From NCBI GenBank assembly GCA_007026445.1, contig VDMD01000066.1, positions 1 to 64,000 on the forward strand: a DNA stretch of 64,000 bases, in the 5' to 3' direction. The first letter of the stretch is position 1. Each line of letters starts with the position of its first letter. Positions 1 to 64,000 of this stretch are shown here, piece after piece. The notes beneath the pieces were generated by a model. That model was not told the origin of the DNA. It saw nothing but the letters and a program-made list of their open reading frames with translations, and ran no database searches. The translations under genes and the position numbers were made by a program. Source of the DNA: Schizophyllum amplum (Eukaryota > Basidiomycota > Agaricomycetes > Agaricales > Schizophyllaceae).

Positions 1-1900
1 GGGCCTTGCCAGCTAATGCTATAGGCTCTGCTCCGCGCTACTACATACGTGGAGCAAGGGCAACGTCGGCATATGGCAGAGCACACCGACTTTCCTTGGT
101 ACCCCACGCGAGCGAGCGTCCACGAGCACCCTGGAGCTTGGGGCGGTCGGGCAGTGGATAGGGCACAATTGAGCCTAAGAGCGGCTAAACAGACCTAAGC
201 CGACATAATACCTGCCTAATTGGGCGGCGCGCCTGACATAATTAGGCCATTAGGGGGTCGTACGTCTAATTAGGCTTTTCCGATTTTTCCGACATCTGCT
301 CGATGCGAACATGCGTCACACCTGAATTTACGCGGCCGTTCAAGTGGAGGAGTCAGCACGACTATGCCGAGAATCTCAACGGCCGCCGTCGCGTCCAGCA
401 TAGTGCTGTTCCAGAAGCCATGAGAAGCTAGCTGACCCTTATTAGTCCGTGGGCGCATACGCTCACGGCCGCTCGTCGCAATTATTCAGCACGTCCGAGG
501 CGCTCGGGGGCGCCGCGGGATGACCTCCCAGTCCTCAGCATCCTGTTCATATCCCTCTGGTATGACAGGCAGCTGCGAATATTGAGATAATTTCTGAACA
601 CCTTCCCAAGTATCGAACTCACCGAATCAACATATCATCCAAAGCTTTCGTGGCAAACGAGGCACATCCCACGCTACACACCGACCGCGTCCGACTGCTC
701 GTCACGGTCAAGAAGCGCGCATTGCAGGCATCAGCTATGAGGAGTTCACTGCCCTGTGGCTGCAACACTCCACGTTCTTCTTGAACAACATCCAGCCAAC
801 GAAGAATTTGCTGAGTACGAGCAGGTGCGACTTAGTGGCCGCACAGAAGTGCCGCTTCGCTGAGCACGTCCTGCATATGCACGCAGGCAATGCGGTCAAG
901 AGGCTCACGGCCCTGGGCAGACAATTGTCCATGCTAGTAGTAGAGGTTGATGGCCGCATTGTTCGAGGTCGCGTCGGATGTGTCACCCGTAGTACTTCAC
1001 AATGGTCCTTGATGATCTCTCAGAATACTATCGCATGAAGAGTGCGCTGAATTGGTCGTCCAGGACGAGCTCACGAGCGGCCGCTTCGGCCGCGACAGCC
1101 TGGACCATCGGCACGGCTGGGGGAGGCCAGGAGATCTAAGCAGGGACTATGGAGCCACCTGGCAACAATCCTCTAGTGATTATGCAGCAGCAGCAGAGAA
1201 TAGGACGAGGGTGGCCACTTCCTCCAGCGGGTTGGCAATGATGGCAGGACAAAACGTGACTCGCACAGACTTTCCCACAACTTCATGTCAATCTGTCCAG
1301 ATATTTGAGAGAATATATAGACACTGAGGCCTGAAGACCTATCTCTCACGATAGAAAGGAAAGTCCCCGATATTTTGCGCGAGAGTGTTCGGGCGAGAAT
1401 GGCGAAGACGAGGCTCTGCAAGCTGCATGCAACTACTATATATATTGTGTACAACTTGTTACTATCAAGGGCTAATGGTGTAGCGGATAAGCGCGGGAAC
1501 GGATAGGAATCAACGTGATGAGGACACCCTCTAAGCGTCCCCGGCTCGTGGCTCGCTCGTTCGCATCCCGCGAAAGCCTTTTTATCTCGTTCTTCATACT
1601 GACTGCCAACTGCCGCCAGTCGCCTGATTTCGAGGCTCTCAAATGCTGCTCACGCCCCTTGTTCGGAATTTCTGAATTTGTCTGCAAGTTTTTCCTCCAC
1701 CCAATGGATCGTATCTCGAAATTTTACGATGATACCCCTCTGACGAGCAGTCCAACGAGTCTGGAGCCCAGCTGGACCTGGACCTGCTACGTAAGTACCG
1801 ATTTGGTCTCTGGATTCAAGCGTTCAGCGCTCAGCGCGCAACTTGGCACTGTTTGGCGGGCTGGACCTGGGCTGGATTGAGATTTTTCTTGATCAACGAT
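1..1900. other. Intergenic, no supported gene
   Basis: Only short overlapping ORFs on both strands, with no recognisable domain and no exon chain that could be joined with plausible splice sites. A tRNA-like A-box stretch near 1465 lacks a matching B box. Nothing functional can be supported here. Confidence 0.6.
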
Positions 1901-1944
1901 ATCAGCTCGGTTGTCATGCATTCATGACTCCATGATTCTGGGTC

Positions 1945-2720
1945 GCGGGCGGCGGGCTTGCCTTCCTCTGCGATCTGTTTTCCTTACAGCGTTTGCGCTA
2001 TTCTGCGGAATAGCCGCGCGCGATTGCAACTTGACCTTCCCGGCAAACGCCGCCGCGTGCTGCGGCACGCCGGCGCCAGCGCACTGTTGCGGGCCTTCCG
2101 ACGTCCTTCTACGCTATGTGACTTGAGTTTGTATACACATCTTGGATATCGACCACATTATGCCATATTCTAGCGAATTTTTGTGCCCAAGCTTCGTACC
2201 ACAGACAAAAAACTAGGCAGAGGTCCGGAGGCCTTACCGGCGAAAGCCGAACAGCGTCACGCAATGCACCGACGACGTCGTCGCCGCCTGACGCGCTCTG
2301 CATAGTCTCCAGACGTCTCGTACAACGAGCGGGAGCTCCGGAAAGGTGATTCCTGAACAAGGCGACCCCAAATGCGGCCTTTATATGAGTCACACTGTAA
2401 CTGCACTGTAACTGCTATTCATTGTTCAGTAGACGTCGGAAACTTCGACGTGCACGTCGCGTGCATCGGGGGGCGTCGCGGAGATGACACCACCCTACGG
2501 TGACGCATCTGGCACCAAAGAGTGGTCTATGTTGGGTCTATGTTCAAGATATGTACACAAAACTCAGAGTCAAAGGAAGGGTAACAGTGCGCTGGCGCCG
2601 GCGTGCCGCAGCACGCGGCGGCGTTTGCCGGGAAGCGGTAGCCAAACATGTCAAGCCGCAATCGCGCGCGGCGATTCCGCAAAGCGCTGTCAGTTCTTCC
2701 TTGCTTCCCGCCTTCATCAT
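1945..2720. repeat. Long inverted repeat upstream of F-box gene 1
   Basis: Left arm about 1945-2160 and right arm about 2500-2715 are reverse complements of each other. The core arms 2036-2088 and 2583-2635 match perfectly over 53 bp and are GC rich; similarity outside the core is weaker and gapped. The central spacer is about 340-490 bp. The right arm abuts the start codon of the F-box gene at 2719, so it probably contains that gene's promoter or 5' UTR. It could be a foldback or MITE-type element, or an inverted duplication of promoter DNA. Confidence 0.75.
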
Positions 2721-4655
2721 GAATATCGATGCCGACGTCGCCCGCGTTTCTCGTTCCTTCTACGACAGGCTTCCCGGTGGAGTTTTCGGTGCTTTATGGA
2801 GTGTACGTGCAATTCATGCCGTGTTGTATACTGTCGGACGGCGTTGACTTGTGTGGATTAGACTCCTCCTGTCACTATAGCCGTTCACCGGTCATCCTTG
2901 AACATCAATCATCTTCCCGTCGAAATGCTGCACGAGATCGCCTGTTTACTGGACATGCCGAACCTTGCGACCCTCGTCTGTGTCAACAAACGCTGGCAAG
3001 TCATCGCCGAGGCCATTATATGGCGTGATCTTCCGTCCCTGGTACCACTCCTTCGCCTGCTCGACTCAGACGCGATTTTTGATAAGTCCATGATCGTGGT
3101 ACGCTCTCATCTTTTCTGGCCGTGGATGTCTCTCATCTCGTTTCTAGCCCTTACGTCCACGTACACTGAATTGGGACAGGGTAAATTGTCTTGTAAGTGA
3201 GCTAGCCATCGCATACGTGACTCCTTACCGGACTGTTCATCCTATGCGCATACTCACTCGCTGACAAACATCCTATGTTTGCAGGAACGGAATGGAGATC
3301 TACCAAGCAACCTCTGGAAGGAACATCCCAACCTCGTTCGACTCGCGGCTCATGTCCGGACACTGATTTTACATCCCATGTCGGACTTCAATACAGACTG
3401 CATGCTTGATACCTTCGCTACGCAAGAACGGACGGGGACCTTCACAATGCACTCGGCTTTCAAAGCGACGTCTACTTCGTTGATGAAGGCACACCCTCTC
3501 AAACTTTTCCCTCACTTACGCACTCTCGTAATCGGCACGGCTCTTCGACATGGCTTCCCTGCCAAACTTCTCGTTCCGTTCATCAACGACGGTCTTACCA
3601 CCCTCATCGCTCATTGCCCGGTTAATTATTTTCACCGCATCAACCACTCATCCATCGACAACTTTCACTTCCTCGAACGATCCTTGCGCAGGAATGTAGG
3701 GCAGGATACGATAGCGCCTCAGAGCCTACTATCGCATCCCACCATTAGCGTCATGGCTGGTCGAATCGATTCATTGCATACACTCAAACTGCGCCTCCTC
3801 TGCTCCAAGGACCTGCACGTACTTCTTGCGCCAGGTGCCCACCACCTCCGAACGCTCGACTTGGACATCAGGGTGCTCGCCGACCCCGTCGACTCTTACG
3901 GGCTGCAAGGCTTGCGATCTCTGACTGTCCGAAAGCAGCCGACGGCGTTCGCGTGTGCCCTTATGGGCTCTCCGCATATGGAGGAGATTATATTGCTAGC
4001 AGCGATCATCGTCGACTATAATGCCGTCGCGCAGGTGCTAATGAAGATCCGCCAAGATTGTCGGCACAGTGTTCTGCGTCGCGTATGCATCCGCGAAAAC
4101 GACTACACGATCCGCACAGTTCAGACTTGGTATATCACACGGTCCTGTCTCGCCGCGCTCATGCCCTTCCACAACTTGGTTGAAATCGACATCAGCACCT
4201 CAGGCGAGCTCTCGATGCGGGACGTCGATTGGGCCGCAGTTGTCCCTCGGTGGTGCAGCCTGCGTGTTTTCAAGGTCAAGCAAATCTTCCCCTGGCGCCG
4301 TGAGAGACGTCCTGAAACGGGGGAAGCGCCCTCGCCGGCAACAACGCTTGCCAGCTTGGCAACATTTGCCACCTACTGTCCCTACCTCGAGGAGCTTGGT
4401 TTCCAGCTTCACGCGACAAGCATCCCGACGCTGGCAGGACCTCAGCATGCGCTATCACAGAGCCGCTTGCGCAAGCTGGATGTGGGTCATCGTTCCGGTA
4501 TCAATGCGAACCCTACGCTCGTTGCGGATTTTCTTCACACACTCTTCCCTTCCCTGACAGAAGTCACGGTAGATGCGAAGCGCGCCGACATAGACTCATG
4601 GAACCAAGTCCGCCAGGAGGTGCGGCGTGCAGGTAATGCAGTGCGCCTTCTTTAG
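2719..4655 (+). CDS. F-box/leucine-rich-repeat-like protein (paralogue 1)
   Basis: Four exons: 2719-2802, 2862-3098, 3148-3192 and 3285-4655 (introns 59, 49 and 92 nt), giving about 578 aa. The F-box lies near residues 41-90 (HLPVEMLHEIACLLDMPNL, then WRDLPSLVPLL). The rest is an LRR-like body with repeated L-x-L segments, as in fungal SCF substrate receptors; an adaptor role in ubiquitination is a family inference and no substrate can be named. The exon model is supported by the inverted paralogue ending at 11723: internal exons 2 and 3 are 237 and 45 nt in both genes and all junctions are phase 0. The start was chosen because MN.D.DVARVxRSF is shared by both copies. A 53-bp inverted-repeat arm ends just upstream. 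Confidence 0.82.
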
Positions 4656-5390
4656 TGCGCGTCATACGCGTGCGAGACACAGTGCGTTGCAGCGGTGAGC
4701 AACACGTATTTTCCGACCGTCGTCGCTCAAGCACTCAGTACTCAGTACTCATATATAGACAATGAAATGGAGACTGAAGTCGGTCATTCGTACGCCGTTT
4801 TGTGTAGCGCGTACATCTCCTGGTATCCCGATGTATTGGACTTCGCGGGCCAGTCCTGGACTCTGTATCGTAGCACTGTAAAGTGTCTCGCAATTTATGC
4901 CGGTACATAACCGTCTCCAGTACTTTTGGAACGACGGCCCATCTATAGAAATCGGGACTGCATTGAAGTTGTCAACGTTCACTTCCAGCGGCCTGCCCTC
5001 GAGTGCCCCGCATATGTGGGATAGTTTCTCACGGTGCGTCCCTTGGGCACCTTGTCCGTCGACGGCGGACGCAAGTCGGTCGCTGTCTATGATGGCACCG
5101 AAAAGCATGCAGCAGCATATCGCCTAGAGATCGACCAGTAAAGCAAAATTCCGGCGACGGGGCTACACCAAGCCCCGCCGCGCAATCCACGATGATACGC
5201 GAGGTACACATCGCATATGGACAAAGACTGTGACCCGTACGTGCTCATGTTCTCAATCCTCATTCATCTCTGACACTAGCTACTAGAGACACGTAGCTGG
5301 ACATCTGTATGTTTTCTCTCGTTTGGTATCAATATGATGTGGCTGACCTTAGCCATGCTGCTCGTTGAGGGTCACAGTCACCGTCCTCCT

Positions 5391-5436
5391 GAGTACGTCC
5401 ATCTGCGCTCTATGAGTACGTCCATCTGCGCTCTAT
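5391..5436. repeat. 23-bp perfect tandem duplication
   Basis: Two adjacent identical 23-bp units, 5391-5413 and 5414-5436, each beginning GAGTACGTCC. It is non-coding and reported only as a sequence landmark. Confidence 0.9.
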
Positions 5437-5701
5437 GAATAGGCTCTTTGCTGGCACCTGCGCAGTCTCCGATTTCCTCGAATCCTAATATCCAACATGG
5501 GCAAGGTGCCAGTGGCATCCCGAGATGTTGAATCTGGTTCGTCAAGCTTTACTTGTTCGAGTGCAAGTGCTGATATTGCCTCCTCAGAACATCCCGGACA
5601 ATTCCTGAAATATATCAATGTCGACCTGCGGGCCGGCTCATGCGTCGTGGAAGACTACTTACCATGCCGTGCATTTTGGAAGGTTTCTCCCCACATCATT
5701 A

Positions 5702-6236
5702 GAGTGTATTTGCACCGATAAATACCGGGTTTGTATTGCACACGAAAGCTCGAGATATGTATCGAAAACCGAGTTGCTGAATATATCGTGGTGCCCTACA
5801 ACCAGCGCGAGATGCAATACAAGAGGAGGCCAGTATATATTTTCACAGTAGAATATTTCTTCTCTAATTGTAAGCAACCCCGAGACCATCTGCCGTTCTG
5901 GCAGAGGGCCCGCTTGAGGGCGTCGCGTCCGCGGAAGCTCTCCGTGGCCTCACGCACGGAGACACCTTCACCATCCCCTTGAAGTAGCCCTAGATGCCCT
6001 TCCATACGGTGTTGCCCACGGTACGAGTACCGGCTGATGGTGGCAGCGCCGCGCTTGCGCCACGGCTGCATGGCGCGACGAGCTCAATATATACTACGAG
6101 GCCTCGAAATAACATTTTGAGGCCATCGTTCACACTGAGCGACTGCTGGAGTTCGTCCATATTGCATTTCGCGTATATTAGTACAAGAGGCAAAATTCAG
6201 TTGAGAAACCCGGTATATCTCGGTGCAAATACACTC
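5702..6236. mobile_element. MITE-like element with TIRs and TA flanks
   Basis: A 535-bp segment whose ends are inverted: the left end starts GAGTGTATTTGCACCG and the right end is its reverse complement. Similarity continues inward to the ACCGGGTTT motif, about 33 bp with a few mismatches. TA dinucleotides flank both ends (5700-5701 and 6237-6238), as expected from Tc1/mariner-type integration. A weaker internal inverted match (GCGCGAGATGCAATAC against ACGCGAAATGCAATAT) suggests longer, decayed TIRs. No transposase ORF is present, so it would be non-autonomous. Confidence 0.65.
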
Positions 6237-6975
6237 TATTGGAAGGATATCTTTACATGCATGCGCTAGTCCCATCAATGGGACTCTCTACTTAACTACT
6301 CTATATCGAGGTTGTCAGACCTCGGCGACCTCGCGCATCCGAATGGATGCGCTCGACATCGGTCCCGTCCTGCTTCGCGCAGGACAGCATCGCTTAAGCA
6401 GCCAGGACTGGCTTCAGTTGTGACTCCTTCCGCATCATGGAAGACATCTCCTCGTTGGGTATATCTTGTCCATGGTGCGTCAGCACCGCATCTCCCTTGG
6501 CCTTGCAAAGAGCTTGGAGGAAGATGCGGTGTTGTCTGTCTGTACGATTTATATTTTCGTCACGCTTGCATCGCACAGCATAAGTAAGACTATCGCGCGC
6601 AGGCTTGAGCATCTATGTGCACTCTATAATATCTGGATAGCTCAACCAAGATTTATAATCGTGAGCTCGGCGAGTCACTGTCCTGTCAGCCTACCGTTAT
6701 ATTGCGCTGGTACGACAGGCGCTCGAGCTCGGAGCTCCTCGTTGTCCTCTCTGCCGCCGTAAAGATATTGTTCGCGTTCGTTTCACTGCATGGCTGGTGC
6801 CAGCCTATTCGTAGGAATCAGCCGCGAAGGCCGGTCGGAGAATGTATTTGTTCGGAATTCGTCTATCTAATAAGCACAAAACTTCAATGAAGGTGTAGGC
6901 GAAGTATGTGCAACCATCCGTTCGTATGCGGACACCATCGTCCATGTGAATGATTCGCCTAAGACTCTGGGGAGA

Positions 6976-9058
6976 TCAACCCGGAACCACCCTGTTCTTC
7001 GTCTTCGAGAGGCTCGCGACCGTCTCGTCGTCGACACCGAAGTGCATCTTGACAATTTCGGGAGGCGTCAACGCAAGCCACTGCGTGAGACTGATATCCT
7101 CGAACTCGGCTGCAACTTATGTCAGCGATGACGTGCAGAAAGAAACATGCTATTTAGCGTACCAGAATCTGTGACCTCCAGGAAGCGAGCGGTCGTGTTT
7201 CCGATGTTTTCGATGTAGTGGCCTTGAATACACATGAGCTAGCGTCATGTGTAGTTCCAAGGAAGACTCACCAGAGCTGATGGGCGCGTAGCCGACATCG
7301 CCCGGGGACATATCGTAGGTGCGCGCGGCAACCTCCTGTAGTCGAGGCATGAGCACAGGCCCACCATAAGCCAGTGCCCAGCAACTTACCGTGAACACCG
7401 AGAACCTGCAGTTGCCCTCGATGAAGAAGCTCCACTCGTCGGCTGTCGTGTGCCAGTGCAGCTCGCGCATCGCACCGGGCTCGAGGACGACTTCGGCTGC
7501 AGCGAAGTCCTTCGCGGCCTTGAACGTTGAGGAGTCAACCGTCTTGACCTTCCCGCCGTCGAACTCCTCGTAGGGCTGCTCAGACCAGGGGAAGACGAAA
7601 GGCTCCGGAATCTGACCCTGTGGGCTGTCGGGGGCCACAGTGTCGGAGGGCATGGCCTGTTGGGAATTGATAAGCCAGTATGCGGGATGCTAGACCTCAC
7701 AACTCACCTCTCCAGGGAAGATATAAAGCTGCTTGGACGGGGCGTTCGACCATTTGTCAGAGCCCTGAACACCGAAGTTCTTCTGCAGGACACCAAAGGG
7801 AATGTGCGAGAGCCCTGCGCCAGTTGCTTTAGTTATATTAAGGCAGGCATGGCTGATCGCTCACAGTCGGTTATATGGAACGTCTTGGCGGCATCGAAGA
7901 GGCCCGTCTTGAAAATTAGGACAAACTCAGAGGGACCGTCACCGCTATATGCCGGTGAGGGAAAGTTCGAGCAGACATCGAGAGGTCGAGACGTACGTAG
8001 CTTGCAAATGGTGGCCTAGACATGAATGATCAGACCTTCTATGGTGTAACACAAGAAGTGTACAACTCACCGACACCAGTTGGGAAGTACCACAAGTCGC
8101 CCGTTTTCTGTGTATGGATGAGTGGCGATGAAAGACATAGATATAATCGGCGAACCGCGGTGCCGAAGTAGTTCCTGCCCTGCTGGTCGACGGCGGAGAT
8201 CTGCGTCTCGCCCTGTTATCGCAGATAAGACGAACGACACGCTGGCGAGGAGACCACTCATACCGCCAGAACATAGACCCATTCCGCGATACTATGCCAG
8301 TGCAGCTCGCGTACTGCGCCCGGCTCCAGATGGACTGTTGCGCGCACATGAGCCATGTACCCAGGGTCGATACAAGCAGCCACATACTATTGGCACCGGC
8401 CATTTCTGCGAACGCGTGAGAACGTATGTCGTGACGGGCGTGGGAGTCAGCTTACCGTCACCGAGAGGCATGACCAGCTCGTCCTCGTAACGCACCCAGC
8501 CGCCACTGAGGAGGCGCATGGGGCTGAGCGACAGTGACCATTTCCCCGAGCCGACAGAGCCAAAGTCAGTGCTGGGTGGTGCTACAGGAAGCTCAGAACA
8601 GAAGGTACCAGAAAGGTGGCGTCAATCGTACCGAGGAGGTCAGGATTCTGGAAATCGATCTCGGGATTCGAAGGCCCAGAAAATGGCGCTGTTTGCAACG
8701 GTGTCAATATCGCGTACATGGAATTCCCAAGCGACTGCTCACCTCCTAGCGCGCCCCTAACGGGCTCCACTGTGGATGCAGGAGCAGAGGGATCCCATTC
8801 GGCACCGTTGCCCGCAGTTGGCACTGGGTCGACCGTAGCAGTGACCGGAGTGATACTGCCATCCTCGGCAGCTATCGTCGGTGTGGGCGCCTCAGAGGAC
8901 GACGCCGCGACAGACAGGCTCAAAGACGCGGACGCCGATGCCGAGAAAGCCGAGTCCGACACGGACGCGGACGAGGCCGGGAAAGCAGAGTCACTGGCTG
9001 CGGGAGCAGCAAGAGCGCTGCTCGCAAGCAGGAGACTTATGCCGAAGGGAAGGATCAT
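6976..9058 (-). CDS. Oxalate decarboxylase, bicupin, secreted
   Basis: Oxalate decarboxylase-type enzyme (oxalate to formate and CO2, Mn-dependent in characterised relatives). About 14 small exons assemble to roughly 470 aa; the first three are 9058-8743, 8688-8632 and 8581 onward, and the stop is at 6978-6976. An N-terminal signal peptide (residues 1-18, MILPFGISLLLASSALAA) is followed by an unusually Ser/Ala-rich linker to about residue 60. Cupin 1 carries RELHWHSIAEW (metal ligands about H184, H186 and E191) and a conserved His near 229. Cupin 2 carries RELHWHTTADEW (about H363, H365 and E370) and GHYIEN (H408). The C-terminus has the family signature LTQWLALTPPE. Both metal sites look intact. 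White-rot and brown-rot fungi use such enzymes to control extracellular oxalate. Oxalate oxidase activity cannot be excluded from sequence. Confidence 0.88.
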
Positions 9059-9126
9059 GCTGAATGCAAGGGAGCGGGCGGGAATAAGACCGTCGCTTGA
9101 AGAAAGGAGTGCCGTACCATTGGTGG

Positions 9127-9134
9127 TTTATATA
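9127..9134 (-). promoter_or_regulatory. TATA box of oxalate decarboxylase gene
   Basis: On the minus strand the context reads GGAGTATATAAACC, about 70 bp upstream of the ATG at 9058. This is a usual TATA-to-ATG spacing for a short fungal 5' UTR. Confidence 0.6.
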
Positions 9135-11722
9135 CTCCCAAGTTGCGACCATGCGTGCGAGTGAGATTGGTGACGAGTGGTTCGAAGACTAGCAGTGGCA
9201 TCCTGTGTGAGCGCCCAGATCAATATGCGTTGTCGTGTGTATAGTACCACCATGGAGCGGCTACTGTGCCTTCCCTAGCCAGGTACGTGCTTCCGTGGCA
9301 TCTGGCCAGACCACTAAACCAAGGTGAGATCCATGTGAATGAGAGCCCTGTGGTGATTCAGGACACGAAACATCGAGCAAATGGGTGGATATGAGATCTG
9401 ATGCGGTACGGCATCCGTATATCGCGCCACAGCTCATTCGACTCGCGACTCGCGACCCGCAACGGCGAGAACGTACTAGGGCTTTGCTGCAATGAGACTT
9501 GGAATCAAGCTGACGGATATGCATGGCACACGCAGAGCTAGGGAAGAGTTTCCTGTGGATGTGAGTGCCCTAAGAGGGGGCAGTTAAGTAGCAGAACATG
9601 GAATCCAAGTTCAACTTTGCAATGACGGTGACTCGTGAGAGACTGTTTGGTCATGCTTGAGGCTCCCACGGTTCCTTTTCGCACGAGCGGCCAAGACAGT
9701 AAGTACTTAAACGTGTTCAGTCAGTTCAGTGGCCTACATCAAATGATGGCAAGGTCCTGGACTTGCCATTATGCGATCTCTCAGGCTTGCTCTTATACAG
9801 GATTCTGGCTATAGGACGTCTCTCCTCTGCCCAAAATGACGCCAATCTCAGGGCAGACGAACAGCAGAAGTCGGCACCGGGGTACTGCTCGCAAGCGCAC
9901 CACTCAGAGCACGTCATCTTCTTTCACCTCAGGCATCTTCCAATCTCTCGCCTTTCCATGCGCTGCAGAAGCTGCCTGCGACAGACGGGTGAAAGTTATT
10001 CACGTTCTCTCACTTCTCCGGAAACCCAGGCGCCTCCCGACACAAGCGATCCATTGACCACGCGCTCCTACGCGATTCAAGAGCGATTTGAACTTAATAT
10101 ACTCGCAGGACTTAGCAAAACGCCATCGCATGCGAGCATAACGTGAATGGTACTCGAGCCATAGGAGCACGAACGCACGACGAGTGGGTTTGAGTATCCG
10201 TCACCTCCTGTGCCATGAAATGATGACAAGACATCTTCAGAGCAGACATTTTCAAGATCTCTGGGCGCTGAGCGCTGGCCGTTGCTGCATTCTACCCTTA
10301 CAGATTACACTCAGCAGGCTCAGTACGGAACATAACATGCGCGCCACCCGCCAGCTGGCAATCAGCCGTGGGAGTACGCAACGCTCTATCTCATAGCATG
10401 CCCCAGATCTCAACTTGATCTCAACGTGGCAGGACAAGAACTTGTCGGGGGTCGCTCTCGCCGGTGAAGATGACTGCAGGCGGGCAAAGGCCAAGTGGCT
10501 TGCTGCGCACGCACACCGATGGGTCAGCATCGGTCGCTCATGCTAATCGTACAAAGTTTTGGTCGTGCAAGCAGTACGTACATCGTACGCCTGTGATGCG
10601 TCCCAGGACTACGTTTAGCGATGGAGCTGCCACTTCAGCGGCCTGGACGTTTATAAGAGTGCGGATAAGCATAGTGATGCTTCAATAAGTCGAAGAGACC
10701 GGTGCGTGCCACACTCGTCCACCGTCTATGATCTTCTGGCCCTTCTCGCTCTCGCTCCGATACTTAGTAGCATCCCCTCCTCCTGGCAGCCTGCGCACCA
10801 CTGGCACGCTCGCCGTTCTTGCGCCTCTCAACCCGGACGAGAACGAAAAGTCTTTGGGTAGAGCGTGTCCAACTTCATCAAGGTCAGCACGAGCTGACAG
10901 AGGACCAATGGCAATCGGTTTGTCGGGCCAGGAGCGCGTTATGAGAAGGACACGTCGCCCGCAAGCAGTGCGCGGAACAGCCGGCGCGCAAGCGCCAGGA
11001 CACGGCGACTTCCGCGGACAACCTTAGGTCGACGACGTCTAGTTGTCAGATTTTTGACTTGTTAGAGAGCAAGGGGATTCCATGCTCTCCACAAACCACA
11101 TTGACGTCTCCCACATCTGTTATATTCCGTATGGACAAGAAAAAGCGCAAAAAGGACATAGCAAGGTACGAACGCCCGAGAAGCCATATGGGGAACCCGT
11201 AGCCGCAGCACAGACACGTGGATTTCTACCCGCACGCTCCTACCACTGCTCCACCGGTCCTTGATACTGAAGTGATGTGTACACTCTACTTATAGCCATG
11301 TCCTCGGAGCAATGTAAAGCTCGCTGTCGCAGAATTCAGACCGATAGTCGCGTCGGTCTGGCGATGTAGGCATAATTCGTCGCGATTGAAAGATGAAGAT
11401 GAGCATGGAAGATTGAGCCTCGCAGCTCGCAGTTTGACAGTCACGATCCTGTTGAACGAACGTGCGCCGCTCTATGCATGTCAAAGAAAGTCGTGATGCG
11501 CTTTACAGTGTTACAATACAACATCAAGTTGCCAGCGACATGCAGCACGTGAGGGTATTGGAATGAACACGATGCGTATACCATGTACAGATAAAGAGTG
11601 AAATCTGGCTGAGAGAGCAATAAGTGACTGATTCAGAGCGGACGACGGTCGCGAAGTAGACGTTGCTCACCGTTACAAGACTGCATGCTCCCGAGGAAAT
11701 CATGGGCACTAGTCGAGGTGCA
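9135..11722. other. Intergenic, no supported gene
   Basis: No ORF here shows a domain, a paralogue in the window or a convincing exon chain. A TATA-like TTTATAAG occurs near 10650, ahead of an undistinguished ORF at 10728-11027. The stretch presumably holds the upstream region of the oxalate decarboxylase gene and the 3' flank of F-box gene 2. Confidence 0.5.
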
Positions 11723-13622
11723 CTATAATGTCGCTAGTGCATCCCGAACTGCACCCCATAGGAGGCGGTCGCGACGTTTCGGCGCCGCGTTCAAGTAGTT
11801 CAGGGAGGGGAAGAGAGAGCGAAGGAAATTGAATACAAGAGTCGGGTAAGGGAGCGGACCGTTAAGCGGACCACAGATGCAGGCATCACGGCCTACGTTC
11901 AGCTTGCGCAGAGAGGTCTGGGACAGCGCCAGCTGCGGTCCCGCCAGCGTCGGGATAGTCGCGGCGTGGATCTGAAGACCAAGCTCTTCGAGCTTGGGAC
12001 AGTATGTCGCAAACGTTATCAGTGTGCGGAGTGTCGTTTCCGGCGATGGCACGGTGTCAGGGGAGGGATTGGCGGCGAAGCTCTGTTCGATCTTGAAGAT
12101 ACGGAGGTTGTCCCAATGAGGTACGACTACATCCCAGTCGGTGTCGCTCATCGAAAGTTCGCCTGTGGTACGTAAATCGACTTCGACCAGGCCGTGAAAA
12201 GGCATCAACGCGGTGAGATGTGCTCGCGTGATGTACCAAGTCTCCCACTCGCAATTCATGACGTTTTCGTAGATGCGCACGCGCCGCAAAACATCGGGCC
12301 GACAGGTTTCGCCCATCATGTTCAGCGCCTGTGCGATGTCCTGAGAGCCGGTTATGGTCGCTAGTTGCAAAGTGGTGTTCTCCAGATCTGGAGAACCCAT
12401 AAGCGCACACGCGAACGGGTTCCGGACGGTCAGGAAGCGCAGGCACTGTAGCGCATAGGTGGTGACGGGATCGGCAAGCACCATAATGTCCAAGTCCAGC
12501 GAACGCAGGTGCTGAGCACACGGCGTAAGCAGGATGTGGAGATCTTGCGAGTATAGCAGGCGTAGTGCGAGTGTATGGAAGGAGCCGATTTGACCGACAA
12601 TAGCACCGACGGTGGGGTCCACCAGCACACTTTGGCGCACCACGATTGGCGCTCCCATCCCTCGCTTGCAGTTCAGGTGCACGGACCGCTGGAAGAACTG
12701 AAAGTTGTTGATTAACGAGCGGTCGAGCTGATTGAATTGCGTGATGGGGCAATGAGCGACAATGGATGTGATGCCAGACTTCATGAACGGCCTTAGTAGC
12801 CTGCCGGGGAAGCCATGAAAAAGACTACAGTTGACCTCCAGGGTCCGTAGTCGAGGGAAGAGGATAAGTGAGTGTGCCTGGTCTAATGATGCAGCGGCCG
12901 TCTTGAAGACGTCGTACTTCAAGAAGGCTGAGTTCGGATGAAAGGTGTCGAGCTTGCAGTCTACCCGGAAGTCATTGATGGGATGTAGCAGCAGTGTCCT
13001 GACGTGCCCCGCAAGTCGAAGTATGCTTGGATGAGCGCGCCATATGGTCGTCGGGAGATCACCAATTTGTTCCTGTCAGGTATGAGAACAGTCAGTGATA
13101 CATAACAGCATGCAGACGAATAAGCTAGCCTACTCACCAGGCAAACTACATCTTCTTTACGATGCGTATATGGACAGACGGGCTGAAAATAAGTGTTAGA
13201 GACAGCTACCGTTTTGAAAGAACTAGCAGCGCATACGACAGACTGTGGCCCGTAGACTATCTCAACCGAATTGAGCAGACGAAGGAGCGGTGCCAGGGAC
13301 GGAAGGTCACGCCATATCATAGCCTCCACAATGACTTGCCAGCGTGTGCTAACGCGGACGAGGGCTACAAGATCCTGCATGTCCAGCAAGCAGGCGATCC
13401 CGTGCAGTGTCTCGGTGGGAAGGTGGCCAATGTTTACCGGAGACCGGGGGACGATTACAGCGACAGGAGGAGTCTACGTTCAAGGCAACGCGTCAACGCC
13501 GTCCGATAACATTGAAGTTGAACATGGACACGGGTACGTACGGCCCATAAAGCACTTATTCCGCCGGGGAGCCTGTCACAGAAGGAGCGACAAACGCGGG
13601 CCACATCGACAAAGACGTTCAT
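11723..13622 (-). CDS. F-box/leucine-rich-repeat-like protein (paralogue 2)
   Basis: Exons 13622-13542, 13473-13237, 13182-13138 and 13072-11723 (introns 68, 54 and 65 nt) encode about 570 aa. It is a clear paralogue of the gene at 2719-4655. The N-terminus MNVFVDVARVCRSFCDRLPG, the F-box stretch (GHLPTETLHGIACLLDMQDL) and the C-terminal LRR-like body align throughout, and internal exons 2 and 3 have identical lengths. It probably acts as an SCF adaptor; substrate unknown. The two copies face each other about 7 kb apart with the oxalate decarboxylase between them, which suggests an inverted duplication. Divergence is substantial at many residues, so the duplication is not recent. No frame break was found. 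Confidence 0.82.
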
Positions 13623-13844
13623 AATGAAGGCGGGAAGCAAGGAACTTGAAGGAAGGAAGGAAGATGAGACGAAGCAGATGGCAGCAGCTGTTCTGACTAA
13701 TCCAATCCAATGATACTTAAGTACTTAACTAGTTTCAAGAGGGCCACCACTGCGTGTGTCATGTGGTGAGTTAGGAAATGGGGCTGAAGCCCACGTGGTC
13801 TACTCGTCATCAAACCAGACTCAGATCCGCCGCGAACCACGTGC

Positions 13845-13859
13845 TAGGGTTAGGGTTAG
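13845..13859 (+). repeat. Short interstitial telomere-like repeat
   Basis: TAGGGTTAGGGTTAG is about two and a half units of the fungal telomere repeat TTAGGG. It lies between the promoters or 3' flanks of neighbouring genes and could be chance, a telo-box-like site or a repair scar. Confidence 0.5.
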
Positions 13860-14108
13860 AACTGAGCCCGGTCATCAAAACAAACATTCATATGCCATTA
13901 TATCCATCCACCGCACACTATCGGATTAAAAAAATACGACGCACGTTGACTATGCGCCGTATGTTGTACCTGTATCTCATTCATCCACGCACTTTTTTCG
14001 CCTGGTCCCTAGTGACCCTGACAGGTACTGTTTAAATGAACTGCAGCGATGCCGTAGGCAGCTTGCTGGTCAAGTGATGACGGCGAATATCACGACTCGC
14101 TCGAGCGG

Positions 14109-15619
14109 CTAGAAAACAAATAAGAATACATCAAACAGGACCCGGAAGTACGCACAAGCATCCCGCCAGATGACATCCTCCCGAATAAAAACCTCCTTCC
14201 AACGGGTGTCACCGAGAACAACATCTGCCTCGTCGTACTCGCTTTCTGTAGCTTCGTCTTGGTCGTATCCTTCCACATAGACAGACACCGAGTGCGGCAG
14301 CGTACTTTCTAAGCTCCCTTGCAGTAGCTTGACATGACTCCATGCGACCTTGATTGTCCGAAGTGCTGGCATAGCGACTCCAGGAAATACAGGGGAGTCG
14401 GGGTTCCCTGGAAATCATCAGATCGAGTATTCAAGTAAATATCTAGTCACCGACCGTCGATTTTACCGCCATCTAGTATGAACGTACCCAAACAAGCGCT
14501 GCTGTCAATAAGTAGACGCCGTACAACGTCCCATTCCCGATTGCCCATCCAGCTGAATGCGCGGACGGATAGACGCGTAAGACGAAAGAAATAGAAGTTG
14601 CGCAGACGATCACGTATCCCTCCATTCATCCGGATCGTAAGACTGTGGCAAGACAGAGCAATCTTTTGCTCCAGATCGACGTCAGGCGTGTTGAAGTGAA
14701 GGTCATCCTCTTCATCAGACCATCCCGGGCCCGCTGACCACCCGCCATGTGCAGAAGACATATCGATCAAGGTCAAACTGGACAGCCGACATCCCAACGT
14801 CCTTCCGTCCCCGGGAACTGTGCGAGACAGCACGAACCGCATCCCCCACAGACCTGTGGCCTCGAAACGCACATTAGCCACAGTTCGCAGCAAGGTGTCG
14901 GCGTTCAAGGATACCCAACAACGACCCAGTGCATGCCAAGCATCGTCGGTAGGGAGTGTGAATGTGAGCGACCGGATGCCCAGTTCGCCTTCGTTGATCA
15001 GGTAGATCAACAGCTTTTCGGTTTTTGTCGTCAACTGGCTGTGGAATCTTAACGCCCGCGTATGCTGCCCCAACATACGGCGTAAATTATCTGGATGACA
15101 TTAAATTATCAAAGGTATGAGCCGAATGTTGTGGCTTCGACTTACCCGCGCTGGAGGTCGACTGAACTGATAGCTGCGTATTCGCACGCGATCTATCTTC
15201 TTCGTGCGATGTATTTGCCACGATACCAAACCACGCATATAATGCCGACGCAAGTGAGACCGCTCTCGATTGAGACGCAGCCCGAGGTCCAGAAGCTGCT
15301 CGTCTTTTATTACCGTGAACAGACAAAGAGAATAAGAGAGAACAATCATACGTGTCTGGATGCGTTTATCGCGCTGGATGTCCTCCAAGTCCTCCCATGC
15401 GACCATGCTGTCCCAGACCTTATCCGATACGCAAATTTCCTTCAGACGCTCTCCCCTCGTAAAGCATGCCAGGCGTTTGCATGTCAAGCCGAGTGAGAAT
15501 GTGTCCGCTAAGCACAGTATCGCCGTTATGAGCGCCCAGACCTCTGCCGACACAGCGTACATCGCGCCCGTGCGACCTGCACTTATATCCTTGGCAATTT
15601 GATGATGGGCAATCTTCAT
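14109..15619 (-). CDS. F-box-like protein
   Basis: Four exons fit exactly in frame: 15619-15352, 15295-15146, 15090-14467 and 14407-14109 (introns 56, 55 and 59 nt), giving 446 aa. The N-terminal segment (VWALITAILCLADTFSLGLT, followed by CKRLACF) has the spacing of a degenerate F-box, as in basidiomycete F-box proteins. The remainder alternates hydrophobic segments such as IRSLTFTL and LRTIKVAW, like LRR-type bodies, with an acidic stretch (DEEDDLHF) near the middle. No paralogue occurs in the window. An SCF adaptor role is inferred only from the weak F-box. Confidence 0.62.
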
Positions 15620-15792
15620 GGTGGCGAAAAGGAACCAACGAGGGACAGCGAAAGGCCGTTCAGAGAAAAAATCGGAATTTGATATCTGTCTTTGTCATAT
15701 GTGCGGGTGCCTACATCTGTCCAGCGGAAGGGAATTCGTCAAACCGAGGACGAGGTGAGACATTTATCCGACAGGCCAGTTCTTAAACATAA

Positions 15793-16823
15793 TCATTGAC
15801 GGTCTCCATCCATCATCTCCGACTCCAACTCCAGCCTCAGAAAATTGTCGACCTCTTGCTCTTCTTGTTCGTCTTCAGATAGTTTATCGCCCAAGGTGAC
15901 GGAGGTACTTTCGACAGAGTCAGCGGATGTGAGCCTCACAGTACCCGCGAAATTGGATCCACAGCAGAAAGCCTACAACACAGGTCAGTCTGCAATACCT
16001 GATCAATGACATTGCATCACTCACCATATCCATCAACGACACGGTGCGCCCAGTGGAATCGCTTCCGCGCTGTATAGAAGCTTTCTTAAAAGCATCTCTA
16101 ATTTGTCGATGCGCCTGCCGCTCGTCTTTTGACAAGCGCCCAAAATCGGGTGGCTCGTATGATGCTCCATACGCGGGATTCAAGCGCAAGACGCGCAACA
16201 AATCTTCCGTTGTGATGTGGGGCGCGAAGAGCAGCTCATCCTATTCATTTGTCAATCTCCAGCCGTGACGCAGTCCTTTCACTGACCAATTCAGATGCCA
16301 GGGCTATGGCTTTATCTTCGTCGCGTCCGCCGCGCTCATTCCCAAACCCGTCTAACAACAAGCATGGCATACCGGGTTCGGCGAACCACGGATTGTGAGT
16401 GTCCTGAGTATGTTAGTACAGACACGCGCTAGGTAATCAACGACTCACTCCGGGCCTCATGATATTAGCCGTAGACGTCCACTTCTTCCCCGGCATTGTG
16501 AACGAGATTAGATCCGCGAAAAAGTAGAATATGCCCCGTACTGCCACGGGCGTGTCCCTGACACCACGTCGATATGGACTGGTGGTGACAGCGTACTTTG
16601 CGAAGCGCAGCTGCAATGTTTTCAGAATAAACTAATATCACCGATCAGTACGCACCATTATATTTTGGAGCTGACGCACAAGGGCCTTGCTGCCAACCAA
16701 TTGAAGCTCGTACGCTAGCGCCTCTGTGTTCACCACGCCGTCCAAGTCATCCCTCAAATGCGGCAAAGAAACTTCGACCACTGTCATAAGCTCGAGTATG
16801 TGGGAAGAGTCGTCGACGACCAT
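15793..16823 (-). CDS. Conserved-looking orphan protein with acidic C-terminus
   Basis: At least five exons can be chained in frame downward from an ATG at 16823. The pieces read HLRDDLDGVVNTEALAYELQ, then LRFAKYAVTTSPYRRGVRDT, then HNPWFAEPGMPCLLLDGFGN, then DELLFAPHITTEDLLRVLRL, then a last exon ending in an acidic tail (EDEQEEQEVDNFLRLELESE). Junctions use GTGAGT or GTCAGT donors and most are phase 0. The stop is at 15795-15793. The true start may lie upstream: an open stretch to about 17125 could be a further exon. I recognise no domain. Its head faces F-box gene A, so the two may share a short divergent promoter. Confidence 0.55.
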
Positions 16824-17077
16824 CGCACGAGCAGTACGGATATGCACGGGTGGCAGGGATTTAATTATCAACGCGCGTGCGGCCGTCGCGTGGGTAGCCA
16901 CGTGACTCGGACGATGTTGAACTTTGTCGCGCGGGAGGCGGTACAGGCAAGACACACTGATCGGCCTCCTCCCTTCCGTCCGACCTGAGTATTGTCTCGC
17001 TTTGAAAGGTCTGATAGTACATAAGACAGCAATGCAGCCGGTATTCCCGCAATCCGGTCTTCACCCCCATCGAAAAA

Positions 17078-18308
17078 AGTCAGTGCCGCGTACTCGCGCA
17101 ATAGATGGACATCTAACCTGTTCACTCAGTGCCATTCAGCGCACTACCTACAGAGCTCATCCACATGGTGGCGTGCGCATGCGACGCGGGAACGCTTCGC
17201 GCCCTTTCGCAGTCATCTTTTCACCTGCAATCAGTCGCGTATCCGGTCCTTCATCACCACTTCCTTGTGCGTTCTCCACTGGACGTCCTGTTCCTCCGCT
17301 GCAATCCACGCGTCCAGGGCATCGTACGCTCTCTCGATATTACTCTATCGGACGCACCGATTGAGTTACCCACTCTACCGTACGCGACGACGCTTAAGTG
17401 GACTTGCGAGAACAAAGACCCACACCTCCAAGCGAACGGGGTCGAAATTGCCATGGTGCTCTCCGTTCTACCGGTTCTCAAGTGTGCAATTCTTCGAGTG
17501 GACGTGGAATGTCTTACAGACATTCACCTTGGCGTCATGTTTGCAGCAGACACTCTGGAGATCCTCGACATTGCCTTCCCCTCATCAGCCCCCCGGTACG
17601 CGCACTGCTACCCAACCACCGACTACCCTCGCTTGCGCCGGCTATACCTATCTGGAGACCAATACGGCGCCATGGTCCCGTTCATCCAAGAATGTATCGC
17701 GCCGTACGCATCTCACCTGGAATACGTCAAGTTCCCGCAGTCTTGCGGGTGGGCGACATTCTGCACTGCAATAGACAGCCTTGCTCGAACGATAGCGGAG
17801 ATCGAGTTATCAGACTTTGCCGGAATGGCGATCTACGGTGCGTTTCATTGCCTCCCACCTTCTGTGGTAGTTGTTGACCTTTGACAAAGATGCGAACAGC
17901 TACGAAGAGCTCGCCTGCCTGACTACCCTCACATTCGATGTGCGCGAGGCTCAGTCGCCTATAGACGTAGTGTGGGATGCACTAACTACTTTCACGTCGG
18001 TCTTCGCCGCCAGCCGATCACTTCCGAGCCTTCGCACTATTCGTATTCGGGTTGACGCAAGCGTCTTTGTGGAGGCCTTTATCCTAGGGCGAACCGATTG
18101 GTTTATTTTTGACAGTCAACACGGCGGCGAGAGTCCTATACAGTGGCAGGCGTGGCTACCAAACGCGATGGTGTCCGGGTCCCGCATGGAATTCGAGCTC
18201 AGTTCCGTGCAACGGTTGGATTCGGACGATTATTATATGCTACGATTCGCAATGTCTGCGGCGTTGTCATCTTTAGGGGGTCACAGGCTCGCATTTGTCT
18301 TTATGTAG
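17078..18308 (+). CDS. F-box protein, family member A (start codon apparently split by intron)
   Basis: Coding exons are 17130-17837 and 17890-18308, giving about 375 aa if the initiator A comes from position 17078. The reading frame begins at an acceptor (CAG|TG) with no ATG downstream before the F-box. A donor A|GTCAGTG 51 nt upstream would create A|TG by splicing, and paralogue C at 38.5 kb shows the same arrangement. The F-box is near residues 4-40 (FSALPTELIHMVACACDAGT), followed by an LRR-like body. The 52-nt second intron sits at the homologous place in all three family members. An adaptor for SCF-type ubiquitination is the usual role of such proteins; the target is unknown. Confidence 0.7.
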
Positions 18309-18591
18309 ACGCTATCGTCGTGTAGCAATGTATGCCACAGTCTCAGGAATGCTCCACCGACGAGTTGGCCAGTGCAGTCTGACATTCGCCACCTTCCGGC
18401 GCCGAAATGAGGTCGCGTTGTCTCAGACAACAGCATATAAAAAGGTCATCTATCATGATTCTGTCCAGCCAACGTCTGAGGTCCCCCTCTCCGTACAAGA
18501 TTCTCAACGTAATCAGATGCCCTCCACACCTTCAACGACCTGACTGACTTAACGCCATACAGGTCCATTGAATTGTCACCATCCGATAGGC

Positions 18592-19790
18592 ATGTTTAAT
18601 CCCCCGCGCAACCGCGCACCCACCGTCAATCTGCAACCCGATAGCGCCACGTCTATCCAATCAGTACACGCATCGAGAATGAGTCGATACGTCGAGAACC
18701 CGACCTCGTTCGCGAAGTTCGACATCCGCTCTCACCTCGACGTCGACTTTGTACGGTCGTCCTCTGTTATAGCAGAGAGCATCCGCGACCTCCGCATTTC
18801 TATGAACGACTCGATACGCATGCTACCCGTCATGCCCAGTGTGCGCACACTCGTATGGGTGTGGGAGCAGGCCGACATAACGCAGCGCGCTTGCACTGCA
18901 GACTTGGCGTTGGTGCTCCGCAACATGACGTCTCTCGAAATCCTCGACCTCCGTGTCGACGTCGCGCTCACTATGACCATTCATCAAGCCCTCGCGTCTT
19001 CGTCACCTAGGCTGAAGCGTCTATCTATCGGGTTCCCTTCGAGCACTCCGATGGAAATTATTGGCGAACATTGGCCATCGATGCCTTCGTTGACCGACTT
19101 GGTTTTACACGACGGTCAACCTTTCGATATCGGAGCATTTGTGGCATACAGCGTAGCACCCGGCGCGCTCAACCTCGCCACGATATCCTTTCCCCCGAAT
19201 GTTACATGGGACCAGTTCTGCGTCGCCCTCTCGAGCGTAGCGGCCAGCGTGGAGCATATTCGACTTCTTCATTTTTGTGGCATCGGCCCCTACGGTGCGT
19301 TTAGGATTTAAATGGTTTGCAGTCCAGTCGTCTCACAAGTATCGCCTCAGACACTCGAGTTGGGTTTACGCTACCTAGACTCCGCACCATTACCTTAGAT
19401 CTCACGCATGGCCCTCGTAACGACCTCGGTGAGATATGGAATCAGATGGCGGTTTTTGTCGTACACTTCGTGCCTTGCCAACAGTCCCACTCGACGTGTA
19501 TTGTCGAAATCAACGTTTTGGCTGAGGATCTGATTCGTGTGTACGAATTCGGGGATTATTCCTGGTCGATTTTTACGGAACGACAAGGCGACACACTGTC
19601 GAAGGAGTGGCACGAGTGGCTGGCCAGCCTGATGGACGACTTAGGCCCATACATTTTTCTCGATTTAAAGGTGCATACGCCAGACCATATGACGAAATCT
19701 GATATCCAAGCGCTGTCGATGGCCGAAAACGCGGCCATGGAATACTTGGGCACTCGTCGCTTTTCTGTGACGGACATACCTACTCGGTAG
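18592..19790 (+). CDS. F-box-family protein, member B, F-box degenerate
   Basis: Tandem paralogue of member A. Exons 18592-19294 and 19351-19790 (intron 56 nt, same phase and place as in A and C) give about 380 aa. The start at 18592 makes exon 1 collinear with A to within one codon. The body aligns well (TLVWVWEQADITQRACTADL, LRLSIGF- and WDQFCVAL-type motifs), but the N-terminus lacks the LPxEL core of an F-box, so binding to Skp1 may be lost or the start may be misplaced. A TATA-like ATATAAAAA lies near 18435. Its stop is only 25 bp from the convergent stop of the Helitron-type helicase gene. Confidence 0.62.
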
Positions 19791-19800
19791 CCGTATATAC

Positions 19801-19814
19801 ACGACGCACGTCGT
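19801..19814. terminator. Perfect palindrome between convergent stop codons
   Basis: ACGACGCACGTCGT forms a 6-bp stem with a 2-nt loop in the 25-bp gap between the stop of F-box member B and the stop of the helicase gene. It could serve as a bidirectional 3'-end signal or be the hairpin expected near a Helitron 3' terminus, but no clean CTRR end follows it. Confidence 0.35.
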
Positions 19815-19815
19815 C

Positions 19816-22800
19816 CTATATAGATGTGTACATGGCGGCGACCGCCGTTCTCGATCCCAGCCTGCGCAGCCGGCGTACACTGCTCGATTTTCCTTCGTAG
19901 ACAAAAGCCCCGTCCTCGTCCATCCCGTCATAAGTCCAAATGTCTGTATGGCCTTTCCAAATCCGCATCGTAAAGTGGTCAGAACCATGATATATCACAG
20001 CCTTGAGCTTAAAAGATGTGCTCATATCACCAAGCTTCAGGTCAAACGCAATCTGTAGCGCGTCGCCTGGACCCTGCGGAATTCCTACCAATAAAAAAGG
20101 GCAATCTTTCAGCAAAGTAGTATAGGTCATGAGTCTGGAGTTACACGCTCGACATGGGGATACCTCGTCCGACTCGCGGTCGTTGAACCAGCGAGACATA
20201 CTGGTGAGGTACTGGGTCTGTACATTAAAGAAAGGACTGTCGAGGTACACATCGCGACAGAAGTCGCCACTGGGATGCGCGTGCGTAGCATCGACGGGGC
20301 AACAGGACCTGTATAACATAGTGTCTTCATCTGATCGAGTAGTAGTGTACAGCACTGACGGAATATCGACGAAACTCCCAAACATGAACTCTGACGGCGC
20401 GGATGTAGAAAGATAATCTCGAAGCGAATCGCGCACGGTGTTAACTCCTGCGCTAGACAACGTCCCATTCAACAGTCTAGCACGCATAGCGTGTGCAAGA
20501 GACCTCAAGACAGGAGCGTTCTGCGCCTCGAGTCGCGGTAGCCAGTTCGCCGAATCTTCACAAACAATCCACGCAAACATAGATGACACACAGTCGTACG
20601 CACAACTATTGTTATGCCACTTGGCGCCCGAAGTTAACACGGGCATACGCCGCGCCTTGGACACGCGTGCGCGTTTGTTTGGGTTCCCGTCGACAGGTGC
20701 GTTGTGCATGCGCTTACGACCTCCGTCAGCCTTCAACTCACTTATAGGAATGAAGCTATCTTCTGTGTCCCGAGTCGGTAAGCTTCCCTTACCACTCGCC
20801 TCTTGGATTATCTGCCAATCAATAGGGGCAACCTCAATGTCCTGCCACGAGTCGGGATTGATACAGTCCCCAAATTTATCAAATTTCGGTTCTTCTAACG
20901 TCCATCCAAGACTAGGAGGCATTCTAGGGGGATAAGCCTGATCTCCCATCCACCGACGGTATGCCGCGATCAAGTCTTTTCTCCGCGCTCCAAAAATCTC
21001 GTCTGGCAGTGTACCCCAATATTGCATGTATGTTATTTCGTCCAATATCTCCAGCTCCCTGAACTCTTGACGTAGAGGGCCGCTACAGCCGCCCATGATA
21101 TGTTCCGACTTAATATTTCGTAAAATCAAAGTGCGTTCAGATGTACGCCCTCGGGAAAGCGCGACGTAGCAAGCGTGGTGATTGTCCATCTTAGACAAAT
21201 CTACTACGTTGACATCCCGCGACTTTCCTTGTGATGCGTAATCGGTCATAGCAAAGTTTGGAAGGACTTCCACTTGGGTACGCTTCACAGTCACTTGAGG
21301 ATTTTTCTCGGTCCCGTACGGTACGGAACAGACAACTACGTTCGATGTCTTCACGACTGGTACCACATTTTCCTCTAGGCCAGGAATTGTGACTGCAGAG
21401 GGTGGGTCAAGCAGTTTCACGAACAGGACTTCAAGGGTGCGTTGGCCCAGATTTCCGATCCCTTCGTTCCAGTCGACTACCACAGCTTCCTGTCCCTTAG
21501 TCATGGATATCTCGGTTGCTGCGTTGCTCCGGAGCATCACAGGCATGCCACGACAGAGAGATAATTTGCCCGGTATCTTACTTTTGCAAAAAGAGTGCGG
21601 CTGCGCCCAAAGTTCGCGCTGAAGTCTACGGGGTACGGGGAGCTCGGGTGCACCGCGCCTGGTATGAAGTTTGTCTTCCGAGAAGAAGTGTACGAGTTCT
21701 TGTCCTGTCTCCTTCGCAAATCTCTCAACACCTAAATCGTTTATAGCATCCTTGCAGATATTCCACGAAGTAATAACAGAGGCATCTCTAAACACCGGAT
21801 CTGATACGGACAAGCCGTTGATGGGCTTCGCCACCCGGGAGTCAATCCACGCCAAATCCGCAGCGTCGCACGACTTGAACCGTACGTGTTCCAACGCGCG
21901 AAGCATTCGTAAATCGTCCGAGGAACCACCCCGTTGTCTGTGATTTTCTCGCAGAATCACAACTACTGTGACGTAGTGCCATAATGCCTTTCCCAAAGCG
22001 TCTTTTTGACTTGCAGCATCCGCGCTGTATCGCCCAACTGTCCGACTGTACAAAGACCGATGTTCGCCTCCAATGACAGGAGGGAGCTGCCCAAAGTCCC
22101 CCCCGAAGATAATATGTTTACCACCGAAAGGCGCATCAGACACAGCATGAGCATCGCATATACCCTTACTTATATCATACATTTGTGAGCAAGCGACCAT
22201 GGAAATTTCATCCAAGAGATAGACGTCTGTACCCATCGTTCTCTGCTTCACTTTCGCTTTTGCGAGCGCTGACATTTTTCCCTTGCGCATGCCGTTGATC
22301 CCGAGCACTGAGTGATACGTTGATCCTCCAACCAAAGCCGCGGCAGTACCTGTAGGCGCCATGACTATAAACTTGTGATCTTGCCCATAGCTTGTGATTA
22401 ATTCTTGGATCGCTTCAAATACACGAGATTTACCCGTCCCACCCAATCCTCCGATGTACATTATCAGCTGACTGGCGCCCGGGGTCAGTACATAATTGCC
22501 GACAATTCGAACAGCGCGCTCCTGATCTTCATTCAAACCGTGACGACACACAATGTCGTCTATCAGCAAAGGGCACTCGGGTGGGACATAGCGTCTCGTC
22601 AGCATCTTCTTGTTCACAATCGCCACGCCTGAGATAGGCGCACCATTGCTCAAATCAACTCGCTTCTCAACGCCAGATCCACTCATAGTTGCTAACGCCT
22701 TCGCTCTGGCATCAAAAACGTCTGCACTCCATTTACTGACCGGCTTGTTAATCGTGACACGAGCGGTTGGAGGCAGGTCTTTCGCGTACCCGCCAACATG

Positions 22801-25800
22801 CCAGTCATCCTTCATCATACGTGTCTGCATCTCCTCAAATGCGACCCGACTGCTTTTATAATATTCATTCTCATTTACGCCTTCCGCCTCATATTCATCC
22901 AAGGGAGATGTCACATTTTCCAAAGCGTCTTGTGCAACATTCTCGTTGTCAATGTCAGCAGCTTCCTTCGCAGTGAAAGGCAAAAGAAAGGTAGGTTCCT
23001 TGCCGGCGAGCAGCTGCATTCTGAAATCATCTCGACCGTCCAAGCACTCCCATTTGAGGTTAAAAAAGAGCATTAATAGCCGCTCTTCTGCAGTGAAAGG
23101 GTGAGAGTCAAATGCGTCCTCCCAGGTTTCTTCTTTAGACTTCAGGTCACTTCCCGTTCGCCACGGCTTGAAAAGCATCAACATAACCATGATGTACTCG
23201 TCACGGTTCGGGACGTCCCCTCGGGGAAGAGTACGCATGAAGTTCAACACCAGATCGGGATTGACAGGACTGAGTTTCATGCAATGCGTGCTGGCCATCG
23301 AATGGCCTTTCAGGAACGCGAAATGGTTAGTCTTCAGCGCTCTCACTGGAGGTATACCGAATTGGTGTACACCATTGTCTTCGACATCTTCTCCGCCATC
23401 GGAAGCGATGTACGTGTCATCTGTGGGTAGATTTAGTGCATCGACATCAATCGACGGTTCATCCATTGCGACGTCTCTCTTGGCGCCCTCCCATTCGTCT
23501 TCATCTTGAGATTCAGCATCGTGACATTCACTGTCGAGTTCGGTTTCTCCCGTGGCACCGTCCAGGTACAGGTTTGTAGCGGATGTTCGAGCAGTTTGTG
23601 CAGCACTAGTGTCGGTCTTGCCCCTTTTCCCTGTCGATCGCTCAGCGGTGTTTAGAGTCATGCGAGAACACCGTTTGGCGAAATCGTAAAGCTTCATACC
23701 TTCCAACTCGCGGCCCCGATAAATATAATTCTGGGCCTCGGATACTCCTATAATTTTCCCGTGGCTTTTCATTATGAGTACATTGTCCGAAGACTGGGGT
23801 TCAGCCGCGTCGAGCCAACAAGACCGTACAGATTCGTAGTATGGAGTCCAAAAAAAAGGCTTAAATTTGTGAGAGGAATAGTGATCGCCGTTGCCAAGCA
23901 GGTATGCAGCAATCATCGGAGACCCCAGCTCCATTTTCGTAGCTAATTTGTTCACTAAACGGGTCATAAGCTTTTGCGCGGCAGCCTTCTCTTCCATACT
24001 ACCTGCCGTCAAATCACTGCTTTTGTCGAAGACAGACTTGATCACGTCAAAAATGACATGTGTCTGTGGCCCCATCTTGGTAATGTATTCTGTTATGTAG
24101 TAAACAATGTGGTTCACAGCGCTTCCAGATAGCAGAGACGTACAGTCATGATTCGAACGAAGGAGATACGAGATCAGCACACACACGTCGTTCATCCAGG
24201 CTTCCATATGCTTAAAACGGGTTGCGCCGGTCTCGGGGTCTATCTTGCTCTCGCTGCGAACCTGACGTGGCATGCGCGCCTTGCATACTCCATATTTGTT
24301 GCTGCGACAATACTTAGGATTACACGTGTGGAGATTGGTACGCAGAAGAACATCATCACTCTCGTCAATAAATCGCATGCGCCATGACGAAGTGGCGATA
24401 CATTTCTCGCATCCAGCCTCTTCGCATCTACAGTATTCTTCAACTGGAATGACGGGTATACTGTACGTGGGGTCGATGTAAGTAGCTTCCTTCTTATTGT
24501 CCTCCAATTTCTGTGTCACTGTATCTCTGTCCCCTCCCGAGAAACCTCCTTGATGACACGACTCCGCGTATGTGATCATAGCCTGACTGAAGGCAGATTC
24601 GACATTAATTATCTGGTCTCGGATTTGAGCTGGAGTGGGCGCGTTCTTGATCCACACAAGCATATGAAGATGCAGAGTGAGGCGCCCTTGCTGTTCGACA
24701 GTCCCGTAGTACGCACTTGTCTCACCGAAAACACCCCGATGGCCCGAATCCACGCCTAAAATATGTTTGATGAATGCTTTGACCATAAAATCGAAAAATC
24801 TCGCACCCGCGACAGGATTGTTAATGACTGTACGGAACTGACTGTCTCTCCCCAGGCGATCAGAGGCGAGAATGTCAGGTCTAAAAACGGTTTTAGAGTC
24901 CGCAAAATATAGGCAGATCGGGTGCTTGATATCCGTCGGGGCGATGGTGATGTACCAAAGAGGAGACCCAACCTGCGCCATTAGAGACCAGATTTCTGAA
25001 CGCATCCACTTTCTTCCTGCCGCAGTGCCCTGGACATTTCCAGAAACGGTCTCCAAGTCTCTGATGACCTTCCAACAATTCTTCTCGTCGTCTGTCTCTG
25101 CTAGCACTCGCTCTCCGTTAGCCATCCGTGTAGCCATGGTCTGCAACACACTCGACTTAAGGGAGAGCAACCGACGTGCAACATCCGGAAAAGCGCTTTT
25201 CTTCGATACTAGGAAGCTTTTGGTAGTTGTTTGCTTGACTTGACGGTGACTGAATACCACGAAGGGAAAAGCATGATCAGTCTGAAATCGCTTATCATAG
25301 TACATCAATAAATGGCGACAATGCTCATCCTCCGTTACGCGCATACGTGATACGTCCGAGTCAGTTGTACAGCCTATTCCTCCGAAACCGTAGGGGAAAC
25401 ACCAAGGAAACATTTTAGGCAATAGTTGAGGGTTGTGAAACATACTTTCTGGTTTGACGCTACGACCCACTCGCAATATACCTTTGTTACCGTGAAAGTG
25501 TGCAATAGCCATGCCTCTCAACTGATCCTCCGACATTGTCTCTAGGTCCTCACCTGTAAGGCCATAAACCGCAAAAGGGAGATCTCCAAACTCCACTCCT
25601 TGCGCGTCGTCCGTGTTGAAGCAGCTTCTGCCCTCGGCCGCAATATTGCCGGTAAGGTTTTCCATATATTCTACGGTAACAGGCGGGTAACCATCTGAAT
25701 ATTGAGCAAGATGCTCTTCAGAGATTTCGATATTAGCGTAATCAGGATGATTAAGCTTCAGCCATTCAAGAGCGCGTCGTACATAGGACCTTCTCACTAA

Positions 25801-27039
25801 CAGAGGGCTGAATTTATCCGTGTTGAATCCGTCCACACCGGGAGCATCAGGACCAGTGAACATGATAGCGAGCACTTCGCTCAGGTCTTTTCGATTTGGT
25901 GGCAGTTTCTCGTACACCTCGGCAACAGGCGATTGGAAACACACTACGTGGGCGATCATTTTACGACCCGCACCGGCAACTCGAACGAAGGAAGTATTGC
26001 ATCGGACGGCCTGAACCAACAAACGCTCAACAAATCGGAGAGAACTTAACTCTAGCGGTACTTCCCCCAACCACAATTTATTCGCGAGAGCAAGAGGCGG
26101 GACGTCCCCAGCGTATAAAGGACCTCGGCATTTCGAGCATATTTTGTCACATCCGGGTGCAAGTATAGGCTTATCAACCGCTTGCTCGACTGTTCCTCCG
26201 CGCGGTAGGGCCACGGGGTTGATCAATACGCCTAACAGGTTTCGCATTTCGCTCATGTTCCGCATATCCGTCAGCGGTCTTAACTCGCCGCACACCGCGC
26301 ATCCAGCTTCTTCAACGTTCATGCAATCCTTCACAAAATCGGATGCTATCCTATGCATCAGTTCTTCCGAAGGAGGATCAGGAGGAAAAGAGGCCTCCTT
26401 CGACTTGACGTACGACTCATGTCTTTTCAAAGGAGACACCGGCTTGCGTTTAGCGTTGTATGTGCGGTGCTTGTTCCGGACCGAGGGTATCAGCTCAAAC
26501 ACGCATACACATTTCTCGCACCGCTCGCACGAGTGGTCCTGCAGAATAGCTGACAAGATCTCGAGCGTCATGCCCCGCCGACGAGCTGAAGTATGATGAG
26601 CCGCACAGATCTCGAGCACGTCAGACAGCGCCAAGTGATTGAGAAATCGTTCAGGAGACATTCGGACAAGTACCCGATTATCCATATTGAACTTCACCGT
26701 GTCCGACGCATACACTACGCGTACAAATCGGAAGGCCGAATCATCACTCAGTAGAATACCCGGGTCTTTTTCAACTACGAAATCGGCCAGCATGGATCCT
26801 GGTACAGACTTGCGCCCTCCTCCTAACAGTACAAGGCATCCTCTGGACCAATCATATTTTATTTTTGCACGCACGCTCATGTCGCAGGCTGCGACAACTG
26901 AGGTCGAAGTCTCGCGTAGCCTAGGTAGAACCGAACCCTTGCGTAGGCAATCACTCAGCGCGACGTGTTGACTCATGCGGTACAGAATAGGGGCATTACT
27001 GAGGTGCAGTGCGGACAACGTATCATGCAATACAATCAT
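19816..27039 (-). CDS. Helitron-type Rep/PIF1 helicase with C-terminal peptidase-like domain
   Basis: Single uninterrupted exon of about 2,407 aa from the first ATG at 27039. In order: a Cys-pair region near residue 246 (CAVC, then CSKC) followed by a DUF6570-like segment; a Helitron-like N/Rep domain with an HUH-type motif LHLHMLVW near 785 and paired tyrosines YYITEYITK near 980; an acidic linker; a PIF1-type superfamily-1 helicase with Walker A GGLGGTGKS near 1530, Walker B LLDEISM and FGGDFGQLPP; and a C-terminal module with HNNSCAYDC near 2146, a CRAC pair and YHGSDHFTMRIW near 2350. The last module resembles the Cys and His boxes of ubiquitin-specific-type cysteine peptidases. All Rep and helicase motifs look intact, so it may be active as a rolling-circle transposon protein. 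Helitron ends were not identified. Confidence 0.85.
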   Translation of the reverse strand: MIVLHDTLSALHLSNAPILYRMSQHVALSDCLRKGSVLPRLRETSTSVVAACDMSVRAKIKYDWSRGCLVLLGGGRKSVPGSMLADFVVEKDPGILLSDDSAFRFVRVVYASDTVKFNMDNRVLVRMSPERFLNHLALSDVLEICAAHHTSARRRGMTLEILSAILQDHSCERCEKCVCVFELIPSVRNKHRTYNAKRKPVSPLKRHESYVKSKEASFPPDPPSEELMHRIASDFVKDCMNVEEAGCAVCGELRPLTDMRNMSEMRNLLGVLINPVALPRGGTVEQAVDKPILAPGCDKICSKCRGPLYAGDVPPLALANKLWLGEVPLELSSLRFVERLLVQAVRCNTSFVRVAGAGRKMIAHVVCFQSPVAEVYEKLPPNRKDLSEVLAIMFTGPDAPGVDGFNTDKFSPLLVRRSYVRRALEWLKLNHPDYANIEISEEHLAQYSDGYPPVTVEYMENLTGNIAAEGRSCFNTDDAQGVEFGDLPFAVYGLTGEDLETMSEDQLRGMAIAHFHGNKGILRVGRSVKPESMFHNPQLLPKMFPWCFPYGFGGIGCTTDSDVSRMRVTEDEHCRHLLMYYDKRFQTDHAFPFVVFSHRQVKQTTTKSFLVSKKSAFPDVARRLLSLKSSVLQTMATRMANGERVLAETDDEKNCWKVIRDLETVSGNVQGTAAGRKWMRSEIWSLMAQVGSPLWYITIAPTDIKHPICLYFADSKTVFRPDILASDRLGRDSQFRTVINNPVAGARFFDFMVKAFIKHILGVDSGHRGVFGETSAYYGTVEQQGRLTLHLHMLVWIKNAPTPAQIRDQIINVESAFSQAMITYAESCHQGGFSGGDRDTVTQKLEDNKKEATYIDPTYSIPVIPVEEYCRCEEAGCEKCIATSSWRMRFIDESDDVLLRTNLHTCNPKYCRSNKYGVCKARMPRQVRSESKIDPETGATRFKHMEAWMNDVCVLISYLLRSNHDCTSLLSGSAVNHIVYYITEYITKMGPQTHVIFDVIKSVFDKSSDLTAGSMEEKAAAQKLMTRLVNKLATKMELGSPMIAAYLLGNGDHYSSHKFKPFFWTPYYESVRSCWLDAAEPQSSDNVLIMKSHGKIIGVSEAQNYIYRGRELEGMKLYDFAKRCSRMTLNTAERSTGKRGKTDTSAAQTARTSATNLYLDGATGETELDSECHDAESQDEDEWEGAKRDVAMDEPSIDVDALNLPTDDTYIASDGGEDVEDNGVHQFGIPPVRALKTNHFAFLKGHSMASTHCMKLSPVNPDLVLNFMRTLPRGDVPNRDEYIMVMLMLFKPWRTGSDLKSKEETWEDAFDSHPFTAEERLLMLFFNLKWECLDGRDDFRMQLLAGKEPTFLLPFTAKEAADIDNENVAQDALENVTSPLDEYEAEGVNENEYYKSSRVAFEEMQTRMMKDDWHVGGYAKDLPPTARVTINKPVSKWSADVFDARAKALATMSGSGVEKRVDLSNGAPISGVAIVNKKMLTRRYVPPECPLLIDDIVCRHGLNEDQERAVRIVGNYVLTPGASQLIMYIGGLGGTGKSRVFEAIQELITSYGQDHKFIVMAPTGTAAALVGGSTYHSVLGINGMRKGKMSALAKAKVKQRTMGTDVYLLDEISMVACSQMYDISKGICDAHAVSDAPFGGKHIIFGGDFGQLPPVIGGEHRSLYSRTVGRYSADAASQKDALGKALWHYVTVVVILRENHRQRGGSSDDLRMLRALEHVRFKSCDAADLAWIDSRVAKPINGLSVSDPVFRDASVITSWNICKDAINDLGVERFAKETGQELVHFFSEDKLHTRRGAPELPVPRRLQRELWAQPHSFCKSKIPGKLSLCRGMPVMLRSNAATEISMTKGQEAVVVDWNEGIGNLGQRTLEVLFVKLLDPPSAVTIPGLEENVVPVVKTSNVVVCSVPYGTEKNPQVTVKRTQVEVLPNFAMTDYASQGKSRDVNVVDLSKMDNHHACYVALSRGRTSERTLILRNIKSEHIMGGCSGPLRQEFRELEILDEITYMQYWGTLPDEIFGARRKDLIAAYRRWMGDQAYPPRMPPSLGWTLEEPKFDKFGDCINPDSWQDIEVAPIDWQIIQEASGKGSLPTRDTEDSFIPISELKADGGRKRMHNAPVDGNPNKRARVSKARRMPVLTSGAKWHNNSCAYDCVSSMFAWIVCEDSANWLPRLEAQNAPVLRSLAHAMRARLLNGTLSSAGVNTVRDSLRDYLSTSAPSEFMFGSFVDIPSVLYTTTRSDEDTMLYRSCCPVDATHAHPSGDFCRDVYLDSPFFNVQTQYLTSMSRWFNDRESDEVSPCRACNSRLMTYTTLLKDCPFLLVGIPQGPGDALQIAFDLKLGDMSTSFKLKAVIYHGSDHFTMRIWKGHTDIWTYDGMDEDGAFVYEGKSSSVRRLRRLGSRTAVAAMYTSI

Positions 27040-27604
27040 GGCTGTTCTCACAGATGGCGGAGTTGCGCAAACTAACCGAAATGCAAAGGATGAAGATTGG
27101 TAGGAGGCAACTCCCGAGGAGCAAAAACATAATATTCTCCAATAGGAGTCGCGATGATACAACTGCTTTGCGAAGGCAGCAACGACCAGAATACCTGGAA
27201 TTCAATCAGCCCAACACACAGCCAAAGACGACAGGCGCACTCACCCCCTGCGTTCATGGTATACGTCGGCTCATCGGTGCAGAAGCCATACGCAGTCACT
27301 GAAGACTTCATCGGAAGGGCGAGGTGATGCCCTAATGCACACAATCAGCGACAAACGCAGAGTGAATCAGCCACTGCTTACGTTCGTCCCAGATAATACG
27401 GTTGAGGTGGTTACGGGCCATAGCTTGGTGAACCATAGATGGGCAGCGAGATGGGCGAAAGCAAGACGCAATTAAGAAGAGCAAAAAAAAAAAACCCCCC
27501 GATCGTTCCGCGACGTACGGTCGGAAAGCTTCCGCCCTCAACCTAGATTCTACAAATGATCGAAAACAACCAGTATATTTATCAGGATATGCCCATCATC
27601 CTCG
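27040..27604. other. Intergenic, helicase upstream region
   Basis: Between the helicase ATG and the stop of the orphan gene at 27605. It contains an A12-C6-type homopolymer run near 27483-27500 and only short ORFs. If the helicase belongs to a Helitron, its 5' TC terminus should lie here or beyond; I could not recognise it. Confidence 0.45.
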
Positions 27605-30354
27605 CTATAAAGGAACAAATAGTTCTGGGTGACTGTCAATGTACGTCGCACTTATTTTCTCCGCCCCTTTATGCACAATTCCTCCCTTCTTTGCAAATCT
27701 CAACGACGACTTCCACTCGCTGGATGTCCTCCCTTTGAACGAGAACGACCGGATCTCTTGCAAGGTGGACTGATACCAACATTCGTTGTCATGTGTCCAG
27801 ACCCCGGGAAGAAATCCACAATCATCCAGACACGCTTGAGAAGGCCATAAAGACAGATGCTTGAAGTTTGTGTTGGTTCTCAGCGTCCCCCCCGCTGTAA
27901 CAAGTAAGTCGACGTGATTTAACGGCCGGGAGTTGATATGGACGCACAATTCGGTACCATGAAAAATCCACATAAGAGACGTTCTTCGTCTAAAGTCAGC
28001 TCCTCGTCGCATACAGCCATGCCGTCTTCGAGGTCGAACTCCAAGTATCCAACATCGGACGCGCCATGCGCGGTAACGGGGTCCAATACCCTTTCGATCG
28101 AGACGAAGTCGCTTGCAATGCGTCCGATCAGGCCTCCTCGCATGGCCGCTGCCCGTCCTCGGCGAGTTTTCAGAAAGTTCTTCAACTTCGTCTGATAGAG
28201 GGCATAGTCTAGCCGATCCAAAGTGTATCCGAATGGACGGTATCCCATCCCAACAACTGGCGAAGGCTTCGACGACGTCCACGAGTCGGAGTACACATCA
28301 ACAGGCGCGAATGTGTGGAACTTGCAGCCTAGCGCTAGCAGAGTCCTCGCCAGCATCTCAGCGTCTGGCAGCGCTGGACCAAGCCTTACGCACATGAGCG
28401 CGAGGCACGCGTCGTCGACAGTCACGATATAGGGAGGGGGAGTAGGACCGTCGATGTAGCAGAGGAAATACTGTACAGTATTGCGACCGAGGGGTTCTGC
28501 GAACACATGTGGCCGAATCGCAATTTTTTGACCAGCGTCGGCGACAATATGCGAGAATACGTTGTGGCGGGCGAAATCCAAGCAGTATATCCACGGCGGG
28601 GTTTGGTCCGTGAAACTCTCCGCGAGGAATCCCGCGAACTCGCTCAGTTCTTCTTCGTTTTCGTCATCTGCGTACTCTAGCCGCGCGACAACCGACCGAG
28701 GATAAGTCATGATCTCGCCGAGCACCGCACGGATGTCTCGCGCCTGTACCGCAGACTGCTTGCCGCGGGCCTCCGATGACACCCATTCGTCGCGTAGGTC
28801 CGTGAAGCCGACACAGTAGCCATATCTCGCTTCGGCTAACATGCGCAGACAGGTCCCCGGGCGATGGACACCGTGAATGCCGGCTAGATCATCCTCGCTG
28901 GAGATATCCTCTTCGTACACCGCCGATACATCGAGAAGGACCTGGATCGGAACGGAGTCGCTAGGCAAGACCAGTTCCGATAGAACGTCAAGATCGTCGT
29001 CGCTCTCGATGGTATCGAAAGTTGATTGCTGTAGCTCCTCGGTTATGAAGTCCCACACGTTGGCGACCGAGTCCCAAAAGCGTTCCTTGGACGTATACAT
29101 GCTCCAGAAGCGATCGAAGTCGTGGACTGAGATTCTCCGCCTGAGAAAGTATCCATTGCCGATAGCGTCCCATCGGAAAGCCCTGTCGCGCGAACCAGCG
29201 GGTACACCTCCTTCCGATACCATCTTCTCCTGTCGAAGCCGGAAGCCGTTTCCTCCGTCCTCGTCTGCCTTGAACCATGATTCACGACGCTGTGCGGACC
29301 ACCGCCTATAGTCTGACCACATCTGGACATCGACCGTCGGCTGATCGTCGACGCTCATGTCCACGTAGACCGGCTGACGGGAGGTGTGCTTTGCATTCCA
29401 TACACGCAAGGCGTCTGGCCAAGCGGGTATACTGACAGAGCCAGCGATGTGTGGCAAGTACGCTTTGTACGAGCGAATGCGTACGTCTCGCTCCATTATA
29501 GCGGCCTGCGCCAAAGATACGTCGCCTTCGGCACCCCAGACCAAGTACACAGAGACACCAACCGTCAGGAAGTCTAGAACGTATGTCTCGTACCCATCGT
29601 TCCATACGTCCACGAAAACGCCGGCTGTTGGTAGGCGCCACGAATCGAGTAGACTGTCAACCCACGCAGATTGCATGTCATTGCAGCCTGCGACGACGTG
29701 CGCAGTGAAGGTCGGGACATGAATGCGCCCTTGGGCCGCAAACCGGCTGCGCATCGCCAGAAACCTGCATTCAGCAGAGAGCACCGCGAAAGCGTCCCTG
29801 GTCGCAGCGGCGCACTGAAAAACCCCGCGCTGACTGTTTCTATACTTTCGATACCCACACGCGTCGGGTAGACTCCACGACCTGTATTGAAGGGGTACGG
29901 GTTGGCGCAGACTGTTCATCAGAAGGTCTCGCACCGCGACGAGCCTCTGTTCGAAGTCGATCCAGAGCTGAACGATGTAGGTTGGTAGCGACCATCGCCC
30001 ATATTGGTCTTCCTCCGGATGAATGCGGTTTAGAGACAACCAAGCAAAGAATCCGGACCCGCAAGTGTCGATGCCGAAAGGAACGAGGGGCGCGTAGGGA
30101 GACTCTAAAGAGAACCGTTGCGGAATAGCCAAAGTATCTGCTGAAACAACAGCGGCGTTCACAGACTGTTCTGACGGAGGCACCGCACGAGGACGTTCAC
30201 TCTGCGGCTTCGAGACAAATGTACCTCTGTCGTGGTAGATGTCGTACTTGTCAGACGCCGCAGAATGAACTTCGACAGGAATCCACTGGTAAGCGTCCCA
30301 GCTATTTATCCAAAGTCAGTGTACTTTCGATGACGGTGGAAGAGCATACCTCAT
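27605..30354 (-). CDS. Large orphan protein of an agaricomycete-type family
   Basis: Exons 30354-30350, 30301-27948 and 27894-27605 give exactly 882 aa. The first exon is only ATG AG, so an intron falls directly after the start codon (donor GTATGC, 48 nt). The protein starts MSWDAYQWIPVEVHSAASDK. Its C-terminal exon has a W-rich signature (WPSQACLDDCGF, WTHDNECWYQSTLQEIR, SSEWKSSLRFAK) that I recall as the tail of an uncharacterised family common in agaricomycete genomes. An acidic patch (DDENEEELSEFAGFL) lies in the middle. No catalytic motif is recognised. It lies head-to-tail with the Helitron-type gene on the same strand. Confidence 0.7.
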
Positions 30355-30778
30355 ATCAGGAAATCAACGGTTATGCAGTCAATAAGAGGGTTGGTACACA
30401 GACGTGCTGGCCGTGTTGTCCAAGCACCTCGTGTCATTACGTACGCACGCCAGTACGGCCCGTCAAGTTCCCACGTACACGTCATCGTAGGACAACGAAG
30501 ACACGCCTTGAGACGCGTAGGCGGCAATATTACATCGATATCAACGGCTCTCGAGTAAAAAATCCAGCCCTGACACTGTCAGATCATCAAACGGTAATTC
30601 GGACGCACGTCGCAAAGCTCCACTCGACAATTGTCTAGATGCGTGCGGTCACTTATTTCTGTAACGACAGTGAATTGAGTAAAGACTGTTACATCGACGG
30701 CGTGTAAAGTAAAGACAGTAGTAATCGAGCAGGGCAGGCTAGACGCCCATAGGGCATAAGATCAGACCCCAGCACAAA

Positions 30779-33057
30779 TCAGTTCTTCATCTTCTTCTCT
30801 GGCGGGCCTTCGCCGTCCGCAAGCTCGTCAACTGCACGGAGTCGCGGATTGCCGACTACAACTTTGCCCGGCGTTCCGAAGGAGGCTGCGTGCGCCGTCT
30901 GGTCGATGTCGCCCGAGAGAACAACAATGGCGTTGACATTGAACGATATGTTGTGTTCGCGACCATTCTGAAAAGCCCATCTATTGACAGTGTACACCAC
31001 GCAGGCGATGGAGTCCGGAACCGGCTCGCCAGCCATGCGCGAGAACTGAGAAGGATCCTGAAGGTCTTGAAGAGATACGATGTTCCAGTCGATGGTACGT
31101 CCGCGTCCGTCGATTACAGGAACTGGCCAGAGGTAAGCAGCCCATTCTAGAACGCGAAGCGAGCAACTTACTATTGTCTACATATTCGAGAACACCCGCC
31201 TTTCTGAACTTAGCGGGTGAATTGCCAGAGCTTGGACCAGTCGGGCGTCCGCGACGCTTCGTCTCACCGGGTTTCTCACCTGAAAGTGTGTTAGCTATGG
31301 AGATAGCGTCTTAGGATATGCAAACTGACCGTTGGTGGCAATAGGCTTCGTAGTGAACGCGACGCCGCCGTGATCGGCCAACGGCATACAGACCATATCA
31401 CTGAGCTTGTCGATATGAGGCCGAATGCAGCACACAATCCGGTAAATTTCTCCATCAAATGGGGCCAGAGTTATTCCGCGCTTCGCACTGCTTGAACCGA
31501 CCTCCGTGGTCCCGTCCGGTCCAAGAAAGACGCGTCTGACGATGCCGACGGTAGCAAAATAGCCGAATGCAGTTTCGTTGCCGCTGAGCACTAAACTGGC
31601 GCCCTTGCCGGTACGTCCTTGATGATCTGCAGTCGTACCGAACTTGACGTATGACGGGGGCACGCGCGCTAGGTTCGCGAGCTTTGCACCAGCTGAAAAC
31701 GAGAGCGCGTCGCACATCGACCTGCAAAACGGCTTGAGATTCACGGGAGTCAAACCGTCTTCCGATTAACGCACGATATGACGGTCGTAGCCGGATAAAG
31801 CCTGCGTAGAGTATCGCCCAAAAGTGGATAATCGCCAGCGTCGTCCGGCTGCCATCCGATAGCTTTAAAATCGGCCGCTTGACCACTGCAAATGGCATGA
31901 GTCAACGTACCCGAGACATCCATCCATAGACGTACTCGTACAAATGCGCGTTGGCGTACACGCCTTTGGACCACGCATATGGATCAATCGCCAACCAGTT
32001 AAAGACCGCGTCGTTCATGAAGGTCTGATAACTGAATGCGAAGTTAGCATACACTGTATAGTCGACCTCAGATAGACACACCGAGTAGACTCTTCGTCTA
32101 TCTTGTAGCGTTCAAAGAACTTGGATTTGCGTTCGGATAGCGTATCAACGAATCTGCAAGTACACGTAAGCGATTTGCGCAGCGACGCAACTAATATGAA
32201 ATAACTGACTTCGCACTGGATGACTTAGTCGCTTCTCTAGCCCGCACAGACCTATAAAGGCATATTAGCAGTAGAACAAAGTTGAAAGAGACCCGCATAC
32301 TCGACAGAGTGCCCAGAATCAGATCCGTCGCCCCCATTTTCCTTATGCTCGATCCGGGCGAGCGCAGGGGCGATATCCACAGTAGTCGGCGCGACTACCT
32401 CGGGCTTGTTGACGTACCTAAAAACAGTCACAAAATGACGACCGACCACATAACCCAACTCACTTCGCAATGGAATCGGCTGTCGTCGCTGGAACGACAT
32501 TCGCATCATCGATATATCTGGGCATAATCAGTATCCCGACAGAGCGTGATACTTGAGCAGACATACCCTTCCATCGACGCGAGGACATCGCCAGCATCCG
32601 GCGATGCTCGCGATTGAGCGCCATCGGACTTGAAACTAAAGATCGCGTCAGAATGACAGAGCTGAAAAGCAAACAGACATACCAAGCGGGGTCCTCGTCC
32701 GACGGCATGGTCCCTTCGTTTACAAATCTGATGAAGGGACGTGAGCATTTCGATGGGCTAAACGCTTGCCGATCCACTCACAAATGGTCCCCGATATCCT
32801 CAAGTTGAGTCATTCCGGGAGATTCAGTAGCGATGGTCGAAACAGAGTCGTCTGTCCGCCGATTCAGACGACGGTTCGGCTGCGCACGAGGCTCTACAGA
32901 AGCTGTATCTTCTTCTGCAGGATGGGGTGCATTGTGTCCATCGGACGTAGCGCTAGAGACAGTGTCAGCATGCCGACCTCGAGTAAAAGGCCGCAGAAAC
33001 GCACGATAGCTTTTTCTTCCTGGATGCAGCAGCTTTGCGACGGGGCGGTTCGGCCAT
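30779..33057 (-). CDS. Multi-exon orphan protein
   Basis: About a dozen short exons chain in frame with good GT-AG junctions. They run from ATG at 33057 (MAEPPRRKAAASRKKKLS, a basic N-terminus) through a low-complexity acidic region, then FVDTLSERKSKFFERYKIDE, NDAVFNWLAIDPYAWSKGVY, AADFKAIGWQPDDAGDYPLL, FGTTADHQGRTGKGASLVLS, EKPGETKRRGRPTG and IDGRGRTIDWNIVSLQDLQD to the C-terminus ending PPEKKMKN. One 50-nt intron (GTACGT donor near 31945) is needed to keep frame. The basic ends and an AT-hook-like RRGRPTG suggest a nuclear or DNA-associated protein, but this is inference and no domain was recognised. Confidence 0.6.
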
Positions 33058-33780
33058 TTCGTTACAGGAGGAACAGGATTCAGACTTTGCCCTTTTTAAA
33101 TGAGGTCCGAGATCCGTCCAGCCAGCACGCTCCCCCGCGAGCGGGAGCACCATACTCGCCACAAAAGCGGTCAAAAAAAGGCTGGGATATTCCGAGACAT
33201 TGACGCGGTCCCGCGTACACCGATGTGCAAATGCCGGTGGTCGAGACCGACTAACTGTCATGAACCTCGAACGTCTAGACCCACGATTACAAGCTACGGA
33301 GGAGCGTCTACCGCTCACTCCGGCACGCCCTCTGCGCAGAGCACTGACCTGCCCACGATGGAGTACGTGATTTGACTATGTACAAGTAAAGCAATATGCG
33401 ATGGCGCATTGAAATGCCATTGAGCGAACACCGCTAAGTTACAGTTTATTATATGCCCGAATAGTCTGGAATGGCCTGCACCTAAGAGCACGCAGCCCGA
33501 ACACTGGGCGCTACTGCAAAAGGAATAGTCGCATGCAGGACTTCGGCACAGCTAATGTCGATCTTAGACATCTAAGACCAAGACATAGCAGGTCCAGTTC
33601 TCGGGCAGGTCACCTCACGTCAAGAAGTCTCATTAGTTAGCCGTGGTCAGCGAAACGGAGCATACCTCGTCATCAAACAAGTGTATTTACCGAGACAGAC
33701 TAGACTGAATCGTTCGACCTATCGGATCGTTCCACCTGAGGCGCGGGTAGAGCAGTGACAAGCAAGTTAACGCACTTGTG
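33058..33780. other. Intergenic, no supported gene
   Basis: A TTTTTAAA element near 33095 could be the TATA box of the minus-strand gene starting at 33057. Otherwise only short ORFs without domains are seen before the repeat array. Confidence 0.45.
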
Positions 33781-34380
33781 ACCTGTCTCACGTTCCACCA
33801 CACAACCATTGACATCCGCGCGGGTATACGGCTCTCCCCGTTCCAGCATTCTGGACTAGATCGCGGAAATTGTCCGTGCGAGCGCATCACTGTGGTTGGG
33901 CTGAACACATCCACGGATTAATTCTGCCTGTTCGCCGCTTGTTGAATAAGCGCACGAATTGTCTCACATTCAACCACACATCTATTCACATTCGCGCGCG
34001 TACGTGCGTCTGACTAGTTCTTCGAATTGCATCGGCCGACAGACCACGTCAACGTGAGCGTACGAGCGTGATTGGCGCGGAACACACTAACGGAACAAAC
34101 CTGCCGCCCCGTCGCTTGTTGACTGGCCGCACGGTCTGTCTCACATGCCACCGCACAGCCATTCACATCCGCGCGGGTACACAAGTCTAGCTAGTTGAAT
34201 GGACGCACGGTCTGTCTCATATGCACCGCAGAGCGATCCAGATTCGCGCGGCTTCACGGGTATGGCCAGAGAAACCAATCACACTGGACCACGGAACTCG
34301 TCGACGCGAGTGCACGACCGCGACTGGCGGAAGACCTTGAAAGAAAAAAAAACTCCATCCGTCCGTCGCTTATAATTTCA
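33780..34380. repeat. About 176-bp diverged tandem repeats
   Basis: A motif of the form CTGTCTCACatNCNACCNCAC followed by CACATCCGCGCGGGTA recurs at about 33783, 33959, 34135 and, after a truncated unit, 34211. The period is about 176 bp for the first three. Each unit also holds GAACACAN(C/T)NACGGA and GCCGCTTGTTGA. Units are clearly diverged. The array ends about 40 bp before the TATA box of the gene at 34469. Confidence 0.7.
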
Positions 34381-34413
34381 TCATTATCGACTCCTGACAG
34401 CAGGATACGGCTC

Positions 34414-34421
34414 GGTATATA
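34414..34421 (+). promoter_or_regulatory. TATA box
   Basis: TATATATA about 50 bp upstream of the ATG at 34469 and just downstream of the 176-bp repeat array. Confidence 0.6.
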
Positions 34422-34468
34422 TAGCGCGGAAATCGATATCGGTCGAACACTTCACTACCCAAACTTCA

Positions 34469-35699
34469 ATGTCTGTCTTTCCAGAGTTCTACGACATCGA
34501 CGCCGCTAGTGAGTCCTACCCTCGAGCACCCCCGCCACCCGATTAACGAAACGATACGCAGAGGAGCGCCTGGAATGGGTATCTAATTCGCGCAAGCTTG
34601 CCGCTCCAGACGACACTTTGGGTGTCATGTTCACTGTGTGTAATGATATCACATGTTCACCGCGATATACTGACGAACTTCCGAAGCGTTCTGCTGCGCC
34701 CGCACGTGTGCAGGTCGTCGGCGCTGACCGTGGACGGTCGAGAGTGGCTGTAGAAGAGGCCGACGGCGTATCTGAACTCGTTGTCGAGATTACCGGGATC
34801 GTTTTGAAGACAGACCTACCGCCCGTCGAAGACCGCCTGCCGTGAGTAGAGACTGTCCATTCTACTGCAATGTCCGACGCGCTTACCCTCCTCCCAGCAC
34901 CGGTCGCGACAAAGCTCGCTACATCCGACAGTCGATTAAGCTCGCTGGTCTCGAATCGCCTCATTTCGCCGGGGCACTCCAGGACGTCAAGGCCATTCGC
35001 GACGTATTCCTCCGCTCTGTCGCAGGCAACATTCAGGCCGCTGACAATCTGTCGGAAGAAGACGGAGGTTCGATCGACATCAGTAACCGGTACTTCTCCA
35101 GCGGACGCGACGTCGACCCGTCGAAGGCCGTTCCATTCAGCAACAATGTCGACCCACGCGGCTACCTTGCAGCGCTGTCGTCGCCCGCTTTTGTACATAC
35201 GACGGACAACGAAGTGAGCTACGTTATGTACGTCCAGGATCCTAAAGTGGCGAAAGCAAGGTGCGAGCATTTCTCACTGTACACTCACTCTTAACTCAAC
35301 ATCCAATCCAGGTACATCCCTTGCTCGCCGGCTGCTATCAAAGTAGGAGACCTCGTTACGTGCAAGATGGCGTTCTGTCTAGTTCCACTACCCCGCCATA
35401 GCGAGTCGAAGTGGAAGGTCTTACACGTCCTTCGCGCCATCGCACTCATGGACACGAGCTTGACCGAAGTGAGCTACTCGTCAGACTACTTTTCTCGATT
35501 GCTAACCAGCGCCCGACAGGAGGCTCACACGACATCGATATTCGAGAACCTCCACTTCACCCCGAAGACGACATTCGTGACGAATCCGACGCTGAAGCGA
35601 GGCAACACCACTTTCGTAGGCGCACTCACCGCCCCCCCCAAGAGAAGTAGGCGCCTTTCCATCGATGATGTGGAGGACGCCATCGTGAGCGATAAGTAG
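34469..35699 (+). CDS. Orphan protein of an agaricomycete-type family
   Basis: Five exons fit exactly: 34469-34508, 34562-34841, 34898-35260, 35312-35468 and 35520-35699 (introns 53, 56, 51 and 51 nt), giving 339 aa that begin MSVFPEFYDIDAA. The segment IKVGDLVTCKMAFCLVPL, followed by KWKVLHVLRAIALMD, matches my recollection of a repeated uncharacterised family of basidiomycete genomes in which a hydrophobic GD-V-x(8)-VPL ... K-x-L-x-VLRAI block is conserved. A basic stretch PPKRSRRLS near the C-terminus could be a nuclear localisation signal. No enzymatic motif is visible. Confidence 0.72.
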
Positions 35700-36615
35700 A
35701 CAGGCTCAGCTTCATACCTTTGCTACTACATTTGTATGCTACCATATTCAAAATAATGGCGGACTCGCCTTTTCGTGCTCTCTTCGTCATAAGCTTGGTA
35801 TCGTTTACCTCAACGAGTGGAGTTGACCGATCCGGTCGCGCAGCCACGACATTGTCCAGATTTACCGGTCACTTCCGACTGGACTCGCACGAGGTTGATC
35901 GAATCACAAAGGACGCGCCCCATTGCGAGTCGCGTGCTTCACTAAACGTACTATGAAAGAATCATGAATGCATGGTACATCCAAATCAAATGCGCGTGCA
36001 TCGAGACAGAACGCCAATAGCCTTGCCGGTTCACATCGAGCAATATACCAGAACCAATACAGTCCATCATCGACGTCGGGCATAACATTTGACGAGAACC
36101 CGAAGTCCAGATCCTGAAAGAACAAAAAAGTCTCGAATGGTGGAGTCAGACTGTGAGACTCGCGGGTAAAGCACAAAAAAGGGACTCGGAACTTAGGTCG
36201 AGCCTGGATTTGTGAGACCGTCCTACAAGCGCGACGGGATAGACACCGCCGACATGGACCGGGGCAAATCATGTACCAAGGAAAACGAGCTAGAACGGAC
36301 GCCAACAGGGATGCGAGACAACGGGTCAAATTGTACACGGTTCCGCACCGAGACACGCATACGCCCAGGCCACGGACACGGCGGAACCAATGTACGCACC
36401 AATTATCGTGCTGGACAGCACGCCTAGTCGCGCTGAAGACGCGTCTAAAACGTCGGCAAGGCTGCTTCCAGACCGTGCAATTCAGAAAACGAGTTTGCTG
36501 CACCGATCGTCTGGCGGCAAGGGGTAAAAAGATAACAAGATCGAGCCCTATATCTATTGCAAGCATTGTAGCTACGAAGCTCGCACACACTAATTCATTC
36601 CGCCCAAGTAGCAAC
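35700..36615. other. Intergenic
   Basis: Region upstream of the nucleotidyltransferase-like gene. A 251-codon antisense ORF (36659-35904) crosses it but is rich in Cys, Arg and Phe, has no recognised domain and overlaps the first exon of the real gene; I regard it as fortuitous. Confidence 0.5.
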
Positions 36616-38064
36616 ATGCAGAGACAATCCAAGCTCTTGTAAGCAAGCATTCCCTTCACACCCCTTCTGTTACCGCATTCGCTCCCACCCCTTTGCCCAC
36701 TATTTGAATCCCACCCTTTTGCGTGTCACTAACGCTTGACACTCAGACCCCCAACATGCGATGACGCTGTTCTCTCATGCTTGAATGCGAGGGATATTGC
36801 GCAGTACGCTATGGCCAGTCGCGAGACACATCGTCGTGTCAAGAGCTACTACCGGAGAGCTTTCTACCTACCGCGCGCACTCGGGTGCTTCTTCGACAAC
36901 GACCAGGACATTGAAGAATTTCGCGACATACAGAGACAGACTGGAATGGTCATCTCTGGATCTTTCGCTTTACGCTTCATGGGACGACTGTCCTTCGAGC
37001 CGGGCGACTTGGACGTCTACGTTAAGCACACATCGGCCTTCGTAGCAGGAGAGTTCTTGACGAGAGCTGGATACGAGTACCGCCCGAGACGCGGGCAACC
37101 GAGCGACTTCGACGACGCACTCGCCCTCTACCAAACATCCATGGAAGACAGGAACGACACTGGCCAATATGCTGCGACGGCTATCGTCGGCGCATACAAC
37201 TTTGTTAACACGAGGGACGAGAACGTGATTGTCCAGATCATCACCGCACGCACGAGTCCTGTAGACGTTATTCTGGGGTTTCATTCGAGTGAGTTGCTTG
37301 CTTGCTCTTAAGCGTGGTTGTTAACAATGCCGACAGCGGCGGTGATGAACTTGATTACACATTCCAGCGCAATCTCTCTCTACCCTCGCGAGACGTTTCT
37401 AAACAAAAGATCGTTGCGAATCGCGCGCAATTCCACACGGCCCAGCGCCCAGGCGGCTCTAGTGAAGTATAAGAATCGCGGGTTCGATATCCTCGAAGAC
37501 CTAGACGTGGCGGACGCCTCAGACTGCGAACAAGAGTTCGGGGCGTCGTATCGCTACATCGGCGACGACTTTACGTGGGAAATATCGCTTTGCTGCGACA
37601 GGTAAGCCCGTATTCTTCATCCGCCCCGCATCGAACCGGAGCGCATCTGACTGACATCGCCGTCCAGACGTTGGGTCGACCGAACTCAGTCGGTTATGTG
37701 GCAGTCATGGAGACTGATCTTCCAGCATACGGCGGGCGATGTCGGCGAACCACGTGCGACCGACGCAGTCATCAGACGTCGATATCTCAAGGCTCATCCG
37801 TTGGACGACTCACAACCGGACTGGGTGGCGTATACTTTCGCCGATACCGCGATGAGAGATGAGTTCAAGGCGCTCGTACGCATCTGTGGCACCACCCCCA
37901 TCTGGTACGTTCCTACTCCACATCGGTTTACTGTCGTCGTCAACATCATGTCCAGGTGGATATCCAAGGATTCCAACGCAGTAGCGGAGGAAATATGCAA
38001 GACCATGCAGATCGCCAAGCTGTTGAAGCCCGCCTACAGTGCGTCAATCGACGAGTACCATTGA
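36616..38064 (+). CDS. F-box-like protein with nucleotidyltransferase-like motif
   Basis: Four exons: 36616-36638, 36747-37288, 37337-37601 and 37668-38064 (introns 108, 48 and 66 nt), totalling 408 aa in exact frame. The N-terminus (CDDAVLSCLNARDIAQYAMA, then SRETHRRVKSYY) looks like a degenerate F-box. Then VISGSFALRFM and, about 13 residues on, GDLDVYV reproduce the GS-x(n)-D-x-D arrangement of the polymerase-beta nucleotidyltransferase superfamily. HSTAVMNLITHSSAISLYPR is a further signature I know from an abundant uncharacterised agaricomycete family. Whether it transfers nucleotides is unknown. The first exon of 23 nt was chosen because it restores frame across a consensus GTAAGC intron. 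Confidence 0.72.
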
Positions 38065-38463
38065 CGAAGTTGACCTCCGTTTTCAGAGCACCGCCTGGAT
38101 ACGTAGGGAACTGTCGTCATCGACTTCGCATTTTTGTCCGAATTAAAAACTCAAAAGCTGGTAGAGGGCGCTGGTCGCCTAAGCCGCTCGAAGATATTCT
38201 GTAGGGGTATTCTATAGAGTACGCAAGTATTAATGGCGGTATTGTCAATAAAACTTCGGATATTGAAAACTATGTCCCTCATGTCTCGCCGGATGTAGCG
38301 GAACGTTTCGCGTCATTGAAACGATTGTCGTGGCGCAAGACATCCCCCGTATGCATGTCGCACCAGTCCGATATAGGAGCAGAGACATTATATTGCTATA
38401 TAGGCGTAGAAGATGCGCATGTCCGGCTCGTGCGCACTTCAACCAGATAAATCGACGGGCAAA

Positions 38464-39698
38464 AGTCAGTGAATGATATCGACAGACCGTCTACTCTACT
38501 GACACTCGAGTAACAGTGCACGCACACTTTCCATCTGACTTGTACCCATTACTCGCCGGCAACTGCGATCGCACCACACTGCGCCATCTAACGCAGACCA
38601 GCTTCCTCATGCGATCAGCGGCGCAGCCTATGCTCTTTCATACACACAAAGTGATGGGAGACAGAGATGTCGAGTTCCTACGCACTTTTCCGGATCTCAC
38701 CGCGTTAGTCCGCGTCTTCCAGATACACGCCGTTGATCCCCCTCGAGGAATTCCATTAATGCCCAAGGTCACCAATCTTTCGTGGGTCGCCCCCACCAAC
38801 GACATTCGACGCCTTTGTTCTGCGGACATAGCGCTGGTGCTCATGAAGTTTCCCAATCTTCAGAAAGCCCGGTTCTATGTCGACATCGGCTACACCTTCA
38901 CGTTGCATCAAGGTCTTAGGACCATCGCACCGTCTGTCACGTCACTGCGCGTGGGGTTTCCTCACACGCCGCCTATGGACATTATCGCAGCTCACCCAGC
39001 GAACTTACCCAACCTAGAGGAACTCATCATCTGCGAAGGACGACCGTTCGACGTCTGCTCTTTCATAGTCGACACTATCGGCCCTCGCGCGGAAAAGCTG
39101 AGACGCCTACAACTTCCGACGTTCTGTGACTGGAACCAGCTTTGTGACGTACTGGACGCAGTCGCGCCGACGGTAGAACAACTGCGCTTGCCGAAGTTCA
39201 ACTGGCTCAAAATGGGCGCAACAGGTGCGCAGACCACTGACGGCCTTACGCGTATATACTCACAGCGCAATAGATGCCCTGCCACGCAACGCGCTTCCGG
39301 CGCTGGAGAAGTTCTCGATAAACATATCGCAAGATCACAGAAACGACCTCAGCGAAATCTGTTCTAGAATGGCGGATCTTGTGTTGAACTTTCTGGCTGG
39401 GCGACACACCCCGGCCCTTCGGGTCGTACGAATCACCGTACATGCGGCGACGATTGTCCGTGCGTACAAGTACGGCTCCTACGCTTGGAAGATATTCCAA
39501 GAGCTGCGCGGGATCCACCACTCCATTCAGTGGCAAGAATGGATCGCTCGGACCCTTCCGGAGAACGTGTTACTCGAAGTATCAGTAGGGACCAAGTACG
39601 CGCAGTACCCGAAGGATGCCGATGCACTTGAGCTTGCTATAATGTCGGCCTCATATGTCGTGGACGAATCGCGCTTTCGAATAGGGGCAGACATATAG
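38464..39698 (+). CDS. F-box protein, family member C (start codon apparently split by intron)
   Basis: Coding exons 38517-39224 and 39274-39698 give about 377 aa if the initiator A is position 38464. The arrangement A|GTCAGTG, 52 nt, CAG|TG mirrors member A at 17.1 kb. The F-box (FPSDLYPLLAGNCDRTTLRH) starts near residue 5 and is followed by an LRR-like body with the family motifs NLSWV, CSADIALVL, FPNLQKARFYVDI and WNQLCDVLDAVAPTVEQLRL. Exon 2 has the same length as in A (708 nt). It probably acts as an SCF substrate adaptor; target unknown. It is separated from A and B by the Helitron-type gene and the orphan genes. Confidence 0.7.
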
Positions 39699-40065
39699 GT
39701 GAATGCATGTTCGTATTACGAGGCGGCTATGGCAGTAGACATTGTACTTCTTAAACGATAACGAACGTATTGGTCACCGAGACGTGCTAATGCAACAGCA
39801 ACGTTATACATATGTTAAGCGCGCCTCCCATTCATCCAGTGCCTCGCAGTCGCGTAGCGTAGCATCCGACTCCCAGGTATCTGCGCTCGCAGGCCACTCC
39901 CACTAACGCACTCTATACTGCTTTCCATACCCACGCCCCTGTCGTCCACAATGCGCGCAATACGCCATTCATCAAAGAGTCCAGCGAGATGACAGACATC
40001 AATCAAGAAAAAGCTATGCAGTACATCAAGAAAATGCCAACAATACGACAAACCCCCTCGGCCAG
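39699..40065. other. Intergenic between convergent genes
   Basis: 3' flanks of F-box member C and the chromodomain gene. No feature recognised. Confidence 0.5.
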
Positions 40066-40853
40066 CTACATCCTATCCCGTCGCTCCCAATCCTTCAAAG
40101 CCTGAGTCCTCGCCATAGTAGAGCGAGTCTCCCAGGTGTTCCACTTATCGCTGAACCCAAGCCAACGTACTAAGAACGCCTTCCCGCGACCCTGCCGACG
40201 CTCGTCTATAATGTCCCTGATGTACCACTCCTCTTTCCCAGATTTAGTGACGACCTTGTACTTCTGGAACCTTGAAGTGTCGGCTTTGGGCGCGGCTTTC
40301 TTGCTGGTAAAACGCCGGGTTGACATATAGCGAGCAGTTTGCTTGCGAGACTTCTCAGCAGTCGCAACAAGTTCATCACTTGACTTGCCTGCGAAAGTTC
40401 GTAAGGGATTCAAAAGCGACCAACTGCGCTCACCGTCGGGTTCAGGCGTAACCTCAATATCCGTGAGTGGAGAGAGATCGCGAAGCTGAGAAGCACGCGA
40501 GGCACCACATGAAGGCGAAGCACGCTTCGAGGAGACTGCCGGAGTCAAACCGCTGTGAGAACGGTTGACCGCCGCAGACGCGCAAGCAGTATCCGACGCA
40601 TTGCCAACAGGTGGCGCATCACGTCGGGTGGACGAAGAATCAATTATATCTGCCGAAGAAAGACGTTTGGAATCAATGAAGATATCCAGATGGCTTTCGT
40701 CGACTGGGTCGGGAGAGCTGCTAAAAAGAGTCGGCGCACGCGTACAGCTCACAGGCACAAAACCACATACGACGGGAACTCTGCCGACACCAGAGATGGA
40801 AAACAGTCGGGAGTGGGAGAAGGAGATATATCCATGTCGCTGAGAGAGCTCAT
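40066..40853 (-). CDS. Chromodomain protein
   Basis: Two exons, 40853 to about 40789 and 40720 to 40066, give about 240 aa starting MSSLSDMDISPSPTPDCFPS. The N-terminal two thirds is Ser/Asp/Arg-rich and probably disordered. The C-terminus holds a chromodomain with the aromatic positions seen: EEWYIRDIIDERRQ, FLVRWLGFSDKWNTWE and ALKDWERRDRM. Chromodomains bind methylated histone tails or, in chromoviruses, direct integration. The protein is too small to be a retroelement polyprotein and no integrase residues are present. It may be a host chromatin protein or a domesticated chromovirus tail. Confidence 0.72.
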
Positions 40854-42340
40854 AGCGTCGACAGAAGGGTAAACGGATCGACAGAAATGTCGCAAACAAC
40901 GAGGATGGAAGCAAAAGGAGGGCGCTTACACGGCTTAAGGCGCCAGCGTGATCATTCATGTTCTACGACGACCGTCGATAAGAAGCGCCGAGTATAACAG
41001 ACATTCAATACTGCGCCAAGCGACCGGACGAACACGCTGTTCGATGACGGCCTCGGCGACGACATCCAGAGGACGTAGACATACCATACACCTGGAGTCA
41101 ATCTGGATATTTCGTGTTGGAACACTAGACGGAAGGTCATTCATGGTGGCATTTGTCTGTCGCGCTGCACGTAGCGCCCCGTTTCCGGGACTGCAGACTC
41201 GTAATATATGCCCACAGTACTCAAACCACTACAATACGCCCACAGTACTCAAATTCCTACAATATCCCGCTACGAGTTTGGACGTCCTGCGCGCGTGCCA
41301 ATATTTGCATGCCCTTCTACACCTCCACCGTGCCCATAGATCGCCGCAAGGGACACATCGATGACGTCGACTGTAGATGGTCACCCGACTTAACTGACAT
41401 GTATGTTATGTAAGCGCGGAAACGAGACTCACCTGAAAAAAAAACCACGTGCTGTGGCCCGGTCGTTACCGGCCCGATACTAGAAGCCAAGTGGGTGGCG
41501 ATAATGTTCGGTCGCATCTACGGCTGCACTCAGCGAAGCTCCGTTGGTACATAATATCGTACACAGGCAGTATATGAGTCCATAATCACTACCTTACCTT
41601 GAATGTCTGCCTGGCTACTTGTCCATTTGCAGGAACGCGCGTACGGCGGCGACGCGCGTACACTCAAACCGGCCGATCGGCCTTTCTCGAGTGAAGCGTT
41701 TGTGGTTGTGAAGTAGTAGCGTCGAATTCAATCAGCCCGCGTACGCAAAGCGCAACGCGAGCCCCTCGGTTAGACAGTCGCCAACATGACGGTGAGAGCC
41801 AAAAGGGATGGACCGATGGACGAACGTATTTCCCACGATCGCGGCCATCGCCGGATTTCCCACGACCGCGGCCATCGCCGGATGACGCGTGTCCCGGGGC
41901 AAACATTCTCTCCCCGAATACGTGTCGTCCGGGCGCCAAGTAATGTTAGATTAAATGTGTATAAGTGAAAAGAAAAGATGAACTACCTGGACAGAATAGA
42001 TGCTACGTGCAATAGTAAATATGAAGGAAAGGAAAGAAAGCCGGCGAGAACGGCCTGTGGCAGCGGTAAGTTTGAGGGCGAAAAGCGCACATCACGTAAA
42101 AAGGATTGGTTGCACTTGATCGGGTCGTTACCAAAAATCGCCGCGAGCGCAGTGGGAAGGGGTTCGTTTAGTCCATTTCATTTCCTAACTCACCAATCTT
42201 TATTGCCAAATTGGGCGCGCTAATAAACATGGACAAACAATTCCGTTGTCTTCCCGACCCACCACCATCCACCTCCTTTTTTCAGAACCCGTAGCATGTC
42301 ACGCACAAATGCTTTTTCTATCCGAAATTGACGCAGAGCC
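40854..42340. other. Intergenic with short tandem repeats
   Basis: No gene recognised. It contains a two-copy repeat of about 30 bp with GCCCACAGTACTCAAA near 41210-41265 and a two-copy 27-bp repeat at 41828-41881. GC-rich and AT-rich segments alternate. The left end of the large inverted duplication begins at about 42340. Confidence 0.5.
41828..41881. repeat. 27-bp tandem duplication
   Basis: Two units, 41828-41854 and 41855-41881, each beginning ATTTCCCACGA and ending GCGGCCATCGCCGG, with one mismatch. Confidence 0.85.
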
Positions 42341-42440
42341 GACTGTCATAGCGAGCGCCTACAGCGAGAGAGAAAGGCTGGTACGGCTTCGAGGAGTTTG
42401 AAGGATCCCGAGCCGGTGAGAGCTTTGGTATACTTACGCT

Positions 42441-43200
42441 CTAGGTAGACTCAGGGTAGACTTGTCGGTCTTTAATTTGTAATGGAGGCATCAGCACTTC
42501 GGCACAAGCTGTGAGCGCTATGCAACGACAGAATGCTTGCTGTCGTCCGGGCAAGAGTCGCCGTGGCCCGTGAGGCAAAGCACGCATATGCAGTTCACTG
42601 TACTTGAATGTGCGTTGCACGGTTATACCGTCATGCTCGCGCACTGAATTTGGAAAGACAGCATGCGAAGGCCGAGTGTTCGGGGCGATGGACAAGCGCA
42701 GAGGGTCCCACAAGGGTCCCCGGTGATGAGCGCTCGAGTGCTGAGCCGCCTTCGATAGTTGAATGGATGTCGTATTTCCGCAGCGCGCACGTCTTGTGGG
42801 TCGCGAAGCCACCCAGCTGACCGGACGATCACGGACATCGTGCTCGGTCGGCGCTCGGGCTCGGGGAGAAGGGCGCGTCCATGGTGCGTCGATGCTTGGT
42901 CGATGCCGCTCAGGCGTAGTTCGGGCAGGGATTGGATCCGGCACCGGCAACCATTCCGCTCCGAGCGCGTCATCGACGAGGAGGGGCATGTGTACTTACG
43001 CATATTGGCCATCAGTAAGGACAGGGAAGCGCCAGGCAGGGTGCAGCGAGAGGCATACAAAGAGCGTAGAGCCGTGGTCCGACGCGCGCGCAACGATCTT
43101 CGGCAATCGCCGGTACACGTGTAACAGCTTTTGTTGCTTTCCGCAACTCAGACTTGTTCTCAGCAAACATGCGGCTCGAGAGCCAGATAACCATAGTGAT
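42441..43200 (-). pseudogene. Decayed coding-like segment, copy 1
   Basis: The minus-strand sequence is similar to plus-strand 59690-60520. Shared stretches include TGTTACACGTGTACCGGCGA-type and PSHAVF...HDGI.VQRT-coding sequence. Frame-coherent pieces occur but are broken differently in the two copies, and no domain is recognised. It may be the remnant of a gene that was duplicated with the reductase, or only the reductase's duplicated upstream region. Confidence 0.45.
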
Positions 43201-43273
43201 GGATACTAGCCGGGCTCATATGGCCTCCTCCGGGATCAAAGAATAATACAGCGCAAGTGAGCCGGTATCGACT

Positions 43274-44332
43274 TAGGCTCGGCGCAAGCCCCCTGGCGGC
43301 GACTGCCGTCACCTTCGCCAGAAGGGGCTTGCTCAAAGATCACAATTGATGCGGGTACATTCGCGAGGCTGCTCAAGCGTTTTCTCATGGCCGATTGACA
43401 CAAAAAATATGCAATATGTAGCTATGATACACTACTACACGTCTAAGAAAGCGGAAAATCAATCGACGCCCGTTGTCTTGCTCGACGGCATCTTCAACTG
43501 CTGTCACACACTGACGAGCCGTTCGCGCTAATGCAACATGTGACGTATGCATGGCGCTCCCGTTGTCGGATATGTGCTTCAGTGCTATGAGTAGAGTACA
43601 AATCACCCTTTCTCTTGGCCATATCATCCTTCTCTGCTTTGGAAGACGGCGCACAATGGCAGGTGTTACACCGTGTGACCGCATTTCGAACCGTGGGAAA
43701 TCGAACTTGCACTCTCGCTCGAAGGCGGTCACCCGCGCTGCATCCTTATTCATAATGACAGACTCGTCCTCAACAGTCTCAATGCTCCTAGTTGGCAATA
43801 CAGTGGTGCTCCCGAGCGGCATCCCCCCAAGAACTTTGTAAATCTTACCGGGGGGCCTCGTTCCGCTCTAGGGGTCAAAATAATACTTTTGCCCAGTGTT
43901 GTGCGAGTTGTTCGCGCGTCCGTACTCTAATCAGATGTGAAAAACGCCCTTAATTCCTCCAAGGTGTATCCCTAATATAATATCTACTTTTTGCATTTTT
44001 CCCAAAGCGATGGAGTCAGTTATCGTCCATTCTTCCACAGGGGCAAAGATCTCACGAAGCCCCATTTCACAGCTTATTTACGGTGCAATAGAATACAGGG
44101 AGTATGGCAAAACTTCACAGAGCGACGAGGATGGATCTGAAGTGTTGGTATGCGAGGTGCCAAGGCGCGGCTGCACCTCGTCGCAGGGATATGGCGGACC
44201 GATTGTACCCACCGATTTCGTGATGTTTGAGCAAGCCCCTCTGCTCGCGGCACTCGCGGAGGTAAATTAAATACCCAAATCGGGTATTTAACTCGCGTGG
44301 CCCGCGTGGCGGAGGGGCTTGATCCGAACCTA
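43274..44332. mobile_element. 1,059-bp DNA transposon with 9-bp target duplication
   Basis: Flanked by GTATCGACT on both sides (43265-43273 and 44333-44341). The ends are inverted: TAGGCTCGGCGCAAGCCCC at the left and, on the other strand, TAGGTTCGGATCAAGCCCC at the right. A second inverted pair lies inside each end (AGGGGCTTGCTCAAANATCA), so the termini are compound and each contains an internal stem. Comparison with the uninterrupted right arm near 59640 identifies the insertion point. A 9-bp duplication suits Mutator-like elements. The largest internal ORF (145 codons, minus) has no recognised domain, so it is probably non-autonomous. Confidence 0.8.
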
Positions 44333-44526
44333 GTATCGACTTGCCGTGGCGCGTTGCATTGATCTGGAGGGTTGAGGTAAGCTGAAGCAATGCGCCTTCT
44401 TCTATCCTTGGAATCTAAGATTTACTCAATGCTTCGGGTAGATCATCCGACTCAGATGCTTCTCGCCCGACTCCGTCCCCTGGCGGCGCTTACTGCACGA
44501 CTTCTTACTGACCCTGCCCCCCGGCC

Positions 44527-44535
44527 CTTATATAC
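44527..44535 (+). promoter_or_regulatory. TATA box of left NRPS-like gene
   Basis: CTTATATAC, 55 bp upstream of the ATG at 44582. The right copy has the same element in CTTATATACGCGCAGATGTT context, so the core promoter is conserved between the duplicates. Confidence 0.7.
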
Positions 44536-44581
44536 GCGCAGATGTTCCAAGAGAGAGTGCAACGACGACTGAAACTACATC

Positions 44582-47500
44582 ATGGGTGCCCAGTCCTTCT
44601 CCGATGCTGAATGTGCTGCTCCTCCTTTCACCCACCTTCCTCTGGAACGCGGGTGCTCTTTCTCTGCCGCCGCTGACTTCAATGTCGCCCACAATCCCGG
44701 CCATACGTGCTTCGCGTACGCTGATGCGGACGGCGTCGTGCGCAAGATCACGTATCTTGAATTCGGACGCGCCATGCACCGAGCGGCGCACGTTCTGCGC
44801 CCAGTGGGACAGGGACAGGACGGGGCTGTCGTCGCATTCATTGCTCTATCCGACACTCTGGTCTATCAAGCTGTCGTAACTGGGCTAGTGAAGGCCGGCC
44901 TGGTTGTACGTCATGCCACCACATACCTGAATCGATCGCCCTAACATACATACTTACTAGTCTCGTGCCCATCCGTTCGCACCGCCACTGCACCCACAAG
45001 GATCCACCGCATAGCGTGGCACACGTTTTTCGGTATTCGGGCGGTATTGAAAAGTGAAGAGCAGTGAGCGGAGCGAACGTCTGGCGCATTCGGCGCGGGT
45101 TAGCTAGGATAACGTCATGGATGAAATTTAAATTGCCAGGGACGCTCTGGACCGCGTTCTTTGCCTGTTGCGTTCGCGCGTGGCCTGATCTCGCGAGTGA
45201 TCCTGCGCGCCTATCTGTCTTCTACATCTCTTCGTCGTCGCCAATATCATCGCGTCGTCCTCATGAATGACCATGAACGTGACAACGCTACTAGCTCTAC
45301 AGACTCTGAAATGTCATATCACCTCTCTTCACCCACGGAATCCTCAGGCTCTGATTCAGAACTCAATGCGGCGGCGGAGGCGGCACGCCACCCATCGTTG
45401 TCGAACAAGGATGACGCTTGGGGCGATGAGGATACGCTGCCCTCCGCATTCGATGCCCTACTTGTTGGCCGCGTGAAGCGTGCTCTCGCAGCCATCGAGA
45501 ACGAAGGATTCAGCCTAGCCGAGCTCGTCGATCTCGTCACCTGGGGCAATCGCGCGTGTACAAGCGACCCTCGCGTCCGAGGTGTTCGCCGTGCTTTCAT
45601 GCACAGTGACCTGCTTCCGACGATGCTGCAGAGGTGGGCTGATCCGCCGCGCGTCAGGAAGGGCACGCAACCGGAAGGAGGCGCCACAGCTGTCAAAGAG
45701 GCTGCTTTCGCCATAGTCCTGGAGCAACTCACTCAAGAACTAGCGAGCGTCTCCTCCAAAGTGCTCCGGTCTCCTGCAAACCGCGAGCTGTCTGCAGAGG
45801 AGCTGACTTCTATGCGCTTTTCGGAACTTATTCCGCGAGTGCAACATATCGCTCCGCAGGCATGGAGTCTTCTGCGACAGTTGGGATACAGTGCACGACA
45901 GGAAGTGCATAATACAAGAAAAAATCCTGACAAGGTATGTTGCCATACCGCTACGACATATAACATTCGCTCATGGAATTGGACGCGTGCAGGTCGTATT
46001 CACGGTCATCAGTATGCTCTGTTACACACGGAACAAGAACTGTGGCCGATATCAAAAGGCACTCAGCATATACGTCAAGTTCAAAGGCTTATCCGCGAAA
46101 GCATTCGATACTCTCCATGCGTCGGGCCTCGTCATGAGTCACAAATGGACGGGGAACGCGGTAGACAAGATTTCGAAGCGGGCGATGGACGAAGTCGCTG
46201 CCATGATGGAACAGAATCATGCCTGGCTCATCTCCCACGACAACATCCAGCTTCCCTTTCGCGTCTACTCGCAGCGCAGCGATCACAACACCACGTTCGG
46301 AAACGGCACTGCGGCCACGGTCTACTTCAAGCGTGGTGTGGTACCTCCAGGCCCCGAGGCCAACGCTGCACTCAAGAGCGGTCGTGCGAAGGGTCTTAAG
46401 GACAATCTCACAGCAGCCGACATTGGCGACTTAGAGAACGCAGCGGCTCCACGCATCCGCACCCACGCCATCTGGGAAATTCTCCGCTTTCTCCTCGAGG
46501 CCCCCGAGTTCGACTTTGCCACATATTTCGACAAATCCAGTGCTGCTGTGCAGCGGCCCGCGCATAGTCAAGCGCTACCGCACGGCAAGGAACATGCCAC
46601 GCTTCAGCGCATGCTTGGAAGCGTCGACATCGCAGAAGCAAGCTACGAGGATAACGAGCGTCTCATCACCGAATGGCTTCGCCAGTTGGGTCTTTCGGGG
46701 CCGGAGAAGGAGAAGGAGATTGGCCTGAAGCAGGTGATCTTCTGGGTTGGCGATCAACTAACGGTCGACCGCCTGCGCGGCCTCTACAAGTTCCATGCCG
46801 AGGAGTTCAACGCATTCGACCGTCTTGACTGGCTCATTCCCATCTTTGGCTGGCTACACCTCATGATGGCATACGCAAACTCTCTCCACAAGCAGTATCT
46901 CGGCACTGGAAGGGGCTATGGTCTCTCTCGTGTCTTCGACGTGCTTGCTCGCAAAGGCCTTCATCGGGTGCAAACCAAAGGCATCTTCTACCATGATCTC
47001 AACGAGGCTATCTACCACGTCACGGAAGCGCATCTACGTGTCGACTGGAAGCTCGTCACTGGTGTAGACAACCTTGCCGAGCTCCGTTCTTTGTCTGGCG
47101 AGGAGCTTCTGAAGCACGCAACGGAGATTCACGACCGGTGCGCGTCAGGTGCAGCGCTTGCAGACCTGGATGAATTACCGGAGGATGAGCAGGACGACCA
47201 GCTACGTCAGGTCTACATGTGGAATCGAGATGCGCTGCGCTTCGTTGTACTAGGAGAGGCTCTCAAGCGCGGTGACGTGGGGACAATGGAGGATATGCTC
47301 CCCTTTCTCGCCTATCGGTTTTCGGGTGGCAACAACAACAAATACTGCATCGAGATTCTCGAACTCTTGCAAGGCATTCATAAGGAATGGCCCGACGATG
47401 TTGTGTACGCAATCTCCAGCTTAATCATCCGTTGCTTAATACCTGTTTTGTAGCGACTTCGTCCGTGAGCACTGCTGGCTCGTCAACTTCTCTGGGACCC

Positions 47501-50500
47501 CGACAGGGTTCTGTCCTGTCGACCAGGCCCAAGAGCACAACATCAAGGACATCAAGGAAGGTATCTTTTGTCTTCATTGTTTCTTCATTGATAGAGAAGT
47601 TGCACGCAGGTTACGTATCGCTCCGAAGGCCCAAGCATTGACTGGAAGTTCCTCAAGAAGATGCATCCAGCGATTCCCGTCATCCATGAGCTTAGCAAGC
47701 ACATGGAAGAAGAGTTCCGAACTTACACGCGTGGCTTGAAGCATACCGTCCCGAAGAAGGACCAAGACGTCAAGAAACTAGAGGATACGTATTCGGAGGC
47801 GGGCATACACAAGCGAGAGCCTGGTCGTGTGCTGAACAAGAAGAGACCGGATACAGCAGAGGATTTTCTAGCCAAGGGCGCGGAGGGGTTCTACAAAGTC
47901 CTAGACCGCTGGCAGGCTAATCGGAACTACGAGCGACGTACGGACGAGGACTGGGAATTTCATAGCGCAAACGGCTCTCCTGCACCGTCAAGTGAATCGG
48001 GTGCAAGTGGTTCAGATGAAGTCGAGTCAATTCACTTACAGTAGGGAGGGCAAATGAGTATATTATCTATGAATTAAAAGGATCGTCGTTGGCAGCAGTT
48101 GAGTAGTAAGGATGAAAGTTGCCGGTACTGGAAGAAGGGCCGGGGCTGCTCTGAGCAGTTCCTGGCCTAGTAAGATGGCTATAGAATGGACTAGGTGTAG
48201 TATAAGTTGACATATATGGAGTATACGGACGACGTGAGGGCGTAGGAAGGTTATACGGCAAGGGCGTGGGGAAGGAGTAAGAAGGGTACGGAGTGCAGGG
48301 TGTGCCGCTCTGGTGATGTACGAAAGCAGGGTGGTGCGCAGATGCAGGAGTGAGTGGTGTACGGGGCGACATAGGTGGTGGTACAGCCATTGCGTAGCGA
48401 GTTTCAGCTGCAAGGCTCCCTGCGTAGAGTGGCGTCGACGGCGCGAGCACTGGGCGAGGAGAGGCGTATTTGGCAGCGCGTTGGGCAGCTGCCGCATCAC
48501 GCGCAAGCGTAGCGGCCGCCTTCGCGCGCGCCTTCCGCTCCCTCTCCTGCGTGGCACGGATTTTCTCCTCCGCCCGCTTTCGGGCCTTCTCTGCCTCTGC
48601 GATGGTCCGTTTCTCCAAGCGCACCGTCTCCTCCTCTTGCCGCTTCTGCTCGTGCTTCTGTCGCGTTTGCAGGGCTTTCTCCGCGCGCCGGAGGAGCACC
48701 TCGCGGTCACGTTCCTCGACAAATCGGCCTACAATGTCTTCAATGGCCGCAATGACTGGCCCACCGTGTTTTGAGGCGTATATCCAAGGCGGGTCCAAGC
48801 ATCGAAGGTCGTCAACCGTTCTAAGCTTGTTGTTCGAGGCAATCTTATTCAAGATCTTGTCGGGCATGAGCGCGGTTGCCGTCAGGGTGCTGTACGGGTA
48901 TTCGAGTTTGCGTGTCGCCACACGCCAGTCTTGGAGGGCGGTGCGCACGCGTTTGAGTAGCTCACCACGACGTGCTGGGTTGCTGGGCTGCATGGGGCGC
49001 TTGCCGTTCTTCTTTGGCGTTGAGGCGGGTGTCACGTGCGGAGATTCGACAGGTGTCGACGGTCTTGTAGGTGGATCTATAGCCCCCGACAGCTCGTTCG
49101 GTAGCGGTGGAGCTGTTCCTTCGCAGACGTCGCAGCACGGGCCAGTAGGGGCTAGAAACTGTCAGCAAGCTAGGACCTCGTTTTCAATCTCAAAGCTTAC
49201 CTTGACGGCCAGGAGGATTATCGAAGTACTTGTCGCTCGTCGTGTGGCGACATACCTTCGAGGCGATGTAGGTGCGGAGAGCTGGGTCGATCTCCTTAAC
49301 CCAAACCTTGCTCGCTTCGTCGGTGGCGGCGACGGCAGTATCGAGGACAATAGAGCTCTCTCCGATGTCCTCGACACCGTTATCCCCTTCGTCACCACTG
49401 TCCACGTCGAGCTCCTCATCTGAGTCCTCTTCGTCCTTCCCCTTCTTCTTCCGCTTCTTCTGTTTTCTGAAGACCGACTTTTCCACGAGCAAGATTGCAC
49501 GTCCATGAAGTGTGGTGTCGCGCACGCCACGCCCAGCGCGCTGCAGGTAGACCGAAAGTGACTGGGGAACACCCAGCTGGATGACCTGCATGATGTCGGG
49601 GATATCGGCACCCTACACGACGTCAACGATGTCAAGAACAAATGCACAGAGTTTGCGTACCATTCCAGCCGCTTCTGTGGCAACGAGTATCCTCGTGCTG
49701 CCTCGGCGGAAGCGCCGCATAACCCTGCGCTTCGACTTGTCCTTCCTTACCGCGTGCAAGAAGTCGATGCGCTTTCGCAGACGCCGCGGAAACAGCTTGC
49801 GGATCTCGCGACATGCTTCCTGCGTACCCACGCGGGAATTAACGAAAATGAGTGTCTTGGGTATGTCTTTCGCAGTCCGCGCGTTGGTTGGCAGTAGCTC
49901 CGCGAGCGCGGCGTAGTCGTGCGCACTCTCGACGAAGCGAACTTCTTGCGTAATATTCGGGCGATCGTTGCCGAGGTTGACGAAGTACGAGTCGTGCAGA
50001 TCGATGTTCAACTCCGCGCAAACTTCATCCCGAGCGGCAGGGGGTAGAGTAGCTGTCGCGGCTAAGAATGGGATGGTGGAGGGGAATAGCGCGCGAAGCT
50101 TGTGTAGCATGGCGTAGTGTTTCCTGAAGTCGCCGCCCCATTGACCGATGCAGTGTGCTTCATCGACGGCGACTGTCGTGAGATGTCGCTGAAACTCCGG
50201 TGTCGAGAGGTATTGACGAAAAGCCGGAAACTCGAGACACATCTCCGGGGAAGTCAAGATTGCACGGTACTTATGCGCGTTCAGATCCTGAGTTCAGTCA
50301 GTTCTCGAGCGTAGCTCCAAAGCGGGTGTACGCACAGATTGAACCGTCGCCCATGTATCCCCATTGACTGCGACCGCGGGGATGCCCGCTACGGTGAAGC
50401 GATGGGCCTTTGAACATGGTTAGCGCGTCAGGGAACAAGAGCAAAGACAGAGCGTCACTTACCTGATCCTCCTGCAAAATCTTCAGAGGCGAGATGACCA

Positions 50501-53500
50501 GGATAGTTCTTTGCTCGTCGTATTTGAGGGGAAGCATGAATGGCATGGTTTTGCCAGCGCCTGTGCCCGCGATCAGGACGCTGTCGAGGCCGAGCAGCAG
50601 CGCTTCCGTAATATCCAGCTGCCATTCGCGCGGCTCATAGCCCCATGTCGATCGGAAAGCGCTCGAAAGGTCGCTACGAGTCGCTTCGTAGTTGTACCCG
50701 CGCTTTCTGAATGCGCGGTCGCGCGCGTCTTGAAGGTTGGCGGCTGAGCGCACTTTGTTGACTTCGTGGTGGGAAGCCGCAAGCGACTGCGCTGATGTTG
50801 ACATCACGGGGTGTCAAGATCACGTGAATAAATAATAAGGAAGGAAAGACAGCGGGACGGACGCCCACAGCTGTATAGCAAGCTAGAAAGACACTGGAGG
50901 AGAACAATGGTCGCGTCGCGACCGGCACGCGAGAGCGTCCCTGGCAATTTAAATTTCATCCATGACGTTATCCTAGCTAACCCGCGCCGAATGCGCCAGA
51001 CGTTCGCTCCGCTCACTGCTCTTCACTTTTCAATACCGCCCGAATACCGAAAAACGTGTGCCACGCTATGCGGTGGATCCTTGTGGGTGCAGTGGCGGTG
51101 CGAACGGATGGGCACGAGACTACATACTTACTAGCCCTTTCCGATATCCGCTCGTCTCTCCGCGCCCGCCATCGCGAACCTTTTGCGCACGACCGGCTCC
51201 CGCCGCCTCATCACGACGCAGTACAGTCTGCGCGCCCTTGTCGAGTCTGTCAAGGGAGAACTTGGCGCGGACTATGCTCTCGAAATCGAAGAGGTACCAG
51301 CGCTGAGCGTGCTGTACCCACATCTCGCGGCGGAGACAGCCGCAGACGCGTTCGAAGCCTACCCGGATATGGAATCGACAAAGAAGCCGGACGACTTCAT
51401 GATCTACATGCACTCATCCGGCAGCACCGGCTTCCCCAAGGCCATCGGTCAGACGCGCGCTGGCATGGCAGGATGGGCACGGCTTGGTGCGTCCCTTCAC
51501 TCGCGCATGACCAGCTTACTAAGCGATGGCTTTCCAGCGGCCGTCACCGATATTCGCCGCTTCAAGCCGCGCCCTCTCGTCGCGGCGCACATCCTGCCGC
51601 CCTTCCACGCGATGGGTGTGTTCTCTCAGATTCTCACGCCGCTTTATGGCGGCGCCGCGACAGCAGTCTTTGAACCGGTAGCGAAGGTCAGTGAACGTGG
51701 TGATCGATATGGTCATCTCATATGTATCTTTTGCAGACCCCGCATGACGTGCCGCCGCCACCGACGCCGGATCATCAGTTATCGGCCGCGCGCGCCTGTG
51801 GGTGCACGGTGCTAGTCATGGTGCCCGCCTATCTGCAGATCTGGGCCACGGATCCCGATGCGGTGGACTTCTTGAAGAGCCTGCAGGTCGTGGTATGTTC
51901 GGAATGCATCACCTGTCCGCCGTTGAGCGTTTGCTGACACACTTACTAGGGCTTTGGCGGTGGCCCGCTGAGCGACGCTGCCGGCGACACGCTCTCCGCT
52001 GCGAGTGTCAAGCTGCGCTCGATGTACGGCTCGACCGAGGCTGGCGTACCGACACATTTTGCACCTACCAGGGACGAGGATTGGAAGGAATGGCGCTGGA
52101 TCGAGCTGGATCTCAATGCGCAGCTCGCCTGGGAGCCCCAAGGCGACGGTTCCGAGGAGCTGATTATCACGGTGAGTAGTTATTACACGAGCCCTCATAT
52201 TCAGTCAAATAACGCACTCACGAAATACGCAGGCCAACGAGCGGCATTGGCATCAACCTGCGGTGAAGAACGTGCCCGCCGGATATGCGACCAACGACCT
52301 ATTTGAACGTCACCCAACCAAACCGTACTTGCAGAAGATGTAAGGACAGTGATCATTCGAATCCAATGCATGCCTCTAACGTGGCGCTCCAGCGTCGGCC
52401 GCAAGGACGACGTTATTGTGCACTCCACTGGCGAGAAGACCGTTCCCGCGCCGATGGAGAATGTTGTACTGGCCAGCCCTCTGTACGCTATAATTCTCAC
52501 AGAGAATGGGAAGAATGCTTACTGGGATTACAGGGTGAGGGTTGCTATCATGTTCGGCCGCGGGCATGACGAGGCGGGCATTCTCATTGAGCCTGCACCC
52601 GGGCATGCGGTCGACGTGAACGACGACGCGCAGCTTGCAGCGTTCCGGAACGCCGTCTGGTGCGTATCTATGATCAGTGCTTCGAAAATGCGAGAGCTCA
52701 CTGATTCTGTCGCTTGCAGGCCGGTCATCGAGGAGGCGAACCGCGGCGCACCTGGGTACAGCCGCATCTTCAAGGAGCTCATCCTTATCACGCATCCCGA
52801 CAAGCCGCTGCCGCGCACTGAGAAGGGCACGGTGATGCGGAAGCTTGCCCTTCAGGTGTACGACGACGAGATCAAGAAAATGTACATGCTCCTCCTGTCC
52901 TTCTCCTATGCGCTGGCTGATGAGGGATCGCAGTTACGAGATCATGGAGAGCCACGCGGCGACCGGGGAGGACGGTGTCCAGCCCCCCGCGACCTGGGAC
53001 GTCCCCGATGTGCGGGACTGGCTTTCTGCCCAGGTCCGCGACATCACGGGTCGCGACATGGATGCCTCGGCCGACCTCTTTGAGCAGGGCTTCGACAGGT
53101 GAGTCGAGCTACGTCGTCCTGTCAGTACATTCTCTGATCAGGGACAGTCTCAATGCGACCGTCCTCCGCCTGCGTATGCTTGGTGGCCTCAAAACGAACG
53201 CGACGACGCCATCGGCCGCGCACGCCGTCTCACAAAACGTTGTGTACGAGCACCCGACCGTCGAGAAGCTCGCCTCTCTCCTCGCCAAGCTCGTTCGCGG
53301 CGAGACTACAGCCGCACCTGCGGCCAGCGCGCAAGAGGAGATCATCGCCATGGCGGCGAAGTACAGCGAGGGTCTCCCCGGATACGTCGATGCTGTCACT
53401 TTGCCGAAGTACGTGCCATCGACGAGCGCAGCGCCGCTGCAGCTACCGGCCGGTGTTCTGTTGACGGACACGACGGGCAACCTGGGCGCGGAGCTCCTTG

Positions 53501-54728
53501 CCATGTTCCTTGCGGACGACCGCGTGAGTCGAGTATACACGCTGGAGCGGGCGGGGTCTGTGCCTGCACGCGAACGCCAGCGAGCGCGCTTCGCGGACAA
53601 GGGCCTGGACGTCGGGCTTCTGGAGTCTAGCAAGCTCGTCGCGCTCGCAGGCGATTTGTCCGAGGAACGCCTCGGGCAGAGCGAGACGGTGTACGCGGAG
53701 GTATGAACCTTGTTCTTCTTCAACAAATGGAATCTGACGGAATTCTCGTAGATGCTGGACGTCGTGAACGTCGTCTGCCATATTGCCTGGAGGCTCGACT
53801 TCAATCTCGGCGTCAACGCCTTCAAGAGCAGCATTGGGGGCACGCGGGCGCTCGTGGACTTCGCGCGCCAGGCGCGTCAATCGGACAACCTGCGCTTCAT
53901 CTTCACCAGTTCTATTGCGTCTGCGCTTGGGTGGGATGGCGCCGCACGGGGGTCCGTGCCGGAGGAGCTGATCGACGATGTCGGTGTCTCGGTCGCTGGC
54001 GGCGGGTATGGGCAGAGCAAGTACGTCGCCGAGCGAGTGCTGGCGGCGAGCGGGATTGCCTTCACCTCTATGCGAGTCGGTCAGGTGAGCGGCGGGAAGC
54101 CACGCGGCGCGTGGGCCACGACGGACTGGTTCCCGATTCTGGTGAAGACTAGTCTGGCGCTCGGCATGCTGCCTGATGATGAGCAGGCGAGCTTTTTCTT
54201 GACCGGGCGAGGCATGCAATTTGCTTACACACTCTCGCAGACGGTGGCTTGGCTGTCAATGGACGCTGTCGCGGGCACCGTGGTTGACGCGGTGTTCTCC
54301 GAAAGGGCCCCTTTGCCTTCGCACAACGTCGTGCATCCGCGCCCTGTGCCGTGGACGCAGATGATCAACAATGTCCAGAAGTCGCTGAAGAGCATTCTGC
54401 AGCGCGACGTGCCCATTATCCCCTTCCGCGAGTGGTGTGCGAAGCTGGAGGTGGCTGCGGGAGATCCTACCGTTGATGTTCGGGACATGGTGAGTGGTAA
54501 TATGATTTCTAGTCGATTTATGGACTCATGCATATTGTGCAATAGCCCGGCGTCAAGCTCCTCCAGTTCTACCGCGGCATCAGCTCCGGCAGTGTCCAAG
54601 GCATGTCCGAGTATGCGACGGAGAAGATGCAGGCGGTCAGCGAGACGCTTCGTACCGTCCCGCCGGTCAGCCAGAGCGATGCGGATGCGTGGGTGACTTA
54701 TTGGACGGAGAGCGCGCTGTTGCCTTGA
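44582..54728 (+). CDS. NRPS-like adenylate-forming reductase, left copy, interrupted by transposon in intron 1
   Basis: A-T-R architecture: an adenylation domain (HSSGSTGFPKAIG, YGSTEAGVPTH), a thiolation domain (LFEQGFD then S-LNATVLR after splicing, the Ser being the phosphopantetheine site) and a thioester-reductase domain (YGQSKYVAERVL). Such enzymes activate a carboxylic acid and reduce it to an aldehyde or alcohol. Exon 1 is 44582-44905; intron 1 is 44906-51134 and holds the 6.16-kb element plus its target duplication; exon 2 begins at 51135 (CCCTTTCCG). Two lesions relative to the right copy: the reductase NADP motif reads TDTTGNLG instead of TGTTGNLG, and a late intron donor is GC (54187) instead of GT. 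No stop or frameshift was found in the parts checked. Function is doubtful. Confidence 0.78.
44948..44958. repeat. Target-site duplication, left
   Basis: ACATACTTACT, identical to 51122-51132, flush against the terminal inverted repeats of the 6.16-kb element. Confidence 0.9.
44959..45148 (+). repeat. Terminal inverted repeat, left (190 bp)
   Basis: Starts AGTCTCGTGCCC and ends GCCAGGGACGCTCT. It is the reverse complement of 50932-51121 with no mismatch seen. It contains no obvious sub-repeats. Confidence 0.92.
45263..48044 (+). CDS. DUF6589 protein, candidate transposase
   Basis: Exons 45263-45934, 45993-47404, 47454 to about 47565, and about 47612-48044, giving roughly 875 aa. The third junction could not be placed in perfect frame, so a small boundary error or frameshift is possible there. 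The start at 45263 (MNDHERDNATSS) is the first ATG in the open frame. I recognise the DUF6589 family by HDNIQLPFR, WVGDQLTVDRLRGLYKFH, FGWLHLMMAYANSLHKQYLG, NKYCIEILELLQG and DQAQEHNIKDIK. D307, D478 and E722 sit in the three most conserved blocks and would suit a DDE-type active site (inference). The N-terminus is Ser/Glu-rich and the C-terminus acidic. It is the element's only transposase candidate. Confidence 0.85.
48067..50804 (-). CDS. RecQ-like ATP-dependent DNA helicase
   Basis: Starts at ATG 50804 (MSTSAQSLAASHHEV) and has several short introns, for example after ILQEDQ and after GMVRK-type sequence near 49625. Superfamily-2 motifs in order: WQLDITEALLLGLDSVLIAG then TGAGKT (motif I, about residues 80-86), VAVDEAHCIGQWGGDFR (II), LAATATLP (III), LIFVNSR (IV) and ILVATEAAGMG ... 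YLQRAGRGVRD (V-VI). The DEAH box and arginine finger are intact. A KKRKKKGK-acidic linker and a Cys-pair region (CCDVCEGT) follow, then a long charged coiled-coil (EEETVRLEKRTIAEAEKARK) and a Pro/Ser/Tyr-rich tail. It lies inside the 6.16-kb TIR element, convergent with DUF6589, and would act as its accessory helicase. Confidence 0.88.
50932..51121 (-). repeat. Terminal inverted repeat, right (190 bp)
   Basis: Reverse complement of 44959-45148, no mismatch seen; ends CACGAGACT at the element boundary. Confidence 0.92.
51122..51132. repeat. Target-site duplication, right
   Basis: ACATACTTACT, followed directly by AG|CCC, the acceptor of intron 1 of the left NRPS-like gene. Confidence 0.9.
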
Positions 54729-55448
54729 GGGCTCGTGGCTGGATACTACTCATAGACGTACGCTATAGCCTATTATACTGCTACTTGAATCTGTCACTTT
54801 ACTTTATCGCAGTTCGACGCCACGGTAATTTTGATTATTCGCATCAGAACTTCACGGTCGATCAGAAAGAGGTAGGTACTAGCCGACGCCCAGGTCGCGC
54901 TCGAGTTCTAGTCGCAGTCGTCCAGTCAGTCGTTGAAAGCGATGTCAGAATATGATTCGGGCCCGTAGGTAAGGGATTTACTCACGTCGGTGAAAGGAAG
55001 ATGTCCATATCGATGTCGGAGGGGTTCATGCGCATGTCCGAAGCCTGGATCTTGCTGAAATATGATCAACTCGTACCCCTCGCCGGCATGCTATGCCTGG
55101 CCTCAGTGAAAGCCTGCATAGCAGGTATCAGCGATGTATGTACGCTACATAATCATCAGACGTTCCGTAGTAGCCGGAACGCGGAGAAATAAAGCATTCG
55201 CGACAGTGGGCGACAGCACTCTTGATTCTTTAAGTATTGTCTGGTGACGGGTGTCTTCTGAGTTATAGGAGACTCCGACGTCGCCACGTAAGTCACGAAA
55301 TGCGATACTACACATGTTCATCCAAGCAGAGGTCTATCTACTACTGTTACAGGTATAATATCGTGCGTCTATGAGTAGGATATAAAGGCATGCGTTGTTG
55401 AGTCTATACAATAATGTCTATACGAGCGATCCGATTCCGAATTAGTCC
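54729..55448. other. Spacer of the inverted duplication
   Basis: About 720 bp between the convergent stop codons of the two reductase copies. Inverted similarity continues about 50 bp into each side (TACTCATAGACG near 54747 matches CGTCTATGAGTA at 55366). The core has no ORF of note. Confidence 0.6.
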
Positions 55449-58400
55449 TCAAGGCAATAGCCCGCTTTCCGTCCAGTAAGTCACCCACGCATCTGCATCG
55501 CTCTGGCTGACCGGCGGGACGGTGCGAAGCGTCTCGCTAACCGCCTGCATCTTCTCCGTCGCGTACTCAGACATGCCCTGAGTGTTTCCGGAGCTGATGC
55601 CGCGGTAAAACTCGAGGAGCTTGACGCCGGGCTGTTGTGTGGATGAGTATACAGTCCAAAAAAGCATCAATTTGTCCTTACCATGTCCCGGACATCGACG
55701 CTGGGATCGCCCGCAGCCGCCTCCAGCTTCGCAAACCACTCCTGGAACGAGACAATGGGCACGTCCCGCTGCAGGATGCTCTTCAGCGACTCCTGGACGT
55801 TCTCTATCATCTGAGTCCACGGAACAGGGCGGGGATGCACGACGTTATGCGAAGGGAGAAGGGCACCGTCGGAGAACGCTGCGTCAGCCAAGGTGCCCGC
55901 GACAGCGTCCATTGACAGCCATGCGACCGACTGAAAAAAATGATAGATGTGAGTATATTGCACGCTTCAGTGCACGACCAGACAAGAGGCTCACCTGCTC
56001 ATCGCTTGGCAGCATGCCGAGCGCCAGACTGGTCTTCACCAAGATCGGGAACCAGTCCGACGTGGCCCACGCGCCGCGCGGTTTCCCGCCGCTGATCTGT
56101 CCCACGCGCATGGAGCTGAAGGCGATCCCGCTCGCTGCCAGCACTCGCTCGGCGACGTACTTGCTCTGCCCGTACCCGCCACCGGCAACTGAGACACCAG
56201 CATCTTCAATCAGCTCCTCTGGCACGGACCCCCGTGCGGCGCCATCCCACCCAAATGCGGACGCGATGGAATTGGTGAAGATGAAGCGCAGGTTGTCCGA
56301 TTGACGCGCCTGGCGCGCGAAGTCCACGAGCGCCCGCGTGCCCCCAATGCTGCTCTTGAAGGCGTTGACGCCGAGGTTGAAGTCGAGCCTCCAGGCGATA
56401 TGGCAGACGACGTTCACGACGTCCAGCATCTACGAGAATTCTGTCAGATTCCATTTGTTGAAGAAGAACAACGTTCATACCTCGGCGTACACCGCCTCGC
56501 TCTGCCCGAGGCGTTCCTCGGACAAGTGGCCTGCGAGCGCGACGAGCTTGCTAGACTCCAGGAGGCCAACGTCCAGGCCCTTGTCCGCGAAGCGCGCTCG
56601 CTGGCGTTCGCGTGCAGGCACAGACCCCGCCCGCTCCAGCGTGTATACCCGACTCACGCGGTCGTCCGCAAGGAACATGGCAAGGAGCTCCGCGCCCAAG
56701 TTGCCCGTCGTGCCCGTCAACAGAACGCCGGCCGGTAGCTTCAGCGATGCCGCGTTCGTCGATGGCACGTACTTGGGCAAAGTGACAGCATCGACGTATC
56801 CAGGAAGACCCTCGCTGTACTTCGCCGCCATGGCGATGATCTCCTCTTGCGCGTTGGCCGCAGGTGCGGCAGCAGTCTCGCCACGAACGAGCTTGGCGAG
56901 GAGGGAGGCGAGGTTCTCGACGGTCGGGTGCTCGTATACAACGTTTTGTGAGACGGCATGCGCGGCCGATGGCGTCGTCGCGTTCGTTTTGAGGCCACCA
57001 ATCATACGCAGGCGGAGGACGGTCGCATTGAGACTGTCCCTGATCAGAGAATGTACTGACAGGACGACGTAGCTCGACTCACCTGTCGAAGCCCTGCTCA
57101 AAGAGGTCGGCCGAGGCATCCATGTTGCGACCCGTGATGTCGCGGACCTGGGCAGAGAGCCAGTCGCGCACATCGGGGACGTCCCAAGTCGCGGGGGGCT
57201 GGACACCGTCCTCCCCGGTCACCGCGTGGCTCTCCATGATCTCATAACTGCGACCACATAAGCTAGCGCATAGGAGAAGGACAGGAGGAGCACGTACATC
57301 TTCTTGATCTCGTCGTCGTACGCCTGAAGGGCAAGTTTTCGCATCACCGTGCCCTTCGCAGTGCGCGGGAGCGGCTTGTCGGGGTGGGTGACAAGGATGA
57401 GCTCCTTGAAGATGCGGCTGTACCCAGGTGCGCCACGATTCGCCTCCTCGATAACCGGCCTGCAAGGAGGACACCCAGTGAGCTCTCGCATTTTCAAAGC
57501 ACTGACCATAGATACGCACCAGACGGCGTTCCGGAACGCTGCAAGCTGCGCGTCGTCATTCACGTCGACCGCATGTCTGGGCGCAGGCTCGATGAGGATG
57601 CCCGCCTCGTCACGCCCGCGGCCGAACATGATAGCGACCCTCACCCTATAATGGTAAGCATTTTGCCGATTCTCTGTGAGAAGTATGACGTACAGAGGGC
57701 TGGCCAATACAACATTCTCCATAGGTGCGGGAACAGTCTTCTCGCCAGTCGAGTGCACAATAACGTCGTCCTTGCGGCCGACGCTGAGTGATGACGTCAG
57801 ATATAGGACGAGAACGCGAAGCCGCACTCACATTCTCTGCAAGTACGGTTTGGTGGGGTGGCGTGCCCATAGATCGCTGGTCGCATACCCGGTGCTCGTA
57901 TTCTTCACCGCAGGTTGATGCCAATGCCCCTCGTTGGCCTATATGGCCGTGAGTTTGTTATTCGAGACATAGAGGGCACGTATAACCACTCACCGTAATG
58001 ATCAGCTCCTCGGAATCGTCGCCTTGCGGCTCCCAAGCGAGCTGCGCATTGAGATCCAGCTCGATCCAGCGCCATTCCTTCCAATCCTCGTCCTTGCTGG
58101 GCGCAATATGTGTAGGTACTCCAAACTCAGTCGCGCCGTAGATCGAGCGCAGCTTCACGCCCGCGGACGAAAGTGCGTTGCCAGCAGCGTCGCTCAGCGG
58201 CCCGCCGCCAAAGCCCTATCAGTTTTGTTAGTAAGCACCCATCGAGAAGGTGACGTAGCATGGACGCACCACCACCTGTAGGTCCTTCATGAAATCTATC
58301 GCCTCCGGATCCGTAGCCCAGATCTGTAGATATGCGGGCACCGTGATTATCGCCGTGCTTCCACTTGCGCGCGCGGCCGACAACTGATGGTCCGGCGTAG

Positions 58401-59409
58401 GCGGCGGCGGCACGTCATGCGGGGTCTGCAAGAAATAAGTATGAGATGCAGCCGTATCGATCACCTCGTTCACTGACCCTCGCCACCGGTTCAAAGAGCG
58501 CGATTGCGGCCCCTCCATACAGCGGCACAATAAGCTGAATGTATATAGCGAACGCGTGGAAGGGCGGTAGTATGTGCGCCGCGAAGAGAGGGCGAGGGGT
58601 GAAGCGACGGACGTCGGTGACGCTCGCTGTCAAGCCATCATTCAATACGCGCGTGGTGAGGAAGTAAACACAGGAAGGAACGCACCGAGCCGTACCCATC
58701 CTGCCATGCCAGCGCGCGTATGACCGATGGCCTTCGGGAAGCCGGTGCTGCCAGATGAGTGCATGTAGATCTCAAAGTCGTCCGGCGTCTTGGTCGATTC
58801 CATATCCGGGTAGGCTTCGAACGCGTCTGCGGCCGTCTCCTCCGCAAGATGCGGGTACAGCACGCTCAGCGCAGGCACTTCGTCGACCTCGAGGGCATAA
58901 TCCGCGCCGAGCTCGTCCTTGACGGACTCGATCAGCCCGTGCAGACTGTATTGCGTCGTGACAAGCCGGCGTGAGCCAGACGTGCGCAGAAGATTCGCGA
59001 TCGCAGGAGCGGAAAGACGAGGAGATATCGGGAAGGGCTAGTGGGGATGTCAACGCTAGCGATTCGAGTATGTGTCGGCCTGACTCACGACGAGGCCTGC
59101 CTTCACCAGTCCAGTTACGACAGCATGGTAGACAAGAGTGTCGGATAGAGCGATGAACGCGACGACAGACCCGTCCTGTTCCTTTCCCGCTGGGCGCAGG
59201 GCGTGTGCCGCTCGGTGCATGGCGCGTCCGAACTCGAGGTATGTGACCTTGCGTACGACGCCATCCGCGTCGGCGTACGCGAAGCACGTATGGCCGGGGT
59301 TGTGAGCGGCATTGAAGTCGGCGGCGGCAGAAAAGGAGACACCGTGTTCCAGAGGAAGGTAGGTGAAAGAAGGAGCACATTTAGCATCGGTGAAGGACTG
59401 AGCACCCAT
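55449..59409 (-). CDS. NRPS-like adenylate-forming reductase, right copy
   Basis: Same A-T-R architecture as the left copy but uninterrupted. Exon 1 is 59409-59089 (107 codons); intron 1 is 51 nt (59088-59038); exon 2 starts at 59037 with CCCTTCCCG. Motifs: HSSGSTGFPKAIGHT (AMP binding), YGATEFGVPTH, FEQGFD|S-LNATVLR (carrier Ser), TGTTGNLGAELLA (NADP binding) and YGQSKYVAERVL (catalytic Tyr/Lys). About 14 exons assemble to roughly 1,050 aa with GT-AG introns near 50-65 nt. It resembles basidiomycete adenylate-forming reductases that reduce aryl or amino acids; substrate not predictable here. All catalytic motifs are intact, so this is probably the functional copy. Confidence 0.85.
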
Positions 59410-59458
59410 GGTGAAGTTGTTGCAGTCGTCGTAGCACTTTCACTTGTAACATCTGCGC

Positions 59459-59467
59459 GTATATAAG
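59459..59467 (-). promoter_or_regulatory. TATA box of right NRPS-like gene
   Basis: On the minus strand CTTATATAC about 50 bp upstream of ATG 59409, identical to the element in the left copy. Confidence 0.7.
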
Positions 59468-59689
59468 GGTGGGGGATAAGGCAGGCTCAGTAATGCACCT
59501 TCCGGTCAGCACCGTCAGGCGACGGAGTCGGGCAAGCAGCGTCTGCCGAAGCATTGAGCAGATTCCAAGGATAGTAGGCCGCTGTGGTTCATCTTACCTC
59601 AGGCCTCGTGGATTGTCAGCACTGGCTCACTTGCGCGATATTCCGTGCCCCGCAAGAGGTCATATGGACCCGGCATTGGGCAAGCGCCA

Positions 59690-60520
59690 TCCACTATCGC
59701 AATCTGGCTGTTGGCTGGCTATTTGTTGAGAACGAGTCGCAGAAAGCGGCGAAGGACATTACACGTGTACCGGCGATTGCCGAAAATGGTTGCGCGCGCG
59801 TCGGAGCGCGGCTATACCCCTCTTCGTATCCCTTTGCTTCACCCTGCCTTGCGCTTCCTTGTCTTTATTTATGGCCACTGTGCGTATGCACGTCCCATCT
59901 CCATCGTTGACGCACACCGAGGCGAGCGCAACGGCTACAGTGCCGAAACCAAATTAGAGCCACCCTCGAAGGGCGCTACAGCGCCGACGCGCCCTTCACC
60001 CCGAGCCGGATCGGGTATACAATGCTCTTCGCTGTCGATTCACCGGGAAAGGTGGCTTTGCGACCGCAAGACGTATGCGCTGCCAATCCACGACACCGAC
60101 CGCCATCGATGTGCGCTTGCTTGCTCCGATACTGATAGTAGTGCTAGGCGGATCTAAGTCAGTCCGCGCACGCATACCGGTATCTGGGACTGCTGTGTGG
60201 ATGATGAGCTCGGAGCGGGCAAACACTGAGCAGGCTGTGAGCAGGCGCGGCGGCCGCAGCGCTGATCAGCAGTGTCGATAGCAGGTGAGGCGGGTCGTCC
60301 GTGTCCGTCGCCTTGACTGCTCGGCCTTCGCATGCTGTCTTCTTCACGTCAATGCACCACCATGACGGTATACCCGTTCAACGCACTTTATCGAGGACAA
60401 TGAGCTGCATACGCGCGTCGTGCGTCATAACGACGCTGTGTGTTTATCGTGCTCACGAAAGCAAGTATTCTGTCTTCGAATGGCGCTTACAGCTTGTGAC
60501 AAAGTACTGATGCTTTGATT
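59690..60520 (+). pseudogene. Decayed coding-like segment, copy 2
   Basis: Similar to the minus strand of 42441-43200 over most of its length, with a longer GC-rich insert near 60140-60290. Frame-coherent fragments include VQRT and RPSHAVF blocks, interrupted by stops. No domain recognised. Confidence 0.45.
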
Positions 60521-60700
60521 CGGATGAGAAGTAGCGACAAGTCTACCTAAGCGGTCAGTGCTCAAAGGTACCGAGCCAAAGCTCTCACCCGTCCGATATC
60601 CTGCGATTACGTACTCCTCGAAGCCGTAGGTACCAGCTCTTCTCTCGCGCTGTCAGTACCAGCGCTCGCCAGACCGAACGAGGAGTGGTTGACCAGTGGA

Positions 60701-61263
60701 TGTTTCGACATCTGGCGAGGGTTAGTCGTGGCGCTGTTGTAGACCAGCGTCTACGACGTTCGATTCTTAGCTTATAGGACTCGCTTACGAGGACTTACTT
60801 ATCTTACTTACGACTTACGAGAAATGAAGAGACCTTGAACTCACCTAGATCGTACTCAACTCGACGGAGTGAGCAGAGTTAACTCAATGATCAGTCAATC
60901 GGCGGATGCAGGCTTTCGCCGATGCACACGACTTGGGATCCCGGGAAAGGATATAGATTGGTACGATGAAGGTAAGAGTAAAAGATAGTCCCCCTCGTCT
61001 AGCGAGAAGCGGACCTTAAGTAGCTATGGACGGTAGTCGTGAGTCAGGTGCGGAGGAAGTAGCTAGAACCTTCGTGAGTGTTCGTGAGTAATCGTAAATA
61101 TTCGTGAGAAGCCATGGATGTTCGTAAGTATTCGACAGGAAAAGGGAGAGAGAAGGATAAGGAACAATAGGGAAGAAGTACGTATCGCGTGGTCGAGAAT
61201 CAATGGTAAGTAGTAATCGGATATTGTCCGGTCATGAGCGCGGCCCGTCGCTGATCCACGACA
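60701..61263 (-). repeat. 3' LTR of Ty3/gypsy element
   Basis: On the minus strand the segment begins TGTCGTGGATC directly after a purine tract (GGTGGGGGGC) and ends CGAAACA, so it has TG...CA ends and a length of 563 bp. The inner part is rich in TTCGTGAGT and CTTACGA-like short repeats. The outer boundary coincides with loss of similarity to the left arm of the inverted duplication. The partner 5' LTR would lie beyond 64000. Boundaries are inferred without the second LTR. Confidence 0.62.
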
Positions 61264-61278
61264 TAGCCCCCCACCAGT
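61264..61278 (-). other. Polypurine-tract candidate
   Basis: Minus-strand GGTGGGGGGC lies immediately upstream of the TG of the LTR, where plus-strand DNA synthesis of an LTR retroelement is primed. Confidence 0.5.
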
Positions 61279-61291
61279 CTCGGCCACGCGA

Positions 61292-62301
61292 TTAAGCGAA
61301 GCTGTAGACGGTCTCGTTAACGTCACGCGTGAGGACGTTGACGAACGAGCGCGCTGTCATGGCCATAGGCGCGACTGTGTCGTCCTTCCAATCCCGGTCG
61401 TCGATGACCTGATAAACAGGTTCGAGCCCGATGGCCGTATGCGCCGAACGCCAATCTTCGTCAGCTGAGACCAGCAAGGCCCGCGCGACCCAGGTAGAAT
61501 CAAGGAGCTGAGCTGTAATTCCGTAAATTAATTGGTATAGACCCAAGTGCATGCTCGTCCTCACCAATTCCCTTGTGCTCGCGTAGCAGCTCCTCGCGGG
61601 ATACCTGACGACGAGCCGCCTCCTCCGTCACGACCCACGGGGCCACCATGTCCAGCGCCGTAGCGCGACTGAGACCGAAAGGGGCGCCGACGTTATAAGC
61701 GCTCGCAAATCCTTTCGTGATGGCGTCGTTGAAGAGGCGGAGGAGCTCCCGAGTGTAGTACCGGGCGACGTTTTGGATGCGATGGTACATGGTTGCCAGC
61801 TCCTCCTTCGTCTTGGTAGTGACCAGCCCGAAGACGTTGGGATAAAGGAGGGCGAGGTTCAGTGACGGTGTCTTCTTCAGGATTCGATTGTCGGCCTCGC
61901 CGGGAGGAGGAGCCGGGATCGTGAGGAAGGCTGGCAGGCGTTCGAGCTGGTGATGGACCGAGTAGTTGTTTAGTAATGCGAAGGTGAGCAACGCGACGAA
62001 GTGTAGAGTCACGGCCAGCCTAATGAAAGTAAGTCCGAATATTTGTGGCGAGAGATGGACGTGCGTACTCCTCGGCGAGCTCCTGACGCAACTTGTAGCC
62101 TTTCGTGCCGTCGTCCTGCTCGTTGTAGGGCACGACGACGATGTCGGTCTCGTAGTCGAACGCGCGCGTCAGGTGATGGACGCTCGTGAACGACTGGAGG
62201 AACGTGACGAGCGAGGGATGACGGAAGAGCTTCTTGAGACCACCATGGAGGGCGTTAGTGTCGTAGCGCGCGACTGAGAGGGTAGACTGCGCGTTGGTCA
62301 T
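61292..62301 (-). CDS. Spliced extra ORF between pol and 3' LTR
   Basis: Three exons fit exactly: 62301-62069, 62019-61565 and 61512-61292 (introns 49 and 52 nt with GTACGC and GTGAGG donors), giving 302 aa starting MTNAQSTLSVARYDTNAL. It has its own TATA box about 75 bp upstream. A modest hydrophobic segment (VTLHFVALLTFALL) occurs near residue 80; otherwise the chain is soluble-looking and rich in Ala, Leu and charged residues. I recognise no domain; it shows no envelope hallmarks. It ends 28 bp before the LTR and begins 242 bp after the pol stop, in the same orientation, so it appears to be carried by the retroelement. Confidence 0.6.
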
Positions 62302-62377
62302 GATGAGAGGGAGAAGGTAGGTAAGAGAGAGGGAGAAATGAAGTTTGGAGGCGATGTAGACGAGGAAAATGTTCAGG

Positions 62378-62386
62378 CTTATATAG
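62378..62386 (-). promoter_or_regulatory. TATA box of the extra ORF
   Basis: Minus-strand CTATATAAG, about 75 bp upstream of ATG 62301. Confidence 0.55.
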
Positions 62387-62543
62387 GCGAAGTAAATGGC
62401 GTAGAAAGTGAAAGAAAAATACAGAAACTATGTCCAGACGTACGAGCACGGGAACCGGGGTATAGGACGATCTTGACGGCCGCATGAGCATGCGAGGAAG
62501 CTTCCTCGATGAGGAAGGCGTTCCTCTGCGATTTAATATCGAT

Positions 62544-64000
62544 TTAATCCGTAGAGGACGCGCTCTGCGCTAGCTTGCGAGCTCCGCGCGTTTGCCATTC
62601 CTGTAGGATCCGGGGTGCATTTGCGAGCTCTTTTGCGGTCAGCCATTCATCGTGGTCCTCGGAAAATCCTTTCCAGCGTACCTTGTAGATACGGTGGCGA
62701 CGGCCTTGGCGCTTTCGTCCCCATTTCTCGTCGATAATCCTCTCGACTTCGACGGTCTCGGCGACCTCGAAATCTCTCCGATTCAACGGTTTCTTCGGAC
62801 GTTCACCGAATTCTGGCGGAGATTTCCTGTAGCGTTCAAGGTGAGCGATATTCAGGATGGGGTGAAGGCCATATGAATCCGGCAAGCGCAATTGATACGA
62901 GACGGGACTTAACTTGCGTATGATCTCGAAGGGCCCATCGTACTTCATCAGTAGCTTCTTTCCCCGGCCCTTCTCTTTCCGAAGAAGCTCTAAGGAATGA
63001 GGGTTCAGTACGACGAAGTCACCCACTTCGAACTCACCTAGGGTTCGTTCGTGATCATAATCCTTCCGTTGCGCAACTTGTGCTAGCAGAAGTGCGTCCT
63101 TTGCACGGGATCGTGCCTCTTCAAAGCCGTCTACCATTGCCTGCGCTGCTTCGTCAGAGATTGCGATCTCACCTTTATCCCCCCGTCGAACAGAGATGTC
63201 GCGCGTTGGTCGAGGAATGATGTCAGGTGACTGATCCGAGAGTAGCGCGGCACTCGTGATAGGTTGATAACCGCGCAGGAGGTACGCAGGCGAGAACCCT
63301 GAGCTGGTGTGAGGCGACGTGTTGTAGGACAGCGCTAGTGGGTCGAGTAATTCCGACCAATCATCGCGAGATGGGCCGATGTACGCTCTGATAGCAATTT
63401 CGAGGTACTGATTGACGATTTCGGTCTGTCCGTCCGCCTGCGGATGATGAGCCGTGGTCAATGAACGCTTCATCCCCATCAGTTGACAAATACTCGTCCA
63501 AAAACTGCCGGTCCATCGTGTGTCCCGATCTGATATTACCTGTATGGGGAGCCCGTAGTCCTTGACCACATGGTGAAAGAAGAGGGCTGCAGTCCCTTCG
63601 GCAGTAAGCGAGGTGGTACAGGGGATGAAAATTGCGTACTTGGTCAGCTTATCAACGATAACGAGTACATTGTCATACCCCCCGGAGCGCGGAAGTTCGG
63701 GGATGAAGTCCATGCTGACCACTTCGAATGGACGGGTTGGTATTGGGATCGGCTGGAGGAGACCGACGGGCCCGTGTCTCCGAGGTTTGGACTTCTGGCA
63801 GATGTCGCATGTGCCGACAAAGAGCTTGATGTCGCGCGACATTCTGGGCCAATAGTAAATGCTCGCAATTCGATTATACGTCTTGTAATACCCACCGTGC
63901 GCCGCCTCGGAGATGGTATCATGAACCTCAGACATGACGCTTGGACGGAGGGAGGAGGGGACGCATAATCGATTATTGCCATTTGAATCCTCGAAGTACA
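62544..64000 (-). CDS. Ty3/gypsy pol, integrase with chromodomain (partial, runs off window)
   Basis: The open frame continues through the window end, so the start and the protease, reverse transcriptase and RNase H parts lie outside. An integrase H2C2 zinc knuckle (VHDTISEAAHGG ... TCDICQKSK) is followed by the catalytic core with D in MDFIPEL, D in VISDRDTRW and E in GQTEIVNQYLE. Then come a GPF-like region (KYDGPFEIIRKLS), HPILNIAHLERY and a C-terminal chromodomain (VERIIDEKW, YKVRWKGFSEDHDEWLTAKE, ILQEWQ). This order is typical of fungal chromoviruses. All three catalytic residues are present and no stop interrupts the visible part, so the element may be recent. Confidence 0.93.
   Translation of the reverse strand, partial: YFEDSNGNNRLCVPSSLRPSVMSEVHDTISEAAHGGYYKTYNRIASIYYWPRMSRDIKLFVGTCDICQKSKPRRHGPVGLLQPIPIPTRPFEVVSMDFIPELPRSGGYDNVLVIVDKLTKYAIFIPCTTSLTAEGTAALFFHHVVKDYGLPIQVISDRDTRWTGSFWTSICQLMGMKRSLTTAHHPQADGQTEIVNQYLEIAIRAYIGPSRDDWSELLDPLALSYNTSPHTSSGFSPAYLLRGYQPITSAALLSDQSPDIIPRPTRDISVRRGDKGEIAISDEAAQAMVDGFEEARSRAKDALLLAQVAQRKDYDHERTLGEFEVGDFVVLNPHSLELLRKEKGRGKKLLMKYDGPFEIIRKLSPVSYQLRLPDSYGLHPILNIAHLERYRKSPPEFGERPKKPLNRRDFEVAETVEVERIIDEKWGRKRQGRRHRIYKVRWKGFSEDHDEWLTAKELANAPRILQEWQTRGARKLAQSASSTD

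Follow-up and report, generated by a model that had tools for sequence, protein, structure and literature searches.

A RecQ-like helicase and a DUF6589 protein, very probably a DDE transposase, encoded by a complete DNA transposon of Schizophyllum amplum

We analyzed a window of 64,000 nucleotides, the whole stretch of DNA under study, from the Schizophyllum amplum contig VDMD01000066.1, and found in it a real and complete transposon of 6165 bp (positions 44958–51122). As the preliminary description had proposed, it is a two-gene DNA transposon with terminal inverted repeats (TIRs): identical 191-bp TIRs and 9-bp target-site duplications (TSDs) enclose a single DUF6589–RecQ pair (Table 1). We regard it with considerable confidence as an AcademH-type element whose transposase, of the DDE (RNase H-like) type, is DUF6589, with the RecQ-like helicase as its long-term partner. 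Helicase-bearing AcademH elements are already known, and this kind of element has been described before; what is new is that DUF6589, a Pfam family of unknown function, is very probably a DDE transposase, for which candidate catalytic residues can be named.

Table 1 Features of the element and of its unoccupied counterpart in the window.
Feature	Position	Strand	Details
Left TSD, 9 bp	44949..44957	.	CATACTTAC
Left TIR, 191 bp	44958..45148	+	begins TAGTCTCGTGCCC; 100% complementary to 50932-51122
DUF6589 gene, probable DDE transposase	45263..48044	+	exons 45263-45934, 45993-47404, 47454-47559, 47610-48044 (model)
RecQ-like SF2 helicase gene	48067..50804	-	845 aa modelled; exons 50463-50804, 50336-50407, 49661-50287, 49201-49612, 48067-49151
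Right TIR, 191 bp	50932..51122	-	finishing in CGAGACTA
Right TSD, 9 bp	51123..51131	.	CATACTTAC
Unoccupied paralogous site	58741..59343	-	84% identity to joined flanks

The two TIR arms are identical over 191 nt, each with the 5′ start TAGTCTCG; their perfect inverted identity had been recognized earlier, with a length of 190 bp that our measurement replaces. The ends of the element are symmetrical, TAG…CTA, and lie directly inside the 9-bp TSD CATACTTAC, which corrects the coordinates 44959..51121 first given for the element. A direct repeat, TACATACTTACTAG, spans both ends and leaves the length of the TSD ambiguous within the window itself. Because other copies in the genome show exact 9-bp TSDs, we assign CATACTTAC as the TSD of the window copy and 6165 bp as the length of the element; the “TA” before and the “TAG” after the 9-bp TSD are a coincidental match to the element ends. 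The 11-bp sequence TACATACTTAC occurs twice in the whole window, both times at the element. A duplication of 11 bp, as originally claimed, was rejected in favor of the 9 bp given by the other copies.

Joined at the insertion point, the flanks of the element align with a stretch of the minus strand of the same window at 84% identity over 607 columns, and the alignment crosses the site with a 4-base gap just to its left as the sole interruption there. The counterpart of the TSD in this stretch has diverged. The site, near 59.04 kb, is an unoccupied paralog and not an allele, in agreement with the empty site that had been reported near 59040 in a duplicated copy.

Searching the genome with the TIR returned at least 27 matches, 20 of which delimit ten two-ended copies, the window’s included; seven one-sided or partial matches (L012, L021–L024, L026 and L027) were left uncounted. 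An exact 9-bp TSD lies outside TAG…CTA in nine of the ten two-ended copies, C241 having none, and in 14 of 15 when the delimited relatives described below are added, C241 again being the exception. The 9-bp TSDs of the different copies have no sequence in common. Eight shorter copies (153–2539 bp) carry the same TIRs. The longest, C157, retains element positions 1–1204 (98.9%) and 4828–6165 (94.1%), that is, the two end parts, and therefore derives from a close relative through an internal deletion. The remaining seven measure 153–1660 bp. The presence of 9-bp TSDs at seven of the eight points to movement in trans, and the short copies were presumably moved in this way. The preliminary description had asked whether these TIRs flank unrelated transposases, and none was found in the six short copies scanned: six of seven open frames gave no Pfam match at E 0.01, and the seventh is a fragment of the element’s own helicase. 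Likewise, in the five short copies above 1 kb, C157 apart, the longest open frames had no Pfam match. The element has perhaps been active recently.

The minus-strand gene encodes a helicase with DEAD (E 9e-20) and Helicase_C (E 3.9e-19) domains according to Pfam. One open-frame piece of it matched recQ_fam (E 1.9e-26), and residues 1–628 of the spliced model had WRN as their best match among PDB sequences (E 6.4e-40), with bacterial RecQ and BLM as further RecQ-type relatives. The protein contains the stretch DEAHCIxQWGxDFR, which we take to be typical of RecQ; Pfam recognized neither a zinc-binding nor an HRDC domain in it. The DUF6589 gene ends at 48044 on the plus strand and the helicase frame at 48067 on the minus strand, leaving 22 bp between the stops of this convergent pair, the spacing given in the original account, which also named the two genes as a DUF6589 protein and a RecQ-like helicase.

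The plus-strand gene matches DUF6589 (PF20231) with an E value of 1.5e-90. In its last intron, GT-AG sites would break the frame, and a non-GT donor is required to keep it; since copy C245a is arranged alike, this feature did not arise as a mutation in the window copy alone. Among the eight loci compared, DUF6589 identity ranges from 18 to 49%, the exception being the window copy versus C245a at 96%. Three acidic residues recur across the nine independent loci. The aspartate of DN[IV] is kept at 9/9, a second aspartate in GDxLT or a close variant ([GA]Dx[LY][TS]) at 8/9, not being recovered at C245b, and the glutamate of D..[QI]E[HY] (QE[HY]) at 9/9. These patterns were composed after the alignment had been seen, with chance matches of the DN pattern in other frames discounted, and the third acidic residue was picked by eye; the aspartate of a GDxG stretch is likewise invariant in the eight aligned loci. 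From the conserved DN / GDxLT / QE[HY] triad we conclude that DUF6589 is very probably a DDE transposase, as judged from sequence. The fold received no confirmation: a single-sequence structure model of 45993–47402 was poor (pLDDT 40.8), a profile search of PDB sequences with DUF6589 gave one chance match only, and a Pfam scan with the cut-off relaxed to E 10 still returned no transposase family. No relatives were confirmed in viral contigs, prokaryote contigs or plasmids.

The placement of this protein within Academ bears on an alternative in which the element represents a distinct DNA transposon superfamily, as yet without a name, that acquired an SF2 helicase independently and resembles AcademH by convergence. 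In favor of a separate superfamily, the link of DUF6589 to the Academ transposase is putative, Pfam lists the family as of unknown function, and the literature searched yielded no mention of DUF6589 or PF20231 apart from one unrelated optics paper. Set against these points, helicase type and TSD length both agree with what is reported for AcademH, and it would take a coincidence for the two to have converged. We consider a separate superfamily decidedly unlikely.

The AcademH-type reading is also supported by the association of the two genes across the genome. DUF6589 occurs at ten places, nine of them independent, since C77 shares its right flank with C1 and was left out of the count; repeating the search at E 10 added one piece only, at a known place. 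A match to the window helicase adjoins DUF6589 at all nine independent loci, within 3 kb at eight and at 6.0 kb in C245a, a copy split by insertions; the weakest neighbor match is at C223 (E 1.6e-4). For comparison, a helicase match lies within 4 kb of a randomly chosen position with a probability of about 0.0024. RecQ was the top NCBIfam family in 7/7 scanned neighbors besides the window’s (C245b lay outside the scan), although the scores fall short of the cut-offs for full-length proteins, as partial sequences would be expected to do. Seven of the nine pairs are convergent, as in the window, and the two divergent ones, C299 and C7, are mutual closest relatives in both proteins. Helicase matches without DUF6589 were found at five places: C157, the deletion copy of the element, and C260, C183, C255 and C35.

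Purifying selection acts on both genes: when the window copy was compared with C245a, dN/dS was 0.038 for DUF6589 (bootstrap 0.025–0.057; 641 codons) and 0.168 for RecQ (0.119–0.241; 680 codons), calculated excluding DUF6589 exon 1, the helicase start and the last part of helicase exon 5; the compared parts contain no stops. Across eight loci, moreover, the DUF6589 and RecQ distance matrices are correlated with r 0.95 (14 of 40320 permutations as high), and with r 0.89 when C245a is omitted (14 of 5040). The two genes have travelled together.

Boundaries of the diverged loci were sought by scanning for 9 bp followed by TAG in one flank and the same 9 bp after CTA in the other. Scanning six loci gave exactly one pair each at C1, C79, C299, C223 and C7 and none at C46, where a longer flank likewise gave none; C245b yielded no pair with flanks of 1.8 or 2.7 kb. 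With mononucleotide shuffles of the right flank, no more than 2 of 200 runs at any locus gave a hit. C245a was delimited through TIR homology. In total, seven of the nine independent loci show TAG ends and a TSD of 9 bp, with no boundaries recovered at C46 and C245b; as the TSD was itself the search criterion at five of the seven, these are weaker evidence than the TIR-defined copies. Between the flanks of C79, C223, C299 and C7 there are also exact inverted matches of 20–89 nt (shuffle maximum 14–16), and that of C46, at 13, is not beyond chance (shuffle maximum 17). The termini are alike beyond TAG (TAGTCTC, TAGTCTG, TAGACTCG, TAGGCTCG), those of C223 being TAGACCGG and TAGCCTGG. A long inverted repeat at C1, considered as a candidate TIR, was rejected, as it actually consists of two inverted tRNA-Thr genes; the TSD-bounded element lies inside it, at 2071241–2077889.

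It could be argued that DUF6589 and RecQ are passengers in a TIR element moved by another enzyme, given that short copies lacking the complete pair bear the same TIRs and TSDs, which makes movement in trans likely. The pair nevertheless stays together at 9/9 independent loci, seven of them with 9-bp TSDs, and does so despite the low DUF6589 identity in all but one pair of the eight loci, and selection maintains both genes. Within the window element, the gaps between genes and TIRs (about 114 and 127 bp) and the 22 bp between the genes are too short to hold a third gene outside the pair. We therefore find the passenger explanation very improbable. The earlier proposal that the pair is the machinery and not cargo is supported in this genome by the RecQ-like neighbor at 9/9 loci and by TAG…CTA ends with a 9-bp TSD at 7/9.

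The analysis establishes the structure of the element, its 9-bp TSDs, the linkage of the two genes, their parallel divergence and the selection acting on them; how an AcademH-type element of this composition may transpose is inferred. The DUF6589 transposase would bind the TIRs, cut at the TAG ends and join the cut ends to the target strands with a stagger of 9 bp. The helicase might then separate the DNA strands, either at the ends or across the target joined to them, allowing the staggered gaps to be opened and filled; host repair would then leave the 9-bp duplication. A helicase acting in TSD formation would occupy the position held by a nuclease in AcademX. A bolder and in our judgment unlikely version holds that DUF6589–RecQ elements form their own superfamily, or a deep unrecognized half of Academ, with 5′-TAG ends and 9-bp TSDs, that RecQ is obligate and sets the 9-bp stagger, and that DUF6589 genes at large are the transposases of this group. 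With its identical TIRs and exact TSDs, the element offers a system for asking why some transposons carry a RecQ-like helicase of their own, and it is suited to a direct test of whether the helicase sets TSD length.

AcademH was reportedly described by Kojima in 2020 (Mob DNA 11:15, doi 10.1186/s13100-020-00211-1) as a lineage of Academ transposons. Among other elements relevant here, AcademX carries an XPG-type nuclease, Kolobok transposons have TTAA TSDs, and Helitrons move by a rolling-circle mechanism and are not known to have TIRs or TSDs. A Helitron encoding a PIF1-type helicase is present in the same window at 19819–27162; both it and our element encode a helicase, PIF1 there versus RecQ here, and the latter has TIRs and a TSD. 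That the element could be KolobokH, a Kolobok transposon with a helicase and likewise named as a helicase-bearing DNA transposon of fungi, is scarcely credible, as 9-bp TSDs of varied sequence contradict the TTAA expected. In one source (PMC10799480), DEAD and Helicase_C domains are tied to AcademH and KolobokH, and AcademH is said to occur in few copies among Basidiomycota, Ascomycota and Mucoromycota. A second source (PMC10045372) reports TSDs of 9 or 10 bp for AcademH and of 3 or 4 bp for AcademX, and links the difference to the helicase of the one versus the nuclease of the other. The initial view that no such element had been described is thus overturned by these accounts of AcademH (PMC10045372, PMC10799480). 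As far as they describe it, AcademH resembles the window element in its helicase with DEAD and Helicase_C domains, its TSD (9–10 bp there, 9 bp here), its low copy number and its occurrence in Basidiomycota. The window element is likely an AcademH, filed by helicase type and TSD length as described. If this filing is right, AcademX belongs to the same superfamily, differing in its nuclease and 3–4-bp TSD where our element has a helicase and 9 bp.

Divergence between the element and C245a, its close copy elsewhere in the same genome, was uneven along its length. Synonymous divergence was 0.10 across the exons encoding the helicase ATPase (49661-50804), versus 0.41 in the later helicase exons and 0.49 in DUF6589, and because of this disparity the comparison suggests gene conversion or recombination among element copies. 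Insertions have spread C245a across 35 kb; its outer 9-bp TSD is still intact, and its exons are free of stops in the parts compared with the window element. C245a also carries an identical frame offset at the last DUF6589 intron.

Features of the element, its copies and their surroundings (window positions unless prefixed; L, stretches of the same genome)
Feature	Position	Strand	Remarks
Close copy of the element (C245a)	C245:84466-119511		Stretches L048, L059, L060, L049
Last DUF6589 intron	47560-47609		GT-AG sites lose the reading frame
Interrupted gene, flanks of element	44582-44944 and 51183-54693		AMP-binding pieces on both sides
Diverged paralog of interrupted stretch	58464-59493	minus	
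Two tRNA-Thr genes, mutually inverted	L063:360-442 and 8951-9033		Flank the C1 relative
Helitron	19819-27162		2448-aa open frame: DUF6570, Helitron_like_N, PIF1 domains
Gypsy-like end	62547-63935		Integrase_H2C2, rve (below cut-off), Tf2-1-like SH3, chromodomain

The element's insertion splits a gene, leaving Pfam AMP-binding pieces to its left (below cut-off) and right; a domain scan of the window placed an NAD_binding_4 reductase piece farther along in the same gene. At the C1 relative, a diverged DUF6589-RecQ element, a long TIR was considered and rejected, as the inverted tRNA-Thr pair mimics one.

Among the other mobile elements in the window, the Helitron retains a frame unbroken across all 2448 aa, and the Gypsy-like end looks like the terminal part of a chromovirus-type Gypsy retrotransposon.
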